Origin: an uncultured Clostridia bacterium
Lineage (GTDB): Bacteria; Bacillota; Clostridia; TANB77; CAG-508
Direction: 5' to 3'
NCBI GenBank assembly: GCA_944392805.1
Contig: CALXXZ010000005.1
Location: forward strand, 57,119-121,118
Length of the DNA: 64,000 nt
The notes under the pieces were generated by a model. The model was not told the origin of the DNA. It saw only the letters and a list, made by a program, of their open reading frames with translations, and did not search any database. Position 1 is the first letter of the stretch. Every line of letters begins with the position of its first letter. This document shows, one piece after another, positions 1-64,000 of this stretch. A program made the position numbers and the translations under genes.

Positions 1-1
1 C

Positions 2-226
2 AAAATATTTTTAGGTTATGAAGATAAAAGAAAAATAGTGCAAGAAAATAATATTGATATATTTATAGATGATAATTTAAAAACATGTGAATTAATTGCC
101 GATATGAATATAAAAGTACTAATGATGAATACAAGACTTAATAAAAATGTAAATGTAAAAAATCAAAAAATAGAAAGAGTCTTTTCATGGAAAGAAATAG
201 AAGAAAAGTGTACTAAAAATAGGTAA
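2..226 (+). CDS. 3' end of a HAD-type 5'-nucleotidase-like protein (partial)
   Basis: The reading frame is open from the left edge of the window and ends at a TAA at 224-226, so only about the last 74 residues are present. The run IFIDDN, followed by a short helix and then a hydrophobic strand (KVLMMNT), resembles HAD motif IV and the following strand of the small cytosolic 5'(3')-deoxyribonucleotidase / YqfW group. Those enzymes dephosphorylate nucleoside monophosphates. The nucleophile aspartates lie outside the window, so activity cannot be judged. It ends 26 bases before gatA and may share its transcript. The family call is inferred from a short C-terminal segment. Confidence 0.55.
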   Translation, partial: KIFLGYEDKRKIVQENNIDIFIDDNLKTCELIADMNIKVLMMNTRLNKNVNVKNQKIERVFSWKEIEEKCTKNR

Positions 227-252
227 TGCAAAATGAGTAAGGAGGAAAAAGA

Positions 253-1704
253 ATGGATATTACAGAATTAACTGTACATGAATTGTTAGAAAAATTAAAA
301 ACTAAAGAATTAACAATAAAAGAAATAAATGAAGCATATGCAAAAAGAATAGAAGAAAAAGAAAAAGATGTAGATGCTTTTGTAACAGTACTTACAGAAC
401 AAGCATTAGAGCAAGCAAAACAAGTTCCAGAAAATTCAGGAGAATTAGCAGGAATACCAATAGGAATAAAAGATAATATATGTACAAAAGGAATAAAAAC
501 AACATGTAGTTCAAAAATGTTAGAAAACTTTGTATCACCATATGATGCAACAGTAATGGAAAAAATAAATTCTAAAGGAATGATAACATTAGGAAAACTA
601 AATATGGATGAATTTGCAATGGGAGGTTCAACAGAATATTCATATTTTAAGAAAACAAAAAATCCATGGGATTTAAATAGAGTACCAGGAGGTTCATCAG
701 GAGGCTCAGCAGCAGCAGTTGCAGCAAACATGGTACCATGGGCACTTGGAACAGATACAGGAGGAAGTATAAGACAACCTGCAAGTTTATGTGGAGTAGT
801 AGGCTTAAAACCAACATATGGACTAGTTTCAAGATATGGAGTAGTAGCATTTGCATCATCACTTGACCAAGTTGGAACATTTACAAAAGATGTTGAAGAT
901 TGTGCAATACTTTTAAATGTAATAGCAGGTAAAGATGAAAAAGATTCAACATCAGTAGATGTAGGAGAAAAAGATTATACAAAAGCACTACAAAAAGATG
1001 TAAAAGGATTAAAAATAGGAGTTCCAAAGGAATTCTATGGAGAAGGAATAAATCCTGAAGTTAAAAAATCTTTAGAACAAGCAATAGAAAAATATAAAGA
1101 AATGGGAGCAGAAATAGAAGAATTCTCATTAGACATTGCAAATTATTCATTAGCAACATATTATATAATTGCCTGTGCAGAAGCTAGTTCAAACTTAGGA
1201 AGATTTGATGGGATTAGATACACATATAGAGCACCAGAAGCAAAAAATTTAAAAGAAATTTATAAAAAATCAAGAAGTGAAGGATTTGGAGCAGAAGTAA
1301 AAAGAAGAATTATACTTGGAACTTATGTACTTTCATCAGGATATTATGATGCATATTACAAAAAAGCACAACAAGTACGTACATTAGTAATGAATGAATT
1401 TAACAAAGCATTTGAAAAATATGATGTAATTATAACTCCAACATCTCCAACAGTAGCATTTAAAATAGGAGAGAAATCAAGTAATCCTATGGAAATGTAT
1501 TTAGCAGATATATGTACAGTATCAGTAAATATAGCAGGATTACCAGGAATATCAATTCCATGTGGGGTAGATAGTCAAGGTTTACCAATAGGAATGCAAA
1601 TAATAGGAAATAAATTTGAAGAAGAGAAAATTCTAAAAGTAGCATATGCATTTGAACAAGAAACAAACTTTAGAGAAAAATATAAACCACAATTCAAAAA
1701 ATAA
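253..1704 (+). CDS. gatA: Asp-tRNA(Asn)/Glu-tRNA(Gln) amidotransferase subunit A
   Basis: This is the glutaminase subunit of the GatCAB complex. It releases ammonia from glutamine for conversion of Glu-tRNA(Gln) or Asp-tRNA(Asn) to the amidated form. The 483 residues match the usual family length. The amidase-signature Ser-cisSer-Lys triad is visible as Lys73 (GIKDN), Ser148 in the GGSSGGSA loop and Ser172 (GTDTGGS). The start ATG follows an AAGGAGG at 239-245. gatB follows after 15 bases, so the two are co-transcribed. gatC, which often precedes gatA, is not here: the upstream gene is unrelated. The gatC product must come from elsewhere. Confidence 0.97.
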
Positions 1705-1719
1705 TAAGGAGGCAAATAA

Positions 1720-3159
1720 ATGTCAAGAGAAGATTATGAAATAGTAATGGGACTAGAAGTTCATGCAGAATTATCAACAAAAACAAAAATATTCTGTTCA
1801 TGTCCAACAGCATTTGGAGCAGCACCAAATACACAAGTATGCCCAATTTGTATGGCAATGCCAGGAACATTACCAGTTTTAAATGAAAAAGTAGTAGAAT
1901 ATGCGGTAAAAGCAGGATTAGCAACAAATTGTGAAATAGAGAGAAACAGTAAAAATGATAGAAAAAATTATTTTTACCCAGACTTACCAAAAGCATATCA
2001 AATATCACAATATGATAAACCATTATGTAAAAAAGGTTATATAGAAATTGAAACAAGTCAAGGGAAAAAGAAAATAGGAATCACTCGTATCCATATAGAA
2101 GAAGACGCAGGAAAATTAAATCACGATGAATTAGGTGGAGGAAGTTTAGTAGATTTAAATAGAGCTGGTGTACCACTTATAGAAATTGTATCAGAACCAG
2201 ACTTTCGCACAGTAGAAGAAGTTGATACATATTTGAAAAAATTAAAATCAATATTAGAATATATTGAGGTATCAGATTGTAAAATGCAAGAAGGTTCATA
2301 TAGGGCAGATGTAAATGTTTCAATTCGTAAAAAAGGAGAAACAAAATTAGGTACTCGTACAGAAATGAAAAACATGAACTCTTTTAGAAGCATTACAAGA
2401 GCTCTTGAATATGAAATTAATAGACAAATCGATGTAGTTGAAAATGGAGGAATAATTGAACAAGAAACACTTAGATGGGATGAAGTTTCAGGAAAAACAT
2501 TTTCAATGAGAGATAAAGAAGATGCTCAAGATTATAGATATTTTCCTGAACCAGATTTAGTAGCAATAAATCTATCAGAAGAATATATTGAAAGAATCAA
2601 AAAAGATTTACCAGAAATGCCTGAAAGCAGAAAACAAAGGTATTTAGAAGAATATAAACTTTCTGAAAAAGACGCAGGAATATTAACATCTTCAAAATAT
2701 TTATCAGATTTATTTGAAAAAGCTTCAGAAGTTTGTGGAAATTATAAAGCTGTTAATAACTGGATAATTTCTGATATTTCAAGAATATTGAATGAAACAG
2801 AGATGGACCCAATTGAAATACCTTTTGATGCTAATCAATTAGGAAAACTTGTAATTTTAATTGATAAAGGAACTATAAGTTCAAGTATTGGAAAAAAAGT
2901 CTTAGAAGAACTTTTTGAAAATCCAAGAGATCCAGAAGATATTATTAAAGAAAAAGGGTGGATACAGATTTCTGATGAAGGAGAAATTAAACAATTAGTT
3001 TTAAAAATTATTGAAGCAAATCCTCAATCAGTTGCCGATTTTAAAGCAGGTAAAGATAGAGCTATTGGTTTCTTAGTAGGACAAGCTATGAAAGAAACTA
3101 AGGGTAAAGCAAATCCACAAATGCTTAATAAAATGTTTGCAGAAGAATTAAAAAAATAA
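1720..3159 (+). CDS. gatB: Asp-tRNA(Asn)/Glu-tRNA(Gln) amidotransferase subunit B
   Basis: This is the tRNA-binding and kinase subunit of GatCAB. It phosphorylates the misacylated Glu or Asp so that ammonia from GatA can replace the phosphate. The 479 residues are the full family length. Residues 1-290 form the GatB cradle/kinase part, including MGLEVHAEL near the N-terminus and the conserved DLNRAGVPLIEIVSEPD segment. The tail (from about 330) is the helical YqeY-like tRNA-binding domain. The ribosome site AAGGAGG sits 8-14 bases before the ATG. It is the last gene of the gatAB unit, and a long hairpin terminator follows immediately. Confidence 0.97.
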   Translation: MSREDYEIVMGLEVHAELSTKTKIFCSCPTAFGAAPNTQVCPICMAMPGTLPVLNEKVVEYAVKAGLATNCEIERNSKNDRKNYFYPDLPKAYQISQYDKPLCKKGYIEIETSQGKKKIGITRIHIEEDAGKLNHDELGGGSLVDLNRAGVPLIEIVSEPDFRTVEEVDTYLKKLKSILEYIEVSDCKMQEGSYRADVNVSIRKKGETKLGTRTEMKNMNSFRSITRALEYEINRQIDVVENGGIIEQETLRWDEVSGKTFSMRDKEDAQDYRYFPEPDLVAINLSEEYIERIKKDLPEMPESRKQRYLEEYKLSEKDAGILTSSKYLSDLFEKASEVCGNYKAVNNWIISDISRILNETEMDPIEIPFDANQLGKLVILIDKGTISSSIGKKVLEELFENPRDPEDIIKEKGWIQISDEGEIKQLVLKIIEANPQSVADFKAGKDRAIGFLVGQAMKETKGKANPQMLNKMFAEELKK

Positions 3160-3165
3160 TCAATA

Positions 3166-3240
3166 AAAAAGAAATATATAACTTTTGAATAAAGCCATAG
3201 ATATGTTTCGGCTATGAGAAAGTTATATATTTCTTTTTAT
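3166..3240. terminator. Rho-independent terminator between gatB and a convergent membrane gene
   Basis: A near-perfect 20-bp stem pairs 3166-3185 with 3219-3238. An A-run lies on the left arm and a T-run on the right, so it can work in both directions. The 33-base loop has a smaller AGCC/GGCT stem. It separates gatB from the leftward gene that ends at 3251. Confidence 0.85.
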
Positions 3241-3250
3241 TACTATAATT

Positions 3251-3496
3251 TTATAATCCTTGTTTTCTTATAAAATCAACAACAATTCCACAAATAATAA
3301 ATTCAACTGCAAAAGTGAAACTAGACTTCATTAATATCATACCCAAATGATAAAAAAATACAGATCCCAAAAGTATGTAAGATAATAGAACTCCAATTGC
3401 AGCTAAACAAACAAATCCAGAAAACAATAAACCATATTTCATAATTTTATATGTATCTTTATCTAAATTTTTTAAACCTGTGATTATCTTTTGCAT
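3251..3496 (-). CDS. Small two-span membrane protein of unknown function
   Basis: This is a leftward gene of 81 residues. I place the start at the ATG at 3496-3494 because GAGGTGAATGCT precedes it; a longer upstream reading has no ribosome site. The N-terminal 18 residues are charged (KNLDKDTYK). Two hydrophobic segments follow at about 20-45 and 50-75, and the C-terminus is short and basic (RKQGL). I do not recognise a family. It lies between the gatB terminator and the radA promoter and is transcribed away from radA. Confidence 0.65.
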   Translation of the reverse strand: MQKIITGLKNLDKDTYKIMKYGLLFSGFVCLAAIGVLLSYILLGSVFFYHLGMILMKSSFTFAVEFIICGIVVDFIRKQGL

Positions 3497-3590
3497 AGCA
3501 TTCACCTCATAATTAATAATAACATGATACAAGAAGAAAATCAAAGGAAATATATGACAATAAAAAGCAAACACTATTTTGTTAGGAGTA

Positions 3591-3619
3591 TTGATTTTTA
3601 TGAAAAAATATTATATAAT
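3591..3619 (+). promoter_or_regulatory. Sigma-A type promoter for radA-disA
   Basis: TTGATT at 3591-3596 is separated by exactly 17 bases from a consensus TATAAT at 3614-3619. It lies 31 bases before the radA start codon, which gives a short leader containing the GGAAGGGAA ribosome site. Confidence 0.75.
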
Positions 3620-3649
3620 GCGAAACAAAAGCAAGGAAGGGAAAATAAA

Positions 3650-5011
3650 ATGGCAAAAGCAAAAACAGTATTTGTATGTAGTGAATGTGGAAACGAATCA
3701 CCAAAATGGTTAGGAAAATGTCCGGCGTGTAATAGTTGGAACACATTTTACGAGCAAAAAATAGAAAAATATACAGAAACAAATAAAATAGAAAAAAAGA
3801 TAAATAATACTCCAAAACCACTAAACAGTTATGTAGGACAAGAGGCAAATAGAACATCAACAGGATATTCAGAATTAGACAGAGTATTAGGAGGAGGACT
3901 AGTAAAAGGTTCATTAATATTATTAGGAGGAGAACCTGGAATAGGAAAATCAACATTAATCCTACAACTATGTGAAAAAGTACAAGGAGAAGGAAAAGTA
4001 TTATATGTATCAGGAGAAGAATCAGCAGAACAAATAAAATTAAGAGCAGATAGATTAAACGTAAAAAATGAAGAATTAATGTTTTTAGGAGAAACTGATA
4101 TAGATATAGTAAAAGATGCAATAACAGAAACAAAACCAAAACTAGTAATAATAGACTCAATACAAACAATGTATTCAGATGAAATAACTGCAGCTGCTGG
4201 AAGTGTTAGTCAAGTAAGAGAAATTACTTCACAAATTATGAGAGTATGCAAATCACAACAAATAACAACAATAATAATAGGGCATGTAACAAAAGAAGGA
4301 AATATAGCAGGACCAAGAGTATTAGAACATATGGTAGACACAGTATTGTATTTAGAAGGAGAAAGATACAATACATATAGAATACTAAGAGCAGTAAAAA
4401 ATAGATTTGGTTCAACAAATGAAATTGGGATGTTTGAAATGAAACAAGAAGGAATGTGTGAAGTAACAAATCCATCAGATGTATTAATAACAGAAAGAGA
4501 AGACAACCCATCAGGATCATGTATAGTAGCAAGTTTAGAAGGAACAAGACCAATATTAGTAGAAATGCAAGCATTAACATCTCAAAGTGTATTTGGAATA
4601 CCAAAGAGAACAGGAAATGGATTTGACTATAACAGACTAGCTGTGTTAATAGCAGTATTAGAAAAAAGAGCAGGACTAATGTTAGGTGCACAAGACATAT
4701 ATTTGAATATTGCCGGAGGAATGAAATTAACAGAGCCAGCAGTAGACTTGGGGATAATAGCAACAGTAGCATCAGCATTTAAAAATATACCAATAGCAAA
4801 AGACGTTGTAGTCATAGGAGAAGTAGGGCTAACAGGAGAAGTAAGGAGAATAAATTTAATAGAAAAAAGACTAAAAGAAGCGGAAAAATTAGGGTTTAAA
4901 ACATGCATAATTCCAGAAAGTAACAAAAAAGGCTTGAAAGATGAGTTCAAATTAGATATAATAGGTGTGAAAAATATAGGGGAAGCATTAAAAATACTTG
5001 GAATCAAATAA
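3650..5011 (+). CDS. radA: DNA repair protein RadA (RecA-like branch-migration helicase)
   Basis: RadA is a hexameric, ATP-driven helicase that extends D-loops and processes recombination intermediates. With the start at 3650 the protein is 453 residues, the family length; longer upstream readings lack a ribosome site and would delay the zinc finger. Visible parts are a four-cysteine zinc finger (Cys10, 13, 24, 27), Walker A GGEPGIGKST at 93-102, the RadA-specific KNRFG motif in the middle, and a C-terminal Lon-like domain beginning near GNGFDYNRLAVL. disA follows 31 bases downstream, the usual Firmicutes pairing. Confidence 0.97.
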   Translation: MAKAKTVFVCSECGNESPKWLGKCPACNSWNTFYEQKIEKYTETNKIEKKINNTPKPLNSYVGQEANRTSTGYSELDRVLGGGLVKGSLILLGGEPGIGKSTLILQLCEKVQGEGKVLYVSGEESAEQIKLRADRLNVKNEELMFLGETDIDIVKDAITETKPKLVIIDSIQTMYSDEITAAAGSVSQVREITSQIMRVCKSQQITTIIIGHVTKEGNIAGPRVLEHMVDTVLYLEGERYNTYRILRAVKNRFGSTNEIGMFEMKQEGMCEVTNPSDVLITEREDNPSGSCIVASLEGTRPILVEMQALTSQSVFGIPKRTGNGFDYNRLAVLIAVLEKRAGLMLGAQDIYLNIAGGMKLTEPAVDLGIIATVASAFKNIPIAKDVVVIGEVGLTGEVRRINLIEKRLKEAEKLGFKTCIIPESNKKGLKDEFKLDIIGVKNIGEALKILGIK

Positions 5012-5042
5012 AAATTCAATCTAAAACAGAAAGAGGTGAAAA

Positions 5043-6116
5043 ATGAAGACAATAAAGGAAGACCCATTAGCAGAGATATTAAAAAAGATTGCCCCAGGAA
5101 CATCAATAAGAGAAGGACTAGATAATATATTAAGAGCAAAAACAGGAGCACTATTATTAATAACAGATAAGCAAGAAGTAATAGATGAAGTAGTAGATGG
5201 TGGATTTTATATAAATGAAGAATATACATCATCAAAATTATATGAACTCGCTAAAATGGATGGAGCTATAGTACTAAGTGGAGATATGAAAAGGATTATA
5301 TTTGCAAATGCACAATTAATTCCGTCATATGAAATACCTACAGTAGAAACTGGAACAAGACATAGAACAGCAGAAAGAACCGCAAAACAGACTGGAGAAT
5401 TAGTAATAAGTATATCTCAGAGAAGAAACATAATAACAATATTTAAAGAAAATAGCAGATATATATTAGAAGAAACGGGAGTAGTGCTAAATAAAGCAAA
5501 TCAAGCAATACAAACACTAGAAAAATATAGAAAAGTATATGACACTAAGTTAAGTATATTAAATGAATATGAATTTAATGATATAGTAACACTAGATAAT
5601 GTACTTGTAGTAATACAAAGAGCAGAAATGGTAATGAGAATAGTAGAAGAAATACAAAAACAGATATATGAACTAGGTGAAGACGGTAGACTTGTAAGTA
5701 TGCAATTAGAGGAATTAATTGGAGGACTAGAAAAAGAAGAATTGCAACTTATAAAAGACTATTTAGTAAAAGATGAAAAAGGAGAAGATATTCAAGAACA
5801 ACTAACAAAATTAGGACCAGAAGAATTAATTAAAATGCAATCAATAGCAAAAATATTGGGATATGAAAGCTTCGAAAATTATGAAGAATTAGCAGTATAC
5901 CCAAAAGGATATAGAATACTAAGCAAAGTACCACGAATGCCAAGTAGTATTGTAGAAAAATTAGTAAAATCTTTCAAATCATTTCAACATATATTAATGG
6001 CAGAAATAAATGAGTTAGACAAAGTTGAAGGAATTGGAGATGTAAGAGCTAGAACTATTAAACAATCTTTGAAGAAAATGCAAGAACAATTTGCATTTGA
6101 AAATATATTAATTTAG
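5043..6116 (+). CDS. disA: DNA integrity scanning diadenylate cyclase DisA
   Basis: DisA makes c-di-AMP from two ATP and is inhibited when it meets branched DNA, so it links genome integrity to c-di-AMP signalling. The 357 residues match the family. The DAC domain carries the signatures DGA at 73-75 and GTRHRTAER (RHR at 106-108). A helical linker follows, and the C-terminus has helix-hairpin-helix DNA-binding elements (LDKVEGIGDVRAR). It directly follows radA, whose product acts on the same branched structures. The ribosome site AGAGGTG precedes the ATG. Confidence 0.97.
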   Translation: MKTIKEDPLAEILKKIAPGTSIREGLDNILRAKTGALLLITDKQEVIDEVVDGGFYINEEYTSSKLYELAKMDGAIVLSGDMKRIIFANAQLIPSYEIPTVETGTRHRTAERTAKQTGELVISISQRRNIITIFKENSRYILEETGVVLNKANQAIQTLEKYRKVYDTKLSILNEYEFNDIVTLDNVLVVIQRAEMVMRIVEEIQKQIYELGEDGRLVSMQLEELIGGLEKEELQLIKDYLVKDEKGEDIQEQLTKLGPEELIKMQSIAKILGYESFENYEELAVYPKGYRILSKVPRMPSSIVEKLVKSFKSFQHILMAEINELDKVEGIGDVRARTIKQSLKKMQEQFAFENILI

Positions 6117-6132
6117 GAAGGAAAGAAAGAAA

Positions 6133-6945
6133 ATGAAAAAAGCATCAAACATAATAACAATAATTGCATTAATAGCAATAATTGTTTTAATAGGAACAAT
6201 ATCATATGGATATTACAAGAAAGTGACAATGGAAGTAAAAAATCCAATAGTAACAATGGAAGTACAAGATTTTGGAACAATTAAATTAGAATTATACCCA
6301 GCTATGGCACCAGAAACTGTGTCAAACTTTGTAGCATTAGCACAAAATGGATTTTATGATGGATTAAAATTCCACAGAGTAGTGGATGGATTCATGATAC
6401 AAGGTGGAGACAAAAATGGAGATGGAACAGGAACTCCAACATTAAGAGATTTAGGATTAGATGTTAGTGATGAAGAAAATAAAGAATATTGTATAACAGG
6501 AGAATTTTTAGCAAATGGAGATTCAAATAATACATTAAAACATAAAGAAGGGGTTATCTCAATGGCTAGAAGTGATTATACTTCATATTCTCCAGCATTA
6601 ACAACAGAAAGTTATAATTCTGCAGGTTCACAATTCTTTATTATGACAGCTGAAACAGCTTCTTTAAATGGATATTATGCACCATTTGGACAAGTAATCG
6701 AAGGAATGGATGTTGTACATGCAATAGAAAAAGTTGAAGTTAAAGCAGAAGAAACTGAAGGAGAATCAACTGAAGAATCAACTGAAGAAAAAGAGAAAAG
6801 TATTCCTGTAAATGATGTAATAATTTCAAAAGTTACAGTAGAAACATATGGAGTTGATTATGGAAAACCAAAAACACTTGATGTTTGGGATTACTATGAT
6901 TGGATTTATAAAACATATGGAATTAATTTAAATTCATATCAATAA
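6133..6945 (+). CDS. Membrane-anchored cyclophilin-type peptidyl-prolyl isomerase
   Basis: This 270-residue protein has a single N-terminal hydrophobic segment (about residues 7-27). With no lipobox cysteine, it should be an uncleaved anchor holding the catalytic domain outside the membrane. The cyclophilin core runs from about 42 to 200 and shows LYPAMAPETVSNFVALA, the catalytic-arginine motif FHRVVDGFMIQGGD, and a later SQFFI. A Glu-rich insert (about 205-225) interrupts the C-terminal part. It probably assists folding of exported proteins. It starts 16 bases after disA and may be read through from it. Confidence 0.9.
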   Translation: MKKASNIITIIALIAIIVLIGTISYGYYKKVTMEVKNPIVTMEVQDFGTIKLELYPAMAPETVSNFVALAQNGFYDGLKFHRVVDGFMIQGGDKNGDGTGTPTLRDLGLDVSDEENKEYCITGEFLANGDSNNTLKHKEGVISMARSDYTSYSPALTTESYNSAGSQFFIMTAETASLNGYYAPFGQVIEGMDVVHAIEKVEVKAEETEGESTEESTEEKEKSIPVNDVIISKVTVETYGVDYGKPKTLDVWDYYDWIYKTYGINLNSYQ

Positions 6946-6948
6946 AAA

Positions 6949-6976
6949 AAGTATAGAGAAATCTATACTTTTTTAA
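6949..6976. terminator. Bidirectional terminator after the cyclophilin gene
   Basis: GTATAGA at 6951-6957 pairs with TCTATAC at 6962-6968 across a GAAA tetraloop, extended by A-run/T-run pairing. It serves the cyclophilin gene on the plus strand and the small gene ending at 6973 on the minus strand. Confidence 0.85.
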
Positions 6977-7182
6977 TCTTCATTAGTAGTATTTGAACTT
7001 TGTAAAGTTTTTACTGAATTTTCTAAGTCATTTAATCTATTTTCTGTTTCAGTATTTCTAAGATGTAAAACATATACTAAACAAACTAAACTTATAATAC
7101 TAATAACACATAAAGCATAAAAGAAACCTAATAAAGTAATTCTTCTGTGTTCTTTTTTATTTTTTTGATTTTGTTCTTCCAT
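6973..7182 (-). CDS. Small single-span membrane protein with coiled-coil tail
   Basis: This 69-residue leftward gene has AGGAGGTG placed 6-13 bases before its ATG. The N-terminus is basic and Gln/Lys-rich, a hydrophobic segment occupies about residues 16-40, and a short heptad-like tail (about 43-64, ENRLNDLENSVKTLQ) should form a coiled coil. This architecture resembles FtsL/DivIC-type or holin-accessory small proteins, but nothing in the sequence fixes a role. It lies just downstream of rpsT on the same strand, past the rpsT terminator. Confidence 0.6.
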   Translation of the reverse strand: MEEQNQKNKKEHRRITLLGFFYALCVISIISLVCLVYVLHLRNTETENRLNDLENSVKTLQSSNTTNED

Positions 7183-7248
7183 ATTTACACCTCCTCATAT
7201 GTATAACGTAATAATATCATATTATACAAAATATGACAATATAAAAAA

Positions 7249-7277
7249 TAAAAATCGCTATTTTTTTAGCGATTTTT
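7249..7277 (-). terminator. rpsT terminator
   Basis: Read on the minus strand, an 11-bp stem AAAAATCGCTA / TAGCGATTTTT closes a short A-rich loop and is followed by a T-run. It lies 4 bases past the rpsT stop codon. Confidence 0.85.
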
Positions 7278-7280
7278 TAT

Positions 7281-7547
7281 TTATGCCATAGCAGCATTTA
7301 ATTTTTTTGATAAGCTAGATTTTTTTCTTGAAGCTGTATTTTTAACGATAACGCCTTTTGTGCAAGCTTGGTCAATTTTTTTAGTAGCTTCTGAAAATAA
7401 TGTTTTAGCTTCTTCTAAATTACCAGCAACAATAGCTTCTTCAAACTTTTTAACAGCTGATTTATATCCAGTTTTAATCATATTATTTGTCATTGTTTTT
7501 TTCTCAATAATTTTAACTCTTTTTTTAGCTGATTTAATATTTGGCAT
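7281..7547 (-). CDS. rpsT: 30S ribosomal protein S20
   Basis: S20 is a small, lysine-rich, three-helix protein that binds 16S rRNA early in 30S assembly. The 88 residues are the family length. The N-terminus MPNIKSAKKRVK is typical, and the tail GVIVKNTASRKKS matches the conserved C-terminal signature. The ribosome site GAGGAGGTG precedes the start. It is transcribed alone, from its own promoter at 7593-7621 to its own terminator. Confidence 0.98.
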   Translation of the reverse strand: MPNIKSAKKRVKIIEKKTMTNNMIKTGYKSAVKKFEEAIVAGNLEEAKTLFSEATKKIDQACTKGVIVKNTASRKKSSLSKKLNAAMA

Positions 7548-7592
7548 GAATGATGCACCTCCTCTTAGTAAAAATAAACTATAACGGATACA

Positions 7593-7621
7593 ATTATATC
7601 ATACAAGTTTAGTTTTGGCAA
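7593..7621 (-). promoter_or_regulatory. Sigma-A type promoter for rpsT
   Basis: On the minus strand TTGCCA (7621-7616) and TATAAT (7598-7593) are separated by 17 bases. This is a near-consensus promoter 46 bases upstream of the rpsT start, fitting strong constitutive expression. Confidence 0.8.
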
Positions 7622-7661
7622 TAGTTATTTTAAAATTTATTTTCTAATATATTTACATAAC

Positions 7662-7690
7662 TTTACAAAAATTGAAATTAATGTTATAAT
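7662..7690 (+). promoter_or_regulatory. Probable promoter of the OB-fold gene
   Basis: TTTACA at 7662-7667 and TATAAT at 7685-7690 have a 17-base spacer. The roughly 110-base leader that follows has two inverted-repeat stretches: AATAATAA/TTATTATT around 7711-7739, and GCATA with TGTGC near 7742-7764. These could fold before the ribosome site at 7796-7802. Confidence 0.6.
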
Positions 7691-7806
7691 AATAATGTTA
7701 CACATTAAATAATAATAAGGGGAGAATTTCTTTATTATTACGCATACGTAATTTTATGTGTGCAAGACAAAGATTCTTCTACAATTCAAAAAACAGGAGG
7801 AAAGAA

Positions 7807-8496
7807 ATGAAAAAAAATTTTTTCGATGAACAGGATCAAGAACTCTTTCAGGAATGTCGGAGGAAACTTGAAAATTTATTTAATATGGTCACAATAAGTG
7901 GCTATATACAAAAAGGATTCAAATTTAGTCATGTTGAAGATGGGAAAATCTTCTACAAAACTATATTAAAGTGTAGACGGATAAGTGGGGGAGAAGATAT
8001 TATCCCCATAGTAATCTCAAAAGAGCTTTTAGAAAAAAAGGCTCTGGACATTTACGTAAATGAATTTACGTATGTCAAAATTATTGGACAATTCCGTTGT
8101 TTAAGAGATGGAACTGTTAAACAAAGATATCTAAAAGTTGATGGGATAAAGTTATATAAAGAACGATCATTTGAATATGATATCAACTTTATATACTTAG
8201 ACGGGTTTGTTTATAAGCCTGTCATAACGCAAAAAACTAAACCCACCCAAATAGCAGTAAAGGTCATTAGAAACCTAGGCGAAGGATCATATGATATAAT
8301 ATATTGCTTTTCCTGGAAGAACTTGGAAGATAAAAACTTAAAAGTAGGGGACAGACTAAAAATAACCGGAAGAATTAAAAGCCGGATTGATCCCAAAAGT
8401 ATAAATAAAGAATACCAAAAATTAACCTATGAAGTTACGATTAAAAATATCGTAACAGTCAAGGAAGAAGTAGAAGAATCAGAAGAGGGACTGTAA
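7807..8496 (+). CDS. Tandem OB-fold, single-stranded-DNA-binding-like protein
   Basis: I choose the ATG at 7807, preceded by CAGGAGG; an ATG at 7756 has no such site. The 229-residue product appears to contain two repeats of an OB-type strand pattern. The first (about 27-105) shows VTISGYIQKGF, KTILKCRR, and FTYVKIIGQF. The second (about 115-205) ends in VGDRLKITGRIKSR. The beginning YIQKGF and the ends VKIIGQF / LKITGRI resemble the edges of SSB domains. The tail is acidic (EEVEESEEGL), as in SSB proteins. Codon use is visibly less A-rich than in neighbours. The SSB-like role is inferred from the fold pattern. Confidence 0.5.
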   Translation: MKKNFFDEQDQELFQECRRKLENLFNMVTISGYIQKGFKFSHVEDGKIFYKTILKCRRISGGEDIIPIVISKELLEKKALDIYVNEFTYVKIIGQFRCLRDGTVKQRYLKVDGIKLYKERSFEYDINFIYLDGFVYKPVITQKTKPTQIAVKVIRNLGEGSYDIIYCFSWKNLEDKNLKVGDRLKITGRIKSRIDPKSINKEYQKLTYEVTIKNIVTVKEEVEESEEGL

Positions 8497-8514
8497 AAGG
8501 TCCCTCTTAAAAAA
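8483..8514 (+). terminator. Terminator overlapping the OB-fold gene stop
   Basis: AAGAGGGAC at 8483-8491 pairs perfectly with GTCCCTCTT at 8500-8508, with an AT-rich tail. The left arm is inside the coding sequence and the stop codon is in the loop. Confidence 0.75.
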
Positions 8515-8537
8515 TTTTATCTAATATCAACAAAACC

Positions 8538-8566
8538 TTGCACTTCCTAGAAGAATATGGTATATT
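8538..8566 (+). promoter_or_regulatory. Promoter of the rpiB operon
   Basis: TTGCAC at 8538-8543 and TATATT at 8561-8566 are 17 bases apart. They lie about 43 bases before the rpiB start, directly after the preceding terminator. Confidence 0.7.
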
Positions 8567-8608
8567 ATAGAAAGTGAAAAAATATACACAAGAAAGGAAT
8601 GTGGTAAA

Positions 8609-9055
8609 ATGATAGCAATAGGCAGTGACCATGGAGGTTATAAATTAAAAGAAGAAATAAAAAGATATTTAGAAGAAAAAGAAATAAAATATGTAGATTG
8701 TGGAACATATTCAGAAGAAAGTGTAGATTATCCTAATATAGCAAAAGAAGTTGCTAAAAAAATACAAAGCAAAGAATGTGAAGAAGGAATACTAATATGT
8801 CGTTCAGGAATAGGAATGAGCATAGTAGCAAATAAATTTAAAGGAATAAGATGTGCAAAATGTGACAATGAAGAAGAAGCAAAATTCTCAAAAATGCATA
8901 ATGATAGTAATGTTTTAGCATTAGGAGCAGATTATATACCAACAAATCAAGCAATATGTGTAGTAAGAGCATGGATAGCAACAAAATTTGAAGGAGGAAG
9001 ACATCAAGAAAGAATAAATATAATAAAGGAAATTGAAAACGAAAATATGAAATAA
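8609..9055 (+). CDS. rpiB: Ribose-5-phosphate isomerase B
   Basis: This enzyme interconverts ribose 5-phosphate and ribulose 5-phosphate in the pentose phosphate pathway. The 148 residues match the RpiB/LacAB family. SDHGG sits at 6-10, the catalytic-base cysteine is Cys64 in ILICRSGIGMS, and the phosphate-site segment HNDSNVLALG follows. The usual glycine after the catalytic cysteine (CGTG or CGSG) is replaced by arginine here. The first gene of a probable rpiB-tagO-hslO-ppaC transcript, it has an AGAAAGGA ribosome site and lies 15 bases from tagO. Confidence 0.93.
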   Translation: MIAIGSDHGGYKLKEEIKRYLEEKEIKYVDCGTYSEESVDYPNIAKEVAKKIQSKECEEGILICRSGIGMSIVANKFKGIRCAKCDNEEEAKFSKMHNDSNVLALGADYIPTNQAICVVRAWIATKFEGGRHQERINIIKEIENENMK

Positions 9056-9070
9056 TGGAGGGTGTAATAA

Positions 9071-10171
9071 ATGTGGGGGAATATAGCAATAGCATTTATA
9101 TTAGCATTTATAGTAGCATTTATGGCAACACCATATACCATAAAAATAGCTAATAAAATAGGTGCAGTAGATATACCAAAAGACAAAAGAAGAATGCATA
9201 CTAAAAAAATGCCCAAATTTGGAGGACCAGCAGTAATACTAGGATTTGTAGTATCAGTAATATACCTAATAATAATAATGAGCATAGAAGGAAGTTTAGA
9301 TTTATTCAATGAGCAAGAATATGGAAAAAAACTGATAGGAGTATTCTTAGGAATAGGAGTAATTGCTATAACAGGAATTATAGATGATATAAAAACACTA
9401 AAGTGGTGGCAACAATTATTAGGACAAACTCTGGCAGCAATAATAGTAGTAGCATTTGGAACAAAAATAGAACATTTAGACATACCATTTTTTTATAGAA
9501 TAGGATTTAGTGAAGCTTTTTCCACAATAATTACAATATTGTGGATAATAGGAGTAACAAATGCAATAAATCTTATAGATGGATTAGATGGATTATCATC
9601 AGGAATATCATTAATATCATGTATATCATTATTAATAATATTCTTAATGAACAATTCACCAATGATAGCAACAGTATTAGTAACAGCACTAAGTGGAGCA
9701 TTAGTAGGATTTTTACCATATAATTTTTCGCCAGCAAAAACCTTTATAGGAGATACTGGTTCAAACTTTCTGGGATTTATGCTAGCAGTAGTATCAATAT
9801 TAGGAGTTGCAAAAACATATACAGCAGCAGTAATAGTACTACCAGTAATAGTATTGGGATTACCAATATTTGATGTAATGTTTGCAATTGTAAGAAGATT
9901 AGCAAAAGGAAAATCAATAAAAGCAGTATTCAAACCAGATAAAGGTCATTTACATCATAAACTTGTAGAAAAAGGATTTACTCAAAGACAAGCTGTGTTA
10001 ATATTATATGGAATGAGTGCATCACTTGGAATGTTTGCTATAATATTATTTGACAGTGGAATATGGAAAGCACTATCATTTTTACTAATGATAATTGCAT
10101 CAGTTGCAATAGGATATAGAAATTTTACAAAAGAAAAAGAGAAGAAACCAAAACTAATAGATGATAAATAG
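9071..10171 (+). CDS. tagO: Undecaprenyl-phosphate N-acetylglucosaminyl 1-phosphate transferase (TagO/WecA type)
   Basis: This polytopic membrane enzyme transfers GlcNAc-1-phosphate to undecaprenyl phosphate, the first step of wall teichoic acid or other wall-polymer synthesis. The 366 residues have about ten hydrophobic segments. Family motifs in order are KRRMHTKKMPKFGG near 40, ITGIIDDIKTL (aspartate pair), NAINLIDGLDGL, FIGDTGSNF, and KGHLHHKL near 295. The lack of a UDP-MurNAc-pentapeptide-type C-terminal motif favours TagO/WecA over MraY. The ribosome site is GGAGGGTG. Confidence 0.92.
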   Translation: MWGNIAIAFILAFIVAFMATPYTIKIANKIGAVDIPKDKRRMHTKKMPKFGGPAVILGFVVSVIYLIIIMSIEGSLDLFNEQEYGKKLIGVFLGIGVIAITGIIDDIKTLKWWQQLLGQTLAAIIVVAFGTKIEHLDIPFFYRIGFSEAFSTIITILWIIGVTNAINLIDGLDGLSSGISLISCISLLIIFLMNNSPMIATVLVTALSGALVGFLPYNFSPAKTFIGDTGSNFLGFMLAVVSILGVAKTYTAAVIVLPVIVLGLPIFDVMFAIVRRLAKGKSIKAVFKPDKGHLHHKLVEKGFTQRQAVLILYGMSASLGMFAIILFDSGIWKALSFLLMIIASVAIGYRNFTKEKEKKPKLIDDK

Positions 10172-10184
10172 AGAGGAAACAACA

Positions 10185-11063
10185 ATGAAAGACCAGATAA
10201 TAAAATTTTTAGCACATAATGGAAAAATATCGGTAACCTGTGCATCAACTATAAAATTGGTAGAAGAAGCACGTAAATTACATGATTTAAGCCCAGTAAG
10301 CACAGCAGTACTTGGAAGAGTACTAACAATGACTGCATTAATGGGATGTGAAATGAAAAATAAAACAGACAAATTAACAATTCAAGTAAAAGGAAATGGA
10401 CCAATAGGTAAAATAGTAGCAGTATCAGACAATTACCCACGTGTAAAAGCATGTGTAACAAATCCAGTAGTAGATATTCCGCTAAATGAATTTGGAAAAC
10501 TAGATGTAGGTGGAGCAGTAGGAAACGAAGGATTTATAAATGTAATAAAAGATATTGGATTAAAAGAACCTTATATAGGAGTAAGTCCATTAACATCAGG
10601 AGAAATTGCAGAAGACTTTGCAAATTATTATCAAACATCAGAGCAAAAACAAACAGCAGTTGCTTTAGGAGTTTTAGTTGATAAAAATGGAGTAAGAGCA
10701 AGTGGTGGATATATAATAACACCAATGCCTGATGCGACATTAGAAGAAATTTCAATAGTAGAACAATCAATATTCAAAGCAGGAGCAATGTCAAGAATGT
10801 TAGACGAGCAATTATCATTAAAAGAAATTGCTGAAAAGATAACAGGAGATAAAAAAGTGCAAGTTATAGATGCATCAATTGAACCTGTATATGAATGTGG
10901 TTGTAGTAAAGAAAAATTTGCAGAAAGTTTAATAACATTAGGAAAAGAACAACTAACAGAATTAATAACTGAAGATGGAAAAGCAGAAATTGTATGTCAA
11001 TTCTGTAATAAAAAATATAATTTTGATAAAAAAGAATTAGAAGAAATATTAAATAAAATTTAA
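10185..11063 (+). CDS. hslO: Redox-regulated holdase chaperone Hsp33
   Basis: Hsp33 is a cytoplasmic chaperone that becomes active when oxidative stress forms disulfides and releases zinc. With the start at 10185 (after GAGGAAAC) the protein is 292 residues, the family norm. The four zinc cysteines are in the C-terminal switch: CGC in YECGCSKEKF and CQFC about 30 residues later. The N-terminal core contains the usual GGAVGNEG segment. It starts 13 bases past tagO; ppaC follows after 13 more, so the genes are likely co-transcribed. Confidence 0.95.
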   Translation: MKDQIIKFLAHNGKISVTCASTIKLVEEARKLHDLSPVSTAVLGRVLTMTALMGCEMKNKTDKLTIQVKGNGPIGKIVAVSDNYPRVKACVTNPVVDIPLNEFGKLDVGGAVGNEGFINVIKDIGLKEPYIGVSPLTSGEIAEDFANYYQTSEQKQTAVALGVLVDKNGVRASGGYIITPMPDATLEEISIVEQSIFKAGAMSRMLDEQLSLKEIAEKITGDKKVQVIDASIEPVYECGCSKEKFAESLITLGKEQLTELITEDGKAEIVCQFCNKKYNFDKKELEEILNKI

Positions 11064-11076
11064 AGGAGAGATTAAA

Positions 11077-11994
11077 ATGGAAAAAATAATAGTATTCGGA
11101 CACAAAAATCCAGACACAGATTCAATATGTTCAAGTATTGTAATGGCAGATTTACAAACAAAAGTAAGAGGAGAAGAAGTTGTAGCTTGTAGACTTGGAG
11201 AAATAAATGAAGAAACACAATATGCTTTAAATTACTTTAAAGCAGAAGCCCCAAAATTAATAGAAAAAGTAGAAGAAGGTCAAACTGTAATAATGGTAGA
11301 CCATAATGAATTTTCACAAACAGTTGATGGAATAGAAAATGCAAAAATTGATACAGTTATAGATCATCACAAAATAAATAACTTTAAAACATCAGAACCA
11401 TTATTTTATTATGCACAACCAGTTGGATGTACATCAACATTATTATTTGAACTATATAAATTAAATAATGTAGAGATAGAACCTAAAATTGCAGGATTAA
11501 TGTTAAGTGCAATAATTTCTGATACATTATTATTAAAATCACCAACAACAACAGAAAAAGATAAAAAAGCTCTAGAAGAATTAGAAAAAATAGCAAATGT
11601 AGACAAAGAAGCTTATGGATTAGAAATGCTTAAAGCTGGAACAAACTTAGATAAATATACAGAAAAAGAATTAATAAATCTAGATGCAAAAATGATGGAA
11701 TCACAAGATGTAAAATACATGGTTGCACAAGTTAATACAGTAAGTATTCCAGATGTATTAAAAAGAAAAGAAAAAATTGAAGAAGAAATAAAAAACACTA
11801 TAAATGAAAAAGGGTTAAGCTTATTTGTTTTTGTAATTACTGATATTGTTAATAGCAATTCAGAAGCAATTGTATTAGGAGATAGAACAGATTTAGTTTC
11901 TAAAACATATGAAATAAATAACAATATTGCAATTATGCCAGGAGTTGTTTCAAGAAAAAAACAGATATTACCTTTAATTGAAAAAAATATATAA
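11077..11994 (+). CDS. ppaC: Manganese-dependent inorganic pyrophosphatase (family II)
   Basis: This enzyme hydrolyses pyrophosphate to phosphate, pulling biosynthetic reactions forward. The 305 residues match the plain form, without CBS or DRTGG regulatory insert. DHH-family metal motifs are visible: HKNPDTDS at 9-16, MVDHN, and VIDHH. The C-terminal DHHA2 domain ends in MPGVVSRKKQILP, which carries the substrate-binding SRKKQ motif. It is the last gene before a terminator. Confidence 0.96.
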   Translation: MEKIIVFGHKNPDTDSICSSIVMADLQTKVRGEEVVACRLGEINEETQYALNYFKAEAPKLIEKVEEGQTVIMVDHNEFSQTVDGIENAKIDTVIDHHKINNFKTSEPLFYYAQPVGCTSTLLFELYKLNNVEIEPKIAGLMLSAIISDTLLLKSPTTTEKDKKALEELEKIANVDKEAYGLEMLKAGTNLDKYTEKELINLDAKMMESQDVKYMVAQVNTVSIPDVLKRKEKIEEEIKNTINEKGLSLFVFVITDIVNSNSEAIVLGDRTDLVSKTYEINNNIAIMPGVVSRKKQILPLIEKNI

Positions 11995-12001
11995 ATATAG
12001 T

Positions 12002-12031
12002 AAAAAAAGTCAAAAATAATTGACTTTTTTT
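12002..12031 (+). terminator. Terminator after ppaC
   Basis: AAAAAAGTCAA (ending at 12013) pairs with TTGACTTTTTT (from 12020) across a 6-base loop, running into a T-tract. It ends the rpiB-tagO-hslO-ppaC unit. Confidence 0.85.
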
Positions 12032-12086
12032 AAAATTAAGTATATACTTGTATGCGTAAAAAGAATAAAATATAATGAGGTCAAAA

Positions 12087-13439
12087 ATGAAAAAAATAAA
12101 AATCTTAGCAACAATTATACTAATGATAACAGCAGTAATAATACTAAGAACAAAGGTAGAAGCATCAACAGGAACGGTAAACTCAGATACAGTAAGAGTA
12201 AGAAAAGAACCAAGTACAGAATCAACAATCTTAACACAATTAGACCAAAATGATAAAGTAGAAATATTAGAACAATCAGAAGGATGGTATAAAGTACAAT
12301 TTGAAGAAGATGGAGAAACAATTACAGGATACATAAGTGAAACATTATTAGATGTAGAAGAAAAACCACAAGAAAATGAAACAGAAACACCACCAGCAGA
12401 AAATCCAGAAACACCAACAGAAGAACCTGTAGAAAATCCAGAAGAACAAGTACCACCAGAAAATACTGATATACCAGTTGAAGTACCAACAACAGAAATA
12501 GAAGAGCAAAAAGAATATACATTACAACAAGAAGTTGCAATAAGAATATTACCATTAATAACATCAAGAGAAAAAGCAAAAATAAGTGGAAATATTAAAG
12601 TAATAGAAATAATGAACGATTGGTGTAAAGTAGAAAATGAAACAGAAGTTGGATGGGCAAGAATTAATCAACTAAAAAATTCAGTTACAGGAAATGGAAC
12701 AGCAATAGAAAATCCAACAGATGAACCAAATCAAGTTCCAGAAGAACCATCAACAGGATTAGATTCACCAATAATAAAAACAGCATATGTAAATACAGAA
12801 AGTTTAAAAGTTAGAAAAGAAGCAACAACAGAAAGTGAAGTAATAGATAGTTTATTATTAAATAATGAAGTATATATAATTGAAGAATTAGATGGTTGGT
12901 ATAAAATAAAAATAGGTGGACAAATAGGATATGTTTCATCCAAATATATATCAGACACTAAAACAAATGAAACAACATCAAGAGGTGCGAGTGCTAATAG
13001 AATGGACCCAGTAACACCAATAGAATCCACAACACCACCAGATGAACAACCAACAAATACAACAGGAACAACAGGAGAAGAAATAGTAGCATATGCAAAA
13101 CAATTTTTAGGATGTAGATATGTATCAGGGGGAACATCTCCATCAGGATTTGACTGTTCAGGATTTACATCATATGTATATAAACATTTTGGAATAAAAA
13201 TAAATAGAACATCAAAAGATCAAATAAAAAATGGGGTAGCAGTAGCTAGAAGTAATTTACAACCAGGAGATCTTGTAGTATTTAATGGATCATCAAATAA
13301 AACAATAGGTCATGTCGGGATATATGTAGGTGGAGGAAACTTCATACATGCATCAAATCCAAAAGGCGGAGTAAAAATAGATTCACTATCGTCAAGCTAT
13401 TATAACCCACGATATGTAGGAGCAAGGAGATTAATTTAA
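12087..13439 (+). CDS. Secreted SH3-domain NlpC/P60 cell-wall endopeptidase
   Basis: This is a probable gamma-D-glutamyl-diamino acid peptidoglycan hydrolase. With the start at 12087 (GAGG seven bases upstream) it has 450 residues and a signal peptide ending near residue 27 (VEASTG). Three bacterial SH3-type wall-binding repeats lie at about 28-88, 146-197 and 232-290. A Pro/Glu-rich spacer (90-140) and a Thr/Pro-rich one (291-328) separate the parts. The NlpC/P60 domain (330-450) has the catalytic Cys357 (FDCSGF), His409 (GHVGIY) and His421 (IHAS). The stop codon abuts the comEC start, so the genes are translationally close. Confidence 0.92.
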   Translation: MKKIKILATIILMITAVIILRTKVEASTGTVNSDTVRVRKEPSTESTILTQLDQNDKVEILEQSEGWYKVQFEEDGETITGYISETLLDVEEKPQENETETPPAENPETPTEEPVENPEEQVPPENTDIPVEVPTTEIEEQKEYTLQQEVAIRILPLITSREKAKISGNIKVIEIMNDWCKVENETEVGWARINQLKNSVTGNGTAIENPTDEPNQVPEEPSTGLDSPIIKTAYVNTESLKVRKEATTESEVIDSLLLNNEVYIIEELDGWYKIKIGGQIGYVSSKYISDTKTNETTSRGASANRMDPVTPIESTTPPDEQPTNTTGTTGEEIVAYAKQFLGCRYVSGGTSPSGFDCSGFTSYVYKHFGIKINRTSKDQIKNGVAVARSNLQPGDLVVFNGSSNKTIGHVGIYVGGGNFIHASNPKGGVKIDSLSSSYYNPRYVGARRLI

Positions 13440-15200
13440 TTGAATAGACCAATATTAATAGTAATAATTGGTTATGTTATAGGTATATTATGGGGGCTAT
13501 ACTTACAAACAAGTATAGTCCTTTTATATGTATTTTTAGTATTAGTCTATATAATAATCAATTTAAAATATAAAAAAAGAGAATTTAAAATATTATCAAT
13601 CAAAAGACATTTTAGATATCTAAAATTAATATTCAAAATCAATACTATTTTAATAGTAATTATTTCATCATTTATATCAAATTCAATAATCAAATATCAA
13701 GAACATAAATATGAAAAAATATATCAATTAACAGAAGTAAATTTAACAGGCATAATTGTAAGTAATAAAGAGGAAAAAGAATATAAAAACAGATACAAAA
13801 TCAGATTAGAAAATGGAATAAATTTTTATTTAGACACAAACCCAAAAATCCAATTACAATATGGAGATAAAGTACATATAACAGGAAAATATCAAGAGCC
13901 ACAAGAAGCAAGAAATTATAAAGGATTTGATTATAAACAATATTTAAAAACATTAAAAATATATGGAACAATAAAAACAGAAAATGTACAAGTTTTAGAA
14001 AAAAATGCATATAATCCAATATTACAAATATCAAATAATATTTTTTTGAAGATAAAAGAAAATATAGCAAAAACATATAATGAAGAAACACAAGGACTGA
14101 TGCTAGGAATATTGTTAGGATATACGAAAAATATAGACGAAGAAGTAAAAGAAAATTTTTCAGAAAGTAATATATCACATGTATTATCAGTATCAGGAAT
14201 GCATGTATCATATATAATATTTTTAGTAACAAATAGTACTAAAAATATATTTGGAAAAAGAAGCAGTAAAATAATATCAAGTGTAGTTTTATTGTTGTAT
14301 ATGTTTATTACAGGATTTAGTTTATCAGTGGTAAGAGCATGTATAATGGGAATAATCTCATGTATGTCATTTGTATTATATAGAAAAAATGATACAATAA
14401 ATAATATTGCAATTTCGATTTTAGTAATATTGATAAATAATCCATTTAGTATAATAAGTTTAAGTTTTTTATTGACATATGGAGGAACTCTAGGAATATT
14501 GTTTTTTAAAAACAATATAGAAAAAGTTTTAAAAAATATAAAAATACGAAATAGAAAATGGAAATATATTTTTATAAAAATTCAAAGAAAATGTCAGCCA
14601 ATAATAGATTGTATTTCAGTATCAATTTCAGCGCAAATTGTAATTGCTCCAATCATACTGTGGAATTTTAATACAATAGGAATAGCCTTTTTGATTTGTA
14701 ATCTATTGTTAAACTTAGTAGTAGGAATAATTGTAATGGGAGGGCTAATACAAACTATAATTACATTTATAAATTTAAAATTAGGACATATAGTTGCTTA
14801 TTTTTTACAAATTCCAATATATATTTTGATACCAATTTCAAAATTAGGTACACTAATACCATTTGGAAATATTAAAGTTATCACACCATATTTAATTCAG
14901 ATTATAATTTATTATTTGCTTATAATAATTATAAATTATTTATATAAAATTTTTCATAAAAGAAATCTTACAGTAACTGAAAATAGAATAAAAAATTTAA
15001 TTCATGTTTTTAAATTCAAAATAAAACCATATAAAAAGAAGATTAAATATCAAATAGTTATTTGTATTTTTATATTATTTGCACTGAGCAAGTTTCCAAA
15101 AGATTTAAAAATATATTTTATTGACCAAACAACTCCAAATATGATACAAAGAATAATCGGGATATTTGAAAGAAAACCTTTGATTTCAAAGGAGATATAG
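13440..15200 (+). CDS. comEC: ComEC/Rec2 competence channel, truncated before its C-terminal MBL domain
   Basis: ComEC is the membrane channel that takes up single-stranded DNA in natural transformation. The frame opens with TTG immediately after the preceding stop. N-terminal spans (about 5-95), the extracytoplasmic OB-like part (LTGIIVSNK to VHITGKYQEP) and the polytopic competence domain with GMHVSYI are intact. Full ComEC proteins continue into a metallo-beta-lactamase domain that begins with a strand like YFIDVGQGD. Here YFID (to 15125) is followed by unrelated residues and a stop at 15198-15200, giving 586 residues. The natural C-terminal 200 or so residues are missing, which suggests disruption by the adjoining element. 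Confidence 0.88.
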   Translation: MNRPILIVIIGYVIGILWGLYLQTSIVLLYVFLVLVYIIINLKYKKREFKILSIKRHFRYLKLIFKINTILIVIISSFISNSIIKYQEHKYEKIYQLTEVNLTGIIVSNKEEKEYKNRYKIRLENGINFYLDTNPKIQLQYGDKVHITGKYQEPQEARNYKGFDYKQYLKTLKIYGTIKTENVQVLEKNAYNPILQISNNIFLKIKENIAKTYNEETQGLMLGILLGYTKNIDEEVKENFSESNISHVLSVSGMHVSYIIFLVTNSTKNIFGKRSSKIISSVVLLLYMFITGFSLSVVRACIMGIISCMSFVLYRKNDTINNIAISILVILINNPFSIISLSFLLTYGGTLGILFFKNNIEKVLKNIKIRNRKWKYIFIKIQRKCQPIIDCISVSISAQIVIAPIILWNFNTIGIAFLICNLLLNLVVGIIVMGGLIQTIITFINLKLGHIVAYFLQIPIYILIPISKLGTLIPFGNIKVITPYLIQIIIYYLLIIIINYLYKIFHKRNLTVTENRIKNLIHVFKFKIKPYKKKIKYQIVICIFILFALSKFPKDLKIYFIDQTTPNMIQRIIGIFERKPLISKEI

Positions 15201-15241
15201 CCTTTTCTAAATTTAAAGTGATTTAGAGAAGGCTCTTTTTT
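15199..15241 (+). terminator. Strong terminator at the broken comEC end
   Basis: AGCCTTTTCTAAAT at 15199-15212 pairs with ATTTAGAGAAGGCT at 15221-15234, with one G-T wobble. An 8-base loop lies between and a T-run from 15236. It overlaps the truncated comEC stop codon and shields the element from chromosomal transcription. Confidence 0.88.
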
Positions 15242-15360
15242 TTATGCCTGGATTTAAAGAAAGCAAGAAGTGAGGTATTATTATTTAATAGTGAAATTTT
15301 TATGTGTTGCAGTTAATTGGGGAGTTCAATGAAAAAATTATTGTATGCTATCATATAAAC

Positions 15361-15395
15361 AAATATAAATAAATATAAGCAAATATAAGCAAATT
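15361..15395. repeat. Tandem 10-bp repeats before the defence-island promoter
   Basis: Three head-to-tail decamers (AAATATAAAT, AAATATAAGC, AAATATAAGC) occupy 15361-15390 and a partial fourth follows. They end 3 bases before the -35 box at 15398. One helical turn per repeat suits side-by-side protein binding, for example by the small HTH protein encoded downstream. A UP-element-like role is the alternative. Confidence 0.6.
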
Positions 15396-15397
15396 AG

Positions 15398-15426
15398 TTG
15401 CTTTTTATACATATAAAAGTTATAAT
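15398..15426 (+). promoter_or_regulatory. Promoter of the methyltransferase operon
   Basis: TTGCTT at 15398-15403 and consensus TATAAT at 15421-15426 are separated by 17 bases. They lie about 40 bases before the HTH gene. The 15242-15360 stretch upstream holds no gene that I can support. Confidence 0.75.
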
Positions 15427-15465
15427 GTGTTATAGAGTATTTGAAAATATAAAAGTGAGGTTGTT

Positions 15466-15660
15466 ATGAAAAATATATTAGAAGATAATTACATAAGTAT
15501 TGAAGAAGCTGCAGTTTATCTAGGCATAAAAGTAGTTACTTTAAGAACTTGGATAAAATTAAAACATGATTTACCTGCGCATAAAATTGGAAAACAGTGG
15601 AAGTTTAAAAAGACAGAACTTGATGAATGGGTAAAAAGTGGTAAAAGTGCTTTAGAATAG
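15466..15660 (+). CDS. Small excisionase-type (HTH_17/MerR-like) DNA-binding protein
   Basis: The 64-residue product is a single winged helix: YISIEEAAVYLGIKVVTLRTWI is the helix-turn-helix, and HKIGKQWKFKKTELDEWV is the wing and second helix typical of the excisionase family. Such proteins bind short direct repeats and act as excisionases or as small regulators heading restriction-modification operons. The GTGAGG ribosome site precedes the ATG. The three methyltransferase genes follow at once (13 bases to the first). The tandem decamers upstream are the obvious candidate binding site. A role in autoregulation is inference. Confidence 0.8.
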   Translation: MKNILEDNYISIEEAAVYLGIKVVTLRTWIKLKHDLPAHKIGKQWKFKKTELDEWVKSGKSALE

Positions 15661-15672
15661 GTGGGTGAAATA

Positions 15673-16704
15673 ATGAGATTTATAGGTTGTAAAACATTAT
15701 TACTTGATAATATTAAGCAAGTAATAGATGAAAATGTAAAAGGTGCAGAATCATTCTGTGATATATTTTCTGGGACATCTACAGTTGCCAGATACTTTAA
15801 AAGATGGTATCAAGTATACTCTAATGATTTATTATATTTTTCATACGTGCTACAAAGAGGTACTATTCAAAACGATAAGTTACCAGCATTTAAAAAATTG
15901 AATAAAATAAAGAATATAAAAGATCCAATAGATTATTTTAATAGTCTTTCAAATTCAGATATGGAGAACTTGCCTCAAGAAAAAAGATTTTTTCAAAATA
16001 ACTATGCACCAACAGGTGGGAGAATGTACGTAAATGATGAAAATGCACTTCGTATTGATTATGCAAGAATTACCGTTGAAGATTGGCATAATGAAGGCTT
16101 AATAGATGACGATGAATACTTTTATCTTGTGGCTTGTATAGTTGAGGGAATTCCTTTTGTATCAAATACATCAGGAACGTATGGAGCTTTTCATAAAGAA
16201 TGGGAGAGAAGGTCTTATAAAAAGTACGAATTATATAGATTAGATGTATACCAAAATGGAAAGAAAAATAAATGCTATAATCAAGATGGCGTTGAATTAA
16301 TAAAGAAAATAAAAGGAGATATTTTATATATAGATCCACCTTACAATGGAAGACAATATCTTCCTAACTATCATGTCCTTGAGACAGCAGCAAAATATGA
16401 TTATCCTGAAGTTAGGGGAGTTACTGCACAAAGACCATATGAAAATAACAAATCAGATTTTTGTTTAAAAACTAAAGTAACTCAAGCATTTGAAGAATTA
16501 ATAAAAAATGCAAATTTTAAGCATATTATATTAAGCTATAGTACCGATGGATTAATGAAGGTTGAAGACATAGAAAGTATTATGAAAAAGTATGGTAAAG
16601 CTGAAACATTTAAAATATATTGGATACCATATAGAAGATATAAAAGTAGAGCTCAAGGAGATAAAGAAGAACTAAAAGAAATGCTTGTTTATATTGAAAA
16701 ATAA
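15673..16704 (+). CDS. DNA adenine methyltransferase, D12 (alpha) class, first of three
   Basis: This is an N6-adenine methyltransferase-like protein of 343 residues. The ATG at 15673 is used because GGTGGGTG precedes it; a GTG at 15661 is an alternative. The S-adenosylmethionine motif is FCDIFSGTSTVARYF at 28-42, where the usual F-x-GGG is altered to F-S-GT. The catalytic motif is DPPY at 221-224. The stretch between them, about 70-210, is long and should hold target recognition. The tail HIILSYSTDGLM is the motif VI-VIII region. Its place in a methyltransferase cluster opposite a nuclease-like gene suggests protection of one strand of a restriction site. Confidence 0.88.
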   Translation: MRFIGCKTLLLDNIKQVIDENVKGAESFCDIFSGTSTVARYFKRWYQVYSNDLLYFSYVLQRGTIQNDKLPAFKKLNKIKNIKDPIDYFNSLSNSDMENLPQEKRFFQNNYAPTGGRMYVNDENALRIDYARITVEDWHNEGLIDDDEYFYLVACIVEGIPFVSNTSGTYGAFHKEWERRSYKKYELYRLDVYQNGKKNKCYNQDGVELIKKIKGDILYIDPPYNGRQYLPNYHVLETAAKYDYPEVRGVTAQRPYENNKSDFCLKTKVTQAFEELIKNANFKHIILSYSTDGLMKVEDIESIMKKYGKAETFKIYWIPYRRYKSRAQGDKEELKEMLVYIEK

Positions 16705-16716
16705 AGGAGATGCGTG

Positions 16717-17592
16717 ATGAAGTATATAAAAAGTCCATTAAATTATACAGGTGGAAAATACAAATTGTTGAATTCACTTTTTGATATTTTTCCTAACAAT
16801 ATTAACACATTTGTTGATTTGTTTGCCGGAGGTTTCAATGTTGGAATTAATGTAAATGCAAATAAAATAATATGTAATGACCAAATTAATTATTTAATTG
16901 AATTATATGAATTTTTAGAAAAATCTAATACAGAAGAGGTAATTAATAATATTTATAAAATAATAAATGAGTTTCAACTATCAAAGTCAAATGCTGATGG
17001 ATATAATAAATTAAGAGAGAGGTATAATGAGAATAAAGATATATTGGATTTTTTAGTTCTTACTTTTTATGCATTTAATCATCAGATAAGGTTTAACAAT
17101 AGTCAAAAATTTAATACGCCTTTTGGAAAAGAAAGAAGTAGCTACAATGATTCAATAGAAAAAAATCTAAAAGAGTTTTGTAAGGCTTTAAAAGAAAAAA
17201 ATGTAGAATTTCATAATACTGACTTTTTAAGTGTTAATTTAAGTGATTTAAGCGATAAAGATTTAGTGTATTGTGATCCACCATACTTAATATCAACTGG
17301 TTCTTATAATGATGGAAAAAGAGGATTTAAAGATTGGACTGAAGTAGAAGAAAAACAATTACTTGGATTATTAGATGAGTTGAATTCTAGAGGAATAAAA
17401 TTTGCTTTATCAAATGTTCTGTACCATAAAGGCTTATCAAATGATTTATTAATTGAATGGAGTAAAAAATATAAGGTTCACTATATTGATAAATCATATG
17501 CAAATTGTAGTTATCATTTCAAAGAAAAAAATGCCAAAACAGTAGAAGTTGTTATAACTAACTTTGAAAGTGAGGAAAATGATAAATGCTAA
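16717..17592 (+). CDS. DNA adenine methyltransferase, D12 (alpha) class, second of three
   Basis: The 291-residue product has the full Dam/DpnM-type motif order: motif X LNYTGGKYKLL at 8-18, motif I FVDLFAGGFNVG at 32-43, and DPPY at 187-190. FALSNVL and the C-terminal NAKTVEVVITN follow. The start at 16717 has AAAGGAGA upstream; a GTG three bases earlier is possible. It starts 12 bases after the first methyltransferase and overlaps the third by 7 bases, so the three are one translational unit. Two different adenine methyltransferases side by side are typical of systems whose recognition site is asymmetric. Confidence 0.93.
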   Translation: MKYIKSPLNYTGGKYKLLNSLFDIFPNNINTFVDLFAGGFNVGINVNANKIICNDQINYLIELYEFLEKSNTEEVINNIYKIINEFQLSKSNADGYNKLRERYNENKDILDFLVLTFYAFNHQIRFNNSQKFNTPFGKERSSYNDSIEKNLKEFCKALKEKNVEFHNTDFLSVNLSDLSDKDLVYCDPPYLISTGSYNDGKRGFKDWTEVEEKQLLGLLDELNSRGIKFALSNVLYHKGLSNDLLIEWSKKYKVHYIDKSYANCSYHFKEKNAKTVEVVITNFESEENDKC

Positions 17593-18722
17593 ACAGAAAA
17601 TCTGTTATAAATAATGATGTTATAATAAAAAAATTAAGTGATGCTGGTATTGAAAACCCAGAAGAAGATATAAAAGAAATTAAAAAAATTGTAAATAAAT
17701 ATATACGCAACAAAATAAAAAATTCAAAACCAAAAGAAGATGAACAATACAAAGAAGGAATTCCTTTTTTTGATGTGTATCCTGATTATGATTTTACAAA
17801 GTTACCTTCTTGGGTAAAGCAGAATATTGAAGATGCAAGAATATATGGAAATTCTAAACAAATGGTAATACTTAAAGATGGTAGAAGATATCAGCTTAAT
17901 AATACATTAAATGATTTATCTGGAAAAGAATGGAATCATTTTATAAATTCTGTTATAAATACTAACTACACTACTAATGGTAAAGACTCATGTGCTCATC
18001 ATATTAGAAAAATACATCCAACTCCTAAACCACCAAAATTAATGAAAGAAATAATTGAATTTTTTTCTAAAGAAAATGAGATTATATTTGATTATTTTAT
18101 GGGAGTTGGAGGAACGTTATTAGGAGCGGGGATGTGTAGTAGAAGGGCAGTAGGGATTGACTTAGAAAGAAAATATATTGATGCATATAAAGAAGCGGCT
18201 ACTGAAATGGGTGTTCCTGTGTTTGATTGTGTAGAAGGCGACTGTATGGAAATACTAGCAGATGACAATAAAATGCAATCGCTTCTTGGAAATGAAAAAA
18301 TAAGTCTTGTTTTAATAGACCCACCATATGGAAATATGATGAGTAGAAAAAAAACAGGGGCGGATATAAAAGTGTATGGAAATGTTGCTACGCCATTTAC
18401 AAGTAGTGATAAGGATTTTGGAAATCTAGATATATATAATTTTTATGATAAATTGAAAGAATCAATTCAGCTTATATTACCTTATGTAAAAAAGAAGGGA
18501 TATGTTGTTATCTTTATAAAAGATTTACAACCAAATAAAAAAGAAACTAATTTATTACATGCAAAAATAGTTGAAACATTAAATGATATTCAAGAATTAA
18601 ATTATAAGGGGCTTAAAATATGGGCAGACCAAACAGCAAAACTTTTTCCTTATGGATATCCGTTCTCTTATGTTTCAAACCAAATTCACCAGTATATATT
18701 AGTATTTAGAAAAGAGAAGTAG
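17586..18722 (+). CDS. Permuted (beta-class) N4-cytosine/N6-adenine DNA methyltransferase, third of three
   Basis: In this 378-residue protein the motifs run X-I-IV: HPTPKPP at 144-150, FDYFMGVGGT at 168-177 and DPPYG at 245-249. This is the beta-class order, with the catalytic motif after the cofactor motif. Residues 1-55 are lysine-rich and helical. The part after DPPY (250-290) may contact DNA. DPPY, not SPPY, favours adenine, but beta-class enzymes vary. It is the last gene of the rightward operon. A two-way terminator separates it from the convergent nuclease gene. Confidence 0.88.
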   Translation: MLNRKSVINNDVIIKKLSDAGIENPEEDIKEIKKIVNKYIRNKIKNSKPKEDEQYKEGIPFFDVYPDYDFTKLPSWVKQNIEDARIYGNSKQMVILKDGRRYQLNNTLNDLSGKEWNHFINSVINTNYTTNGKDSCAHHIRKIHPTPKPPKLMKEIIEFFSKENEIIFDYFMGVGGTLLGAGMCSRRAVGIDLERKYIDAYKEAATEMGVPVFDCVEGDCMEILADDNKMQSLLGNEKISLVLIDPPYGNMMSRKKTGADIKVYGNVATPFTSSDKDFGNLDIYNFYDKLKESIQLILPYVKKKGYVVIFIKDLQPNKKETNLLHAKIVETLNDIQELNYKGLKIWADQTAKLFPYGYPFSYVSNQIHQYILVFRKEK

Positions 18723-18750
18723 AAATATAAATTCTGCTTCTCTTTTATTT
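18710..18750. terminator. Bidirectional terminator between methyltransferase and nuclease operons
   Basis: AAAAGAGAAGTAGAA at 18710-18724 pairs with TTCTGCTTCTCTTTT at 18732-18746 (one wobble). A- and T-runs at the ends let it work on both strands. The left arm includes the end of the third methyltransferase gene. Confidence 0.88.
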
Positions 18751-18751
18751 A

Positions 18752-20149
18752 TTATGAATCAAACACTACACCTAAACCATTAAATGCAAATTTTATACAT
18801 TCTGGGGCATTATTATTTATTATTATACGACCATCACTAGCAAGATAAAAAAGAACTTTAGAGTGAGGCAGTTTTCTACAATCGCCGCCAAAAATACTTA
18901 AACATCTCATTATTGTTACATCTCCATAACTAGGATAGATATATTCTTTTTCAATACTGTCATAGTTTTCAATTTCTTCAATTCCTTGGTTTATAGTTGA
19001 TAGCATTTTTCCTTCTACAAGGATTATATAATTCGTTTTTTCATCGTATAAAACAACATCTGGAAGGTAAAGATTAATACCATTTTTATCTTTTTTAGGC
19101 AAAGTTATTTGTGCACCAGTTTTTGAAAAGAAATATCCTCTTTCACAACCAGCATGATTTTCATAGATTCCTTTCATACCTGTATACATTGTTTGCATAT
19201 GAAGAAGAATATCAGCCATTTTTTCAGAGTGTCGCTCATAATGCCAGTATAATTCTGGCATTGCTACTTGTGGTGGCATTTGAATTTGGTCTAATTTCAT
19301 ATTTAAAATATTACATATGTATAGAAATTTATTTTTTCCTTTTGTTCTATCTACATATTTTTGAGACACACCATGTAGTGTAATAATAATATCTTTATCC
19401 CAGCCTAGTTTTCTTATACAGGCGGAAATCATAGATAGAGCACCAATGTTTGGATCATGCCCTATATTGCCAGCATCGGCAGGTTTTGCAAGTCTACCTG
19501 ATATTTCAATTCGTTCATCATATTTTGTTATAGTAATAGGAACATTTCCAGCGGGTGGCTTTCTCATTTTTGATTTGAAATTGATTAAATCATCGATATT
19601 TTTAAAGGGCTTAAACCATTTAGATGTATCTTTTCCAACAACAGTAACACCCAAAGTTAATAAAATATTTGTTCCAAAAATACTTGTATCAGATGGTTTT
19701 TTTTCTTCACGTGCTGCTAGTTCTTCATTGTATAACATATAAAGTTTAACGTCCTTGTAATAAGGAGTAATATAAACAAATTTAGATCCCCTTTGATAGA
19801 CACCTGTATTTCTTGATTCATCATCGCTTGTTTTTGTTTCTTCTATAGCCATGATTAAATTATCTGAAGAACTACCTTCACTAGGTTCTTCTATTTGCTT
19901 AAAAAGTAGGAAGTCTAAGAAACTAGAACTACCACTTACTGTTTTTATATAAATGTTTTTAGCTTTTTGGACACTCATATTTTCTACAATATATACAAAT
20001 TTAAAATATCCGTTTTCAATAAGTGGTCGGATTTTTATATCTTCGTTTATTGTTAAGGTGTCGTTAAAATCTTTACAATACATTTCCATAATTTGTTTAA
20101 CTACTGAAGGTTTTGGTCTTTCTTCAGTAAGAAGCCATAAATTTTCCAT
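18752..20149 (-). CDS. Probable type II restriction endonuclease with two candidate PD-(D/E)XK sites
   Basis: The 465-residue product matches no family I can name with certainty. Near the C-terminus, LPDVVLYD with Asp364, a short turn, and IILVEGK (Glu379-Lys381) form a clear PD-(D/E)XK nuclease motif. Near the N-terminus, LIMAIEETK (Glu103/104, Lys106) followed by VYQRGSKFVY could be a second such centre; some type IIS enzymes carry two active sites. It is the last gene of the leftward operon, three bases after the XRE gene, with GAGGAGG as ribosome site. Its position opposite three methyltransferases is the main argument for a restriction role. Confidence 0.7.
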   Translation of the reverse strand: MENLWLLTEERPKPSVVKQIMEMYCKDFNDTLTINEDIKIRPLIENGYFKFVYIVENMSVQKAKNIYIKTVSGSSSFLDFLLFKQIEEPSEGSSSDNLIMAIEETKTSDDESRNTGVYQRGSKFVYITPYYKDVKLYMLYNEELAAREEKKPSDTSIFGTNILLTLGVTVVGKDTSKWFKPFKNIDDLINFKSKMRKPPAGNVPITITKYDERIEISGRLAKPADAGNIGHDPNIGALSMISACIRKLGWDKDIIITLHGVSQKYVDRTKGKNKFLYICNILNMKLDQIQMPPQVAMPELYWHYERHSEKMADILLHMQTMYTGMKGIYENHAGCERGYFFSKTGAQITLPKKDKNGINLYLPDVVLYDEKTNYIILVEGKMLSTINQGIEEIENYDSIEKEYIYPSYGDVTIMRCLSIFGGDCRKLPHSKVLFYLASDGRIIINNNAPECIKFAFNGLGVVFDS

Positions 20150-20152
20150 TTT

Positions 20153-20377
20153 TTATTCCTCCTCTTTATTATTACTTTCTTTTACTGTTTCTATTATATC
20201 TTCAAGATTGCATTCTAATGCTTCACATATTTTTAGAAGAACATCTGTGGTCACATTTGCACCTTTTCCGAGTTTTGCTATAGACGCAGGACTAATGTTT
20301 GCAATTTTTCCTAAATCCTGCTTATTCATTCCTTTATCAATTAATAATTTCCATAATTTGTTATAACTAATATGCAT
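20153..20377 (-). CDS. Small XRE-family regulator (controller-protein type)
   Basis: The 74 residues are essentially one Cro/C1-type helix-turn-helix: LWKLLIDKGMNKQDLGKIA, then SPASIAKLGKG as the recognition helix region, and VLLKICEALEC as the last core helices. A Lys/Glu-rich tail follows. It has the size and place of a restriction-modification controller protein. It lies between the helicase (12 bases upstream) and nuclease genes (3 bases downstream). Its likely targets are the paired 16-bp repeats at 24175-24211 by the operon promoter; that link is inference. Confidence 0.88.
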   Translation of the reverse strand: MHISYNKLWKLLIDKGMNKQDLGKIANISPASIAKLGKGANVTTDVLLKICEALECNLEDIIETVKESNNKEEE

Positions 20378-20389
20378 AAATTAACCTCC

Positions 20390-23149
20390 TTATTTTTTAT
20401 CAATATAGTTTTTTAAAATTTCAACATCTTTACTTATGTCCCTAGGTTTAATTCTATTTATAACTTTTTCTTCTACTTCTGGTGTCCAGTAGATTTTTAG
20501 TTTTTCTCTTGCTCTTGTTATAGCAGTATAGAAAACATTATGCGTTACTAATTCCTCAACTTCATCAGTTACTACTATTTTGACGGATTCAAACTCTAAT
20601 CCTTGTGCTTTATGTATGGAAACTGCATAAGCAACTTGAAATGGAACTATAGTTCCAAAATCTTCTCCTTCTTCATCAGCACTTTTAAGTTTACGTACAT
20701 AAAATCTAATAAGAGATTTCTCTTCTTCCTCATTATTTTCAAGAAGGTCAAGACCTGTACCAAACGTATCTCTTTCATATATTAATTTAGGAATTTCAAT
20801 ATCAAATCGGATGCGTTCAGTAGGGGTATCTACATCAACGACTTTTACGTCACGGATTATTCCTTTCATATTGTTATATATGACTGGTCTAAATCTATCT
20901 GAATCAAGAAATAGTATAGGATCGCCAACTTTATATTGTTGAACATCCCAAGTAACTGCTGGGTTTGGATTACTTTCTTGCAAGAACCTATTAATATTAT
21001 TTATACCGTATAGTCCATCATAATTAAGGCATAGAATTGCCTCGCCAGGTTCAAGTGAAGAAAGTAATGTTTCATCTACTTTTAGAGAATAACTTTCTCT
21101 TTCAATTACTTCCTTAGCTGTATCATCCATGCATCTAACTTTATCCCAAAGCTCTAGCAGATGTTTGTTTTTAGTTCTATGAGGTTTTTTTAGTTCAAAA
21201 ACAGCAGTTTCGGGTAAGAACGCCTTTAGTACTGAGAACCAGTTTCCAAATTGTATTGCATCAATTTGATAAGTATCTCCAACTAATAAAAGCATTTCAA
21301 AATTTGCTTTTTGTAGTATTTCAACCATATCTTTATTGCTGACAGTACTACATTCATCAATGACCAATAATTTATAATCAATTGAAGAAGTTTGGTGCTT
21401 AAAACTTTCGATTGTAGAAAAAGTAGTATTTTCTGCATCAATTTTTCTAATCAAGTTTTCTTTTGCTGGATTTGTTTGAGTTAAATATAGTTTAGGCTCA
21501 TCGTTTAGAAAGTGTGAAACATGGTTTATTAATGTGGATTTTCCTACACCGGCAGAACCATATATTACACCAACTTTTGAATCAGAAAATATCTGTCTAA
21601 TAATATCTTTCTTTTCATCACAATCAATTTCATAACCATCAAAGAGTAGCCAGAAGTCAACATCAGCACTATAGTTTTCTATACCAGATTCAGCTAATTC
21701 TTGTAATCTTTTAATTATGGTGCAAGTATCTAGCTTATAATCATTTATAAATACTTGATTATGTTCTAGCATTAAATCACCTTCAGGTCTATGACCAGAG
21801 TAAAGATTTTCATTATATGTTTTTATAAGCTCTGGATAATCAGGGTAATTTTCCAATTCACTAATATCAGTGAATAATTGTCCTTTGCCTTCTGTATTAT
21901 TTTCTATAAATCTTGCAAATAATTCATGACGATTACCATTACAAGGAATGCACTCAAATATTGCAGATAATTTTGGATTATGTCCAAGAGGAGAGCGATT
22001 AAATGGTAAGTCATCAAATTGCTTACTACCAATATCTAAATACAAGTTAGATAGATAGCTGTTTGGAGCTTTAACCCATTCTTCATAATATTTACTATAG
22101 TATCCTGACGAATATTGACTTTTTATTATGACATTATTCATATTATAAAGTAGGTATCTTAATATATTTTTTCCACTCTTGCCACTTAATATTAAATTTC
22201 TGCAATAATCTAATATTGGAATAAATATAGGATTTTTAAGGCTACTTTTCCATTTGAGAGTAATATCATTATATGCAGCATCTGGAAAGTCTATTAGATT
22301 ATTTAAGGTGTATTTTGTTTTAGTAAGAAATTCACAAATTAATCGTTGTTCTGGATAACCTACTTTTATTTTATCTCCATTTATTATTGATATGAAATTT
22401 TGAAATTCACAATCTCTTATTGAAACTTCCCAACCATCAATAACGATGATAGGCATTGTTTTGCCTAATATTTCGATAGTTTCATTTATAAGGTGAAATT
22501 TAGATGCATAGTTACTTTTGACTGGAAGTTTTGTAAAAGCAATAACTCTGTTTGTCTTAGATTTGTTCTTCCTGTCATCAATTGGAGTAAATGTAACTTC
22601 ATAATATATCTTTCTATCTACAAATAGAGGTTTGATTTTTTGGATATAATATTTATCTTTACTATCTGTGTGTAATGCTGCAGGATGATGTTCTATTTTT
22701 TCTGCAATTTTTTTATAGTATTCCTGTAGGGTATCATCTAAATGTAAAGGAAATTTATCTAAATTATGCAGTACCTCAATACCAAAGTGTTGACTAAGAA
22801 GATTTTTGGTTTCTAGTAAGTACTGATAATACTTTAACATTAAACGTTCTGATCCATCTTCATCTAAAGTGTATTGCGTAGTTACAACTTGTAGATAGTT
22901 ACGAAACTTATATAGGGTATATAGGTCACTATTTACTTGGCAATACTCGATTGCCTTAGTTAAATTTTCTTCGTTAATGTCGATTTCTTTGCCATTGGCA
23001 TAAAACTTAAGAATTACATGATTAATGAATTTTATTAGTTGTTCTAATATATCTTGTGAAATTGCACCACGAGAAGAGTCTTCGATTTCATCTAAGTGTC
23101 TACATATAACACTATCTATTCTTTTTATAGAACTATCAATTGTTGGCAT
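20390..23149 (-). CDS. Large SF1 (RecD/UvrD-like) helicase with unassigned N-terminal half
   Basis: This is a 919-residue ATP-dependent helicase. The motor is in the C-terminal part: Walker A GSAGVGKST at 531-539, Walker B LLVIDEC at 594-600, motif III LLVGDTYQIDAI at 622-633, motif V VSIHKAQGLEFE at 843-854 and motif VI FYTAITRAREK at 873-883. This is the RecD/AAA_30 plus UvrD_C_2 arrangement. Residues 1-500 contain no motif I recognise; they are a mix of long helices and strands and could recognise DNA or a partner. It starts 15 bases after the unknown gene and precedes the XRE gene. Co-transcription with a nuclease-like gene suggests translocation-dependent restriction. Confidence 0.85.
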   Translation of the reverse strand: MPTIDSSIKRIDSVICRHLDEIEDSSRGAISQDILEQLIKFINHVILKFYANGKEIDINEENLTKAIEYCQVNSDLYTLYKFRNYLQVVTTQYTLDEDGSERLMLKYYQYLLETKNLLSQHFGIEVLHNLDKFPLHLDDTLQEYYKKIAEKIEHHPAALHTDSKDKYYIQKIKPLFVDRKIYYEVTFTPIDDRKNKSKTNRVIAFTKLPVKSNYASKFHLINETIEILGKTMPIIVIDGWEVSIRDCEFQNFISIINGDKIKVGYPEQRLICEFLTKTKYTLNNLIDFPDAAYNDITLKWKSSLKNPIFIPILDYCRNLILSGKSGKNILRYLLYNMNNVIIKSQYSSGYYSKYYEEWVKAPNSYLSNLYLDIGSKQFDDLPFNRSPLGHNPKLSAIFECIPCNGNRHELFARFIENNTEGKGQLFTDISELENYPDYPELIKTYNENLYSGHRPEGDLMLEHNQVFINDYKLDTCTIIKRLQELAESGIENYSADVDFWLLFDGYEIDCDEKKDIIRQIFSDSKVGVIYGSAGVGKSTLINHVSHFLNDEPKLYLTQTNPAKENLIRKIDAENTTFSTIESFKHQTSSIDYKLLVIDECSTVSNKDMVEILQKANFEMLLLVGDTYQIDAIQFGNWFSVLKAFLPETAVFELKKPHRTKNKHLLELWDKVRCMDDTAKEVIERESYSLKVDETLLSSLEPGEAILCLNYDGLYGINNINRFLQESNPNPAVTWDVQQYKVGDPILFLDSDRFRPVIYNNMKGIIRDVKVVDVDTPTERIRFDIEIPKLIYERDTFGTGLDLLENNEEEEKSLIRFYVRKLKSADEEGEDFGTIVPFQVAYAVSIHKAQGLEFESVKIVVTDEVEELVTHNVFYTAITRAREKLKIYWTPEVEEKVINRIKPRDISKDVEILKNYIDKK

Positions 23150-23164
23150 TTATTATCATCCTTT

Positions 23165-23986
23165 CTAAAAATCACTATCATTCCAATCATCTAACAAAAC
23201 ATCATATGGGATGTTTTTGTCATATTTTTCTGGATGAAGTTTAACATATAAATTTCTTATTTTTATTCTTTGACTTTTGATTACACTTGTATTTGAGTTA
23301 CATGAAATGAAACTTGTACTTAATTCATCAAGAACACCTAAAATTCCAAATACATCTGATTTTAGCATTGGATTTACAAAATCATTAGATTTTTCCTTCC
23401 ATTTTTCTTGATATAACTTTTTAATTTTGTTAGGAATACTCATGTCTACTAAATAGGATGCATAGTCTCCTCTAATTAAAGTAAGCATGATTTCCTCATA
23501 ATCTGAATTAAATTCAGTAAGCAATTCATTATCAGTTTCTGTATAAGGGAAACTAGCAGCAGTCTGCTCAACGGGAATATTAAGTGGTTCATCTTTATTA
23601 GATGAGCTTTTCCTCTGAGTAGCTGCTGCTTTTTTTATGATTTCATCAAAGCAACTAGCTATTTTGTAATTAATATTTTGTAGGTCTATTTCATCAATAC
23701 TTCCTGAAAAAGCATCACAAAGTTTCTCTGAAACTGAGTCTTCAAAATTATCAAGGAAAGATACAAAGTTCTCTAGGTCAGCAACAGGAGATATTTCTCT
23801 AGCTATTCCATTTATTGTTGATCTTCCATTGTAATAGGCTTTAAAACTATCATCTGATTTATTTTCAATTACTGTAGAGTTATCTTCTCCAATCATAGCT
23901 ATAAAGAGTTTCCTAGTAAATTCAACTGTGTTATCTGAACCACCAATGATTGGTTTTAGTAATTTAGCGAAATCTGAAAAAGTCAT
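23165..23986 (-). CDS. Unknown protein, first gene of the leftward defence operon
   Basis: I do not recognise this 273-residue protein. It has no signal peptide, membrane segment, cysteine pair or nucleotide-binding motif. The N-terminal 110 residues look helical. A Ser/Lys/Glu-rich linker (about 120-140, RKSSSNKDE) separates them from a C-terminal part with YEEIMLTLIRGDYASYL, a basic KKLYQEKWKEKS stretch, and a final IRNLYVKLHPEKY. The start has GAGGAG upstream and is closest to the operon promoter. Being co-transcribed with a helicase and a nuclease, it could be a structural or recognition subunit. Confidence 0.7.
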   Translation of the reverse strand: MTFSDFAKLLKPIIGGSDNTVEFTRKLFIAMIGEDNSTVIENKSDDSFKAYYNGRSTINGIAREISPVADLENFVSFLDNFEDSVSEKLCDAFSGSIDEIDLQNINYKIASCFDEIIKKAAATQRKSSSNKDEPLNIPVEQTAASFPYTETDNELLTEFNSDYEEIMLTLIRGDYASYLVDMSIPNKIKKLYQEKWKEKSNDFVNPMLKSDVFGILGVLDELSTSFISCNSNTSVIKSQRIKIRNLYVKLHPEKYDKNIPYDVLLDDWNDSDF

Positions 23987-24140
23987 TAATTATCTCCTCA
24001 TTTCTTGTATTACCGAAACATCCCGAAGACTACCCATGACTACCCGAGATTTTATAGCAAAGCTGTTAAAATCTTAAGTGTAAAAAGCAGAAGTAATAAC
24101 TTCATAGATAGCACGATATGATTTTTAAATTGATGAAAAT

Positions 24141-24146
24141 ATTATA
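24141..24146 (-). promoter_or_regulatory. -10 box of the leftward defence operon
   Basis: A consensus TATAAT lies on the minus strand, 155 bases before the first gene. The -35 region (TGGTTT at 24169-24164, 17-base spacer) is poor. With the repeat pair just upstream, this fits a promoter that needs an activator or is modulated by one. Confidence 0.45.
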
Positions 24147-24174
24147 TCAGAAAATTATGAAGAAAACCATGCTT

Positions 24175-24211
24175 TTGCATAAAAAAAATATGCAATTGCA
24201 TAAAAAAAATA
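24175..24211. repeat. Two 16-bp direct repeats, 21-bp period, with central palindrome
   Basis: TTGCATAAAAAAAATA occurs at 24175-24190 and again at 24196-24211. The starts are 21 bases (two helical turns) apart. The end of one and the start of the next create the perfect palindrome TATGCAATTGCATA at 24189-24202. It is placed just upstream of the minus-strand -10 box and is a probable operator. Confidence 0.75.
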
Positions 24212-24369
24212 CAAAAACGAATAACTTTTTGCTTTTTATAAATTTAATGTTTTGATGCCTGAGTTTGCAATAGGGCAGAAGGATACGAATAAAAGCTATT
24301 TAATACCGTAAAGGTAAAAATGCCTATTTTTAGTACCCTCTCTTTATTGCACCCTAAATCAGGTAGTAG

Positions 24370-24404
24370 GAGTCCGTGTACTAAAAAAGCACGGACTCTT
24401 TTTT
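24370..24404 (+). terminator. Terminator in the early leader
   Basis: GAGTCCGTG at 24370-24378 pairs perfectly with CACGGACTC at 24390-24398, followed by a T-run. As it precedes the first phage gene, it either ends a short upstream RNA or attenuates early transcription. Confidence 0.88.
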
Positions 24405-24451
24405 CCTTTCCTTCTGCACCGAAACAGGCAAAAGGAAGGGAGGACTTTTAA

Positions 24452-24988
24452 ATGAAAAGTCATAAAACAAAACAAGAAAACAGGGGTACTTATACCTACA
24501 TCTTTGACGATGGAACTAAAATCACAATTAAACCAGGAGAGGAAGGAGTAACAGAGGAGTTCATCAAAAAATTACATTCTTTAGATGATTCAGAGGTTTA
24601 TTACAACCATAAGAATTGGCATAGACCTATATCTGAAAAAGAAAAACAAGATATTAAGGATTGGGAAGAAAAACACCCAGGCGAAAAATATCAAGAGATA
24701 TGGAACTTATCTATTGATTCAATCTTTGATGAGGAAGGAAATCAGGACAAGTGTATCTATCTTGCAGATAATACGACTGCTGTAGAAGATACATCTGATG
24801 AAGTAGATAGGTTAAGAGAAGTTGTTTCAATGATGACTGAAAAACAACAAAGAGTATATGAACTTCATTTTCTAGAAGGTTATTCACTTACTGAAGTAGC
24901 CGCAATTATGGGAACTTCTATACCAAGTGTTCATAAGCACAAGGAAAAAATTTTGAAGTTTATAAAAGAAAATTTCAAGAGAGGTTAA
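24452..24988 (+). CDS. Phage sigma-70 region-4-like regulator
   Basis: The first rightward phage gene encodes 178 residues. The C-terminal part, from about 120, is a sigma region 4 helix-turn-helix: MTEKQQRVYELHFLEGYSLTEVAAIMG, then TSIPSVHKHKEKILKFI. Residues 1-110 contain a strand-rich N-terminus (YTYIFDDGTKITIKPGEEG) and an acidic linker with no sigma region 2. It is therefore probably not a full sigma factor but an activator using the same fold to direct transcription. The ribosome site AAGGGAGG is strong. Confidence 0.8.
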   Translation: MKSHKTKQENRGTYTYIFDDGTKITIKPGEEGVTEEFIKKLHSLDDSEVYYNHKNWHRPISEKEKQDIKDWEEKHPGEKYQEIWNLSIDSIFDEEGNQDKCIYLADNTTAVEDTSDEVDRLREVVSMMTEKQQRVYELHFLEGYSLTEVAAIMGTSIPSVHKHKEKILKFIKENFKRG

Positions 24989-25060
24989 AAAAGATAAAAA
25001 ATTCTTTGCCTAGTACTTGTAAGGCAATGGACTTACAAATACGAAGGGAGGCTCAAGAGG

Positions 25061-25279
25061 ATGGCTATAAAGCATAAGGTCACAATCAACGTAACTGATG
25101 AGAATGGCAACAATGTGAAAATACTGCGAGGTGGTCAATTAACTTTGCCACAGAAAATCATCAAATTTCTATTTGGAGATTATAGACAAGTATTTTTATT
25201 AGACCCTGGTCAGTCAGTACAATCCGTTGATGTCAAAGAAATAAAGGAAGGAGGAAGTACCGATGGCAAAGATGAATAA
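25061..25279 (+). CDS. Small conserved phage early protein
   Basis: The 72-residue product has a strand-rich N-terminus (KHKVTINVTDENGNNVKILRGG), a short helix (LPQKIIKFLFGDY) and an acidic/glycine tail. No family is recognised. The GAAGGGAGG upstream and the 17-base overlap with the next gene support its reality and tight coupling. Its position at the head of the replication block suggests an early accessory role. Confidence 0.6.
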   Translation: MAIKHKVTINVTDENGNNVKILRGGQLTLPQKIIKFLFGDYRQVFLLDPGQSVQSVDVKEIKEGGSTDGKDE

Positions 25280-25598
25280 TTTATCTTTAGAACTAGAAGA
25301 ACTAAGAAAAAGTACAAATAAGTTAAGTGAAATATTATCTACAGTAAGCGACATTATAACATCGATTAATGACATTGTAGGAAGTATTGAATCAGCCTTT
25401 TCAAGTTCTCCAGAAAAACCTAAAGAAAATAAAAAGTCTGTAACTTTAGAAGAAGTAAGAGCAATTTTAGCAGAAAAATCTAGAGCAGGTAAAACAGCAG
25501 AAGTAAAAGGGTTACTTACTAAATTTGGAGTTAACAAATTATCTGAATTAGACGCATCAAAGTATGATGAGTTGTTGAAAGAAACGGAGGGAATTTAA
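25263..25598 (+). CDS. Phage early protein with coiled-coil N-terminus and rrp5-like tail
   Basis: Of 111 residues, the first 45 form an amphipathic helix rich in Leu/Ile/Ser (LEELRKSTNKLSEILSTVSDI). The C-terminal 50, after a Pro/Lys/Glu linker, have the pattern VTLEEVRAILAEKSRAG, then LLTKFGVNKLSELD. That segment recurs in many Clostridia phage proteins annotated only by a weak 'rRNA biogenesis rrp5' label. Its function is unknown; a DNA- or SSB-partner role would fit its place before the nuclease and ssDNA-binding genes. Confidence 0.6.
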   Translation: MAKMNNLSLELEELRKSTNKLSEILSTVSDIITSINDIVGSIESAFSSSPEKPKENKKSVTLEEVRAILAEKSRAGKTAEVKGLLTKFGVNKLSELDASKYDELLKETEGI

Positions 25599-25599
25599 T

Positions 25600-26736
25600 A
25601 TGAGCAGTCATGCAATATTATCAGCATCTAGTAGTAAAAGATGGCTCAATTGTCCTCCTTCAGCAAAGCTATGTGCAGAGGTAGAAGATACAACATCTGA
25701 ATATGCTAAAGAAGGTACAGATGCACACACACTTTGTGAGTATAAAGTTAAGTCAATGCTAGGAATTAAAATGCAAGATCCAACAGATAGTTTATCTTAC
25801 TATAATGAAGAAATGGAAAGATGTGCTAATGATTATGCAAGTTATGTCATGGAAGTTATAGAAGAGGCAAAGAGCTATTGTAAAGACCCACTTGTTTTAA
25901 TAGAACAAAGACTAGACTTTTCAAGATTTGTTCCAGAGGGATTTGGAACAGGAGATTGCTTAATCATAGCAGACAAAAAACTTTATATAATTGATTTTAA
26001 ATATGGCAAAGGTGTAGAAGTTGAGAGCGAAGATAATTCACAAATGATGTGCTATGCAATTGGAGCTCTAGAACTATTTAACAGCTTATATGACATTGAA
26101 GAAGTATGCATGGTGATTTATCAGCCAAGAATAGAAAACATCAGTGTTTCAAACATGAGTGTTACAGAGTTATATAGTTGGGCAGAAAATACACTAAAGC
26201 CAATAGCAGAACTTGCCTACGAAGGAAAAGGCGAGTTCAAAGCAGGAGACCACTGTCAGTTTTGCAAGATAAAAGCAACTTGTAGAAAGAGAGCTGAATA
26301 CAATATGGAACTTGCAAAGTATGATTTTGAAGAACCTGCTGAATTAACAGATGAAGAGATATCATCAATTCTTATTAAATCAAGTGATTTGGTATCTTGG
26401 GTATCTGATGTAAAAGATTATGCTTTAAATCAAGCCCTTCTTGGAAAGAATTATCCAAATTTGAAACTGGTTGAAGGACGTTCTAATCGAAAATACTTAA
26501 ATGAAGAAGAAGTAGCAACAGCAGTTAAAAATGCAGGATATGATCCTTACGAAAAGAAAGTTCTAGGAATCACAGCAATGACAAACCTACTAGGAAGAAC
26601 AAAATTTAATGAGGTATTAGGAAATCTAATTTATAAACCTCAAGGCAAACCAACGCTCGTACTGGAGAGTGATAAAAGACCAGCCATGCAAATAAATGAT
26701 TTTAAAGATGAAAGAGAGGAAAATAATTATGAATAA
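25600..26736 (+). CDS. DUF2800 family PD-(D/E)XK nuclease-like protein
   Basis: The 378-residue protein matches DUF2800, a RecB/Cas4-like nuclease group found in phage replication modules. The nuclease core is around residues 100-150: GTGDCLIIADKKLYIIDFKYGKG gives the Asp and D-x-K residues, and QMMCYAIGAL is the QxxxY-type motif. Four cysteines (NCPPS near residue 18, and CQFCKIKATC near 225) could hold an iron-sulfur cluster, as in Cas4/AddB. It ends 8 bases inside the DUF2815 gene. The pair probably acts in recombination. Confidence 0.85.
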   Translation: MSSHAILSASSSKRWLNCPPSAKLCAEVEDTTSEYAKEGTDAHTLCEYKVKSMLGIKMQDPTDSLSYYNEEMERCANDYASYVMEVIEEAKSYCKDPLVLIEQRLDFSRFVPEGFGTGDCLIIADKKLYIIDFKYGKGVEVESEDNSQMMCYAIGALELFNSLYDIEEVCMVIYQPRIENISVSNMSVTELYSWAENTLKPIAELAYEGKGEFKAGDHCQFCKIKATCRKRAEYNMELAKYDFEEPAELTDEEISSILIKSSDLVSWVSDVKDYALNQALLGKNYPNLKLVEGRSNRKYLNEEEVATAVKNAGYDPYEKKVLGITAMTNLLGRTKFNEVLGNLIYKPQGKPTLVLESDKRPAMQINDFKDEREENNYE

Positions 26737-27292
26737 TAGTTTTAATTCGACAAAAGTAATAACAGGAGTAAATACAAGATGGAGCTACTGCAATGTTTGG
26801 GAGCCAAAATCTATCAATGGAGGAACACCAAAATACAGTGTATCATTAATAATTCCAAAAACTGACACAGTAACAGTTGAGAAGATTAAAAAGGCGATTG
26901 AAGTAGCATATAAAGAAGGAGAAAGTAAATTAAAAGGAACAGGAAAAAGTGTACCAGCATTACAAGCAATTAAGACACCACTTCGTGATGGAGATTTAGA
27001 AAGACCAGATGACGAGGCATATAAAGGATGTTACTTTATAAATGCAAATTCTCCAAAAGCACCGGGCATCGTAGATGCAGCTCTTCAACCTATTTTAGAA
27101 CGCTCTGAAGTTTATAGTGGAGTATATGGACGAGCAAGTATTAACTTATATGCATTTAATTCAAATGGTAATAAAGGTATTGCCTGCGGATTAAATAACT
27201 TACAAAAAATAAAAGACGGAGAAAGTCTTGGTGGAAAATCAAGGGCTGAAGACGACTTCGCAACTAGCGATGAAGATGACTTTTTAGAATAG
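26729..27292 (+). CDS. DUF2815 (Enc34-type) ssDNA-binding protein
   Basis: The 187-residue product starts at the ATG at 26729, where GAGAGG lies just upstream. TRWSYCNVWEPKSINGGTPKYSVS at the N-terminus and AGIVD-like APGIVDAALQPI in the middle are typical of DUF2815, an OB-fold phage single-stranded-DNA-binding family. The tail is very acidic (EDDFATSDEDDFLE), as expected for SSB proteins that recruit partners. It probably coats ssDNA during replication by the polymerase encoded next. Confidence 0.85.
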   Translation: MNNSFNSTKVITGVNTRWSYCNVWEPKSINGGTPKYSVSLIIPKTDTVTVEKIKKAIEVAYKEGESKLKGTGKSVPALQAIKTPLRDGDLERPDDEAYKGCYFINANSPKAPGIVDAALQPILERSEVYSGVYGRASINLYAFNSNGNKGIACGLNNLQKIKDGESLGGKSRAEDDFATSDEDDFLE

Positions 27293-27304
27293 GAGGATAA
27301 AAAG

Positions 27305-27493
27305 ATGATTAACGTTTTATCAACAATATTCTGTGTAATTGTAGGTATTGAGTTTATTACTCTAATGTTCCTTTTTGTTCTAAGTTCTTTGTTTTCATTA
27401 ACATCTGATGTAAACACAGAAAAAAGAAGAGCTAAACAAGAAAAAAGAGATGAAGAATACCACAAAGCAAGAATGAGAGAATTTATGAAATAA
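27305..27493 (+). CDS. Small single-span membrane protein in the replication module
   Basis: This is a 62-residue protein with one hydrophobic segment (about 3-33) and a highly charged Arg/Lys/Glu tail (EKRRAKQEKRDEEYHKARMRE). It has a GGAGG ribosome site and sits 12 bases after the DUF2815 gene, with a hairpin after it. No family is recognised. Confidence 0.6.
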   Translation: MINVLSTIFCVIVGIEFITLMFLFVLSSLFSLTSDVNTEKRRAKQEKRDEEYHKARMREFMK

Positions 27494-27496
27494 GAT

Positions 27497-27528
27497 AAGG
27501 CGGTAGTAAAGCTACCGCTTTTATTTTA
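27497..27528 (+). terminator. Hairpin between the membrane gene and the polymerase gene
   Basis: GCGGTAG at 27500-27506 pairs with CTACCGC at 27512-27518, then TTTTATTTT. It overlaps the previous stop region and may only partly stop transcription into the polymerase gene. Confidence 0.65.
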
Positions 27529-27543
27529 ATAGGAGGTAAAGCA

Positions 27544-29532
27544 ATGAGAGAAATTAAAACAATCTCTATTGATATAGAAACATTTTCTGATATAGACCTA
27601 TCAAAGTGTGGTGTCTACAAATACTCTGAATCAGAGAAATTTGAAATACTACTGTTTGCATATTCCATAAATCATGAAGAGGTACAAGTTGTTGATTTAG
27701 CTTTAGGAGAAAAGATACCACTAGAAATAATATCAGCACTTGTTGATGATAAAGTAACCAAGTGGGCTTATAATGCTAACTTTGAAAGAGTGTGTTTATC
27801 TCGCTATATATCAAGATATTATCCTGAATACTTTATATCTTACAGCATTGATGAAGACACAGTTAATGAGTTTTTAGACCCTAGTTCTTGGAGATGTTCT
27901 ATGATATGGTCGGCTTATTTAGGACTTCCTTTGTCACTTGCAGGAGTTGGTGCTGTATTAGGATTAGAAGAACAAAAACTAAAAGAGGGTAAAGATTTAA
28001 TCAAGTACTTTTGTGTTCCTTGTAATCCAACAAAAACAAATGGTGGTAGAACAAGGAACCTACCAGAGCATGATATGACTAAATGGGAGCTTTTCAAAAA
28101 GTATAATAAGCGAGATGTTGAAGTTGAAGTATCTATCCAGGAAAGGTTACAAAGATATCCTGTACCAGAGTTCTTATGGGATGAGTATCACTTGGATCAA
28201 GAAATAAATGATAGAGGAATTGGACTTGATATGGAACTTGTAGAAAATGCTATAAAGTTTGATGAAATAGCCAAGCAAGAAACATCAGAAAAACTACAAA
28301 ACCTAACCAACATAGAAAATCCAAACTCGGTCATGCAAATGAAAGAATGGCTCAACAATAATGGAGTTGAGGCAGAGTCGCTTGGGAAAAAGCAAGTGGC
28401 TGAAATGATAAAAGATGCACCGAAAGAAATAGCTGAGGTTTTAGAGCTAAGGCAACAAATATCTAAATCATCTGTTAAGAAATATCTAGCCATGAAGAAT
28501 GCAGGGTGCTGGTGTAATCGTGCTAGAGGTATGTTTCAATTCTATGGTGCTAATAGAACTGGAAGATGGGCAGGAAGGATTATACAATTACAAAACCTAC
28601 CACAAAATCATATAGAAGATTTAAAAGATGCAAGAGAACTAGTTAAGTATGGTGACTACAATGCTTTTGAAACCTTATATGATGTTCCAGATACCTTATC
28701 TCAACTTATCCGTACAGCGTTTGTTCCAAGAAAAGGTATGAAGTTTATTGTTGCAGACTTTTCTGCAATTGAGGCTAGAGTGCTATCATTCCTAGCAAAC
28801 GAAAAATGGAGAATGGAGGTATTTGCAAATAATGGTGATATCTATTGTCAGTCAGCATCTGCTATGTTTAAAGTGCCAGTTGAAAAACATGGTGTAAATG
28901 GACATCTAAGACAAAAAGGAAAAATTGCAGAACTTGCCTGTGGTTATGGTGGCTCTGTTGGAGCTTTGAAAGCAATGGGAGCCATTGATATGGGACTTCA
29001 AGAAGAGGAATTAGAACCTCTTGTTAAATCCTGGAGAGAGGCAAATCCACACATCGTGGAAATGTGGTGGGAAGTAGATAAAGCAATAAAAACTGCAGTT
29101 AGAAATAGAACTAAAACTGAAACTCATGGATTAAAGTTCATTTATAAAAGTGGGATGCTCTTTATTGAATTACCAAGTGGTAGAAGACTAGCCTATGTAA
29201 AACCTAAGATTGAAATTAATCAATATGGATCAGAAAGTGTAACATACGAAGGTGTAGGTGCTACTAAAAAGTGGGAGCGATTAGAAAGCTACGGTCCAAA
29301 GTTTGTAGAAAACATTATACAAGCAATTAGTAGAGACATCTTGTGTTATGCAATGCAGAGGTTATCTTATTGCTTTATAGTAGGACACGTTCATGATGAA
29401 ATGATAATTGAATGTAGTAAAGAGATGTCGCTTGAAAAGGTATGTGAACAAATGGGAGAAACTCCTCCTTGGATTAAAGGCTTACTTTTAAGAGCTGATG
29501 GGTATGAATGTGAATTTTATAAAAAAGATTAA
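27544..29532 (+). CDS. Phage family A DNA polymerase with 3'-5' exonuclease
   Basis: This replicative polymerase of 662 residues lacks the 5' nuclease of host Pol I. The proofreading domain begins with SIDIETFSD (Asp10, Glu12). The polymerase motifs are A VADFSAIEAR (Asp405), B RQKGKIAELACGYGG in the fingers helix, and C VGHVHDEMIIE (Asp618-Glu619). GANRTGRWAGRIIQLQNLP at about 335 is the template-binding segment. Both metal-binding sets are intact. It heads the core replication genes and has AGGAGG before its ATG. Confidence 0.96.
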   Translation: MREIKTISIDIETFSDIDLSKCGVYKYSESEKFEILLFAYSINHEEVQVVDLALGEKIPLEIISALVDDKVTKWAYNANFERVCLSRYISRYYPEYFISYSIDEDTVNEFLDPSSWRCSMIWSAYLGLPLSLAGVGAVLGLEEQKLKEGKDLIKYFCVPCNPTKTNGGRTRNLPEHDMTKWELFKKYNKRDVEVEVSIQERLQRYPVPEFLWDEYHLDQEINDRGIGLDMELVENAIKFDEIAKQETSEKLQNLTNIENPNSVMQMKEWLNNNGVEAESLGKKQVAEMIKDAPKEIAEVLELRQQISKSSVKKYLAMKNAGCWCNRARGMFQFYGANRTGRWAGRIIQLQNLPQNHIEDLKDARELVKYGDYNAFETLYDVPDTLSQLIRTAFVPRKGMKFIVADFSAIEARVLSFLANEKWRMEVFANNGDIYCQSASAMFKVPVEKHGVNGHLRQKGKIAELACGYGGSVGALKAMGAIDMGLQEEELEPLVKSWREANPHIVEMWWEVDKAIKTAVRNRTKTETHGLKFIYKSGMLFIELPSGRRLAYVKPKIEINQYGSESVTYEGVGATKKWERLESYGPKFVENIIQAISRDILCYAMQRLSYCFIVGHVHDEMIIECSKEMSLEKVCEQMGETPPWIKGLLLRADGYECEFYKKD

Positions 29533-29537
29533 ATGAG

Positions 29538-29560
29538 AGGCTAAAATATAGCCTTTTTTC
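29538..29560 (+). terminator. Small terminator-like hairpin after the polymerase gene
   Basis: AGGCTA at 29538-29543 pairs with TAGCCT at 29549-29554, followed by a T-run. It is immediately followed by the 19-bp leader repeat at 29561. Confidence 0.65.
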
Positions 29561-29579
29561 TTTGACTGTTATTTAGGAG
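29561..29579 (+). repeat. 19-bp leader repeat, copy 1
   Basis: TTTGACTGTTATTTAGGAG here is repeated exactly at 57936-57954. Each copy lies in the leader of a phage gene (DUF4406 here, HTH/zinc-finger there). Here it is followed by the hairpin GGAGAAGGTGTTTCTCC. Confidence 0.7.
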
Positions 29580-29618
29580 AAGGTGTTTCTCCAAAACCAA
29601 AGAAAGGAGGCAAGAATA

Positions 29619-30014
29619 ATGGCAAGTGACGGAGAGATTCTTGATTATAAAGATTTACTAAATAAATTCAATCTAACTGATGAGTTCTACCCACTTGTGT
29701 ATGTATGTTCTCCATATAGAGGAAACATAGAGGAGAATACTCGAAAGGCTAGAGAGTATAGTAGGTTCACATTTGAAAAGAAAAACATACCAATAACACC
29801 ACATCTTTTATACCCGCAATTCATAAATGACGATGACCTGTTTGAAAGAAACATTGCGATTCACAAAATCAACTATGTTCTTTTAGGGCTTTGTAAAGAA
29901 GTGTGGGTTTTTGGTGATGTCATTACAGAAGGAATGAAACGAGAAATATCTGTTGCGAAGAAAAGAAAAAAGCCAATTAGGTATTTCAATCACGATTTAA
30001 AGGAGGAGAGTTAA
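29619..30014 (+). CDS. DUF4406 / nucleoside 2-deoxyribosyltransferase-like phage protein
   Basis: With the start at 29619 (AAGGAGG upstream) the protein has 131 residues. LVYVCSPYRGNIEENTRKAREYSRF is the N-terminal nucleotide-binding strand-turn-helix of DUF4406, a group related to nucleoside 2-deoxyribosyltransferases. EVWVFGDVITEGMKREISVAKK carries the conserved Glu expected in the active site. Such phage proteins may adjust nucleotide pools, but a reaction has not been shown. It is 4 bases before the primase gene. Confidence 0.8.
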   Translation: MASDGEILDYKDLLNKFNLTDEFYPLVYVCSPYRGNIEENTRKAREYSRFTFEKKNIPITPHLLYPQFINDDDLFERNIAIHKINYVLLGLCKEVWVFGDVITEGMKREISVAKKRKKPIRYFNHDLKEES

Positions 30015-30018
30015 AACT

Positions 30019-32277
30019 ATGTTTACAATTTATTATTCAGATGTTACTGGAGTTCCAAGTAACTGCAGTTATCCTCATAAGAAACTGGTGACTGATGAGG
30101 GTAGCTTAAAAGAGGCTATTAGTCATGATTATGTATGTGCTGAATATAAAAACAGCTATCGTAATGGTGACAATTTCATAGGAAGTGATTGTCTTCCTGT
30201 TGATTGTGATAATGACCACTCTGATAATCCAGAAGATTGGATAACACCAAGTATTATAAGAGAGGCATTTCCTGATGTTTCATTTGCTATTCATTACAGC
30301 AGGTCAAACAACAAGGAAAAGAACGGAAAAAGTGCTCGTCCAAAGTTCCATGTTTTATTTTCAATTGATTATGAAACTGATGCAACTAAATATAAAGACA
30401 TCAAATTAAGGGTTAATTCTATATTTCCATACTTCGATACAAATGCTCTTGATGCTGCAAGGTTCTTCTTTGGTACAAAAGAGGCTGAAGTTGAAATCTA
30501 TCAAGGAAGCATAAACTTAACCGAATACTTAAACTCTAATGAATTTGAAAACATGGAAATGAATAAAATGCCAGAGAGTTTGGTAATTAAGGAAGGTAGT
30601 CGTAACTCCACATTATCTCATTTTGCTGGTCGAGTTATAAAGAAGTATGGAGACACCGAAAAAGCATATGCAGTGTTTATGGAAAAAGCTGCTCTTTGTG
30701 ATCCACCATTAGGAGATGAAGAATTAGTTTCTATTTGGAATAGTGCTAAAAAGTTTTATAAGAAGTTATCCAATCAAGAAGGCTATGTTGACCCAGAACA
30801 ATACAACCAAGATTTCTTATTAGAACCATTGGATTATTCAGATGTAGGACAGGCAACTGTACTAGCAAAAGAGTATGAGAACAAATTAAAGTATTCTCCA
30901 TCGACAGACTTTCTTGTTTATAACGGAAGTTACTGGGAGGAGTCAAAGTCTAAAGCTCAAGCTATATCACAGGAACTAACAACAAGGCAACTTGAAGAAG
31001 CGGAAGTAGGAATAAAAAAACTAACTGATGTAATGCTTAAAAATGGTGCTTGGGATATTTTATCTTCTGTCGGCCCTAAAAAAGCAGTTGGATTATTTAA
31101 TGAAGAACAAGCTAGAGTTTTCAAAGACTATGAAGACGTAACAGCTTATAGGAAGTATGCAATTAAAAGAAGAGACTCCAAGTATATTTTTGCATCATTA
31201 AAAGAGGCAAGTCCTATGGTTGAAATCAAGCAGGATAGATTAGATAGTGATGAGTTCTTGTTAAACACACCAACAGCAACATACGATTTAAGGTTTGGTA
31301 CTGATAAAAAGCATGAACATTCAGCTGATGATTACATTACAAAGCAAACAACACTTGATCCATCTAGTGAAGGAGAAGAAATATGGAATGATGCTCTAAA
31401 CACATTCTTCTGTGAGGATAAGGACTTAATAAGATACGTGCAAGAAGTAGCAGGACTTGCTGCAATAGGTAAAGTGCATCTTGAAGGTCTTATTATTGCT
31501 TATGGTGGTGGTAGAAATGGTAAGTCTACATTCTGGAATACAATCTCCAAAATACTAGGTACTTATAGTGGCAATATGTCAGCTGATACTCTAACTGTTG
31601 GATGTAAGAGAAATGTTAAACCAGAGATGGCAGAGATAAAAGGAAAACGACTTGTAATTGCAGCAGAACTTGAAGAAGGTATGAGGTTTAATACTTCTAA
31701 TATAAAGCAGTTGTGTTCTACCGATGAAATCTATGCCGAGAAAAAATATAAAGAACCTTTTAAGTTTGAACCAACTCATACTTTAGTACTTTATACAAAT
31801 CATCTACCAAAGGTAGGTGCAATTGATGAAGGAACATGGAGAAGACTTATAGTTATTCCGTTTAATGCAGTAATTGATGGTTCATCAGATATAAAGAATT
31901 ATGCTGACTACTTATATGAAAATGCAGGTGGTGCAATTCTTAAATGGATAATGGAAGGTTCTAAACGAGTAATTGATAATAAGTATCACTTAACTAAACC
32001 AGCAGTAGTTGAAAACGCAATTAATAAGTACAAAGAAAGCAACGATTGGTTTTCACAATTCCTGGATGAATGTTGTGAAGTTGATAATTCATTTAGTGAA
32101 AATTCTGGAGAAGTTTATAGTGCCTATAGGGACTACTGTTCGAGGGTAGGTGACTACATAAGAAGTACTACTGATTTTTATACTGCTCTTGAAAGTGCTG
32201 GTTTTCAAAGAAGAAAAACAAAAACAGCAAGGCTAATTTATGGCTTAAAACTCAAATCAGAATTTCTAGAAAATTAA
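30019..32277 (+). CDS. Phage primase-helicase (P4/D5 type)
   Basis: The 752-residue product fuses a primase-like N-terminus with a D5-type SF3 helicase. The first 200 residues include VDCDNDHSDNPEDW and a conserved RPKFHVLF, consistent with an AEP-like primase core. A D5_N helical domain follows. The helicase has Walker A GGGRNGKST at 496-504, the Walker B region GKRLVIAAELEEG, and LVLYTNHLP as sensor. SF3 helicases unwind at origins. A repeat cluster just after the gene (32281-32396) is the likely target. The ribosome site is GGAGGAG. Confidence 0.92.
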   Translation: MFTIYYSDVTGVPSNCSYPHKKLVTDEGSLKEAISHDYVCAEYKNSYRNGDNFIGSDCLPVDCDNDHSDNPEDWITPSIIREAFPDVSFAIHYSRSNNKEKNGKSARPKFHVLFSIDYETDATKYKDIKLRVNSIFPYFDTNALDAARFFFGTKEAEVEIYQGSINLTEYLNSNEFENMEMNKMPESLVIKEGSRNSTLSHFAGRVIKKYGDTEKAYAVFMEKAALCDPPLGDEELVSIWNSAKKFYKKLSNQEGYVDPEQYNQDFLLEPLDYSDVGQATVLAKEYENKLKYSPSTDFLVYNGSYWEESKSKAQAISQELTTRQLEEAEVGIKKLTDVMLKNGAWDILSSVGPKKAVGLFNEEQARVFKDYEDVTAYRKYAIKRRDSKYIFASLKEASPMVEIKQDRLDSDEFLLNTPTATYDLRFGTDKKHEHSADDYITKQTTLDPSSEGEEIWNDALNTFFCEDKDLIRYVQEVAGLAAIGKVHLEGLIIAYGGGRNGKSTFWNTISKILGTYSGNMSADTLTVGCKRNVKPEMAEIKGKRLVIAAELEEGMRFNTSNIKQLCSTDEIYAEKKYKEPFKFEPTHTLVLYTNHLPKVGAIDEGTWRRLIVIPFNAVIDGSSDIKNYADYLYENAGGAILKWIMEGSKRVIDNKYHLTKPAVVENAINKYKESNDWFSQFLDECCEVDNSFSENSGEVYSAYRDYCSRVGDYIRSTTDFYTALESAGFQRRKTKTARLIYGLKLKSEFLEN

Positions 32278-32280
32278 AAA

Positions 32281-32396
32281 GGTGACACTCGGTGACAGTC
32301 TTTTCTATAAATTTTCTATAGAGTTAAAAAAATTAATATATAAGAAAAGTTATGGAAATGAACGTCACCGACCGTCACCATCACTTTAAAAGACTG
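32281..32396. other. Candidate phage replication origin (iteron-like cluster)
   Basis: GGTGAC occurs at 32281-32286 and 32291-32296. Its complement GTCACC occurs at 32364-32369 and 32374-32379. Both pairs have a 10-base period and face each other. CAGTCTTTT (32296-32304) and AAAAGACTG (32388-32396) form a further inverted pair. Between them lie two TTTTCTATA repeats (32301-32309, 32312-32320) and a very AT-rich stretch suited to melting. It directly follows the primase-helicase gene. The origin function is inferred. Confidence 0.6.
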
Positions 32397-32412
32397 ATGG
32401 GAGTAAGGAAAA

Positions 32413-32694
32413 ATGAGAGAAAAGTATATAGAGCAAAAATTAGTTAGTGAAGTTAAAAAGCGTGGTGGCATTTGTTTGAAACTTGCATCAACAGGATTAG
32501 ATGGTATTCCAGATAGGCTGGTACTAATGGCAAAAGGTAGGGTTGCTTTTGTAGAGTTGAAAGCACCAAAACAAAAACCAAGAAAACTCCAGCTTGTAAG
32601 AATTAAGAAGTTAAAAGAACTGGGATTCAGTGTATATGTGTTAGACACTTTAGAAGATATAGGAGGTGTAATCGATGATATACAAACCACATAA
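32413..32694 (+). CDS. VRR-NUC domain nuclease
   Basis: The 93 residues form a complete minimal VRR-NUC (PD-(D/E)XK) domain: IEQKLVSEVKKRGG, GLDGIPDRLVL with the metal-binding Asp, VAFVELKAPKQKP with E-x-K, and LQLVRIKKLKELGF as the last helix. Stand-alone phage VRR-NUC proteins act on branched DNA. It overlaps the SNF2 helicase gene by 20 bases, and the two are usual partners. Confidence 0.93.
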   Translation: MREKYIEQKLVSEVKKRGGICLKLASTGLDGIPDRLVLMAKGRVAFVELKAPKQKPRKLQLVRIKKLKELGFSVYVLDTLEDIGGVIDDIQTT

Positions 32695-34057
32695 TTATCA
32701 AAAGTATGCAACCGAGTTTATTGAAACTCACAACGAGTCAGCAGTCCTACTTGATATGGGACTTGGAAAAACATCAATAACACTTACTGCAATAAATGAT
32801 TTATTATTTGATAGTTTTGAAGTTCACAAGGTTTTAGTAATTGCACCTTTAAGAGTTGCAAGATTTAGTTGGAAAGCTGAAATAGAAAAATGGGAACACC
32901 TACATAACTTGAAATATGAAATTGTAGTAGGTACAGAAAAAGAAAGAATAGCTGCTTTGAGGAACAATGCCGATATTTATATTATTAATCGTGACAATGT
33001 TAAGTGGCTAGTTGAAAAAATGGGTTCTAAATTTAACTTTGATATGGTTGTAATCGATGAACTATCATCTTTTAAGAATTATAACTCACAAAGATTTAGA
33101 AGTTTTATGAAAGTGCGACCTAGAGTTAAAAGAATGGTTGGATTAACAGGAACTCCATCAAGTAATGGATTAATGGATTTATTTGCTGAATTTAAAGTGC
33201 TAGATATGGGAAAAAGGCTAGGAAGATTTATTGGAGAATATAGAAACAACTACTTTGAACCAGATAAGCGAAATGGTCAAATAATATTCAGTTATAAACC
33301 ATTACCAAATGCAGAAGAACAAATATATAAGCAAATATCCGATATTACGATTTCTATGAAATCAACTGATTATTTAGAAATGCCAGAATTAATAAAAAGC
33401 AACTATTCTGTAACTTTAGATGAAAAGGAATGGAATAAATATCAAGAATTAAAAGAAGATTTAGTACTGGAACTTCCTGGAGGAGAAATAACAGCAAGTA
33501 ATGCTGCAGTACTATCAAACAAATTAATACAAATGGCAAATGGAGCCATATATGATGAAAATGGAGAGTTCGTAGATGTACATAGTAAAAAATTAGAGGC
33601 TTTGGAAGATTTAATTGAATCAGCAAATGGAAAACCTGTACTTGTTGCATACTGGTTCAAACATGATCTTGAAAGAATTGAAAAACACCTAAAAAGTAAA
33701 AAGATTGAATTTGCAAGACTTGATAGTGACAAAAGTATCGAAGATTGGAACAATGGAAAAATATCAGTTGCACTTATTCATCCAGCATCAACAGGACATG
33801 GCTTAAATCTTCAAGATGGTGGTTCTACAATTATATGGTTTGGACTTACTTGGTCTTTAGAATTGTACGAACAAACAAATGCAAGATTATGGCGTCAAGG
33901 TCAAAAGGCAAAAACGGTAGTAATAGAACATATTGTTTCAAAAGGCACTATTGATGAACAAATAATACAAGCATTAGAAGGAAAACACAAAGTACAGGAT
34001 TCATTGATTAGTGCAGTAAAAGTAAATCTTAGTAAATCAGAGTCAATCCGAGGGTAA
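32675..34057 (+). CDS. SNF2-family DEAD/DEAH helicase
   Basis: This is a 460-residue superfamily 2 ATPase. Motif I is LLDMGLGKTS with GKT at 31-33, motif II is VIDELSSFKN, motif III is LTGTPSSN, and the second RecA-like lobe has ASTGHGLNLQDG and QTNARLWRQGQ (motifs V and VI). The whole SNF2 core is present without extra domains. With the VRR-NUC protein it may remodel replication forks or remove proteins from DNA. The TTTAAATAT-rich neighbourhood gives no separate promoter. Confidence 0.93.
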   Translation: MIYKPHNYQKYATEFIETHNESAVLLDMGLGKTSITLTAINDLLFDSFEVHKVLVIAPLRVARFSWKAEIEKWEHLHNLKYEIVVGTEKERIAALRNNADIYIINRDNVKWLVEKMGSKFNFDMVVIDELSSFKNYNSQRFRSFMKVRPRVKRMVGLTGTPSSNGLMDLFAEFKVLDMGKRLGRFIGEYRNNYFEPDKRNGQIIFSYKPLPNAEEQIYKQISDITISMKSTDYLEMPELIKSNYSVTLDEKEWNKYQELKEDLVLELPGGEITASNAAVLSNKLIQMANGAIYDENGEFVDVHSKKLEALEDLIESANGKPVLVAYWFKHDLERIEKHLKSKKIEFARLDSDKSIEDWNNGKISVALIHPASTGHGLNLQDGGSTIIWFGLTWSLELYEQTNARLWRQGQKAKTVVIEHIVSKGTIDEQIIQALEGKHKVQDSLISAVKVNLSKSESIRG

Positions 34058-34081
34058 TCAAAAAGAATCGGAGGTTAAAAT

Positions 34082-34489
34082 ATGACAGCAAAAGAATACT
34101 TGTTACAGGCTCATTATTTAGATGAACGTATAACATCAAAGACACAACAGATAGCATCCTTAAACGAATTAGCAACAAGATGCACGTCTACCATTTCTGA
34201 TATGCCAAAGAGTCCTAATCGTGGTGGATCAAGAATGGAAGATTGCATTATTAAAATAATTGATTTGGAAGACAAGCTTAAGGAAGACATAGAAAAGTTA
34301 ATAAACCTAAAGCAAGAGATAATGGAAGTTATAAGAGCAGTTCCTAACATTGAATACCAAACACTTCTTGAAAAGAGGTACTTGTGTTTCAACACTTGGG
34401 AACAAATATCTGTTGATATGAACTACTCAATACAGCATATACACCGTATGCATAGTTCAGCTTTGAAAGAAATTGTAGTTCCAAGTTAA
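34082..34489 (+). CDS. DUF1492 late-gene transcription regulator
   Basis: The 135-residue product ends in a sigma region-4-like HTH (YQTLLEKRYLCFNTWEQISVDMNYSIQHIHRMHSSAL). A helical N-terminus with RITSKTQQIASLNELA precedes it, the pattern of DUF1492. These proteins resemble ArpU and are thought to switch on packaging and structural genes. It is the last gene of the early operon. Next comes the candidate late promoter and a terminator-like hairpin. Confidence 0.85.
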   Translation: MTAKEYLLQAHYLDERITSKTQQIASLNELATRCTSTISDMPKSPNRGGSRMEDCIIKIIDLEDKLKEDIEKLINLKQEIMEVIRAVPNIEYQTLLEKRYLCFNTWEQISVDMNYSIQHIHRMHSSALKEIVVPS

Positions 34490-34536
34490 GATGAGAGTAA
34501 ATGTGATAGTATGAGACTATGGTCTTGTGATATTAT

Positions 34537-34593
34537 TATAATGGAAGAAATTAGAATGACGAAAGCCTTATGGGGAAACCTGTAGGGCTTTTA
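34537..34593 (+). promoter_or_regulatory. Early/late junction: -10 box and hairpin
   Basis: TATAAT at 34537-34542 has no recognisable -35 box at the expected place (AGACTA), as expected for an activator-dependent late promoter. Just downstream a hairpin pairs AAAGCC (34562-34567) with GGGCTTT (34585-34591), ending in a T-rich run. The hairpin could end early transcripts or attenuate late ones. Confidence 0.45.
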
Positions 34594-34617
34594 TTATGCA
34601 AGAAAGGAAAAGGAAAG

Positions 34618-34992
34618 ATGCCGAAGAAACCAAAGCGTCCATGTTCTTACCCAGGATGTCCACGATTAACAGACGGTAGGTTTTGTTTAGAACATGAGAA
34701 ACAAGAAAACAAAAGGTATGAACAATACGATAGAAGTCCAGAAGTAAAGAAAAGGTACGGACGAGTTTGGAAAAGAATAAGAGATAGCTATGCAAAAGAG
34801 CACCCTTTGTGTGAGAAGTGTTTGGAACAAGGTGTGTACAGAGCGATGGAAGAGGTACATCATAGATTACCTCTTGCAGAAGGTGGAACACATGACAGAA
34901 AGAATTTGATTTCACTTTGTAAATCATGCCATGCAACGATTCATGCTGAACGAGGAGATAGATGGAAACCTAAACCAAAATATTATAGGTAG
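34618..34992 (+). CDS. Phage HNH endonuclease next to the terminase
   Basis: With the start at 34618 (GGAAAAGGAAAG upstream) the protein has 124 residues. Two zinc-binding knuckles (CSYPGC ... CLEH, and CEKC ... CKSC) surround the HNH motif: EVHHRLPLAEGGTHDRKNLISLCKSCH. In HK97-like siphoviruses such an enzyme works with the terminase to cut at cos. The conserved neighbour order HNH - small terminase - large terminase, here interrupted by cargo, supports this. Confidence 0.92.
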   Translation: MPKKPKRPCSYPGCPRLTDGRFCLEHEKQENKRYEQYDRSPEVKKRYGRVWKRIRDSYAKEHPLCEKCLEQGVYRAMEEVHHRLPLAEGGTHDRKNLISLCKSCHATIHAERGDRWKPKPKYYR

Positions 34993-35080
34993 GGGGAGTC
35001 AAATCTCTAAAAAGTAAGAGCAGTGCAACGGGCGTGGGGTCTTATGTGTAAAAAAGGCAAATTCAAAAGGGTATTAAAGG
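34990..35080. other. Candidate cos region before the small terminase gene
   Basis: This is a GC-richer stretch (GGGGGAGTC ... CGGGCGTGGGG) between the HNH and small terminase genes, in a place and with a flavour seen at the cos sites of HNH-carrying siphoviruses. The exact cut is not visible from sequence alone. Confidence 0.4.
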
Positions 35081-35093
35081 GAGGTGAGATAGA

Positions 35094-35648
35094 ATGCCAA
35101 CAAAATCCAATAACATTGGTGGTCGTGGTGGTGCTAGAATTGGTGCTGGTAGAAAGAAATCAGCGGTAAAAGAGAAATTCGCAAATGGTAATCCTGGTGG
35201 CAGGTCTTTAGAAATGTTAGATATACCAGAAATTGAAGGAGCGGAGATGCCTAAACCACATGATTTTTTATCAGAGAAACAGAGAGATGGAAATGAACTG
35301 CAGGCAAAAGAAATATATGAAGAAACTTGGGAGTGGCTTAAAAAAGTAGGTTGTGCTCAAAAAATCTCGCCACAACTTTTAGAGAGATATTCAATGTGTA
35401 GTGCCAGATGGATACAATGTGAAGAACTAACAAATAAGCTCGGACTTTTATCAAAACATCCAACTACACAAAAACCAATACCATCGCCATTTATAAATAT
35501 TGGTATTAATTATATGAACCAGGCAGTTAGATTATGGAATGAGATATTCCAAATTGTAAAAGAAAATTGCAGTACAGCTTATGAAGATGCTGCACCACAA
35601 AATGATTTGATGGAAAGATTGCTAAGAGCAAGAGAGGAGAGAAAATAA
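35094..35648 (+). CDS. terS: Terminase small subunit, P27 family
   Basis: This is the DNA-recognition subunit of the packaging motor, 184 residues. The Gly/Arg/Lys-rich N-terminus (GGRGGARIGAGRKKS) and PKPHDFLSEKQRD are typical of P27-type small terminases. The C-terminal half (YSMCSARWIQCEELTNKLG, then PIPSPFINIGINYMNQAVRLW) is the conserved helical oligomerisation part. The stop codon overlaps the start of the SAM synthetase gene. The large subunit is 5.5 kb downstream rather than adjacent. Confidence 0.92.
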   Translation: MPTKSNNIGGRGGARIGAGRKKSAVKEKFANGNPGGRSLEMLDIPEIEGAEMPKPHDFLSEKQRDGNELQAKEIYEETWEWLKKVGCAQKISPQLLERYSMCSARWIQCEELTNKLGLLSKHPTTQKPIPSPFINIGINYMNQAVRLWNEIFQIVKENCSTAYEDAAPQNDLMERLLRAREERK

Positions 35649-36430
35649 TGATAGAAAAAGTTAATCCAAAGCACCCAGACAAAGTAGCGGATAGAATTGC
35701 AGGAGCAATAGTAGATTTAGGATATAAATTAGAAACAAATCCTAAAATTGCAGTTGAGGTTTTAATTGGGCATGGAGTTTGCCATGTTATTGTTGAAACT
35801 TCAGTAAATTATGATAAGAAAGATATAGAGAATATTATTTCGAGAATATCAGGAGATATTGAGAAAGATGTTGTATTAGTGCCACAAGATACACATTTAT
35901 CTAAGAATCAAGAAAAAGAAATAAGATGTGGTGACAATGGAATATTTAAGGGTGTGCCTTTAACAGACGAGCAAAAAAAGTTATCAGAAATTGCTCGTTT
36001 TATTTATGAAAAATATTCAAGTGATGGCAAATACATTTTAGATAAAGAAAAATTAATAATCTGTCAAAGTAATTGCAAGACTGAAGAATTAAAAGAATTG
36101 TATCAAGATGCAATAATTAATCCTTTAGGAGATTGGACTGGAGGCACTGATGTTGATACAGGTGCTACAAATAGAAAATTAGGTTCTGATATGGCAGATG
36201 GAGTAACTGGCGGAGGCTTACATGGAAAAGATTTATCAAAAGCAGATGTATCAGTAAATATTTATGCTTTTTTGAAAGCACAAGAAACAGGAGAAGTAGT
36301 AAGTTTATGTTGTGCTATTGGTGATAAAGAAGTAGATGGAAGACCTTATGAAGAAATAGTTAATATTGCTAAAGAATATATTGAGTCTATCGGTGGATTT
36401 GAAAAATTTGCTGAATGGGGACTTTTTTAG
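35648..36430 (+). CDS. Minimal phage S-adenosylmethionine synthetase
   Basis: It is related to MetK, which makes SAM from ATP and methionine. Kept motifs are KVNPKHPDKVADRI (the HPDK ATP site) at the N-terminus, CGDNGIFKG (the GDQG loop), GTDVDTGATNRK and GGGLHGKDLSKADVS (the GGGAFSGKD phosphate loop). At 260 residues it is about 130 shorter than cellular enzymes, mostly between the GDQG loop and the C-terminal motifs. It lies between the small terminase and two methyltransferase genes (3 bases to the next), so it probably feeds SAM to them. Activity is untested. Confidence 0.85.
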   Translation: MIEKVNPKHPDKVADRIAGAIVDLGYKLETNPKIAVEVLIGHGVCHVIVETSVNYDKKDIENIISRISGDIEKDVVLVPQDTHLSKNQEKEIRCGDNGIFKGVPLTDEQKKLSEIARFIYEKYSSDGKYILDKEKLIICQSNCKTEELKELYQDAIINPLGDWTGGTDVDTGATNRKLGSDMADGVTGGGLHGKDLSKADVSVNIYAFLKAQETGEVVSLCCAIGDKEVDGRPYEEIVNIAKEYIESIGGFEKFAEWGLF

Positions 36431-36442
36431 GAGGTGGAGAAA

Positions 36443-37702
36443 ATGTCTAGAACAACAACAGAAATGCAACTAATATCGACTGATAAATTAGTGCCTTATG
36501 TGAATAATGCCAGAACACACTCAGCTGAGCAAATTATAAAGCTTCGTTCTTCACTTCGAGAATTTGGTTTTGTCAATCCAATCATAATTGATAGAGATTT
36601 CAATGTGATTGCGGGTCATGGAAGATTGATGGCAGCAAAAGAAGAAGGAATAAATGAAGTACCTTGTGTGTTTGCTGACTTCTTAACCGATGCTCAAAAG
36701 AAAGCATACATTTTAGCAGATAACCGTATGGCTATGGATGCAGGTTGGGATGAAGAATTATTAAAAATAGAAATGGAAGAATTACAAAATCTAGGATATG
36801 ACTTAGGTTATACAGGATTTGATGAAAAAGAACTAGCTGATTTATTTGGAATAGATGATAAAGAAGTAAAAGATGATGATTTTGATTTAACTGCTGCCCT
36901 TGAAAAAGCAAGTTTTGTTGAAAGAGGGGATGTGTGGTTTGTAGGAAAGCATAAATTGATGTGTGGTGATGCAACATCAAGTGAAGATGTAGCAAAACTT
37001 ATGGAAGATAAAAAAGCAAACTTAATCTTAACCGACCCACCTTACAATGTAGCTTTCAAAAGTTCAGATGGATTAACAATTCAAAATGATAGTATGAAAA
37101 ATAATGATTTTTATAAGTTCTTATTTTCATCATTTAAGAATATGGCAGAGCATTTAGAAAATGGTGGAGCTGCTTATATATTCCATGCTGATACAGAAGG
37201 CTTGAATTTTAGAAAAGCATTTATTGATGCAGGATTTCATTTAGCAGGTTGTTGCATATGGGTAAAAGATAGTCTAGTACTTGGACGTTCTGATTATCAA
37301 TGGCAACATGAACCTATTTTATATGGATTTATGCAAAATGGAAAACATCCATGGTATTCAGATAGAAAGCAAACAACTATCTGGAATTTTGATAAACCTA
37401 AAAAGAACTCAAATCATCCAACTTCTAAACCACTTGATTTATTAGCTTATCCAATAAACAATTCTACTCAAGCTAATGCAATTGTTATAGATACATTTGG
37501 TGGTAGTGGATCAACACTTATGGCTTGTGAACAAATGAATAGAATTTGTTACACAATGGAACTTGATGAAAAGTATGCATCAGTTATTTTAAGAAGATAT
37601 GTTGAAGATACTAACGATAGTGAAAATGTGTATGTAATTAGAAATGGTGAGAAGATACTGTACAAAGATTTAGTTAAAGAGGTAGGAGTTAATAATGGAT
37701 AA
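36443..37702 (+). CDS. ParB-like nuclease domain fused to beta-class DNA methyltransferase
   Basis: The start is at the ATG at 36443 after GGAGGTGG; a GTG at 36434 is possible. The 419 residues begin with a ParB/Srx fold (about 1-100: TDKLVPYVNNARTHS, IAGHGRLMAA). A linker follows, then an N6-adenine/N4-cytosine methyltransferase with TDPPYNVAF near 195, NHPTSKPLDLLAYPI, and FGGSGSTLMACE as the SAM motif. This fusion is common in Firmicutes prophages. It methylates phage DNA, perhaps against host restriction. It overlaps the C5 methyltransferase by 8 bases. Confidence 0.92.
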   Translation: MSRTTTEMQLISTDKLVPYVNNARTHSAEQIIKLRSSLREFGFVNPIIIDRDFNVIAGHGRLMAAKEEGINEVPCVFADFLTDAQKKAYILADNRMAMDAGWDEELLKIEMEELQNLGYDLGYTGFDEKELADLFGIDDKEVKDDDFDLTAALEKASFVERGDVWFVGKHKLMCGDATSSEDVAKLMEDKKANLILTDPPYNVAFKSSDGLTIQNDSMKNNDFYKFLFSSFKNMAEHLENGGAAYIFHADTEGLNFRKAFIDAGFHLAGCCIWVKDSLVLGRSDYQWQHEPILYGFMQNGKHPWYSDRKQTTIWNFDKPKKNSNHPTSKPLDLLAYPINNSTQANAIVIDTFGGSGSTLMACEQMNRICYTMELDEKYASVILRRYVEDTNDSENVYVIRNGEKILYKDLVKEVGVNNG

Positions 37703-39068
37703 AGAACTAACACTTGCAAGTTTATTTGATGGAAGTGGTGGTTTCCCATTAGGTGGAATGTTAGCAGGTATTAAACCTGTATGGAGTTCAGAGGTAGATC
37801 CATTTGCAATTAGAGTAACTACTAAAAGATTATCTAAAGTAAAGCATTATGGTGATATTACTAAAATAAAAGGAAATGAAGTAGAACCCGTAGATATAAT
37901 TACATTTGGAAGTCCATGCCAGGATATGTCGATAGCGGGTAAAAGAGCAGGATTAGACGGAAGTAGGTCTAATCTTTTTTATGAGGCAATAAGAATTGTA
38001 AAAGAAATGAGGTGTGCAACAAATGGAGAAAAACCAAGATATATTGTTTGGGAAAATGTCACAGGAGCCTTCTCCTCAAACAAAGGAGATGACTTCAAAA
38101 GTGTCCTTGATGAAATCTGCAAAGTCAAACATCAAGAAATGTCTATTCCTAAACCTACAAAGTGGGAACAAGCAGGAGCAATCATGGGAGATGATTTCTC
38201 AATCGCATGGAGAGTTTTTGATGCTCAGTTTTGGGGAGTTCCCCAGAGAAGAAATCGTATCTACCTTGTCGCAGATTTTGGAGGAAACAGTGCCTCAAAA
38301 ATATTATTTGAGTCAGAGGGCTTGTCAGGGTATTCTAAAGAGAGCTTTAAGTCGTGGCAAGACTCTACCAGAAACATTGAGGATAGCGTTAGAAAATCAA
38401 GCAAGTTAGATTTGTTTGAAAACCATTCACAAGATTTAAGATATAAAGGACCGTTAGATATAGCACCAACAATACTTTCAACTTATGGTACTGGTGGTAA
38501 TAATCAACCATTTGTTGTTCATTCAAAAAACTATGACATAAGATTAACATCAGAAGGAACAAAGAATGCAAGAAACAATGTTTATGAAACTGAAACATCA
38601 AGAACCCTTGATACAAATGGGAATTTTCCTAATTCAAATCAAGGTGGAGTTGCAATTGTTTATTCAACAAGTAAGAGTTCATTTCATACAAGAGCAAGTG
38701 AAAATTTAGCTAATACATTAATAGCAACTGATTATATGGATCCACCAATAGTAAATGATAAGTTGAAAGTAAGAAGACTTACACCAAAAGAATGTGCAAG
38801 ACTTCAAGGTTTTCCTGATTGGTGGTGTGATAATTTGGAAACAAAAGAACCAACCAAAGAAGATATTGAATATTGGAGAGAAATATTTAATGAAAGCTCA
38901 AAAGCAGAAGGGAAAAATAAAAGAGAAAAAACCGATAATCAAATAATTAAATGGCTAAAAAATCCTCATTCTGATTCAGCTGAATATAAATTATGGGGAA
39001 ACGGTGTAGCACTTCCTTGTGTCTACTTTGTTTTATCTGGAATTGAATATTATGCACACATGACTTGA
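37695..39068 (+). CDS. DNA (cytosine-5-)-methyltransferase
   Basis: The 457-residue protein has the full C5 order: motif I LASLFDGSGGFPLGG, motif IV FGSPCQDMS with the catalytic cysteine, motif VI VWENVTGAF, motif VIII VPQRRNRIYLV, and motifs IX-X near the C-terminus (RRLTPKECARLQGFPDWW and GNGVALP). The target-recognition region is long (about 200-330), with poly-Thr/Asn stretches. It is coupled to the previous methyltransferase. The end of the gene overlaps the first 33-bp promoter repeat. Confidence 0.95.
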   Translation: MDKELTLASLFDGSGGFPLGGMLAGIKPVWSSEVDPFAIRVTTKRLSKVKHYGDITKIKGNEVEPVDIITFGSPCQDMSIAGKRAGLDGSRSNLFYEAIRIVKEMRCATNGEKPRYIVWENVTGAFSSNKGDDFKSVLDEICKVKHQEMSIPKPTKWEQAGAIMGDDFSIAWRVFDAQFWGVPQRRNRIYLVADFGGNSASKILFESEGLSGYSKESFKSWQDSTRNIEDSVRKSSKLDLFENHSQDLRYKGPLDIAPTILSTYGTGGNNQPFVVHSKNYDIRLTSEGTKNARNNVYETETSRTLDTNGNFPNSNQGGVAIVYSTSKSSFHTRASENLANTLIATDYMDPPIVNDKLKVRRLTPKECARLQGFPDWWCDNLETKEPTKEDIEYWREIFNESSKAEGKNKREKTDNQIIKWLKNPHSDSAEYKLWGNGVALPCVYFVLSGIEYYAHMT

Positions 39069-39094
39069 TAAATATGTGTTTTAGAGTGATATAT
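39062..39094 (+). promoter_or_regulatory. 33-bp promoter-like repeat, copy 1 (before DUF4314 gene)
   Basis: It opens with GACTTGATA and closes with TTTTAGAGTGATATAT. It contains TTGATA (39065-39070) and an extended -10 TGATATATG with a 19-base spacer. It ends 22 bases before the gene at 39117. Copies at 39365-39397 and 58548-58580 agree at almost all positions, and a diverged copy lies at 57852-57885 on the minus strand. Confidence 0.7.
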
Positions 39095-39116
39095 GTAGTG
39101 CAAGGAGGTAAACGAT

Positions 39117-39335
39117 ATGATGTTTCCAAAACAAGAAATAGTTAAAAAAATAAGAAAAGAATATCCAAAAGGAACAAGAGTAAAACTTGTAAAGATGGAT
39201 GATTTCCAAGCACCACCTATTGGAACTTTAGGAACTGTAATTAGTGTAGATGATACTGCATCAATTATGGTTGCTTGGGATAATGGTAGTTCCTTAAATG
39301 TTATTTACAATGTCGATAAATGTATCAAAATATAA
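39117..39335 (+). CDS. DUF4314 family small protein
   Basis: The 72 residues match the DUF4314 pattern: RIRKEYPKGTRV-like IRKEYPKGTRVKLVKMDD, then PPIGTLGTVISVDDTASIMVAWDNGSSLNV. This is an SH3-like barrel of unknown role, common in Firmicutes mobile elements. Its own promoter-like repeat lies just upstream, and AAGGAGG precedes the start. The presence of a private promoter sets it apart from the surrounding operon. Confidence 0.82.
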   Translation: MMFPKQEIVKKIRKEYPKGTRVKLVKMDDFQAPPIGTLGTVISVDDTASIMVAWDNGSSLNVIYNVDKCIKI

Positions 39336-39364
39336 TAAAAAAAATACACTTATTTTGCCGAAAT

Positions 39365-39397
39365 GACTTGATATATATGCGTTTTAGAGTGATATAT
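39365..39397 (+). promoter_or_regulatory. 33-bp promoter-like repeat, copy 2 (before amidoligase gene)
   Basis: It has the same layout as copy 1: GACTTGATA, 15 variable bases between ACTTGA and GAGTGATATAT, then TATATA. It ends 46 bases before the amidoligase start at 39444. Confidence 0.7.
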
Positions 39398-39443
39398 ATA
39401 CATAACAAAAAGAGAAAATCTTATATAAAGAAAGGTGAATAAG

Positions 39444-40400
39444 ATGAGCGAAAAAGCAATAAGACAATCTGAAAAGATGAAAGAACAGACAATCGGAGTA
39501 GAAGTTGAGATGAATAACATTACAAGAGAAAAAGCTGCAAGGATAGCAGCCGAGTTATTTGGAACAGGCAGATATGAATATACAGATAATAGGAATGGAT
39601 ACTTAACATGGTCTGCCTGGTCAAGTGACGGAAGAGAATGGAAGTTTCAAAGAGATACAAGTATTTCTGGAGTTGAAAGTAAAAAATGCGAATTGGTAAC
39701 ACCAATATTAAAGTATGACGATATTGAAACCCTACAGGAACTAATAAGGCTTTTAAGAAAAGCGGGAGCAAAGAGCGATGCAACAAGAGGATGCGGAGTT
39801 CACATCCACATAGGAGCAGATGGACACACACCTCAAACAATGAGAAACCTAGCAAATATTATGGCAAGTCATGAATTGTTAATAGCAGATGCATTAAAAC
39901 TTGATTCAATGAGAATGGCTAGATATTGCAGAACGGTTAATCCAGAGTTCTTAAGGGTACTTAATAGAAAGAAACCTAAGACAATGTCAAAATTTGCAGA
40001 CATTTGGTATCAAACACAAAATGCTAGTTATTACAGAAATCAACATTACAATGATAGCAGATACCATATGCTAAACTTCCATGCGACTTTTACAAAAGGA
40101 ACTATTGAATTTAGATTATTTCAATTTGATCCACCAGCAGAAGGAAAACAAAATGGACTTCATGCAGGACAATTAAAAAGCTACATTCAATTTTGCCTAG
40201 CATTAAGTCAAATGGCAAAAGATGTGAAATTCGCATCAGCCAAAAGACAACAAAATGAAAATCCAAAATATGCAATGAGAACATGGCTATTAAGATTAGG
40301 ATTTATTGGAGATGAATTTAAAACAGCAAGAGATGTATTAACAAAAAGACTTGAAGGTGACACAGCATTTAGACAAAAAAGAGTAAGCTCAAGGAGTTAG
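39444..40400 (+). CDS. Phage amidoligase (COOH-NH2 ligase fold)
   Basis: This 318-residue protein is of the Amidoligase_2 type, related to glutamine synthetase and glutamate-cysteine ligase folds. Visible elements are GVEVEMNNITREKA (first metal-binding glutamates), CELVTPIL, GCGVHIHIGADGHT (catalytic-site histidines) and TIEFRLFQFDP. Such enzymes form peptide-like amide bonds with ATP. The start at 39444 follows GAAAGGTG. A gamma-glutamylcyclotransferase follows 82 bases downstream; the pair recurs in mobile elements and has been proposed to make and remove a glutamyl-type modification. The substrate is unknown. Confidence 0.88.
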   Translation: MSEKAIRQSEKMKEQTIGVEVEMNNITREKAARIAAELFGTGRYEYTDNRNGYLTWSAWSSDGREWKFQRDTSISGVESKKCELVTPILKYDDIETLQELIRLLRKAGAKSDATRGCGVHIHIGADGHTPQTMRNLANIMASHELLIADALKLDSMRMARYCRTVNPEFLRVLNRKKPKTMSKFADIWYQTQNASYYRNQHYNDSRYHMLNFHATFTKGTIEFRLFQFDPPAEGKQNGLHAGQLKSYIQFCLALSQMAKDVKFASAKRQQNENPKYAMRTWLLRLGFIGDEFKTARDVLTKRLEGDTAFRQKRVSSRS

Positions 40401-40460
40401 CCTCCTGGTACTTTAATCGGCAGCATTGACTGCCCTTAAGGTGGTAGAAGGGTAACCCCT
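40392..40460 (+). other. GC-rich structured leader of the cyclotransferase gene
   Basis: AGGAG/CTCCT (40392-40396 with 40402-40406) and GGCAG/CTGCC (40419-40423 with 40430-40434) form two clean hairpins. A G/C-rich GGGTAACCCC follows at 40450-40459. It is unusually GC-rich for this genome and lies just before the ribosome site of the next gene. Confidence 0.5.
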
Positions 40461-40482
40461 TGAATAGAAAGGAGGATATCTT

Positions 40483-40959
40483 ATGGAGAGAAGATATTAT
40501 ATAGCTTATGGTAGTAATTTAAATGTTAGACAGATGAAATACAGATGTCCAACAGCAAGGATTATTGGAACATCGGTTATTAAGGATTATGAATTATTAT
40601 TTAAAGGTAGTAAGACAGGTTCTTATTTAACCATTGAAAAAAAGAAAGGTGAGCAAGTACCAGTAGTAATTTGGGAAACAAAAGAAAGTGATGAACTTGC
40701 ACTTGATAGGTATGAAGGATGCCCACAGTTTTATTACAAAACTGAAATGTATCTTCCAATCAAGGGAATTAAATCAAAAAAGATAAGAGTAAGAAAAGCC
40801 TATGTTTATATAATGCATGAAGATAGAAAACTAGGTATTCCAAGTGTTCATTATTTAAGAACTTGTTATGAAGGTTACATGAGATTTAATTTTGATCCGT
40901 TGTACCTATTAGATGCATTAGATAAAAGTAGGAGGTTAGATTATGAAGAAGGAAATTAA
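40483..40959 (+). CDS. Gamma-glutamylcyclotransferase-like protein (AIG2/GGCT fold)
   Basis: The 158 residues include the family signature YIAYGSNLNVRQMKYRCP, the loop that holds the substrate. ELALDRYEGCPQFY contains the conserved acid/base glutamate. These enzymes cyclise and release gamma-glutamyl groups as 5-oxoproline. Located right after the amidoligase and overlapping a zinc-ribbon gene by 17 bases, it probably edits or removes whatever the amidoligase adds. The ribosome site is AAGGAGG. Confidence 0.88.
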   Translation: MERRYYIAYGSNLNVRQMKYRCPTARIIGTSVIKDYELLFKGSKTGSYLTIEKKKGEQVPVVIWETKESDELALDRYEGCPQFYYKTEMYLPIKGIKSKKIRVRKAYVYIMHEDRKLGIPSVHYLRTCYEGYMRFNFDPLYLLDALDKSRRLDYEEGN

Positions 40960-41143
40960 TAGGACAAGAAAATGTCCACAATGCGGAGCAGAATATCAAG
41001 GACATCCAGCAATATCAAGAAGAGATAATAAAACACCAATATGTCCTGATTGTGGAACAAGGGAGGCACTTGAGTCAATAGGTGTTGATATTAAAGAACA
41101 AGAACATATCATTAAAACAATACATAGAACTCAAGAAAAATAA
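40943..41143 (+). CDS. Zinc-ribbon protein
   Basis: The 66 residues contain KCPQCG at the N-terminus and ICPDCG about 25 residues later, an intact four-cysteine zinc ribbon. The tail is helical and charged. It overlaps the cyclotransferase gene, so it is co-translated. No catalytic residues are seen. It is a possible nucleic-acid or protein-binding partner of the amidoligase pair, as inferred from position only. Confidence 0.75.
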   Translation: MKKEINRTRKCPQCGAEYQGHPAISRRDNKTPICPDCGTREALESIGVDIKEQEHIIKTIHRTQEK

Positions 41144-41159
41144 AACTAAATAATATTTT

Positions 41160-41188
41160 AAAGGCACTTCAATTATGGAGTGCTTTTT
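41160..41188 (+). terminator. Terminator-like hairpin before the large terminase gene
   Basis: GCACT at 41164-41168 pairs with AGTGC at 41179-41183, extended by A/T pairing, then a T-run. It closes the cargo cassette before terL. Confidence 0.6.
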
Positions 41189-41209
41189 GCGTTGTGAGGA
41201 GGTGCAAAA

Positions 41210-42811
41210 TTGAGAAAGTTAAAGAACTATAAGCCAACCAAGTATATGGCAAAGACAAGTTATTATGATAAGGATGCTGCCGATTTTGCAGTTGCCTTTA
41301 TTGAAAGCCTTTGTCATACAAAAGGAACTTGGGCTGGAAAGAACTTTGAATTGATAGATTGGCAAGAACAAATTATCAGAGATATCTTTGGAGTTCTTAA
41401 ACCAAATGGATATAGACAATTTAATACAGCCTATATTGAAATTCCAAAGAAACAAGGTAAATCAGAACTAGCGGCGGCAGTAGCACTTTTATTAACTTGT
41501 GGTGATGGAGAAGAAAGAGCAGAAGTATATGGATGTGCTGCTGATAGAAATCAAGCAAAAATAGTATTTGATGTTGCAGTAGATATGGTTAAGTTCTGTC
41601 CTGCACTTTCAAGAAGAGTGAAAATATTAGAATCACAGAAAAAACTAATATATAAACCAACTAATAGTTCATATCAAGTTTTATCTGCCGATGTAGCTAA
41701 TAAACATGGTTTCAATACCCATGGGGTTATTTTTGATGAATTACACACACAACCAAATAGAAAATTGTATGATGTAATGACACAAGGTTCTGGAGATGCA
41801 AGAATGCAACCACTATATTTTTTGATTACGACAGCAGGAAATGATACTAACTCAATTTGTTATGAAATACATCAAAAGGCAAAAGATATTGAAAAAGGAA
41901 ATAAGATAGATCCTACATTTTATTCTGTAATTTATGGTGCAGATGAGAGTGAAGATTGGACTGATCCAAAAGTATGGAGAAAAGCAAATCCATCACTTGG
42001 AATAACAGTTGCTGAAGATAAAGTAAGAGCTGCTTGTGAGTCAGCACAGCAAAATCCTGGAGAAGAAAATGCATTCAGGCAATTGAGACTCAACCAATGG
42101 GTAAAGCAATCAATAAGATGGATGCCAATGGAAAAGTGGGATTTGTGTGGCGGAAAAGTTAATGAAGAAAAACTAGAAGGTCGTGTATGTTATGGAGGAT
42201 TAGATTTATCATCCACAACAGATATAACGGCTTTTTCTTTAGTGTTTCCACCAATTGATGATGAAGAAGAATACATTGTGTTGCCTTACTTTTGGATACC
42301 AGAAGATACTCTTGATTTGAGAGTAAAAAGGGATCATGTTCCTTATGATGTGTGGCAAAGACAAGGGTACTTACAAACAACAGAAGGAAATGTAGTTCAT
42401 TATGGTTATATTGAAAAATTTATAGAAGAGTTAGGAAAAAAATTTAATATTAGAGAAATTGCATTTGATAGATGGGGAGCAGTGCAGATGGTTCAAAATT
42501 TAGAGAACATGGGATTTACCGTTGTCCCATTTGGACAGGGATTTAAAGACATGAGTCCACCAACTAAAGAGTTGATGAAACTAACACTTGAAAAGAAACT
42601 GATTCATGGTGGTCATCCAATTTTAAGATGGAACATGGACAATGTCTTTATTAAAACAGACCCTGCTGGAAATATAAAAGCAGATAAAGAAAAATCTACA
42701 GAAAAAATCGATGGTGTTATTGCAACAATAATGGCACTTGATAGAGCGATAAGATGTGGTAGTGCTTTAAGTGAAAGCGTATACGATAATCGAGGAATTT
42801 TATTTATATAA
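41210..42811 (+). CDS. terL: Terminase large subunit
   Basis: This is the packaging ATPase and nuclease, 533 residues, HK97 type. Walker A is IPKKQGKSE around 78-86. Walker B is VIFDELH with the acidic pair at 176-177. The nuclease domain has YGGLDLSSTTDITA, FDRWGAVQ and IDGVIATIMALDRA, which bring the catalytic aspartates together. The start is a TTG at 41210 with GAGGAGGTG upstream. The subunit is separated from terS by the methyltransferase/amidoligase cargo. Confidence 0.95.
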   Translation: MRKLKNYKPTKYMAKTSYYDKDAADFAVAFIESLCHTKGTWAGKNFELIDWQEQIIRDIFGVLKPNGYRQFNTAYIEIPKKQGKSELAAAVALLLTCGDGEERAEVYGCAADRNQAKIVFDVAVDMVKFCPALSRRVKILESQKKLIYKPTNSSYQVLSADVANKHGFNTHGVIFDELHTQPNRKLYDVMTQGSGDARMQPLYFLITTAGNDTNSICYEIHQKAKDIEKGNKIDPTFYSVIYGADESEDWTDPKVWRKANPSLGITVAEDKVRAACESAQQNPGEENAFRQLRLNQWVKQSIRWMPMEKWDLCGGKVNEEKLEGRVCYGGLDLSSTTDITAFSLVFPPIDDEEEYIVLPYFWIPEDTLDLRVKRDHVPYDVWQRQGYLQTTEGNVVHYGYIEKFIEELGKKFNIREIAFDRWGAVQMVQNLENMGFTVVPFGQGFKDMSPPTKELMKLTLEKKLIHGGHPILRWNMDNVFIKTDPAGNIKADKEKSTEKIDGVIATIMALDRAIRCGSALSESVYDNRGILFI

Positions 42812-42826
42812 AGGAGATGATGAAAT

Positions 42827-44176
42827 ATGGGATTTTGGAGTGGCATATTTAGGTCGAGAGATGCACCTAAAAATAGAACAGTAGGAAGTAATTATAGTTT
42901 CTTTATGGGAGGCACTACAAGTGGAAAAAGAGTAAATGAGCGTTCAGCTATGCAAATGACAGCGGTTTATAGTTGTGTGAGAATTTTGTCAGAGGCGGTA
43001 GCAAGTTTACCATTGCATTTTTATAAATATGATGAAAATGGTAGTAAGAAAAAAGCTATAGAGCACCCGTTATATTTTTTATTACATGATGAACCTAATC
43101 CAGAGATGACATCATTTGTGTTTAGAGAAACACTTATGACTCATCTTTTATTATGGGGTAACGCTTATGCACAAATCATAAGAAATGGAAAAGGAGAAAT
43201 CATAGCATTGTATCCACTTATGCCAGATAGGATGACAGTTAATCGAGATGAAAAGGGAAAACTTTATTACGAATATTTAACAACTACAGATGATGTTCCA
43301 ATCAATAAAGAAACAACAGTAAGATTGAGTGAAACCGATGTCTTACATATTCCTGGTTTAGGATTTGATGGATTGGTTGGATATTCTCCGATTGCTATGG
43401 CTAAAAATGCTATAGGTCTTGCAATTGCAGCAGAAGAATTTGGAAGTAAGTTTTATGCAAATGGTGCTGCACCAAGTGGGGTATTAGAACATCCTGGAAC
43501 ATTAAAAGACCCTACAAAAGTAAGAGAAAGTTGGACAGAAACTTTTGGTGGAAGTCATAACTCTCATAAGGTAGCGGTTTTAGAAGAAGGGATGAAATAT
43601 ACTCCTATTTCGATTTCTCCAAACGAGGCTCAATTTTTAGAAACTCGCAAATTTCAAATAAATGAAATAGCTCGAATTTTTAGAATACCACCACATATGG
43701 TTGGTGATCTTGAAAAGTCGAGTTTTTCTAATATAGAGCAACAATCATTGGAGTTTGTAAAATATACGCTTGATCCTTGGGTTTCAAGATGGGAGCAAAC
43801 AATGGTAAGGTCGCTATTAAATAAAGAGGAAAAGAAAAAATATTTTATCAAATTTAATGTTGACGGATTACTTCGTGGAGACTATCAAAGCAGAATGAAT
43901 GGATATAGCATAGGCATTCAAAATGGTTTCATGTCACCAAATGATGTAAGAGAACTCGAAAACTTGGATTTAATCCCAGAAGAAAAAGGAGGAAATACAT
44001 ACATGGTAAATGGAAATATGATGCCAATAACACAAGTAGGTGCAGCCTATAGACCTAAAGGAGAGGAGGAAAAAGATGAAGAAGTTTTGGAATTGGAAGA
44101 ACAAGACAATAACAAATCAGGAAACAATGACTCAAAGTCAAGAAAGGATACTGTTCCTAAATGGAACAATAGCTGA
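42827..44176 (+). CDS. HK97-family portal protein
   Basis: Twelve copies form the ring at one capsid vertex through which DNA passes. The 449 residues carry family hallmarks: MTAVYSCVRILSEAVASLPLHFY, PNPEMTSFVFRETLMTHLLLWGNAYAQI, ISPNEAQFLETRKFQINEIARIFRIPPHMVGD and SFSNIEQQSLEFV. The C-terminal tail is acidic and disordered (KGEEEKDEEVLELEEQ) and overlaps the protease gene by 101 bases. Confidence 0.95.
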   Translation: MGFWSGIFRSRDAPKNRTVGSNYSFFMGGTTSGKRVNERSAMQMTAVYSCVRILSEAVASLPLHFYKYDENGSKKKAIEHPLYFLLHDEPNPEMTSFVFRETLMTHLLLWGNAYAQIIRNGKGEIIALYPLMPDRMTVNRDEKGKLYYEYLTTTDDVPINKETTVRLSETDVLHIPGLGFDGLVGYSPIAMAKNAIGLAIAAEEFGSKFYANGAAPSGVLEHPGTLKDPTKVRESWTETFGGSHNSHKVAVLEEGMKYTPISISPNEAQFLETRKFQINEIARIFRIPPHMVGDLEKSSFSNIEQQSLEFVKYTLDPWVSRWEQTMVRSLLNKEEKKKYFIKFNVDGLLRGDYQSRMNGYSIGIQNGFMSPNDVRELENLDLIPEEKGGNTYMVNGNMMPITQVGAAYRPKGEEEKDEEVLELEEQDNNKSGNNDSKSRKDTVPKWNNS

Positions 44177-44816
44177 AGAGTCGTGGTTTGATGATGATGT
44201 TACACCCACGTTATTTAAAGAAGAATTAAATAGTGGCGAAGGAGATGTTACCGTATGGATAAATTCTCCAGGTGGAGACTGTGTTGCAGCAGCACAAATC
44301 TATAATATGCTAATGGATTACAAAGGTAATGTAACCGTAAAGATAGATGGAATTGCTGCAAGTGCTGCTTCAGTTATTGCAATGGCTGGAAATAAAGTAA
44401 TTGTATCTCCAGTATCAATGATTATGATTCATAATCCTGCAACAATAGCGGCAGGAGATACAAATGAAATGCAAAAAGCAATAGCAATGCTGGAGGAAGT
44501 TAAGGAATCAATCATCAATGCATATGAAATTAAAACTGGATTATCTAGGGCAAAACTATCACATTTAATGGATGCTGAAACCTGGATGGATGCGAATTCT
44601 GCAATAGAGCTAGGATTTGCAGATGAGATTATGCAAAGAAATATACAAGATGATATTGAAGTTCCAAATGTAAGCATGACGTTTTCTCGTGCTTCTGTTA
44701 CTAATTCATTGATGAAAAAAGTAGCAGAAAAGTGCAAAGTATCACAGAAAACAAAAAATGAAATAGCATCAGACAGTTTATTAGAACGTCTGGAATTAAT
44801 AAGAAATTGGAGGTAA
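44076..44816 (+). CDS. ClpP-like head maturation protease
   Basis: With the start at 44076 (GAGGAGG upstream) the protein has 246 residues. The ClpP fold is clear: VTVWINSPGGDCVAAAQIY, the nucleophile Ser96 in GIAASAAS, His119 in MIMIHNPA, and a later AIELGFADEI. It trims the N-terminal scaffold from the major capsid protein encoded next. The deep overlap with the portal gene in another frame is usual in this phage type. Confidence 0.93.
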   Translation: MKKFWNWKNKTITNQETMTQSQERILFLNGTIAEESWFDDDVTPTLFKEELNSGEGDVTVWINSPGGDCVAAAQIYNMLMDYKGNVTVKIDGIAASAASVIAMAGNKVIVSPVSMIMIHNPATIAAGDTNEMQKAIAMLEEVKESIINAYEIKTGLSRAKLSHLMDAETWMDANSAIELGFADEIMQRNIQDDIEVPNVSMTFSRASVTNSLMKKVAEKCKVSQKTKNEIASDSLLERLELIRNWR

Positions 44817-44821
44817 TAAAA

Positions 44822-46003
44822 ATGACTATTTTAGAATTAAGAGAAGCTAGAAATAAAGCTTGGGAAGGTGCAAAAGCCTTTGTAGAAAGCAAAAGAGATA
44901 AGGATGGTCTTCTTTCAAAAGAAGATGCTGAAACTTATAACATAATGGAAGAAAAAATAAAAAATTATAGCAAGGAAATTGAAAGAATGGAGGCAATGGA
45001 AAATATGGAGAACGAATTAAATAAACCTGTTAATACTCCAATCGTCACAAGACCAACAAAGGTAGATAATGAAGTAAAAACAGGAAGGGCATCAAACGAA
45101 TATAAAGATGCAATGTTAACAGCATTACGTTCAAATTTTAGGCAAGTATCAAATATATTACAAGAAGGTGTAGATGCTGATGGTGGATATTTAGTACCAG
45201 ATGAATATGACACAAGATTGATACAAAAATTGGAGGAAAATAATATTGTTCGTAGTTTATCTACAATAATCAAAACAAGCGGAGAACATAAAATCAATAT
45301 TGCAAGTACAACACCTGCAGCAGCTTGGATTGAAGAAGGTGGAACATTAACTTTTGGAGATGCTAAGTTTGACCAAAAAATTTTAGATGCACATAAATTA
45401 CATGTTGCGGTTAAAGTAACAGAAGAATTATTATATGATAACGCATTCGGTTTAGAGAATTTCTTGATTGATAGCTTTGCTAAAGCAATCGGAAATGCTG
45501 AAGAGAATGCGTTTTTAAATGGAACAGGAACTGGACAACCAACTGGTATTTTTGCAACTACTGGCGGAGGAACATATATTACTGCTAAAACAACAGGTGC
45601 TGATGCTATTATTGAACTTGTTTATAGTTTAAAAAGAGCATACAGAAAAAATGCATCATTTATTTTGAACGATAAAATGATAGCGACTATTAGAACTTAT
45701 AAAGATCAAAACGGAGCATATATGTGGCAACCATCATTAGTTCAAGGAGAACCAGATAGATTACTTGGATACCCTGTATACACATCACAATATGCACCAG
45801 AAGACTCTATCGCATTTGGTGATTTTAGTTATTACAACATTGGTGATAGAGGAGTAAGATCCTTTAAGCAATTAACAGAGTTATTTGCAGGTAATGGAAT
45901 GATTGGTTATGTTGCAAAAGAAAGAGTAGATGGAAAATTAGTACTTCCTGAAGCAGTTCAAATTTTAAGAGTTTCACTAGAAGAAAGTACAATAGAAGAA
46001 TAA
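44822..46003 (+). CDS. Major capsid protein, HK97 fold
   Basis: The 393-residue shell protein starts at 44822 with GGAGG upstream. Residues 1-90 are a charged coiled coil (the scaffold-like delta domain). The mature part begins near 95-105, and SNILQEGVDADGGYLVPDEYDTRL starts the conserved core. PAAAWIEEGGT, LLYDNAFGLENFLIDSFAKAIGNAEENAFLNGTGTGQPTG-type features and the C-terminal VAKERVDGKLVLPEAVQIL strand are typical of the family. It is expected to be cleaved by the preceding protease. Confidence 0.95.
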   Translation: MTILELREARNKAWEGAKAFVESKRDKDGLLSKEDAETYNIMEEKIKNYSKEIERMEAMENMENELNKPVNTPIVTRPTKVDNEVKTGRASNEYKDAMLTALRSNFRQVSNILQEGVDADGGYLVPDEYDTRLIQKLEENNIVRSLSTIIKTSGEHKINIASTTPAAAWIEEGGTLTFGDAKFDQKILDAHKLHVAVKVTEELLYDNAFGLENFLIDSFAKAIGNAEENAFLNGTGTGQPTGIFATTGGGTYITAKTTGADAIIELVYSLKRAYRKNASFILNDKMIATIRTYKDQNGAYMWQPSLVQGEPDRLLGYPVYTSQYAPEDSIAFGDFSYYNIGDRGVRSFKQLTELFAGNGMIGYVAKERVDGKLVLPEAVQILRVSLEESTIEE

Positions 46004-46021
46004 TAAAGGAGGATAACAGCG

Positions 46022-46336
46022 GTGATTGAAGAGTTATTAATTAATGTAAAACAAAATCTTATACTAGAGCATTCGGTAGATGATGAATTACTCAAACAAT
46101 TCATCACTGCTGCAATCTCATATGCAGAGAGCTATCAACATATAGAAGAAGGATACTATTCAAAAAATAAAATGCCTGAAACAACAAAACAAGCAGTAAT
46201 TATGCTTGTAAGTCATTTTTATGAAAGTAGAGATGGTTCAACGGGCGGTTTCTTTGCTGATAATGTTAATGCAGCGAGTCAAATATGGAACACGGTAAAT
46301 TTATTATTGAGATTAGATAGAGATTGGAAGGTGTAA
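46022..46336 (+). CDS. Head-tail connector protein (gp6-like)
   Basis: The 104-residue helical protein has a GTG start and AAAGGAGG upstream. DDELLKQFITAAISYAESYQHI and TTKQAVIMLVSHFYESRDG fit the gp6-like adaptor that sits under the portal. It is directly after the capsid gene, the expected place. Confidence 0.85.
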   Translation: MIEELLINVKQNLILEHSVDDELLKQFITAAISYAESYQHIEEGYYSKNKMPETTKQAVIMLVSHFYESRDGSTGGFFADNVNAASQIWNTVNLLLRLDRDWKV

Positions 46337-46339
46337 CAT

Positions 46340-46672
46340 ATGAGCTTTGGTAAAATGAACAAGTTCATTGAAATAAAAGGTATCCAAAATGTAAAGGATG
46401 AAGAAGGTTTTTCAATAAATCAAAATACAACAATTGCAAAAGTAAGAGGATATAGAGAGGGCAGACACGGAAGTGAAAAGTGGGCAAATAGGACTACTTT
46501 TACAGAAGCAACTGACCTTTTTGTTATTCGTACTATTCCAGGTATTAAATTAGACACTGATATGATTATTATTTGCGATGATGAAAAATTTGAAATTACT
46601 TCAATTGAAAATGTGAAAGGTAAAAATATGTATATTGAAATTCTAGCAAAGAAGGTGATTCAAAATGGCTAA
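46340..46672 (+). CDS. Head closure / head-tail joining protein
   Basis: The 110-residue strand-rich protein begins MSFGKMNKFIEIKGIQNVKDEEGF and contains VRGYREGRHGSEKWANRTTFTEATDLFVIRT, the layout of the SPP1 gp16 / Phage_H_T_join group. It seals the filled head. It overlaps the next gene by 8 bases. Confidence 0.82.
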   Translation: MSFGKMNKFIEIKGIQNVKDEEGFSINQNTTIAKVRGYREGRHGSEKWANRTTFTEATDLFVIRTIPGIKLDTDMIIICDDEKFEITSIENVKGKNMYIEILAKKVIQNG

Positions 46673-47096
46673 GGCTTATGTGAAATTACCTGATGATTTT
46701 CTAGAAAAAATATCAAGGCTTGGAAGTAAAACTGATGTGATATGTGAAAAAATGTTGAAAGCTGGTGGCGAAGTTGTTCTCTCACGAGTAAAAAGTAATT
46801 TAAGTTCTGTTATAGGTAGTGGAACTAAATATAAATCAAGATCTACAGGAGAGCTTGAAAGAGCATTAGGTTTATCTAAAGTTAGAATTGATAAAAATGG
46901 TAATTACAATATTAAGATAGGTTTTGCTGAATCAAGAAAAGATGGAAGTAGTAATGCTAAATTAGCAAATATCATTGAATATGGTAAATCTGGTCAAGTG
47001 GCTAAACCATTTATGAAACCAGCCAAGGCATCATCGAAATCAAAGTGTATTGAAGTAATGAAATCTACATTTGATAAGGAGGTAAACAACACATGA
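46665..47096 (+). CDS. HK97 gp10-like tail-completion protein
   Basis: The 143 residues include the N-terminal helix EKISRLGSKTDVICEKMLKAGGEVV and the central RSTGELERALGLSKVRIDKNG. The C-terminal NIIEYGKSGQVAKPFMKPA is the conserved hallmark of HK97-gp10-like proteins. It helps join head and tail. It overlaps the following gene by 4 bases (ATGA). Confidence 0.88.
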   Translation: MAKAYVKLPDDFLEKISRLGSKTDVICEKMLKAGGEVVLSRVKSNLSSVIGSGTKYKSRSTGELERALGLSKVRIDKNGNYNIKIGFAESRKDGSSNAKLANIIEYGKSGQVAKPFMKPAKASSKSKCIEVMKSTFDKEVNNT

Positions 47097-47437
47097 CGAT
47101 ATTAGCCGAAATAAACACACTTTTAAGTGATATGTCTATACAGGTAGAAACAGGAAAGTTGAGTGATAAGGCATTAGATGAATATGTTGTTCTAGTTCCT
47201 ATATCAGATAACTTTTCATTTTTTTGTGATGATATGCCCAAATATGAAACATCAGAAGTTAGACTATCAATCTTCACAAAAGGAAATTATATAAAATTTA
47301 AAAACAAAATAGTAAAAGGTTTATTAGATAAAAAATTTACTATTACAGATAAACGATATGTTGAGTATGAAAATGATACTGGTTATCATCACTACAACAT
47401 AGACGTAGCAAAATATTATGAAATGGAGGAGGTATAA
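47093..47437 (+). CDS. Probable tail terminator / tail-completion protein
   Basis: This 114-residue protein has the size and position of the phage tail terminator (between gp10-like and major tail genes). It begins with a helix (LAEINTLLSDMSIQVETGKL). Strands VVLVPISD, EVRLSIFTKG and HHYNIDVAKYY follow, a ferredoxin-like alternation. The family is inferred mainly from gene order. Confidence 0.65.
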   Translation: MTILAEINTLLSDMSIQVETGKLSDKALDEYVVLVPISDNFSFFCDDMPKYETSEVRLSIFTKGNYIKFKNKIVKGLLDKKFTITDKRYVEYENDTGYHHYNIDVAKYYEMEEV

Positions 47438-47439
47438 AT

Positions 47440-48051
47440 ATGGCTACAATAGGTTTAGATAAACTATATTATGCAAAAATAACAGAGGATGAAACTGGAA
47501 ATGAAACATATGAAACACCAAAAACATTGGCAAAGGCTGTATCTGCTGAATTATCAGTAGAACTTGCTGAAGCAACACTTTATGCAGATGATACAGCAGC
47601 TGAAATAGTTAAAGAGTTTAAAAGTGGAACTTTAACACTTGGCGTTGATGATATTGGTATTGATATAGCAGCAGATTTAACTGGGGCACAAATAGATAAC
47701 AATAAAGTTCTAATATCAAGAGGACAAGATGCGGGGAGTCCTGTAGCAATAGGATTTAGAGCAAAAAAATCAAATGGTAAATATAAATATTATTGGTTAT
47801 ATAGAGTTAAGTTTGGTATACCAGCAGCAAGTCTTGCAACCAAAGGTGATTCAATATCGTTCTCTACACCGTCTATTGAGGGGACTGTTTTGTGCAGAAA
47901 TAAAGTAGATGAAAGCGGAAAACATCCTTGGAAAGCAGAAGTAACTGAAGGAGATACAGGTGTTACAGAAACAGTTATTACAAATTGGTATAACTCGGTA
48001 TACGAACCTACTTATGGAGTAGAAGCTGCTGCTCAAGCAGGAGATAAATAA
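47440..48051 (+). CDS. Major tail protein (phi13-like)
   Basis: The tail-tube subunit is 203 residues. GLDKLYYAKITEDETGNETY, LAKAVSAELSVELAEATLYADD and YKYYWLYRVKFGIPAASLATKGDSISFSTPSIEGTV match the phi13-type tail tube family. A short C-terminal Ala-rich tail follows. AGGAGG lies just upstream. Confidence 0.9.
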   Translation: MATIGLDKLYYAKITEDETGNETYETPKTLAKAVSAELSVELAEATLYADDTAAEIVKEFKSGTLTLGVDDIGIDIAADLTGAQIDNNKVLISRGQDAGSPVAIGFRAKKSNGKYKYYWLYRVKFGIPAASLATKGDSISFSTPSIEGTVLCRNKVDESGKHPWKAEVTEGDTGVTETVITNWYNSVYEPTYGVEAAAQAGDK

Positions 48052-48066
48052 ATTTGGAGGTAATCA

Positions 48067-48450
48067 ATGGAAACTGAAAGAATTAGTAAAATCAAAGTTG
48101 GTGATGTTGAGTACGATTTAGTTTTAACAACTAAAGCAACTAAAGAAATAGCAGGTCGTTATGGAGGACTAGAAAACCTAGGAGAAAAATTGATGAAAGC
48201 TGAAAACTTTGAAATGGCTATAGGAGAAATTGTATGGTTAATATGTCTTTTAGCAAATCAATCGATATTAATTCATAACTTCAAAAATAAAGATAATCAA
48301 AAAGAATTATTAACTGAAGAAATGTTGGAGATATTAACAACTCCATTCGATTTAGCAGATTACAAACAAGCAATAACAGAATGCTTGTATAAAGGAACAA
48401 AAAGAAATATTGAAAGTGAAGAAAATTCAAAAAACGTGGAAGTCGAGTAA
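48067..48450 (+). CDS. Tail assembly chaperone (short, unshifted form)
   Basis: The 127-residue G-type chaperone begins METERISKIKVGDVEYDLVLTTKATKEIAGRYGGLENLG and ends in an acidic SEENSKNVEVE. It sits between the tail tube and tape measure genes, as in lambda (gpG) and its relatives. A slippery A AAA AAC at 48429-48435 allows a -1 shift into the frame that continues to 48638. Confidence 0.88.
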   Translation: METERISKIKVGDVEYDLVLTTKATKEIAGRYGGLENLGEKLMKAENFEMAIGEIVWLICLLANQSILIHNFKNKDNQKELLTEEMLEILTTPFDLADYKQAITECLYKGTKRNIESEENSKNVEVE

Positions 48451-48638
48451 GTGATGAAGAATTATTTACTCGACTTTTATATTATGGTTTAGCTCATCTT
48501 AACTTGTCTTATGAAGAAGTATGGCTAATGCCCTTTGGATTATTACTTGATTTATGGGAATGCCATAGACAATTTAATGGAATAGCAAAACCAAAAAGAG
48601 AAATCTTTATAGACGATATTATTCCAGATGGAATTTAA
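48067..48638 (+). CDS. Tail assembly chaperone long form made by -1 ribosomal frameshift
   Basis: The zero frame reads TCA AAA AAC GTG at the heptamer A AAA AAC (48429-48435), a canonical -1 slippery site. After the shift, reading resumes at 48435 (CGT) and runs in an uninterrupted frame to TAA at 48636-48638. This adds 67 residues (LFTRLLYYGLAHLNLSYEEV, then LLDLWECHRQF) to give about 190. The added segment has no start codon or ribosome site of its own. Its W/M-rich helical pattern matches the T domain of G-T chaperones, which loads the tape measure protein encoded 15 bases later. Confidence 0.85.
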
Positions 48639-48652
48639 GGAGGTGAGTTTTT

Positions 48653-51232
48653 ATGGCAGATAACTTTGGTTTAAAAATTGGTGTTGAAGGAGAAAAAGAG
48701 TTCAAAAGTGCTCTTTATAGTATTAATCAAAGTTTTAGAGTGTTAGGCTCTGAAATGAAATTAGTAGAGTCACAATTTAGTAAGAATGATACATCAATTC
48801 AATCTTTAACAGCTAGAAACCAAGTATTAAATAAAGAAATAGATACGCAAAAAGCAAAAATTGAATTGTTAAAAAATGCCTTAAGCAACTCTTCGCAGTC
48901 TTTTGGAGAAAACGATAGAAGAACTCAAGAGTGGCAAATTAAATTGAATAATGCAACTGCTGAATTAAATTCTATGGAGAAAGAATTAAAGGATAATCAA
49001 ACTGCCCTTGATGCTGCTGGAACAGAAATGGATGATGTATCCAAAAGTGCTAACAAGATGGGAGCAGATATAGATGATGCTGGGGCAAAAGCAGAAGGAA
49101 GTAATAGTAAGTTTGAAAAATTAGGTTCTGTTCTAAAAGGAATTGGTGTGACAATGGGAGCTGTTGCAGTAGCGGCAGGTGCTGCCGCTGTTACACTTGC
49201 AAAAAAAGTAGTATCTTCATATGCAGAATTTGAACAATTAGAAGGTGGTGTTAAGACCCTGTTTGGTACTGAAACGTCATCGGTTGAAGAATATGCAGCA
49301 AGTGTTGGTAAAAGTGTAGGAGAAGTAGAAGGGAAATACAATTCACTACTTTCTGCACAAAAACAAGTTTTTAATGACGCTAACAATGCTTATAAAACAG
49401 CAGGACTTTCCGCAAATGAATATATGAATACTGTTACATCATTTAGTGCGAGCTTAATAGCTTCATTAGATGGAGACACAGAGGCGGCAGCAAAAGCGTC
49501 AAACCAAGCAATAATTGATATGTCAGATAATGCAAACAAGATGGGAACAAGTATGACCTTAATTCAAAATGCATATCAAGGTTTTGCAAAACAAAACTAT
49601 ACCATGCTGGATAACTTAAAACTAGGGTATGGTGGTACAAAAACTGAAATGGAGAGATTATTAAAAGATGCTGAAAAAATTAGTGGTGTTAAATATGACA
49701 TTTCTAATTTAAATGATGTATATAGTGCAATCCATGTAATTCAAACAGAAATGGGGATAACAGGAACAACTGCAAAAGAGGCAGAAAAGACTATATCAGG
49801 ATCAGCAAATGCAATGAAGGGTGCTTTCCAAAATTTAATAACTGGCTTTGGTGATGCAGATGCTGATATGCAAGTGTTGTGCCAAAATATGGCTGACTCA
49901 ATAAAGACTCTAATTGATAATATTATTCCAGTTCTACAGCAAATAATAACAGCACTTCCAATAGTTGTTGATTCGCTTTTAAGTGCAGTAGCACAACTAT
50001 TACCAACACTTGTTGAGGCAGTAACATCATTATTTTCAAGTTTACTTGAGACAATTCTTGAATTAATTCCAGAACTTATTCCAACAGTAGTTATAGCATT
50101 AACCACAATAATTGAAACATTAGTGGAAAACCTACCACTTTTAATGGAAGCAATAGTTCTTATATTTACTTCAATAATAGAAGGGATAGGAGAATTATTA
50201 CCAACATTAATTCCATCTGCGGTACAAGCAATAATTACAATTGTTAATGGATTGATTGAAAACTTACCACTGCTACTTGATGCAGCACTTCAATTAATAA
50301 TGGGATTAGCACAAGGATTAATTACTGCACTTCCGATTTTAATTGCGGCACTTCCTGAAATAATAAATGGAATTGTGACATTTTTGTTGAATTCAATTCC
50401 ACAAATAATCCAAACAGGAATAGAATTACTTACATCTTTGATTGCTGCTTTGCCAGAAATTATAACAGCAATAGTAGCGGCAATACCACAAATAATTGAT
50501 GGATTAATTACTGCATTAGTTAGTTCGATTCCGTTGATAATTCAAGCTGGAATTGATTTACTAATTGCTTTAATTCAAGCTTTGCCTCAAATTATAACGA
50601 CAATTGTAAATGCTATACCACAAATAATATCTGGTATAGTAAATGCACTGATAGGAAATATAGATAAAATCATAATGGCTGGAGTCCAGTTGTTTATTGC
50701 ATTAATAAAGAATTTGCCAACAATAATTGTAGAAATTGTAAAAGCAGTACCACAAATAATATCTGGATTAGTAGAAGCTTTTAAAAGTGGTATTGGTTCA
50801 ATGGTAGATGTGGGTAAAAATCTTATAACAGGATTATGGAATGGTATCAGTAATGCTAAAGATTGGGTGCTTAATAAAATAAAAGGATTTGGAGAAAGTA
50901 TATTAAATGGAATTAAGTCATTTTTTGGTATACATTCTCCATCAAGAGTTTTTAGGGATGAAATTGGTAATAACTTAGCATTAGGTTTAGGAGAAGGATT
51001 CGTACAAGAGATGAATAATGTTTCTAATATGATGGAAGATTCAATTCCAACTGACTTTAATGTAGGAATGAATGCAAATGTAGATAGTTTTGATTTTAAC
51101 AATAATTCATATTCTAAAGATAATTTAGTAACTGCTTTTCAACAAGCATTAAGTGGTATGACAATAAAAATATCCGAGGATTTATTTGGAGAGTTAGTAA
51201 TAGATAAAGTTGAAAAGGTGGTGTATGGATAA
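48653..51232 (+). CDS. Tail tape measure protein
   Basis: The 859-residue protein sets tail length; by the usual 0.15 nm per residue this predicts a tail near 130 nm. The N-terminus is a long coiled coil (to about 150), followed by Ala-rich hydrophobic helices and a membrane-active centre (about 400-690). That centre has repeats of the type LPQII..IVNAIPQIISGIVNAL at roughly 35-residue spacing. The SFFGIHSPSRVFRDEIG motif near 755 is conserved in such proteins. It is the longest structural gene and overlaps the Dit gene by one base. Confidence 0.95.
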   Translation: MADNFGLKIGVEGEKEFKSALYSINQSFRVLGSEMKLVESQFSKNDTSIQSLTARNQVLNKEIDTQKAKIELLKNALSNSSQSFGENDRRTQEWQIKLNNATAELNSMEKELKDNQTALDAAGTEMDDVSKSANKMGADIDDAGAKAEGSNSKFEKLGSVLKGIGVTMGAVAVAAGAAAVTLAKKVVSSYAEFEQLEGGVKTLFGTETSSVEEYAASVGKSVGEVEGKYNSLLSAQKQVFNDANNAYKTAGLSANEYMNTVTSFSASLIASLDGDTEAAAKASNQAIIDMSDNANKMGTSMTLIQNAYQGFAKQNYTMLDNLKLGYGGTKTEMERLLKDAEKISGVKYDISNLNDVYSAIHVIQTEMGITGTTAKEAEKTISGSANAMKGAFQNLITGFGDADADMQVLCQNMADSIKTLIDNIIPVLQQIITALPIVVDSLLSAVAQLLPTLVEAVTSLFSSLLETILELIPELIPTVVIALTTIIETLVENLPLLMEAIVLIFTSIIEGIGELLPTLIPSAVQAIITIVNGLIENLPLLLDAALQLIMGLAQGLITALPILIAALPEIINGIVTFLLNSIPQIIQTGIELLTSLIAALPEIITAIVAAIPQIIDGLITALVSSIPLIIQAGIDLLIALIQALPQIITTIVNAIPQIISGIVNALIGNIDKIIMAGVQLFIALIKNLPTIIVEIVKAVPQIISGLVEAFKSGIGSMVDVGKNLITGLWNGISNAKDWVLNKIKGFGESILNGIKSFFGIHSPSRVFRDEIGNNLALGLGEGFVQEMNNVSNMMEDSIPTDFNVGMNANVDSFDFNNNSYSKDNLVTAFQQALSGMTIKISEDLFGELVIDKVEKVVYG

Positions 51233-51930
51233 TGGCAGAAATTATATGGAAAAACAAATCAAGCAAAGAAATAGAAGGTCTTATAATTACTGAAACACCG
51301 CCAATCTCAAAACCAAAAATGAAAGTAAATAAAATTGAAATTGATGGTAGAGACGGTGATATTGTTGAAAAAGTAGGCTATGAAAGTTATACAAAAAATA
51401 TAGGTATCGGTTTAACTAGAAACTTTGATATTGACGAGGTAATCAAATACTTCACAGGAGAAGGAGAACTTGTCATAAGCGATGAACCAGATAAAGTGTA
51501 TATAGCAAGTATATATGATGATATTGATTATGAGAAATTGCTAATAATGAGAAAAGCAACAGTTAAATTTCACGTGCAGCCATTTAAATATCTAAAAGAT
51601 GAAAACAAAGTAAGTTTAAATGTTACAACTCAAACATCGATAGACGTTACTAATCAAGGCTTAGAAATATCTAAGCCTATTTTAGTGCTTGAAGGTTCTG
51701 GTGTAGTTGAAATTGCAGTTAATGGGATAAACATATTTAGATATACTTTTCCAAGTGATGAAACGAAAGTAACGATTGATAGTTTGGAAGAAGAGGCATA
51801 TCAAGAAGGAGTTTATAAAAATAGAAATATGCTAGGAGAATTTCCAAAGTTAGAAGTAGGAAAGAATACTATTTCTTGGACTGGAACTTTAACTAAAATA
51901 GAAATTCAACCGAAATCGAGGTGGTTGTAA
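51232..51930 (+). CDS. Distal tail protein (Dit-like)
   Basis: This 232-residue protein sits between the tape measure and the tail-tip endopeptidase gene. It carries the N-terminal strand pattern of Dit proteins (PKMKVNKIEIDGRDGDIVEKVGY), KATVKFHVQPFKY at the domain joint, and a C-terminal galectin-like part ending TLTKIEIQPKSRWL. It forms the hexameric hub of the tail tip. It starts within the previous stop (TAATG) and ends the same way into the next gene. Confidence 0.88.
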   Translation: MAEIIWKNKSSKEIEGLIITETPPISKPKMKVNKIEIDGRDGDIVEKVGYESYTKNIGIGLTRNFDIDEVIKYFTGEGELVISDEPDKVYIASIYDDIDYEKLLIMRKATVKFHVQPFKYLKDENKVSLNVTTQTSIDVTNQGLEISKPILVLEGSGVVEIAVNGINIFRYTFPSDETKVTIDSLEEEAYQEGVYKNRNMLGEFPKLEVGKNTISWTGTLTKIEIQPKSRWL

Positions 51931-53576
51931 TGATTAAAGTTTATGATGCAAATGAAAGATTATTCGACCATAATGGATTAAAAATATTACACCCTTTAAA
52001 GGCTGAAGTATTTATTGAAGATAATGGTGATTACTACATAACAATTGAATCATCAATTGAGGACTTACCTTATTTGCAAGAAGGAATGATTGTAAGAGCT
52101 AAAACTAGATGGGGAGAGCAAGGGTTCAGATTAACTAATCCTGAAAGAAAAAATAAAAAGGTATCTGTTAAAGGATATCATCTTTGGAAGGACACACAAA
52201 AGTATGTAATCCTTAATTCAAATGTAGTCGATAAAAGTTGTAATGATGCACTAGACCATTTGAATAGTGCTTGTGATGTGGGTACTCCATTTACAACAGT
52301 ATCAGATATTACAAGAATTAACTCAACTAGAATAATTAGAAAAAGTTTAGAAGAGGCAATATCAATCGTAGTGGAAAAATGGGGAGGTCATCTATATAGA
52401 GATAACTGGATAGTTGGAGTAAAAGACACAATTGGTGCAGATAGAGGAATTACCATCAAGTATGGAAAGAACTCAACTGATATAGAAGTTAAAGAAAACT
52501 GGGACAATGTTGTAACTAAAATATTACCAGTTGGTTATGATGGAATAACACTACCAGAAGTGTATCTTGAGGCTGCAATGCAATATTCAGTTCCATATAC
52601 AAAAGTTATTAAATTTGACCAGGATATAAATCAAGATGATTACAAAGATGAAGATGGAAATCTAAAAGAAGATGAGTACAAGGCTGCATTAATAGCTGAT
52701 TTAAGAACTCAAGCAATAGAATATCTTGAAGAAAATCAGTACTTCAAATGCAATTATAAAGTGAAAGCTCACATAGAAGGCGTAATAGATTTAGGTGATG
52801 TAATCGAAGTAGAACATGAAAAACTTGGTATAAAAATAACAACAAATGTAATCTCATTAAAATACGATTGTATTCGAGATAAATACACAGAGATAGAGTT
52901 TGGAAACTTTAAATCCAAATTAAAGGATCTAGTTAAAACAATTAAAGTAGATACAAAAGAACAAATAACATCTGCAAATGAAGTAGTAAGAGTAACATTA
53001 GAAAATGAGTTGAATGAGGCAACATCTAAAATATGGGGAAAATTAGGAAACAGCTATGTCATTTATGAAGGTGATAGGATTTTGGTTGTTGATAGACTTC
53101 CAAAAGAAACAGCAACAAATGTAATGATGATTAATGCTCAAGGAATAGGATTCTCTAACACAGGAATAAATGGGAGATTTAATTCAGCTTGGTTAATTGA
53201 TGGAACATTAGATATGCAAAATATCAATGTTATCAATATGACTGCAAATCAAGTAAAAGGTGGTACTTTCAAGGTTGGTGCAAAAATTAATGAGGCTGGT
53301 AGAATTGAAATTTATGATGTTTCAAATAGACTAATTGGAACATTTGATGAAAATGGAATATGCATTTATGGAAAAGATGGAAGTAGAGTTGTAATCAATC
53401 CAGAAGAATTTACAGGATACGACCATACAGGAGCTAAAGTGTTCTGGATGAATGGTGATGAATTCCATATGAAGAAATCAGTAATAGAAGAAGAAATAAC
53501 ATTGTGTGGTCTAGCAAGATGGCTAGGAATACAAACAACAGATAATACAGGAATTGGAATAGTTCCATTAACATAG
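51930..53576 (+). CDS. Tail-tip endopeptidase / minor structural protein (Tal)
   Basis: The 548-residue product starts at the ATG at 51930. The first 350 residues (IKVYDANERLFDHNGLKILHPLKAEVFIEDNGDYYI, then WGEQGFRLTNPERKNKKVSVKGYH) match the prophage tail endopeptidase N-terminal family. The C-terminal 170 residues are strand-rich (GTFKVGAKINEAGRIEIYDV), fibre-like. It should cap the tail and open the wall during infection. Confidence 0.88.
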   Translation: MIKVYDANERLFDHNGLKILHPLKAEVFIEDNGDYYITIESSIEDLPYLQEGMIVRAKTRWGEQGFRLTNPERKNKKVSVKGYHLWKDTQKYVILNSNVVDKSCNDALDHLNSACDVGTPFTTVSDITRINSTRIIRKSLEEAISIVVEKWGGHLYRDNWIVGVKDTIGADRGITIKYGKNSTDIEVKENWDNVVTKILPVGYDGITLPEVYLEAAMQYSVPYTKVIKFDQDINQDDYKDEDGNLKEDEYKAALIADLRTQAIEYLEENQYFKCNYKVKAHIEGVIDLGDVIEVEHEKLGIKITTNVISLKYDCIRDKYTEIEFGNFKSKLKDLVKTIKVDTKEQITSANEVVRVTLENELNEATSKIWGKLGNSYVIYEGDRILVVDRLPKETATNVMMINAQGIGFSNTGINGRFNSAWLIDGTLDMQNINVINMTANQVKGGTFKVGAKINEAGRIEIYDVSNRLIGTFDENGICIYGKDGSRVVINPEEFTGYDHTGAKVFWMNGDEFHMKKSVIEEEITLCGLARWLGIQTTDNTGIGIVPLT

Positions 53577-53587
53577 GAGGTGATTTG

Positions 53588-55423
53588 ATGGCAAGTAGTG
53601 GTTCATTTAATACAAGTTCATATGATGTAAGATATCTAACATTTAATTGGAGTATTGCATCACAAGATATAGGAAATAATAGAACAGTAATCAACTGGTC
53701 AGTAGTTGGTGCTGGTGGTTCAACGACATCATGGTATAAAGCAGGTAACTTTAAAGTTGTTATAAATGGGAGTACTGTATATGAAACAGGACAAAACGAT
53801 AGAATAAGTTTGTATAACGGAACAACGGTAGCAAGTGGACAAGCAACAATAGGACATAATTCAGATGGTACTAAATCTTTTAGTGCTAGTGTTGAGGCAG
53901 GTATTTATACATATGCTAGAAATGTTAGTGGAAGTGGATCATGGGCATTAACTAATATTCCAAGACAAGCTAATTTGACATCAGCACCAGACTTTAATGA
54001 TGAACAAAATCCAACAATTAATTATTCAAACCCAGCAGGTAATAGTGCAAATAATCTTGATGCTTGTATTTCACTTACTGGTTCAAAAGATGATGTAGGA
54101 TATAGAGCTATATCAAAAACTGGCTCGTCATACACGTTTAATTTAACAGAGGCTGAAAGAAATGTATTAAGAAATGCCTGTACAACAAGTAACAGTAGAA
54201 GTGTTACTTTTTTTGTTAGGACAATCATTGGTGGAAATACATTCTATTCTACAATTACAAAAACTCTTTCAATAGTAAATGGAAATCCTACTTTTTCATC
54301 AAGTAATATAAGTTATAAAGATAACAATAGTACAACAACAGCAGTTACAGGAAATAATCAACAGCTGGTTCAAAATCTTTCAAAGTTGTTAGTAACAATA
54401 ACAAGTGCAACTGCAAAGAAAGGTGCTAGTATAAGTAAATATGAGGCAACTATAAATGAAGTAACAAAAACAATTACTTCAGCAGGAAATATAGACTATG
54501 GTGTGATAAATTCAAGTGAAAATTTAACATTAAGTGTAAAAGTAACTGACAGTAGAGGAAATACAACAACTGCTACTAAAACGGTTACTTTTTTAGCATG
54601 GTCATTACCATCAGCAGTAGTTTCATTAAAGAGAAAAAATAACTATGAAAACGAAACTTATTTAACAGTTAATGCATCGTATTCAAGTGTAAATAGTAAG
54701 AACTCAATAACGATTACATATGCATTCAAGAAGTCTACAGATAGTTCATATGGAAGTGCAACAACCATAAGCAATAATACAAAAGTAACTATGAGTAAGG
54801 ATAAAAATTATGCGTGGAATTATCAAATAATAATAAAAGATAAGTTTGGTACGACAACATATAATGTCACACTTGCAAAAGGACAATTTATTTTATTTGT
54901 AGATACAAAAAAATTATCAGTTGGTGTGAATTGTTTTCCATCAAAAAGTGAATCACTAGAAGTTAATGGGAAGAGTATTTTTGACATGATTTATCCAGTA
55001 GGAAGTATCTATATGTCTATGAATTCAACAGATCCTAAAAACTTATTTGGTGGAACATGGCAAAGATTATCTGGTGGCTTTTTATATGGATGCGTAAATA
55101 GTTCAGGAACTGGAAACGGTACTGGAACATCAACTGGAGCAGCAAGTGGAAATACAGGAAGTACAACATTAACTATTGATCAGATACCAAACCACAGCCA
55201 TTTATTAAAAATGAGAAATGCAGGAAAGTGGAATTGGAGTAGTGGTTCAGCAACAGGTGACATGATGGAAGGCGGATATAGTTGGAATGCAAACAATACA
55301 ACTTACAACTGGCTTATAGAAAATTCATATGTAGGTGGAAGTAAAGGACATACGCATACATTGAATTCGCATACACACATCGTCCCTTATATAGCAGTAT
55401 TTTGTTGGAAAAGAACTGCTTAA
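53588..55423 (+). CDS. DUF859-type tail fibre with collar domain (receptor binding)
   Basis: The 611-residue protein starts at 53588, a TTG three bases earlier being less likely. The N-terminal part, up to about 330 (SSYDVRYLTFNWSIASQDIG, NDRISLYNGTTVASGQATIGHNSDG), is the DUF859 siphovirus fold. Ig-like repeats (KTVTFLAW region) follow. The C-terminal 150 residues form a tail-collar/receptor tip: YPVGSIYMSMNSTDPKNLFGG, then QIPNHSHLL and the His-rich GHTHTLNSHTHIV that usually binds iron. It determines host range. Confidence 0.88.
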   Translation: MASSGSFNTSSYDVRYLTFNWSIASQDIGNNRTVINWSVVGAGGSTTSWYKAGNFKVVINGSTVYETGQNDRISLYNGTTVASGQATIGHNSDGTKSFSASVEAGIYTYARNVSGSGSWALTNIPRQANLTSAPDFNDEQNPTINYSNPAGNSANNLDACISLTGSKDDVGYRAISKTGSSYTFNLTEAERNVLRNACTTSNSRSVTFFVRTIIGGNTFYSTITKTLSIVNGNPTFSSSNISYKDNNSTTTAVTGNNQQLVQNLSKLLVTITSATAKKGASISKYEATINEVTKTITSAGNIDYGVINSSENLTLSVKVTDSRGNTTTATKTVTFLAWSLPSAVVSLKRKNNYENETYLTVNASYSSVNSKNSITITYAFKKSTDSSYGSATTISNNTKVTMSKDKNYAWNYQIIIKDKFGTTTYNVTLAKGQFILFVDTKKLSVGVNCFPSKSESLEVNGKSIFDMIYPVGSIYMSMNSTDPKNLFGGTWQRLSGGFLYGCVNSSGTGNGTGTSTGAASGNTGSTTLTIDQIPNHSHLLKMRNAGKWNWSSGSATGDMMEGGYSWNANNTTYNWLIENSYVGGSKGHTHTLNSHTHIVPYIAVFCWKRTA

Positions 55424-55443
55424 CTTTGAAAGGAGAAAAATAA

Positions 55444-55839
55444 ATGAAGTCAATTTTTAATTTTATAACAGGTACGGTACTTACAACGGTAGTGTACTTT
55501 TTAGGAGGTTTAGATGTGGCACTAAAGACATTATTAGTTTTCATATTACTCGATTATATTACAGGAGTATGTGAAGCAATAACGAATAAAAGACTAAATA
55601 GCATAATAGGTGCTAAAGGAATAATGAAAAAGATAGGTTACTTGATAATAGTTGCTCTGGCAGTTCAGTTAGATACTATAACTGGAGAAACCGGTGCAAT
55701 TAGAACTCTTGTAATCTATTTTTTCGTAGCAAATGAAGGAATATCAATTCTAGAAAATTGGGGGGCTATGGGATTGCCATTACCTAAAAAAATAATTGGA
55801 ACATTAGAACAATTAAAAGATAAGAATGGAGGAGAATAA
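55444..55839 (+). CDS. Phage holin (phi-LC3/TIGR01593-type, holin_4_1)
   Basis: The 131 residues hold about three hydrophobic segments (7-27, 32-50, 63-85). The family motif LLVFILLDYITGVCEAITNKRLNSIIGAKGIMKKIGYLI is present. It forms membrane lesions that let the lysin out. It sits directly before the lysin gene with AAAGGAG upstream. Confidence 0.92.
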   Translation: MKSIFNFITGTVLTTVVYFLGGLDVALKTLLVFILLDYITGVCEAITNKRLNSIIGAKGIMKKIGYLIIVALAVQLDTITGETGAIRTLVIYFFVANEGISILENWGAMGLPLPKKIIGTLEQLKDKNGGE

Positions 55840-55840
55840 C

Positions 55841-56815
55841 ATGGAAAGAAAAGGATTAGATATATCATCTTATCAAAAAGGAATCAATTTTGATGAAATA
55901 AAGTCAAAAGTTGATTTTTTAATTTTAAGAGCTGGATTCACTGGATGGGGTGGAGATGGTACTAATAAAAATAAGGATAGTTGCTTTGAAAATTTTTATA
56001 GCAAATCAAAAGCGAGAGGAATACCTGTAGGTGCATATTGGTATAGCTGTGCTAATACTTATGAAAAAGGTAAAGCAGAAGCGGAATACTTATATAATAA
56101 TTGTTTAAAAGGAAAACAATTTGAATATCCAATTTATATGGATGTTGAAGAAGATAGACACCAACAAGTAGGAAAATCAAGAATGGCAGATGCAATAAAA
56201 GGTTTCTGTGAATATTTAGAAAATAAAGGATACTATGTAGGTATTTATGCTAATAGTAATTACTTTAATAATTTCATAGATACTGCAAAATTATCTATGT
56301 ATGATAAATGGCTTGCAGTATGGACTAGCAATAAGCCTTCATTTAAATATGGTGATTATGGTTTGTGGCAAAATTCATCAAGTGGTTATATTTCTGGAAT
56401 GAGAGTTGATACAGATTATGCATATAAAGATTATCCAACTATAATTAAAAAAGCTGGATTAAATGGTTATTCAAAAGGAATACCAGAAACTCCAAAAGTC
56501 GAGCCAACAAAAAAGAGCAATGATGAAATTGCCACAGAAGTCATTAATGGAAATTGGGGTAATGGTGCTGATAGAAAAAATGCACTTACTAATGCAGGTT
56601 ATGATTATGCTGTAATTCAATCAATAGTAAATGCTAGATTAGGAGTTACACCAAAACCATCTGCAAAATATCACACAGTAGTAAAGGGTGATACTTTATG
56701 GGCTATTGCTAAAAAATATTATGGTGATGGAAACAAATATCCAGAGATAGCAAGAGCTAATAATATAGCAAATCCAAACATCATAAGCGTAGGTCAAAAA
56801 TTATTAATACCATAA
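55841..56815 (+). CDS. Endolysin: GH25 muramidase with CW_7 and LysM domains
   Basis: The 324-residue lysin starts at 55841 after GGAGGAG. The GH25 catalytic domain (1-205) has GLDISSYQ, LILRAGFTGW, and YMDVEED with the catalytic acids. A CW_7 repeat (about 225-270: DEIATEVINGNWGNGADRKNAL) and a LysM (about 278-323: YHTVVKGDTLWAIAKKYYG) bind the wall. CW_7 recognises muropeptides broadly, and LysM binds GlcNAc chains. It ends the late operon. Confidence 0.95.
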   Translation: MERKGLDISSYQKGINFDEIKSKVDFLILRAGFTGWGGDGTNKNKDSCFENFYSKSKARGIPVGAYWYSCANTYEKGKAEAEYLYNNCLKGKQFEYPIYMDVEEDRHQQVGKSRMADAIKGFCEYLENKGYYVGIYANSNYFNNFIDTAKLSMYDKWLAVWTSNKPSFKYGDYGLWQNSSSGYISGMRVDTDYAYKDYPTIIKKAGLNGYSKGIPETPKVEPTKKSNDEIATEVINGNWGNGADRKNALTNAGYDYAVIQSIVNARLGVTPKPSAKYHTVVKGDTLWAIAKKYYGDGNKYPEIARANNIANPNIISVGQKLLIP

Positions 56816-56818
56816 CAA

Positions 56819-56851
56819 AAGGGCAGCTTATTCGCTGTCCTTATTTTTTTT
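56819..56851. terminator. Late-operon terminator
   Basis: GGGCAGC at 56821-56827 pairs with GCTGTCC at 56834-56840, with A- and T-runs on the two sides. It stops both the rightward lysin transcript and the leftward gene ending at 56828. Confidence 0.85.
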
Positions 56852-57172
56852 GCTCATTTTTTCAATGAACTCTCCATACTCGGTATAGTCTTCAAATAAT
56901 TTTTTGTCTAATTCTTCAATGTCTTTTTTTGTGTAGTGAACTTTGTTTTCCCAATCACGATGTAAAGATTTAAAAAGTTTAGGAGGTTCACTTTGTTCTA
57001 ACTCTGCTAAAAAATTATGTCTTGATTTAATTTGTTCTTCTAATGCTTTGATGGAAATTTCGGTAAATTTATTATTTTGTATTTCCATTAAATCTAAAAG
57101 TTTTTTGTTTAAATCTTGTGATTCTTTTAGTGCTTCGATTAGCTCTTCTTTAGACAATTTTTCATAGTCCAT
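56828..57172 (-). CDS. Coiled-coil protein of unknown function
   Basis: This leftward gene of 114 residues starts at the ATG at 57172, which has AAAGGAAAGGAG just upstream; a longer reading has none. It is almost entirely charged helix (SKEELIEALKESQDLNKKLLDLMEIQ, then KKDIEELDKKLFEDYTEYGEFIEKM). It lies in the lysogeny region, divergent from an XRE regulator gene, so it may be expressed in the lysogen. No family is recognised. Confidence 0.65.
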   Translation of the reverse strand: MDYEKLSKEELIEALKESQDLNKKLLDLMEIQNNKFTEISIKALEEQIKSRHNFLAELEQSEPPKLFKSLHRDWENKVHYTKKDIEELDKKLFEDYTEYGEFIEKMSKKNKDSE

Positions 57173-57295
57173 ACAATTACTCCTTTCCTTTTTTGCTTGA
57201 TTCATAAATAGTATACCATAAAAATGGAAATTCGGCACGAAAGGTCACTTATTTTTTGCAAAAAAAATGGAATAATATCTACTAGGGTGATTGAT

Positions 57296-57529
57296 ATGAA
57301 AGAATATAATTTCAATAAAAACATCAAGTCAGTCATATGCCAAAATATTAAAAAGTATAGAAACGAAAAGAATGTAAGACTGATGGATTTAGCTGAAGCT
57401 GTGGATGTAACTCCTGATCATTTGAAAAGGATTGAATCTGAAAATGACAGAAACAATATATCATTAACAACCCTATATAAGATATCCATAGTTTTAGATG
57501 TCAGTATTGAAAAATTTTTTGAAGAATAA
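57296..57529 (+). CDS. XRE-family regulator (candidate lysogeny repressor)
   Basis: With the start at 57296 (AGGGTGATTGAT upstream) the protein has 77 residues. The HTH is KYRNEKNVRLMDLAEAVDVTPDHLKRIES, followed by SLTTLYKISIVLDVSIEKFFE. It is small and lacks a peptidase or oligomerisation domain of CI type, so a Cro-like or SinR-like role is as likely. A short divergent gap to the previous gene and its nearness to the recombinases place it in the control region of the prophage. Confidence 0.85.
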   Translation: MKEYNFNKNIKSVICQNIKKYRNEKNVRLMDLAEAVDVTPDHLKRIESENDRNNISLTTLYKISIVLDVSIEKFFEE

Positions 57530-57561
57530 AGAGATATGAAAGCAAAATCATATCTCTTTTA
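57528..57561. terminator. Bidirectional terminator between XRE and a convergent gene
   Basis: AAAGAGATATGA at 57528-57539 pairs perfectly with TCATATCTCTTT at 57549-57560. It is convergent between the XRE gene and the leftward gene ending at 57548. Confidence 0.88.
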
Positions 57562-57829
57562 ATTTTAATGGATTTTCTTCAACTATTTCTAATTTATACT
57601 TTTCTTTCAATATTTGTTTTATATCAGTGATAACTTTATCAGTATTTTCAAAATAGATATTGAAAACATCTGCTGCCGAATTAAAATGCTGTTTCAATGA
57701 TGACGTGCCAAGAACATCTAATGAATAACCTCTTGCCAGATAAAATGCAATATAAGGTGCAGCAACATTTTCTTCAATATAATGTTCACATTCACGCACA
57801 AATTTATCTTGATTTATTTCATCGTACAT
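57548..57829 (-). CDS. Unknown protein driven by a copy of the shared promoter repeat
   Basis: This leftward gene of 93 residues has AGGAGG close upstream. The sequence is mixed helical (DKFVRECEHYIEENVAAPYIAFYLARGYSLDVLG, then KVITDIKQILKEKYKLEIVEEN). No motif or family is recognised. Its promoter region carries the diverged, inverted copy of the 33-bp repeat (57852-57885), 23 bases before the start, linking it to the DUF4314, amidoligase and recombinase genes. Confidence 0.65.
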   Translation of the reverse strand: MYDEINQDKFVRECEHYIEENVAAPYIAFYLARGYSLDVLGTSSLKQHFNSAADVFNIYFENTDKVITDIKQILKEKYKLEIVEENPLKLKEI

Positions 57830-57851
57830 AAAATTAATCCTCCTAGCTTTT

Positions 57852-57885
57852 ATATATCACTCTTTTTTTTGTAAAAAGTCAAGTG
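57852..57885 (-). promoter_or_regulatory. 33-bp promoter-like repeat, copy 4 (inverted, diverged)
   Basis: On the minus strand it reads CACTTGA, then 16 bases, then GAGTGATATAT. The middle is replaced by T and A runs and is one base longer than in the other copies. The end boxes are kept, with TTGACT closer to the -35 consensus. It drives the leftward gene starting at 57829. Confidence 0.55.
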
Positions 57886-57935
57886 ATAATAAAAGCTATT
57901 TTTTTTGTTTATAGGTTAAAAATCGCATACTAATT

Positions 57936-57954
57936 TTTGACTGTTATTTAGGAG
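57936..57954 (+). repeat. 19-bp leader repeat, copy 2
   Basis: It is an exact copy of 29561-29579 and ends in the AGGAG of the ribosome site of the next gene. TGACT near its start can pair with AGTCA at 57960-57964, which would place the ribosome site in a loop. Confidence 0.7.
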
Positions 57955-57964
57955 GTAATAGTCA

Positions 57965-58393
57965 ATGGATGAAATACAAAGACAAAAAATTAGAAAGCTA
58001 AGAAGTCAAGGTTATGGATATTTAAGAATATCATCCTTGTTAGAGATTTCTCCTAATACAATAAGATCCTTTTGCAAAAAAGAAAATATAGCAGGATACA
58101 TTAAAACTGGAGAGCAATTAAGGGGAAAAGATAACCTTCAAGTGTGCAAACAATGTGGAAAGAAGTTCTATCAAATAGCAGGAAGAAAAAATAAAACTTT
58201 TTGTTCAGATAGTTGTTGTAAGGTTTATTGGACTCTTCATAAAGATAAACAACGCAGATTAGTTCCTCAAAAGTATAACTGTGCAATTTGTAATAATGAG
58301 TATTTTGAGTATCCATCAAGAAATAGAAAGTATTGTTCCAGAGAATGCTACTACATTAGCAAACGTAAGGTGGTGGGCTCTGATGAATCTTAA
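57965..58393 (+). CDS. HTH plus tandem zinc-knuckle protein near the recombinases
   Basis: In this 142-residue protein, the N-terminus (about 5-45: KIRKLRSQGYGYLRISSLLEISPNTIRSFCKKE) is a resolvase- or sigma-like HTH. Two zinc knuckles follow: CKQCGKKF ... CSDSC near 62-85, and CAICNNEY ... CSREC near 108-132. The architecture recurs next to serine recombinases in Firmicutes elements, where it may steer recombination or regulate it. The direction is unproven. It overlaps the small gene that follows. Confidence 0.75.
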   Translation: MDEIQRQKIRKLRSQGYGYLRISSLLEISPNTIRSFCKKENIAGYIKTGEQLRGKDNLQVCKQCGKKFYQIAGRKNKTFCSDSCCKVYWTLHKDKQRRLVPQKYNCAICNNEYFEYPSRNRKYCSRECYYISKRKVVGSDES

Positions 58394-58547
58394 AAATGAA
58401 ATAACATATCAAATTACAATGAATTATTTAAAAGATATGCTAGATAAAAAGATTATTTCAATCGAAGAATACAATCAAATGATGGCTGAATTTAAAGAGA
58501 AATATACACCAAAAATAAGCAGTTTATTCTATGAAATAGCCCAATAA
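58383..58547 (+). CDS. Small SHOCT-like protein
   Basis: The 54 residues are read from the ATG at 58383 inside the end of the previous gene, with a G-rich GGTGGTGGG upstream. ITMNYLKDMLDKKIISIEEYNQMMAEFKEKY is the SHOCT pattern (short C-terminal-type domain of oligomeric contacts). This gene pair, HTH-zinc plus SHOCT, is commonly found before large serine recombinases. Confidence 0.7.
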   Translation: MNLKNEITYQITMNYLKDMLDKKIISIEEYNQMMAEFKEKYTPKISSLFYEIAQ

Positions 58548-58580
58548 GACTTGATATATACATCATTTAGAGTGATATAT
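58548..58580 (+). promoter_or_regulatory. 33-bp promoter-like repeat, copy 3 (before the first recombinase)
   Basis: It has the same boxes as copies 1 and 2: GACTTGATA at the start, TTTAGAGTGATATAT at the end. It ends 26 bases before the recombinase ATG, so it is the likely promoter for the integration genes. Confidence 0.7.
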
Positions 58581-58606
58581 AGTAATGATAAAAATGGAGG
58601 TGTAAG

Positions 58607-59968
58607 ATGCGAAAAATAACAAAATTAGAAACAAAAAACATAGAGCTTCCTAAACTTAAAAGAGTGGCTGCTTATGCAAGAGTATCAATTGAAAGAGGTA
58701 GAACACTACATTCTTATTCTGCTCAAGTTAGTTACTACAATGATTTAATACAAAAAAATCCTGAATGGGAGTTTGCAGGAGTTTATGCTGATTTAGGTAT
58801 AAGCGGTACTGGAATTGAAAAACGTAATGATTTTAAAAGGTTATTACAAGATTGTGAGGAAGGTAAGATTGATATTATTCTTACAAAATCTATTTCAAGA
58901 TTTGCTAGAAATACAGTTGACCTTTTAAATGTAGTAAGGCACTTAAAAGAATTAGGTATTGAAGTTAGATTTGAAAAAGAAGGCATCAGTTCCTTAACAG
59001 GGGATGGAGAACTTATGCTTTCAATACTAGCTTCATTTGCTCAAGAAGAGGTTATATCAACAAGTAACAATATTAAATGGGCTATAAAAAAGAAATTTGA
59101 AAGTGGGAAACCTCAATGCAGATATAAGATATATGGGTATCGTTGGGATGGTGATAATTTAGTAATAGAACCTGAAGAAGCAAAAATAGTAAAGCTCATA
59201 TTTCAAATGTATTTAAATAAAGTATCGGCAGAACGAATGGAGATAGAACTTAAAAAGATGGGAGTGATTGCAACTAATGGAGGATATTTTAATATTGGAA
59301 CTATTAGAGATATGCTTTTAAATATAACTTATACTGGAAATTTACTATTACAAAAATCCTATACACCAAACCCATTGGTAAGAAGAAAAATAAAAAACAA
59401 TGGAGAACTTCCAAAATACTATGTAGAGAATAATCATGAAGCTATAATTCCTATGGAGATGTTTATTCAAGTTCAAGAAGAAAGGAAAAGAAGAAAAGCA
59501 GAAGGTCAGAGAGCCAATTTTGGTAAGAATATAACTTGCTTTTCATGCAGAGTAAAATGTCCAATATGTGGTAAGAATTATATGAGAAATTCAAGGTCTA
59601 AAAATTCTGATGGAATAAAAGCTCACATATGGACTTGTGGTACAAGATTAATAGGTGGATCAAAAGCCTGTCCTGGAAAAACTATAAATGAGATTGCATT
59701 AAAGAGAGTGTCAGCTAAAGTTCTAGGATTAGATGAATTTGACTCAAATGCATTTGATGAACAAATAGAAAAAGTAATTGTAGTTGGCGATGATCTGTTA
59801 GAATTTCATTTTAATGATGGAAAAATAGTAAGTGAAAAATGGGAATATAATGCCAGAAAAGAATATTGGACTGAAGAAAAGAAAAAAGAGAGAGCAGAAA
59901 AGCTTAGAAAGATGTGGAGGGAGAAAAATGACAAAAAAAGTAACAACGATACCAGCATTACTAAATAA
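58607..59968 (+). CDS. Large serine recombinase 1
   Basis: The 453-residue site-specific recombinase has its catalytic Ser27 in AYARVS, followed by VYADLGISGTG and TKSISRFARNTVDLL (catalytic arginines) in the resolvase domain. The recombinase domain (about 170-280) and a zinc ribbon (CRVKCPICGKNYMRN ... CG ... CPGK) follow. It lacks the long coiled coil of the second enzyme. The genes overlap by 41 bases. Two large serine recombinases in tandem suggest that both are needed, for example one for integration and one for excision or as a heteromeric pair. Confidence 0.93.
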   Translation: MRKITKLETKNIELPKLKRVAAYARVSIERGRTLHSYSAQVSYYNDLIQKNPEWEFAGVYADLGISGTGIEKRNDFKRLLQDCEEGKIDIILTKSISRFARNTVDLLNVVRHLKELGIEVRFEKEGISSLTGDGELMLSILASFAQEEVISTSNNIKWAIKKKFESGKPQCRYKIYGYRWDGDNLVIEPEEAKIVKLIFQMYLNKVSAERMEIELKKMGVIATNGGYFNIGTIRDMLLNITYTGNLLLQKSYTPNPLVRRKIKNNGELPKYYVENNHEAIIPMEMFIQVQEERKRRKAEGQRANFGKNITCFSCRVKCPICGKNYMRNSRSKNSDGIKAHIWTCGTRLIGGSKACPGKTINEIALKRVSAKVLGLDEFDSNAFDEQIEKVIVVGDDLLEFHFNDGKIVSEKWEYNARKEYWTEEKKKERAEKLRKMWREKNDKKSNNDTSITK

Positions 59969-61505
59969 GCAATCTACAAATCAGGTTGGAATAGTAAAAA
60001 AGAGAAGAGTTGCTGCATATGCCAGAGTTTCAACAGACCAAGAAGAACAATTAACAAGTTATGAGGCACAGGTCGATTATTATACCAATTATATAAAATC
60101 AAGAGATGATTGGGAATTTGTAGATGTTTATACTGATGAAGGAATAAGTGGAACTTCAACCAAACATCGTGAAGGATTTAATAAAATGGTTAAATCGGCA
60201 TTAGATGGTAACATTGATTTAATCATCACAAAGTCTGTTTCAAGATTTGCTAGAAATACTGTAGATAGCTTAACAACCATAAGAAAACTAAAAGATATAG
60301 GATGTGAATGTTATTTTGAAAAAGAAAACATCTGGACATTTGATGGTAAGGGAGAATTGTTGCTTACAATAATGAGTTCATTAGCTCAAGAAGAAAGTAG
60401 ATCCATATCAGAGAATGTCAAATGGGGACACAGGAAAAGATTTGCCGATGGTAAAGTATCAGTGCCATTTAATAATTTCCTAGGCTATAAAAAAGGAGAA
60501 GATGGAAACCTTGTTATTGATGAAGAACAAGCAATGATTGTAAAAAGGATATATCGTGAATTTTTATCAGGGGCATCATCTGTTGCTATTGCAAAGGGAC
60601 TAACAAATGATGGAATAGAGACTCCAGGACATAAACAAAAATGGTATGCTACAACTGTTAGGAGTATTCTTACCAACGAAAAATATAAAGGAGATGCGTT
60701 ACTTCAAAAGCATTATACTGTTGATTTCTTAACTAAAAAGCAAAAAATAAATAATGGAGAGGTACAACAATACTATGTTGAAAATAACCATCCAGCGATT
60801 ATAGAACCAGATGTATTTGAGATGGTAAGATTAGAAATTGATAGACGATTAATGCTTAAGGGTAAGTATAGTGGAACTGATATTTTGACAGCGAAGATTA
60901 GATGTGGAGAATGTGGTGGTAACTATGGAGCTAAAGTATGGCATTCAAATGATAAGTATAGAAGGGTAATGTATCAATGCAATAGTAAATACTCTGGAAA
61001 AGAGAAATGTAAAACACCCGCAATAAGGTCTGAAGATATCGAAAGCAGATTTGTAAATGTAGTTAATATATTAATTGAAAGTAAAGATGAGATAATTTCA
61101 AATTTAGAAAAAGTACTTGATAAGATATGTAACAAAAAAGAATTGCTAGAAGAAAAAGAAAAATTGGAAAATAGCCTAACGGAACAAGTAGAAAAAATAC
61201 AAGACCTAATCGATATAAATTCTAGAGTAGCACAAAATCAAGAAAAATATAAAAAAGAATATGATGCCTTAATAAAAAACTATGATGAAACTAAATGCAA
61301 GTTTGAACAACTAGAAATTAAATTATCTCAACAAGCAGCTAAGCATCAGATGATAAAAGATTACATTAATACTTTAAAGAAACAAGAAAAGCTTTTGACA
61401 AAATTTGATGGTTTGGTTTGGGGAAGTTTGCTAGAAAGTGCGACAATTAAAGATAAGGATGTCATAGTATTTAGATTTAAAGATGGAACAGAAATAAATG
61501 GATAA
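59928..61505 (+). CDS. Large serine recombinase 2 (integrase-like with coiled coil)
   Basis: With the start at 59928 (GGAGGGAG upstream) the protein has 525 residues. The catalytic Ser35 is in AYARVSTD, followed by VYTDEGISGTS and TKSVSRFARNTVDSL. The recombinase domain and a zinc ribbon (CGECGGNYGAK ... CNSKYSGKEKC) are intact. A long coiled coil at about 385-490 is the subunit-contact motif that controls integration direction in phage integrases. It is the last gene of the element. A terminator follows 20 bases later. Confidence 0.95.
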   Translation: MTKKVTTIPALLNKQSTNQVGIVKKRRVAAYARVSTDQEEQLTSYEAQVDYYTNYIKSRDDWEFVDVYTDEGISGTSTKHREGFNKMVKSALDGNIDLIITKSVSRFARNTVDSLTTIRKLKDIGCECYFEKENIWTFDGKGELLLTIMSSLAQEESRSISENVKWGHRKRFADGKVSVPFNNFLGYKKGEDGNLVIDEEQAMIVKRIYREFLSGASSVAIAKGLTNDGIETPGHKQKWYATTVRSILTNEKYKGDALLQKHYTVDFLTKKQKINNGEVQQYYVENNHPAIIEPDVFEMVRLEIDRRLMLKGKYSGTDILTAKIRCGECGGNYGAKVWHSNDKYRRVMYQCNSKYSGKEKCKTPAIRSEDIESRFVNVVNILIESKDEIISNLEKVLDKICNKKELLEEKEKLENSLTEQVEKIQDLIDINSRVAQNQEKYKKEYDALIKNYDETKCKFEQLEIKLSQQAAKHQMIKDYINTLKKQEKLLTKFDGLVWGSLLESATIKDKDVIVFRFKDGTEING

Positions 61506-61524
61506 AATTATTTAATAAATTTTT

Positions 61525-61553
61525 AGGGCAAATGTGAAAATTTGCTCTTTTTG
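61525..61553 (+). terminator. Terminator at the right end of the element
   Basis: AGGGCAAAT at 61525-61533 pairs with ATTTGCTCT at 61540-61548 (one wobble), then a T-run. A TATAAT at 61557-61562 just after it may belong to the next gene, though no good -35 is present. Confidence 0.8.
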
Positions 61554-61602
61554 TGTTATAATATGCTTACAGATAAATAGTAATTTGTAGAGGAGGTATT
61601 GT

Positions 61603-61800
61603 ATGTTAATTACAGGAATTTTAATTACAATAGTTGCAATTTTTATGTTATTAGTTCCTCAATTTTTTATGAAGCTTAAAAGCCCTAGAATCCCAGATAG
61701 ATTGTTAAAAAGTCCTAAAATGAAAATTGTTCTTAGAGTATGGGGTGGCATTTTTGTAATAGTTGGAATTTTATTAATTATTTTCTCAACTATTCAATAA
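61603..61800 (+). CDS. Small two-span membrane protein
   Basis: The 65-residue protein has hydrophobic segments at about 1-20 and 44-62 joined by a basic loop (KLKSPRIPDRLLKSPKMK). AGAGGAGG precedes the start. No family is recognised. It looks chromosomal rather than phage-like. Confidence 0.7.
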   Translation: MLITGILITIVAIFMLLVPQFFMKLKSPRIPDRLLKSPKMKIVLRVWGGIFVIVGILLIIFSTIQ

Positions 61801-61841
61801 CAAATTTTAATGAAAGTAGTTATATTGGGAGTTAAAATTAG

Positions 61842-62918
61842 ATGAAAAAGAGAAGATTGAACATTTTTGCGATAATTGTAATCATAATAATTTTTTTATA
61901 TTTTATATATAATTTTATTAGTGGAATTATATATAAAAATAAGATGAAAGAGATTAGTCAATATACTTCTAGGCAAATGATAAATTATACCTTAAATAAT
62001 AATGAAAACGCAATTGTATCGGTAGCTATATATGATGAAAATGGTATTACTTATAATGTATATGGTGCAGAATATAATTTGAATTATGATTATGAGATAG
62101 GTTCAATTACTAAAACTTTTACAGCAATGTTAGTTTCTAAAGCAATAGAAGAAGGAAAAATAAATTTAGATGATAACATTTCAAACTATTTAGAACTTGA
62201 AAATAGATATTATCCAACAATAAAAAGAATAATTACACATACTTCAGGATTTAAACCATATTATTTAAGCTTTCAGAAAATCAAAAACTACTTTGCTGGA
62301 GAAAATGATTTCTATAATATTTCAAAAGAACAAATATTGAAAGAATTAAATAAAACAAAGTTGGAAGATAAAGATTATAATTTTAATTACTCGAACTTTG
62401 GAGTTTCAACATTAGGATTAGTATTGGAAAAAGTATATAATAAAAACTATAATGAATTATTAGAAGAATATTTAAAGCAACTAGATATGAATAATACAAC
62501 TATTGCAACAGGAACAGGTAATTTAAGTGGATATTGGAAATGGAATGAAAATGATGGATATATTCCAGCAGGGGCAATAATTTCTAACATTGAAGATATG
62601 TCAAAATATTTAGAAACACTAATTACATCTGATGAAAATTATGTAATAAGAACACAAGAAGCATTAAAAGAAGTGAATGCAAAAAATGACATTTATAGTA
62701 TGTTTGATGTAAATGTGGATAATGTTGGTATAACTTGGATGATAGACAACAAAAATGATATTATTTGGCATAATGGATCTACTACAAATTTTAATAGTTA
62801 TATTGGATTTAACAGAGAAAAGAAAGTTGGAGTTGTGATTTTATCAAACATATCTCCACAAAAAGATGTTAATATGACTTTAATAGGAAATAGAATAATG
62901 CATGAACTATTATATTAG
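61842..62918 (+). CDS. Membrane-anchored serine hydrolase (beta-lactamase class C / PBP-like)
   Basis: In this 358-residue protein an N-terminal hydrophobic anchor (about 8-31) follows a basic KKRR start. The active-site set is complete: Ser88-x-x-Lys91 (SITK), Tyr183-Ser-Asn185 (YSN) and IWHNGS as the HxG third motif. The family includes D,D-peptidases, esterases and wall hydrolases; resistance to antibiotics is not implied. Ribosome site spacing is loose (GGGAG). It is flanked by small membrane genes in the same direction. Confidence 0.9.
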   Translation: MKKRRLNIFAIIVIIIIFLYFIYNFISGIIYKNKMKEISQYTSRQMINYTLNNNENAIVSVAIYDENGITYNVYGAEYNLNYDYEIGSITKTFTAMLVSKAIEEGKINLDDNISNYLELENRYYPTIKRIITHTSGFKPYYLSFQKIKNYFAGENDFYNISKEQILKELNKTKLEDKDYNFNYSNFGVSTLGLVLEKVYNKNYNELLEEYLKQLDMNNTTIATGTGNLSGYWKWNENDGYIPAGAIISNIEDMSKYLETLITSDENYVIRTQEALKEVNAKNDIYSMFDVNVDNVGITWMIDNKNDIIWHNGSTTNFNSYIGFNREKKVGVVILSNISPQKDVNMTLIGNRIMHELLY

Positions 62919-62978
62919 TCAATGCAGCTAATTGAAATTAATTTTTAAGATAATATAAAGTAGAAGGGAAAATTTAAA

Positions 62979-63182
62979 ATGAACAAACTTAAAACTGGAA
63001 TTTCCTTAATAATATTAGGAAATATATTATATTTATCATATATATTTTTTACTAGTAATGAAACAAGTTCGTTTGGAGAATTTACAAAAGGATTATTACT
63101 AGGATTATCAGTAGGTACTAATTTAGTAGGAATAATATTATCAATTATTTATGTAGCAAAAGAGAAAAAAGAAAAAGAATAA
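62979..63182 (+). CDS. Small two-span membrane protein
   Basis: The 67 residues have hydrophobic segments at about 7-27 and 37-58 and a lysine-rich C-terminus (KEKKEKE). GAAGGG lies upstream. No family is recognised. Confidence 0.65.
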   Translation: MNKLKTGISLIILGNILYLSYIFFTSNETSSFGEFTKGLLLGLSVGTNLVGIILSIIYVAKEKKEKE

Positions 63183-63210
63183 ATTTTCGATATAATTTGG
63201 AGGTGAAAAG

Positions 63211-63366
63211 ATGTATAAAACAGTTGTTATAGAGTATTCGCCAAAGACAGATAATATGGCACAAAAAGTAGAAGAAAAAGCAAATGAAATGCTACAAGAA
63301 GGGTATGAGTTAATTACTATGTCAATTACAGGAACAGCAAAAGCAATTTTAGTATTTAAAAAGTAA
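63211..63366 (+). CDS. Small DUF4177-like protein (51 residues)
   Basis: This short gene of 51 residues has a good GGAGGTG ribosome site. MYKTVVIEYSPKTDNMAQKVEEKANEMLQEGYELITMSI followed by TAKAILVFKK has the strand-helix-strand form of DUF4177: a basic N-terminal strand, one helix with the EGYELI turn, and a last strand. It starts 28 bases after the previous gene. Confidence 0.75.
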   Translation: MYKTVVIEYSPKTDNMAQKVEEKANEMLQEGYELITMSITGTAKAILVFKK

Positions 63367-63384
63367 GTAAAAAAAGGAGTTTCT

Positions 63385-63921
63385 ATGAATAGTATTATAG
63401 TATATGGTTCTCATTATGGAACAACAAAACAATATGCAGAAGAACTTTCAAAAAGAACTAATATAAAAGTAATTTCTTTTAAGAAGATTAATCAGCAAAT
63501 AAATGATTATGATAATATTATTTATTTAGGCGGTTTGTATGCTGGTGGAGTATTAGGAATGTCAAAAACACTAAAAAAATTAAATAATATTTCAAACAAA
63601 AAGATTATTATTGCAACAGTTGGTCTTTCAGATCCAACAGATGAAGTAAATAAAAATAATATAAGGAATAATATAAAGAATCAAATAACAAAAGAAGTTT
63701 TTGAAAAAGCGAAAATATTTCATTTAAGAGGTAGAATAGATTATTCAGAATTAAACTTTGCTCATAAAACTATGATGAAATTGCTATATAATGCAGTTAA
63801 GAGTCTACCAGAGGAGAAACAATCAGCTGAAGATAGAGCAGTAATAGAAACTTATAATAAGAAGGTCAATTTTATTGATTTTTCGAGTCTAGATAAAATA
63901 ATTACTGAAGTACAAAAATAA
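63385..63921 (+). CDS. Flavodoxin-like (menaquinone-dependent protoporphyrinogen oxidase-type) protein
   Basis: The 178 residues form a flavodoxin fold: IIVYGSHYGTTKQYAEELSK is the FMN phosphate loop, and DNIIYLGGLYAGGVLG is the second FMN-binding loop. The middle helices resemble the HemG/flavodoxin_5 group; FHLRGRIDYSELNFAHKTMMKLL is typical. It probably carries electrons with bound FMN. AAAGGAG lies upstream, and a terminator follows. Confidence 0.85.
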   Translation: MNSIIVYGSHYGTTKQYAEELSKRTNIKVISFKKINQQINDYDNIIYLGGLYAGGVLGMSKTLKKLNNISNKKIIIATVGLSDPTDEVNKNNIRNNIKNQITKEVFEKAKIFHLRGRIDYSELNFAHKTMMKLLYNAVKSLPEEKQSAEDRAVIETYNKKVNFIDFSSLDKIITEVQK

Positions 63922-63943
63922 AGACAAATTACATGTATACTTT

Positions 63944-63978
63944 TAGATGTAAATAATTAAGTTTACATCTAATTTTTT
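63944..63978 (+). terminator. Terminator after the flavodoxin-like gene
   Basis: TAGATGTAAA at 63944-63953 pairs with TTTACATCTA at 63962-63971, followed by a T-run. Confidence 0.85.
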
Positions 63979-64000
63979 TGGTTGTAAAATTATTTACAAA

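Follow-up and report, generated by a model that had tools for sequence, protein, structure and literature searches.

Do eight closely packed genes, in which restriction-modification (RM) genes converge on an operon with a helicase, form one defence system? In the usual view, Type II restriction requires a nuclease and a methylase alone. In the window, which is the whole stretch of 64,000 nucleotides analysed here from an uncultured Clostridia bacterium, the eight genes were found at the places and on the strands given by the initial annotation, and the gaps of 15, 12 and 3 bases reported for the leftward operon are exact. The view that the island is of restriction type, and that its SF1 helicase is unusual, is borne out. 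The further proposal of one eight-gene system did not stand as a fixed set, whereas a link between helicase and restriction did, although not to one RM system. In our preferred reading, with a probability of about 0.55, the locus would be a swappable Type II RM cassette in a conserved temperate-phage operon, combining first-line RM with an interchangeable second-line module.

Layout of the prophage island

The eight genes constitute two modules of one prophage sitting in comEC of its gut bacterial host. The 5' part of comEC (13440-15200, forward strand; 586 codons) is interrupted by the prophage, and the lost end of the gene (DVGQGDSTLIV) was found at the start of a different contig of the same genome. 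When the host of the window is compared with that of L018, the differing region stops near 15114; a direct repeat marking attR was sought in the window and none longer than 11 bases was found. Module 1 comprises a small HTH protein, two D12 methyltransferases (MTases), a third MTase and a PD-(D/E)XK-like restriction endonuclease (REase), and module 2, the chassis, comprises the protein U273, an SF1B RecD-like helicase and an XRE regulator. The MTases are read from the attachment-site end of the slot and the REase continues the chassis operon, following the XRE gene after 3 bases.

The left border of the cassette, with the leader of the MTase operon, lies at 15308-15465 (forward), the shared stretch on the att side stopping at 15308 (L019) or 15350 (L020); the right border, at the REase start and XRE end, lies at 20138-20180, the shared chassis beginning at 20138 (L019) or 20180 (L020). 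The two-way terminator proposed between the convergent operons was recovered as a 15-bp stem at 18710-18746, common to both, with an RNA fold of -19.1 kcal/mol (z -4.8). Divergent from the chassis operon is a phage sigma-factor-like gene (24452-24988, forward; phrog_1740, 1.1e-12), which is retained in several relatives. The likely -10 box of the chassis operon (TGATATAAT; 24141-24146, reverse) is conserved in relatives, and the leader motifs CTGATATA and TGATATAA were each found in 16 of 22 leaders.

Composition of the restriction-modification cassette

The MTase operon opens with a small HTH_17 protein of excisionase/MAD1-like type (15466-15660, forward; Pfam HTH_17, 1.6e-15), whose match to the NCBIfam MAD1 model (3.7e-13) is under that model's cut-off. 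It is followed by two D12 adenine DNA methyltransferases, M1 (15661-16704, forward; MethyltransfD12, 5e-40; DPPY at 225) and the Dam-like M2 (16714-17592, forward; MethyltransfD12, 3.6e-39; DPPY at 188), and in both an FxG-like motif precedes DPPY, in keeping with the alpha class assigned to them. In PADLOC, M1 covers positions 1-338 (438 bits) and M2 positions 361-644 (371 bits) of PDLC03287, so that together they match the two halves of a single 646-residue MTase profile, as a double D12 MTase. The beta class assigned to the third enzyme, M3 (17586-18722, forward), is doubtful: it matches N6_N4_Mtase (2.4e-23) and, in full length, PDLC03391 (460 bits), but its motif order is permuted, DPPY (245) coming after the FxG-like DYFMG (169), and residues 38-203 align to the C-terminal half of the N6_N4_Mtase profile. 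The Type II REase of 465 residues (18752-20149, reverse; PADLOC REase_II PDLC03445, 1.9e-59) had been described as a two-site nuclease; a single PD-(D/E)XK-like motif was found (PD..EGK, residues 363-381).

With DPPY-bearing MTases (M1, M2 and M3) and an adjacent REase, features of Type II RM are present, and module 1 is, as judged from sequence, a Type II RM cassette. An asymmetric recognition site, which had been suggested from the two adenine MTases, fits the presence of two D12 enzymes. M.FokI-type systems have a fused double D12 MTase for an asymmetric site. The window resembles the FokI type in its double D12 MTase and in the REase adjacent to the MTases, whereas its M1 and M2 are separate genes and a third, N6_N4-type MTase is added. 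Its REase matches PDLC03445. In L011 the REase next to the fused D12 MTase is of another family, PDLC03463, which is also the one matched by the REase termed type IIs in the phi1605 record. The helicase does not accompany the cassette in Streptococcus phage Javan105 or in the examined stretches of viral contigs L149 and L150, and a reduced form lacking both third MTase and helicase is found on Psychrobacter and Bartonella plasmids.

A constant chassis with changing restriction systems

The chassis helicase (20390-23149, reverse) matches PDC-S53 (PDLC05035; PADLOC E 0, 1206.6 bits, residues 1-917), presumably a single-gene defence candidate judging by its name, and phrog_325, annotated as Dda-like (5.8e-147). 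It carries the SF1 motifs GSAGVGKS, DECS, GDTYQ, QGLE and TAITRA, and its model (pLDDT 85) has RecBCD RecD and RecD2 as top PDB matches; by sequence and by model it is RecD/RecD2/Dda-like. In comparison to PDC-S53, matched in full length, the window adds U273, XRE and a changing RM cassette. A literature search found no paper naming PDC-S53 and none pairing hsd with 'RecD-like helicase'. The XRE regulator (Cro-C1 HTH_26; 20153-20377, reverse; HTH_26, 2.5e-19) matches the repressor-like phrog_3; it is present in 28 of the 39 U273-helicase loci and missing in 11, and the gene after it begins at most 20 bases on in 18 of 22 loci.

The co-occurrence of the gene set, which the initial annotation had proposed to examine, was recovered for the full set in a second genome (L018) and for the U273-helicase pair in 39 loci, while the RM part varies; these loci are homologous rather than independent, some being near-copies or one element counted twice (L004/L024, L031/L111, L029/L101, L008/L011, window/L018, L006/L022, L021/L026 and L035/L036). 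Their comparison has shown, at the level of gene content, that the U273-helicase(-XRE) chassis is constant while unrelated RM systems replace the REase and MTases. Among 20 loci examined, the 14 with a recognised REase have 14 different best-matching REase families, with the limit that L010 matches MspI, the family of L027, weakly and below the cut-off, and the two may be remote kin. The REase lies within the helicase operon in 12 of these 14 loci and in the opposite operon in L011 and L099. Of the 28 U273-helicase loci with 3 kb or more downstream, 26 have RM genes. Six profiles, which were seeded from the study loci and iterated over loci and controls, recognised 24 of them, and PADLOC/BLAST added L011 and L009. 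Among the 24, L033 and L034 depend solely on an HsdR-like gene; L098 is counted through a Dcm gene nine genes off, beside its Vsr. In L029 and L032 the U273-helicase pair is present with no RM gene by the six profiles.

Near-identical prophages diverge precisely at the XRE/REase junction. Between the window and L018, a tract of 8.1 kb with 3 mismatches spans the cassette, XRE, helicase and 3' end of U273, the flanking backbone being mostly 2-8% different; L020 has a near-identical backbone, yet its helicase differs by 6-8% along with the cassette. Helicase and RM are lost together in L183, a natural loss, and in L146, L150 and NatCom_9287 RloC occupies the place of the helicase between a U273-like protein and RM genes. 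U273-helicase-XRE is regularly found without the MTases of the window, and these MTases with the REase are found without the helicase, the outcome that the initial annotation had named as refuting one system. The constancy of the helicase, U273 and the small regulator suggests that they may serve many different restriction systems.

The helicase family is also present on plasmids and in chromosomal hsd operons of several phyla, and members without U273 often lie in such Type I operons. RM genes lie within 6 kb of 16 of 41 U273-less helicases, compared with 1 of 19 in the control (Fisher p=0.006; removing two near-copies gives 14 of 39 and p=0.012). The control stretches surround RecD2 genes that came from the phylum search and are not matched by taxon, and the genome loci are a non-random set, the 80 most similar among 557. 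Two intact helicases without U273 came from the phylum search, G023 and G245, and these coincide with loci L081 and L097. Across all 76 U273-less loci, which include duplicates (L040/L089/L092 and L088/L093) and the cut loci L046 and L112, 55 RM genes were counted within 6 kb, and 53 of them share the strand of the helicase. On the other hand, 21 of the 49 U273-less loci with no RM gene within 6 kb list no same-strand operon neighbour, some of the contigs being cut and the listing omitting four near-copies; hence the helicase can do without RM. In an analysis of 52 of the 77 listed neighbours, other RM-less helicases adjoin Gabija, LmuA or reverse-transcriptase-type proteins, so clustering in defence islands may explain part of the RM link.

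U273 (23165-23986, reverse; 273 residues; phrog_6948) had been regarded as unknown, which no longer applies to residues 1-156, where it matches LmuA (PDLC03857, 1.5e-14). It has an LmuA-like N-terminal domain (about residues 1-123) and a conserved C-terminal domain (about 150-273), which occur apart in relatives, and its model is all-helical with two domains. As the fold matched no solved structure in the PDB, DNA or RNA binding by U273 is a guess; a BFVD search gave only two matches at E < 0.001, to siphovirus proteins with identities of 30% and 24%, neither of them characterized. A nuclease role was rejected on the all-helical model and the lack of a Pfam match. The RloC-linked protein of L150 also bears the C-terminal domain, so this domain is not strictly helicase-specific.

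Just upstream of the U273 ribosome site lie partly decayed 10-bp direct repeats of GGTAG type (24010-24049, reverse; best period 10, score 0.67, p=0.007). Taken alone they are weak evidence (two exact units with 3 matches, a value reached by 12 of 100 shuffles), and the case therefore rests on comparison across loci. Among the leaders, such repeats were found in 24 of the 28 from chassis loci, in 7 of 10 from further LmuA-N genes and in 9 of 252 controls by a criterion (best period 10, score 0.6) that was set after the first leader results were known, the p-value treating genes as independent; L201, L203 and L206, among the ten genes tested, were known before it was fixed, and five of the seven new ones pass. 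XRE was rejected as the reader of the repeats: L098 and L100 carry XRE yet have 9-bp repeats, LmuA-N genes with no XRE in the examined stretch have 10-bp repeats, and no array is seen in L149 (p=0.74), where U273 is absent and an XRE gene opens the operon.

Several known systems were considered as identities of the island. U273 shares with Lamassu the LmuA PDLC03857 domain in its N-terminal part, to which the match is confined, and no LmuB (SMC-type ATPase) is among the PADLOC matches listed for the eight proteins. Hachiman HamA/HamB are absent from those listed for the window proteins, while the relatives L044 and L201 weakly match the N-terminal region of HamA1. In contrast to Lamassu and Hachiman, no nuclease domain was seen in U273, and the helicase, of RecD-like type, has no match to any HamB model. 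No DUF2290 match was obtained in the eight proteins with Pfam. The signature genes are BrxC/PglX/PglZ for BREX, DrmA/B for DISARM and DruE for Druantia, and none of these is among the listed PADLOC matches of the eight proteins, which for M3 cover the top 25 of its 47 families, in agreement with the initial annotation. On these Pfam and PADLOC matches BREX, DISARM, Druantia, Hachiman and Helicase+DUF2290 were rejected.

Proposed mechanism, alternatives and implications

In the proposed mechanism, the MTases, transcribed from the attachment-site end, would mark host and prophage DNA, and the REase, as the last gene of a long operon, would be expressed late under operon control and cleave unmarked incoming DNA. 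U273 may bind its own 10-bp leader repeats through the LmuA-like domain and autoregulate the operon, and its C-terminal domain would pair it with the helicase. The helicase would then act as a second line, on DNA ends or on stalled forks that restriction, or a phage escaping it, has left behind. This second-line slot is probably interchangeable, with anticodon-nuclease-type RloC replacing the helicase in related phages. RloC and PrrC are guards linked to RM, RloC being an ATPase-type anticodon nuclease; in the window the helicase holds the place that RloC takes in relatives.

The helicase cannot be the motor of the window REase alone, as fourteen REase families share it. It is hardly credible that the helicase joins each REase, as an integral subunit, in a new Type II-like nuclease-motor enzyme: the REase is indeed co-operonic with it in 12 of 14 loci and helicase and cassette travel together in recombination tracts, but one motor would need to suit all fourteen families, kin of the window REase and MTases lack it in Javan105 and on plasmids, and the opposite operon holds the REase in L011 and L099. 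We also consider it improbable that U273-helicase-XRE is a phage life-cycle module, for lysogeny control or DNA replication and repair, with RM as cargo in a safe lysogenic operon. In favour of such a role, the operon lies beside the att site at one end of the prophage and is divergent from the sigma factor and the lytic genes, XRE is repressor-like and phrog_325 labels the helicase as Dda-like; against it stand the helicases on plasmids and in chromosomal hsd operons of several phyla and the LmuA domain of U273. Moreover, RloC stands where the helicase would in related phages, and the helicase is therefore not an essential phage function.

A more serious, though still unlikely, alternative is that U273 and the PDC-S53 helicase make a stand-alone anti-phage system, with RM as ordinary, functionally unlinked cargo behind it in a shared prophage slot. 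Many genomes and plasmids have the helicase with no RM nearby and the RM cassette also occurs without it; further, defence hotspots are described for P2/P4, Vibrio and Bacillus (PMC9122126), where a fixed prophage or satellite position holds variable defence cargo including RM. The chassis is likewise a fixed prophage position with variable defence cargo. However, its slot holds RM in 26 of 28 loci rather than the mix of defence types described for P2/P4 hotspots, most of the cargo shares an operon with a constant helicase, and this helicase moves with the cargo in recombination. The short gap after XRE (18 of 22 loci) and the RM association seen again for U273-less helicases, inside hsd operons, also speak against two unlinked systems.

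More tentatively, temperate phages of gut Firmicutes may possess a general restriction platform in which an adaptor whose LmuA-type N-terminal domain reads a private 10-bp array in its own leader is combined with a docked, interchangeable second-line effector (SF1B helicase or RloC), a regulator and a slot for any RM system, the helicase being a broadly compatible partner also of Type I hsd operons in other phyla. If this is true, an overlooked dedicated motor may assist restriction by many systems. A helicase-adaptor operon retained across changing RM systems, together with a helicase family recurring inside Type I operons, would imply a second-line motor shared by many RM systems. The repeat rule would provide a handle on the switching of LmuA-type defence genes. 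The slot would be a natural screen in which every phage tries a different RM system on one chassis, and because each phage pairs the chassis with another RM system, the role of the helicase can be tested directly by cassette swaps.

Island genes and their prophage setting

The eight genes of the island (15466-23986), with their strands, gaps and convergent terminator, all match the description in the initial annotation. In the family searches the small HTH gene was found to be HTH_17 and the small regulator (XRE) HTH_26. The two MethyltransfD12 adenine methyltransferases, M1 and M2, each match one half of a single PADLOC profile of 646 aa (PDLC03287), and the third, M3, is of N6_N4 type (PDLC03391) with permuted motif order. 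The nuclease (REase) matched PDLC03445 in PADLOC (1.9e-59) and carries a single PD..EGK motif; its earlier description as two-site was not borne out. The helicase matched the PADLOC candidate PDC-S53 over its full length. The 273-aa protein U273 (23165-23986, minus strand) matched a LmuA profile only in the profile's N-terminal part (1.5e-14), and also phrog_6948.

The island forms one end of a prophage which interrupts the host gene comEC near 15115-15200. The N-terminal part of comEC (13440-15200) stops at the prophage, and the remainder (DVGQGDSTLIV..., metallo-beta-lactamase end) opens a different contig of that genome (G000 contig C7, L198). The phage genes start with a sigma factor gene from 24452 (phrog search), behind which come genes for nuclease, polymerase, terminase and tail proteins, with two serine recombinases at 58607-61505, these latter genes being judged by reading translations. 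Reading also gave two more DNA methyltransferase genes in the lytic part at 36434-39068 (ParB/N6_N4-like, 422 aa; Dcm-like, 457 aa), and serine hydrolase and flavodoxin-like genes at 61842-63921, on the contig-end side of the recombinases.

Near relatives of the prophage occupy comEC in three other genomes (loci L018, L019 and L020), and five other relatives (L006, L022, L026, L027, L028) have an rlmD/rumA-like gene, by reading, near the place where cassettes exchange (cluster c6). Among phage records, U273 was found in phi1605 (Erysipelothrix), TPDSL_ph1 (Terrisporobacter) and three NatCom gut phages classed under Ca. Heliusvirales, and the helicase in phi1605, TPDSL_ph1 and, as a fragment, a third record. 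NatCom_3870 (PV036417.1) at its start and NatCom_28775 (PV036440.1) at its end break off about 56 bases past the U273 match; both are titled complete genome, yet lack helicase and cassette, and these ends are perhaps an assembly break at the variable region.

Constant chassis and changing cassettes

U273 precedes the helicase in 39 loci, some of which are the same element counted twice, and a window-like XRE completes this chassis in 28 of them; the 11 without XRE are truncated or more distant loci (L029, L031-L036, L101, L104, L111, L113). Relative to the window, the helicase ranges from 100 down to 55% identity and U273 from 98 down to 24%. When the downstream count was restricted to the 28 of 39 loci with at least 3 kb downstream, six profiles recognised a restriction-modification (RM) gene in 24, with L033 and L034 resting on an HsdR-like gene alone. 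Two further loci count as positive: L011 has REase PDLC03463 plus a 607-aa methyltransferase annotated as dam-type, and L009 has a gene related to the PDLC03402 REase gene of L012. L029 and L032 showed no RM gene by the six profiles.

An REase family was recognised in 14 of the 20 loci whose slot proteins were scanned (the window and 19 others), with 14 different best matches: PDLC03445 (window), 03456 (L019), 03537/ICEA (L020), 03470/Eco47II (L022), 03402 (L012), 03564 (L007), 03486 (L021), 03517/MspI (L027), 03416/SinI (L028), 03403 (L010), 03438 (L005), 03463 (L011), 03473/SacI (L104) and LlaJI (L099). The slot proteins of L098 gave a Vsr match, and the family scan gave no REase match in those of L023, L024, L031, L044 and L100. 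The REase lies on the helicase strand in 12 of the 14, being opposite in L011 and L099. In 18 of 22 loci the next same-strand gene, its start picked mechanically, begins at most 20 bases past XRE. L035 and L036 instead carry a Type I hsd set, which lies on the opposite strand.

Many cassettes hold repair-type genes between XRE and REase, namely NUDIX in eight loci (cluster c2) and HhH-GPD glycosylase in seven (c3), both clusters being named from one tested member each. NUDIX, HhH-GPD glycosylase and Vsr genes come after XRE in L022 (13030-14138) and its relatives and in L098 (12964-13377), and the methyltransferases of such cassettes are mostly m5C-type. This gives the impression of mismatch repair genes moving along with the slot.

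The borders of the exchange were located in the comEC relatives. L019 aligns with the window rightwards from 20138 and on the left only at 15103-15308, and L020 rightwards from 20180 and on the left only at 15109-15350, with other cassettes between the aligned stretches. L018 has three mismatches to the window across 15195-23296 (16317, 18979, 23012); most 500-base steps of its backbone past 23297 show 2-8% divergence (range 1-15%), and comEC of the two hosts diverges by about 35-40%. Nearly every step of the L020 backbone from 23133 onwards is 98-100% identical, but the helicase gene is 6-8% divergent. By these tracts of L018 and L020, cassette, XRE and helicase moved as one, and the U273/helicase junction was one exchange border.

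The cassette also occurs without the helicase. Streptococcus phage Javan105 has M1 (81%), M2 (80%), M3 (66%) and REase (72%), no helicase, and an AbrB-like small gene (by reading) replacing the HTH gene; L149 and L150 have all four genes at 60-77% identity, and Psychrobacter and Bartonella plasmids have the order M2-M1-REase at 38-54%. Within the class (391 genomes searched) the REase is confined to the window and G554 (57% in G554), the latter copy adjoining an XRE-like and, by reading, a DUF262-like gene within the 4.4 kb examined. In L149 (3415-7607) XRE (57%) is followed by a TcmP-like protein, radical SAM and DUF262-like proteins and then the window-type REase; L059 and L061 too have radical SAM relatives (by reading), there ahead of the helicase.

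The helicase is rare: the phylum search, covering 398 genomes, gave strong matches in G000, G023 and G245 and broken ones in G377 and G136. A genome scan gave relatives at 557 loci, of which the best 80 were used. Without U273, RM genes lie within 6 kb in 26 of 76 loci from all collections and, where the helicase has 5 kb of flank on each side, in 16 of 41, against 1 of 19 control stretches around RecD2, scored over their whole length (Fisher p=0.006; 0.012 without two near-copies). The helicase strand carries 53 of the 55 RM genes within 6 kb at the 76 loci, mostly hsd, which immediately precede the helicase in L050, L052, L085, L090 and L109 and lie to either side of it in L064 and L084. Genes of hsd type are present in G023 and G245 (loci identical to L081 and L097), and G377 has an hsdR fragment; the RM profile scan found no RM gene near the broken helicase of G136. 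Counting against the association, 50 of the 76 loci gave none within 6 kb. At 21 of 49 examined loci lacking both RM and U273, some on cut contigs, no same-strand neighbour is listed, and the 52 neighbours scanned at RM-less loci include Gabija, LmuA, reverse-transcriptase and methyltransferase matches.

U273 domains and leader repeats

The AlphaFold model of U273 has two helical domains (mean pLDDT 81) whose relative placement is not fixed, given a pTM of 0.47, and its PDB fold search returned no match. The domains are independent of each other. The C-terminal domain is fused to an unrelated N-terminal domain (LCGG...) in L098 (8738-9979) and L100 (8389-9540) and is present in two copies in L004, L044 and L099, and the N-terminal domain stands by itself in NatCom_9287. 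The LCGG... domain also precedes RloC in Javan105 and L150; neither Pfam nor PADLOC gave it a match in L098, L146 or L150. The N-terminal domain of U273 belongs to a LmuA family; PDLC03857 was matched over full length in G594 (L205, 399 bits) and over about residues 1-142 in five other genome proteins with differing C-terminal halves (L201-L204, L207).

A direct-repeat array lies directly upstream of the U273 ribosome site. Leaders of U273 genes with the LmuA-like N-terminal domain are related in sequence and have a best period of 10 with a score of at least 0.6 in 24 of 28 (misses L005, L010, L021, L031); in L098, L100, L146 and L150, whose genes encode the other N-terminal domain, the best period is 9, at p<0.05 in L098 and L146 only. 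In ten genome LmuA-N genes (L201-L210), with no helicase or XRE within the fetched 2-4 kb, 7 of 10 leaders passed against 9 of 252 controls (chance about 1e-8, assuming independence). By the time the criterion was set, three of these genes had already been looked at, and 5 of the 7 others pass; L203 has period 10 with a score of 0.50, and L204 and L207 fail. The leaders of NatCom_9287 (0.70) and NatCom_3870 (0.63) also qualify. As the repeat unit varies by family and the period is constant, the array accompanies the LmuA-like N-terminal domain.

RloC at the helicase's place

RloC is a guard that acts when restriction is in trouble. In Javan105, L150 and NatCom_9287 a protein of about 216-246 aa and RloC occupy the helicase's place, and mainly for this reason the helicase may be read as a second line. 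RloC is named in the Javan105 record; the three RloC proteins are 40-45% identical to each other, and RloC matched PDC-S06 best in PADLOC, PrrC being weaker. In NatCom_9287 the order is RloC, XRE (72% identical to that of the window), two annotated methyltransferases and, not directly adjoining, an endonuclease annotated as a restriction enzyme. Proteins adjoining RloC share similar stretches in L150 (563-2543; TQNGNSNTQIGHVENY and TQTGDNNTQIAYVQNY) and L146 (2824-4409; NQSGSGVNIGQATN and EQSGQGTNIGLAQN), which may resemble paired amyloid-signalling motifs.

A natural deletion in L183 (1058-2027), a single case, runs from within U273 to the last helicase codons, and the RM cassette is gone too, the RM profiles having no match across its 5.5 kb. 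The start of the NUDIX gene is retained there, and a tyrosine-integrase-like gene (by reading) is nearby.

No paper naming PDC-S53 was found in the literature search, with subscription journals mostly outside it. The arrangement appeared in no title or abstract found for RecD-like or SF1 helicases with RM, hsd or prophage, nor in those for prophage RM hotspots, RloC, or NUDIX/glycosylase with RM. PMC9122126 concerns prophage defence hotspots.

RM in a prophage slot together with a conserved helicase-adaptor operon is a well supported architecture (probability about 0.9), and a mechanism common to chassis and RM is inferred with a slight leaning in its favour. RM in a prophage slot is of a known kind, and here a conserved helicase-adaptor operon accompanies it.
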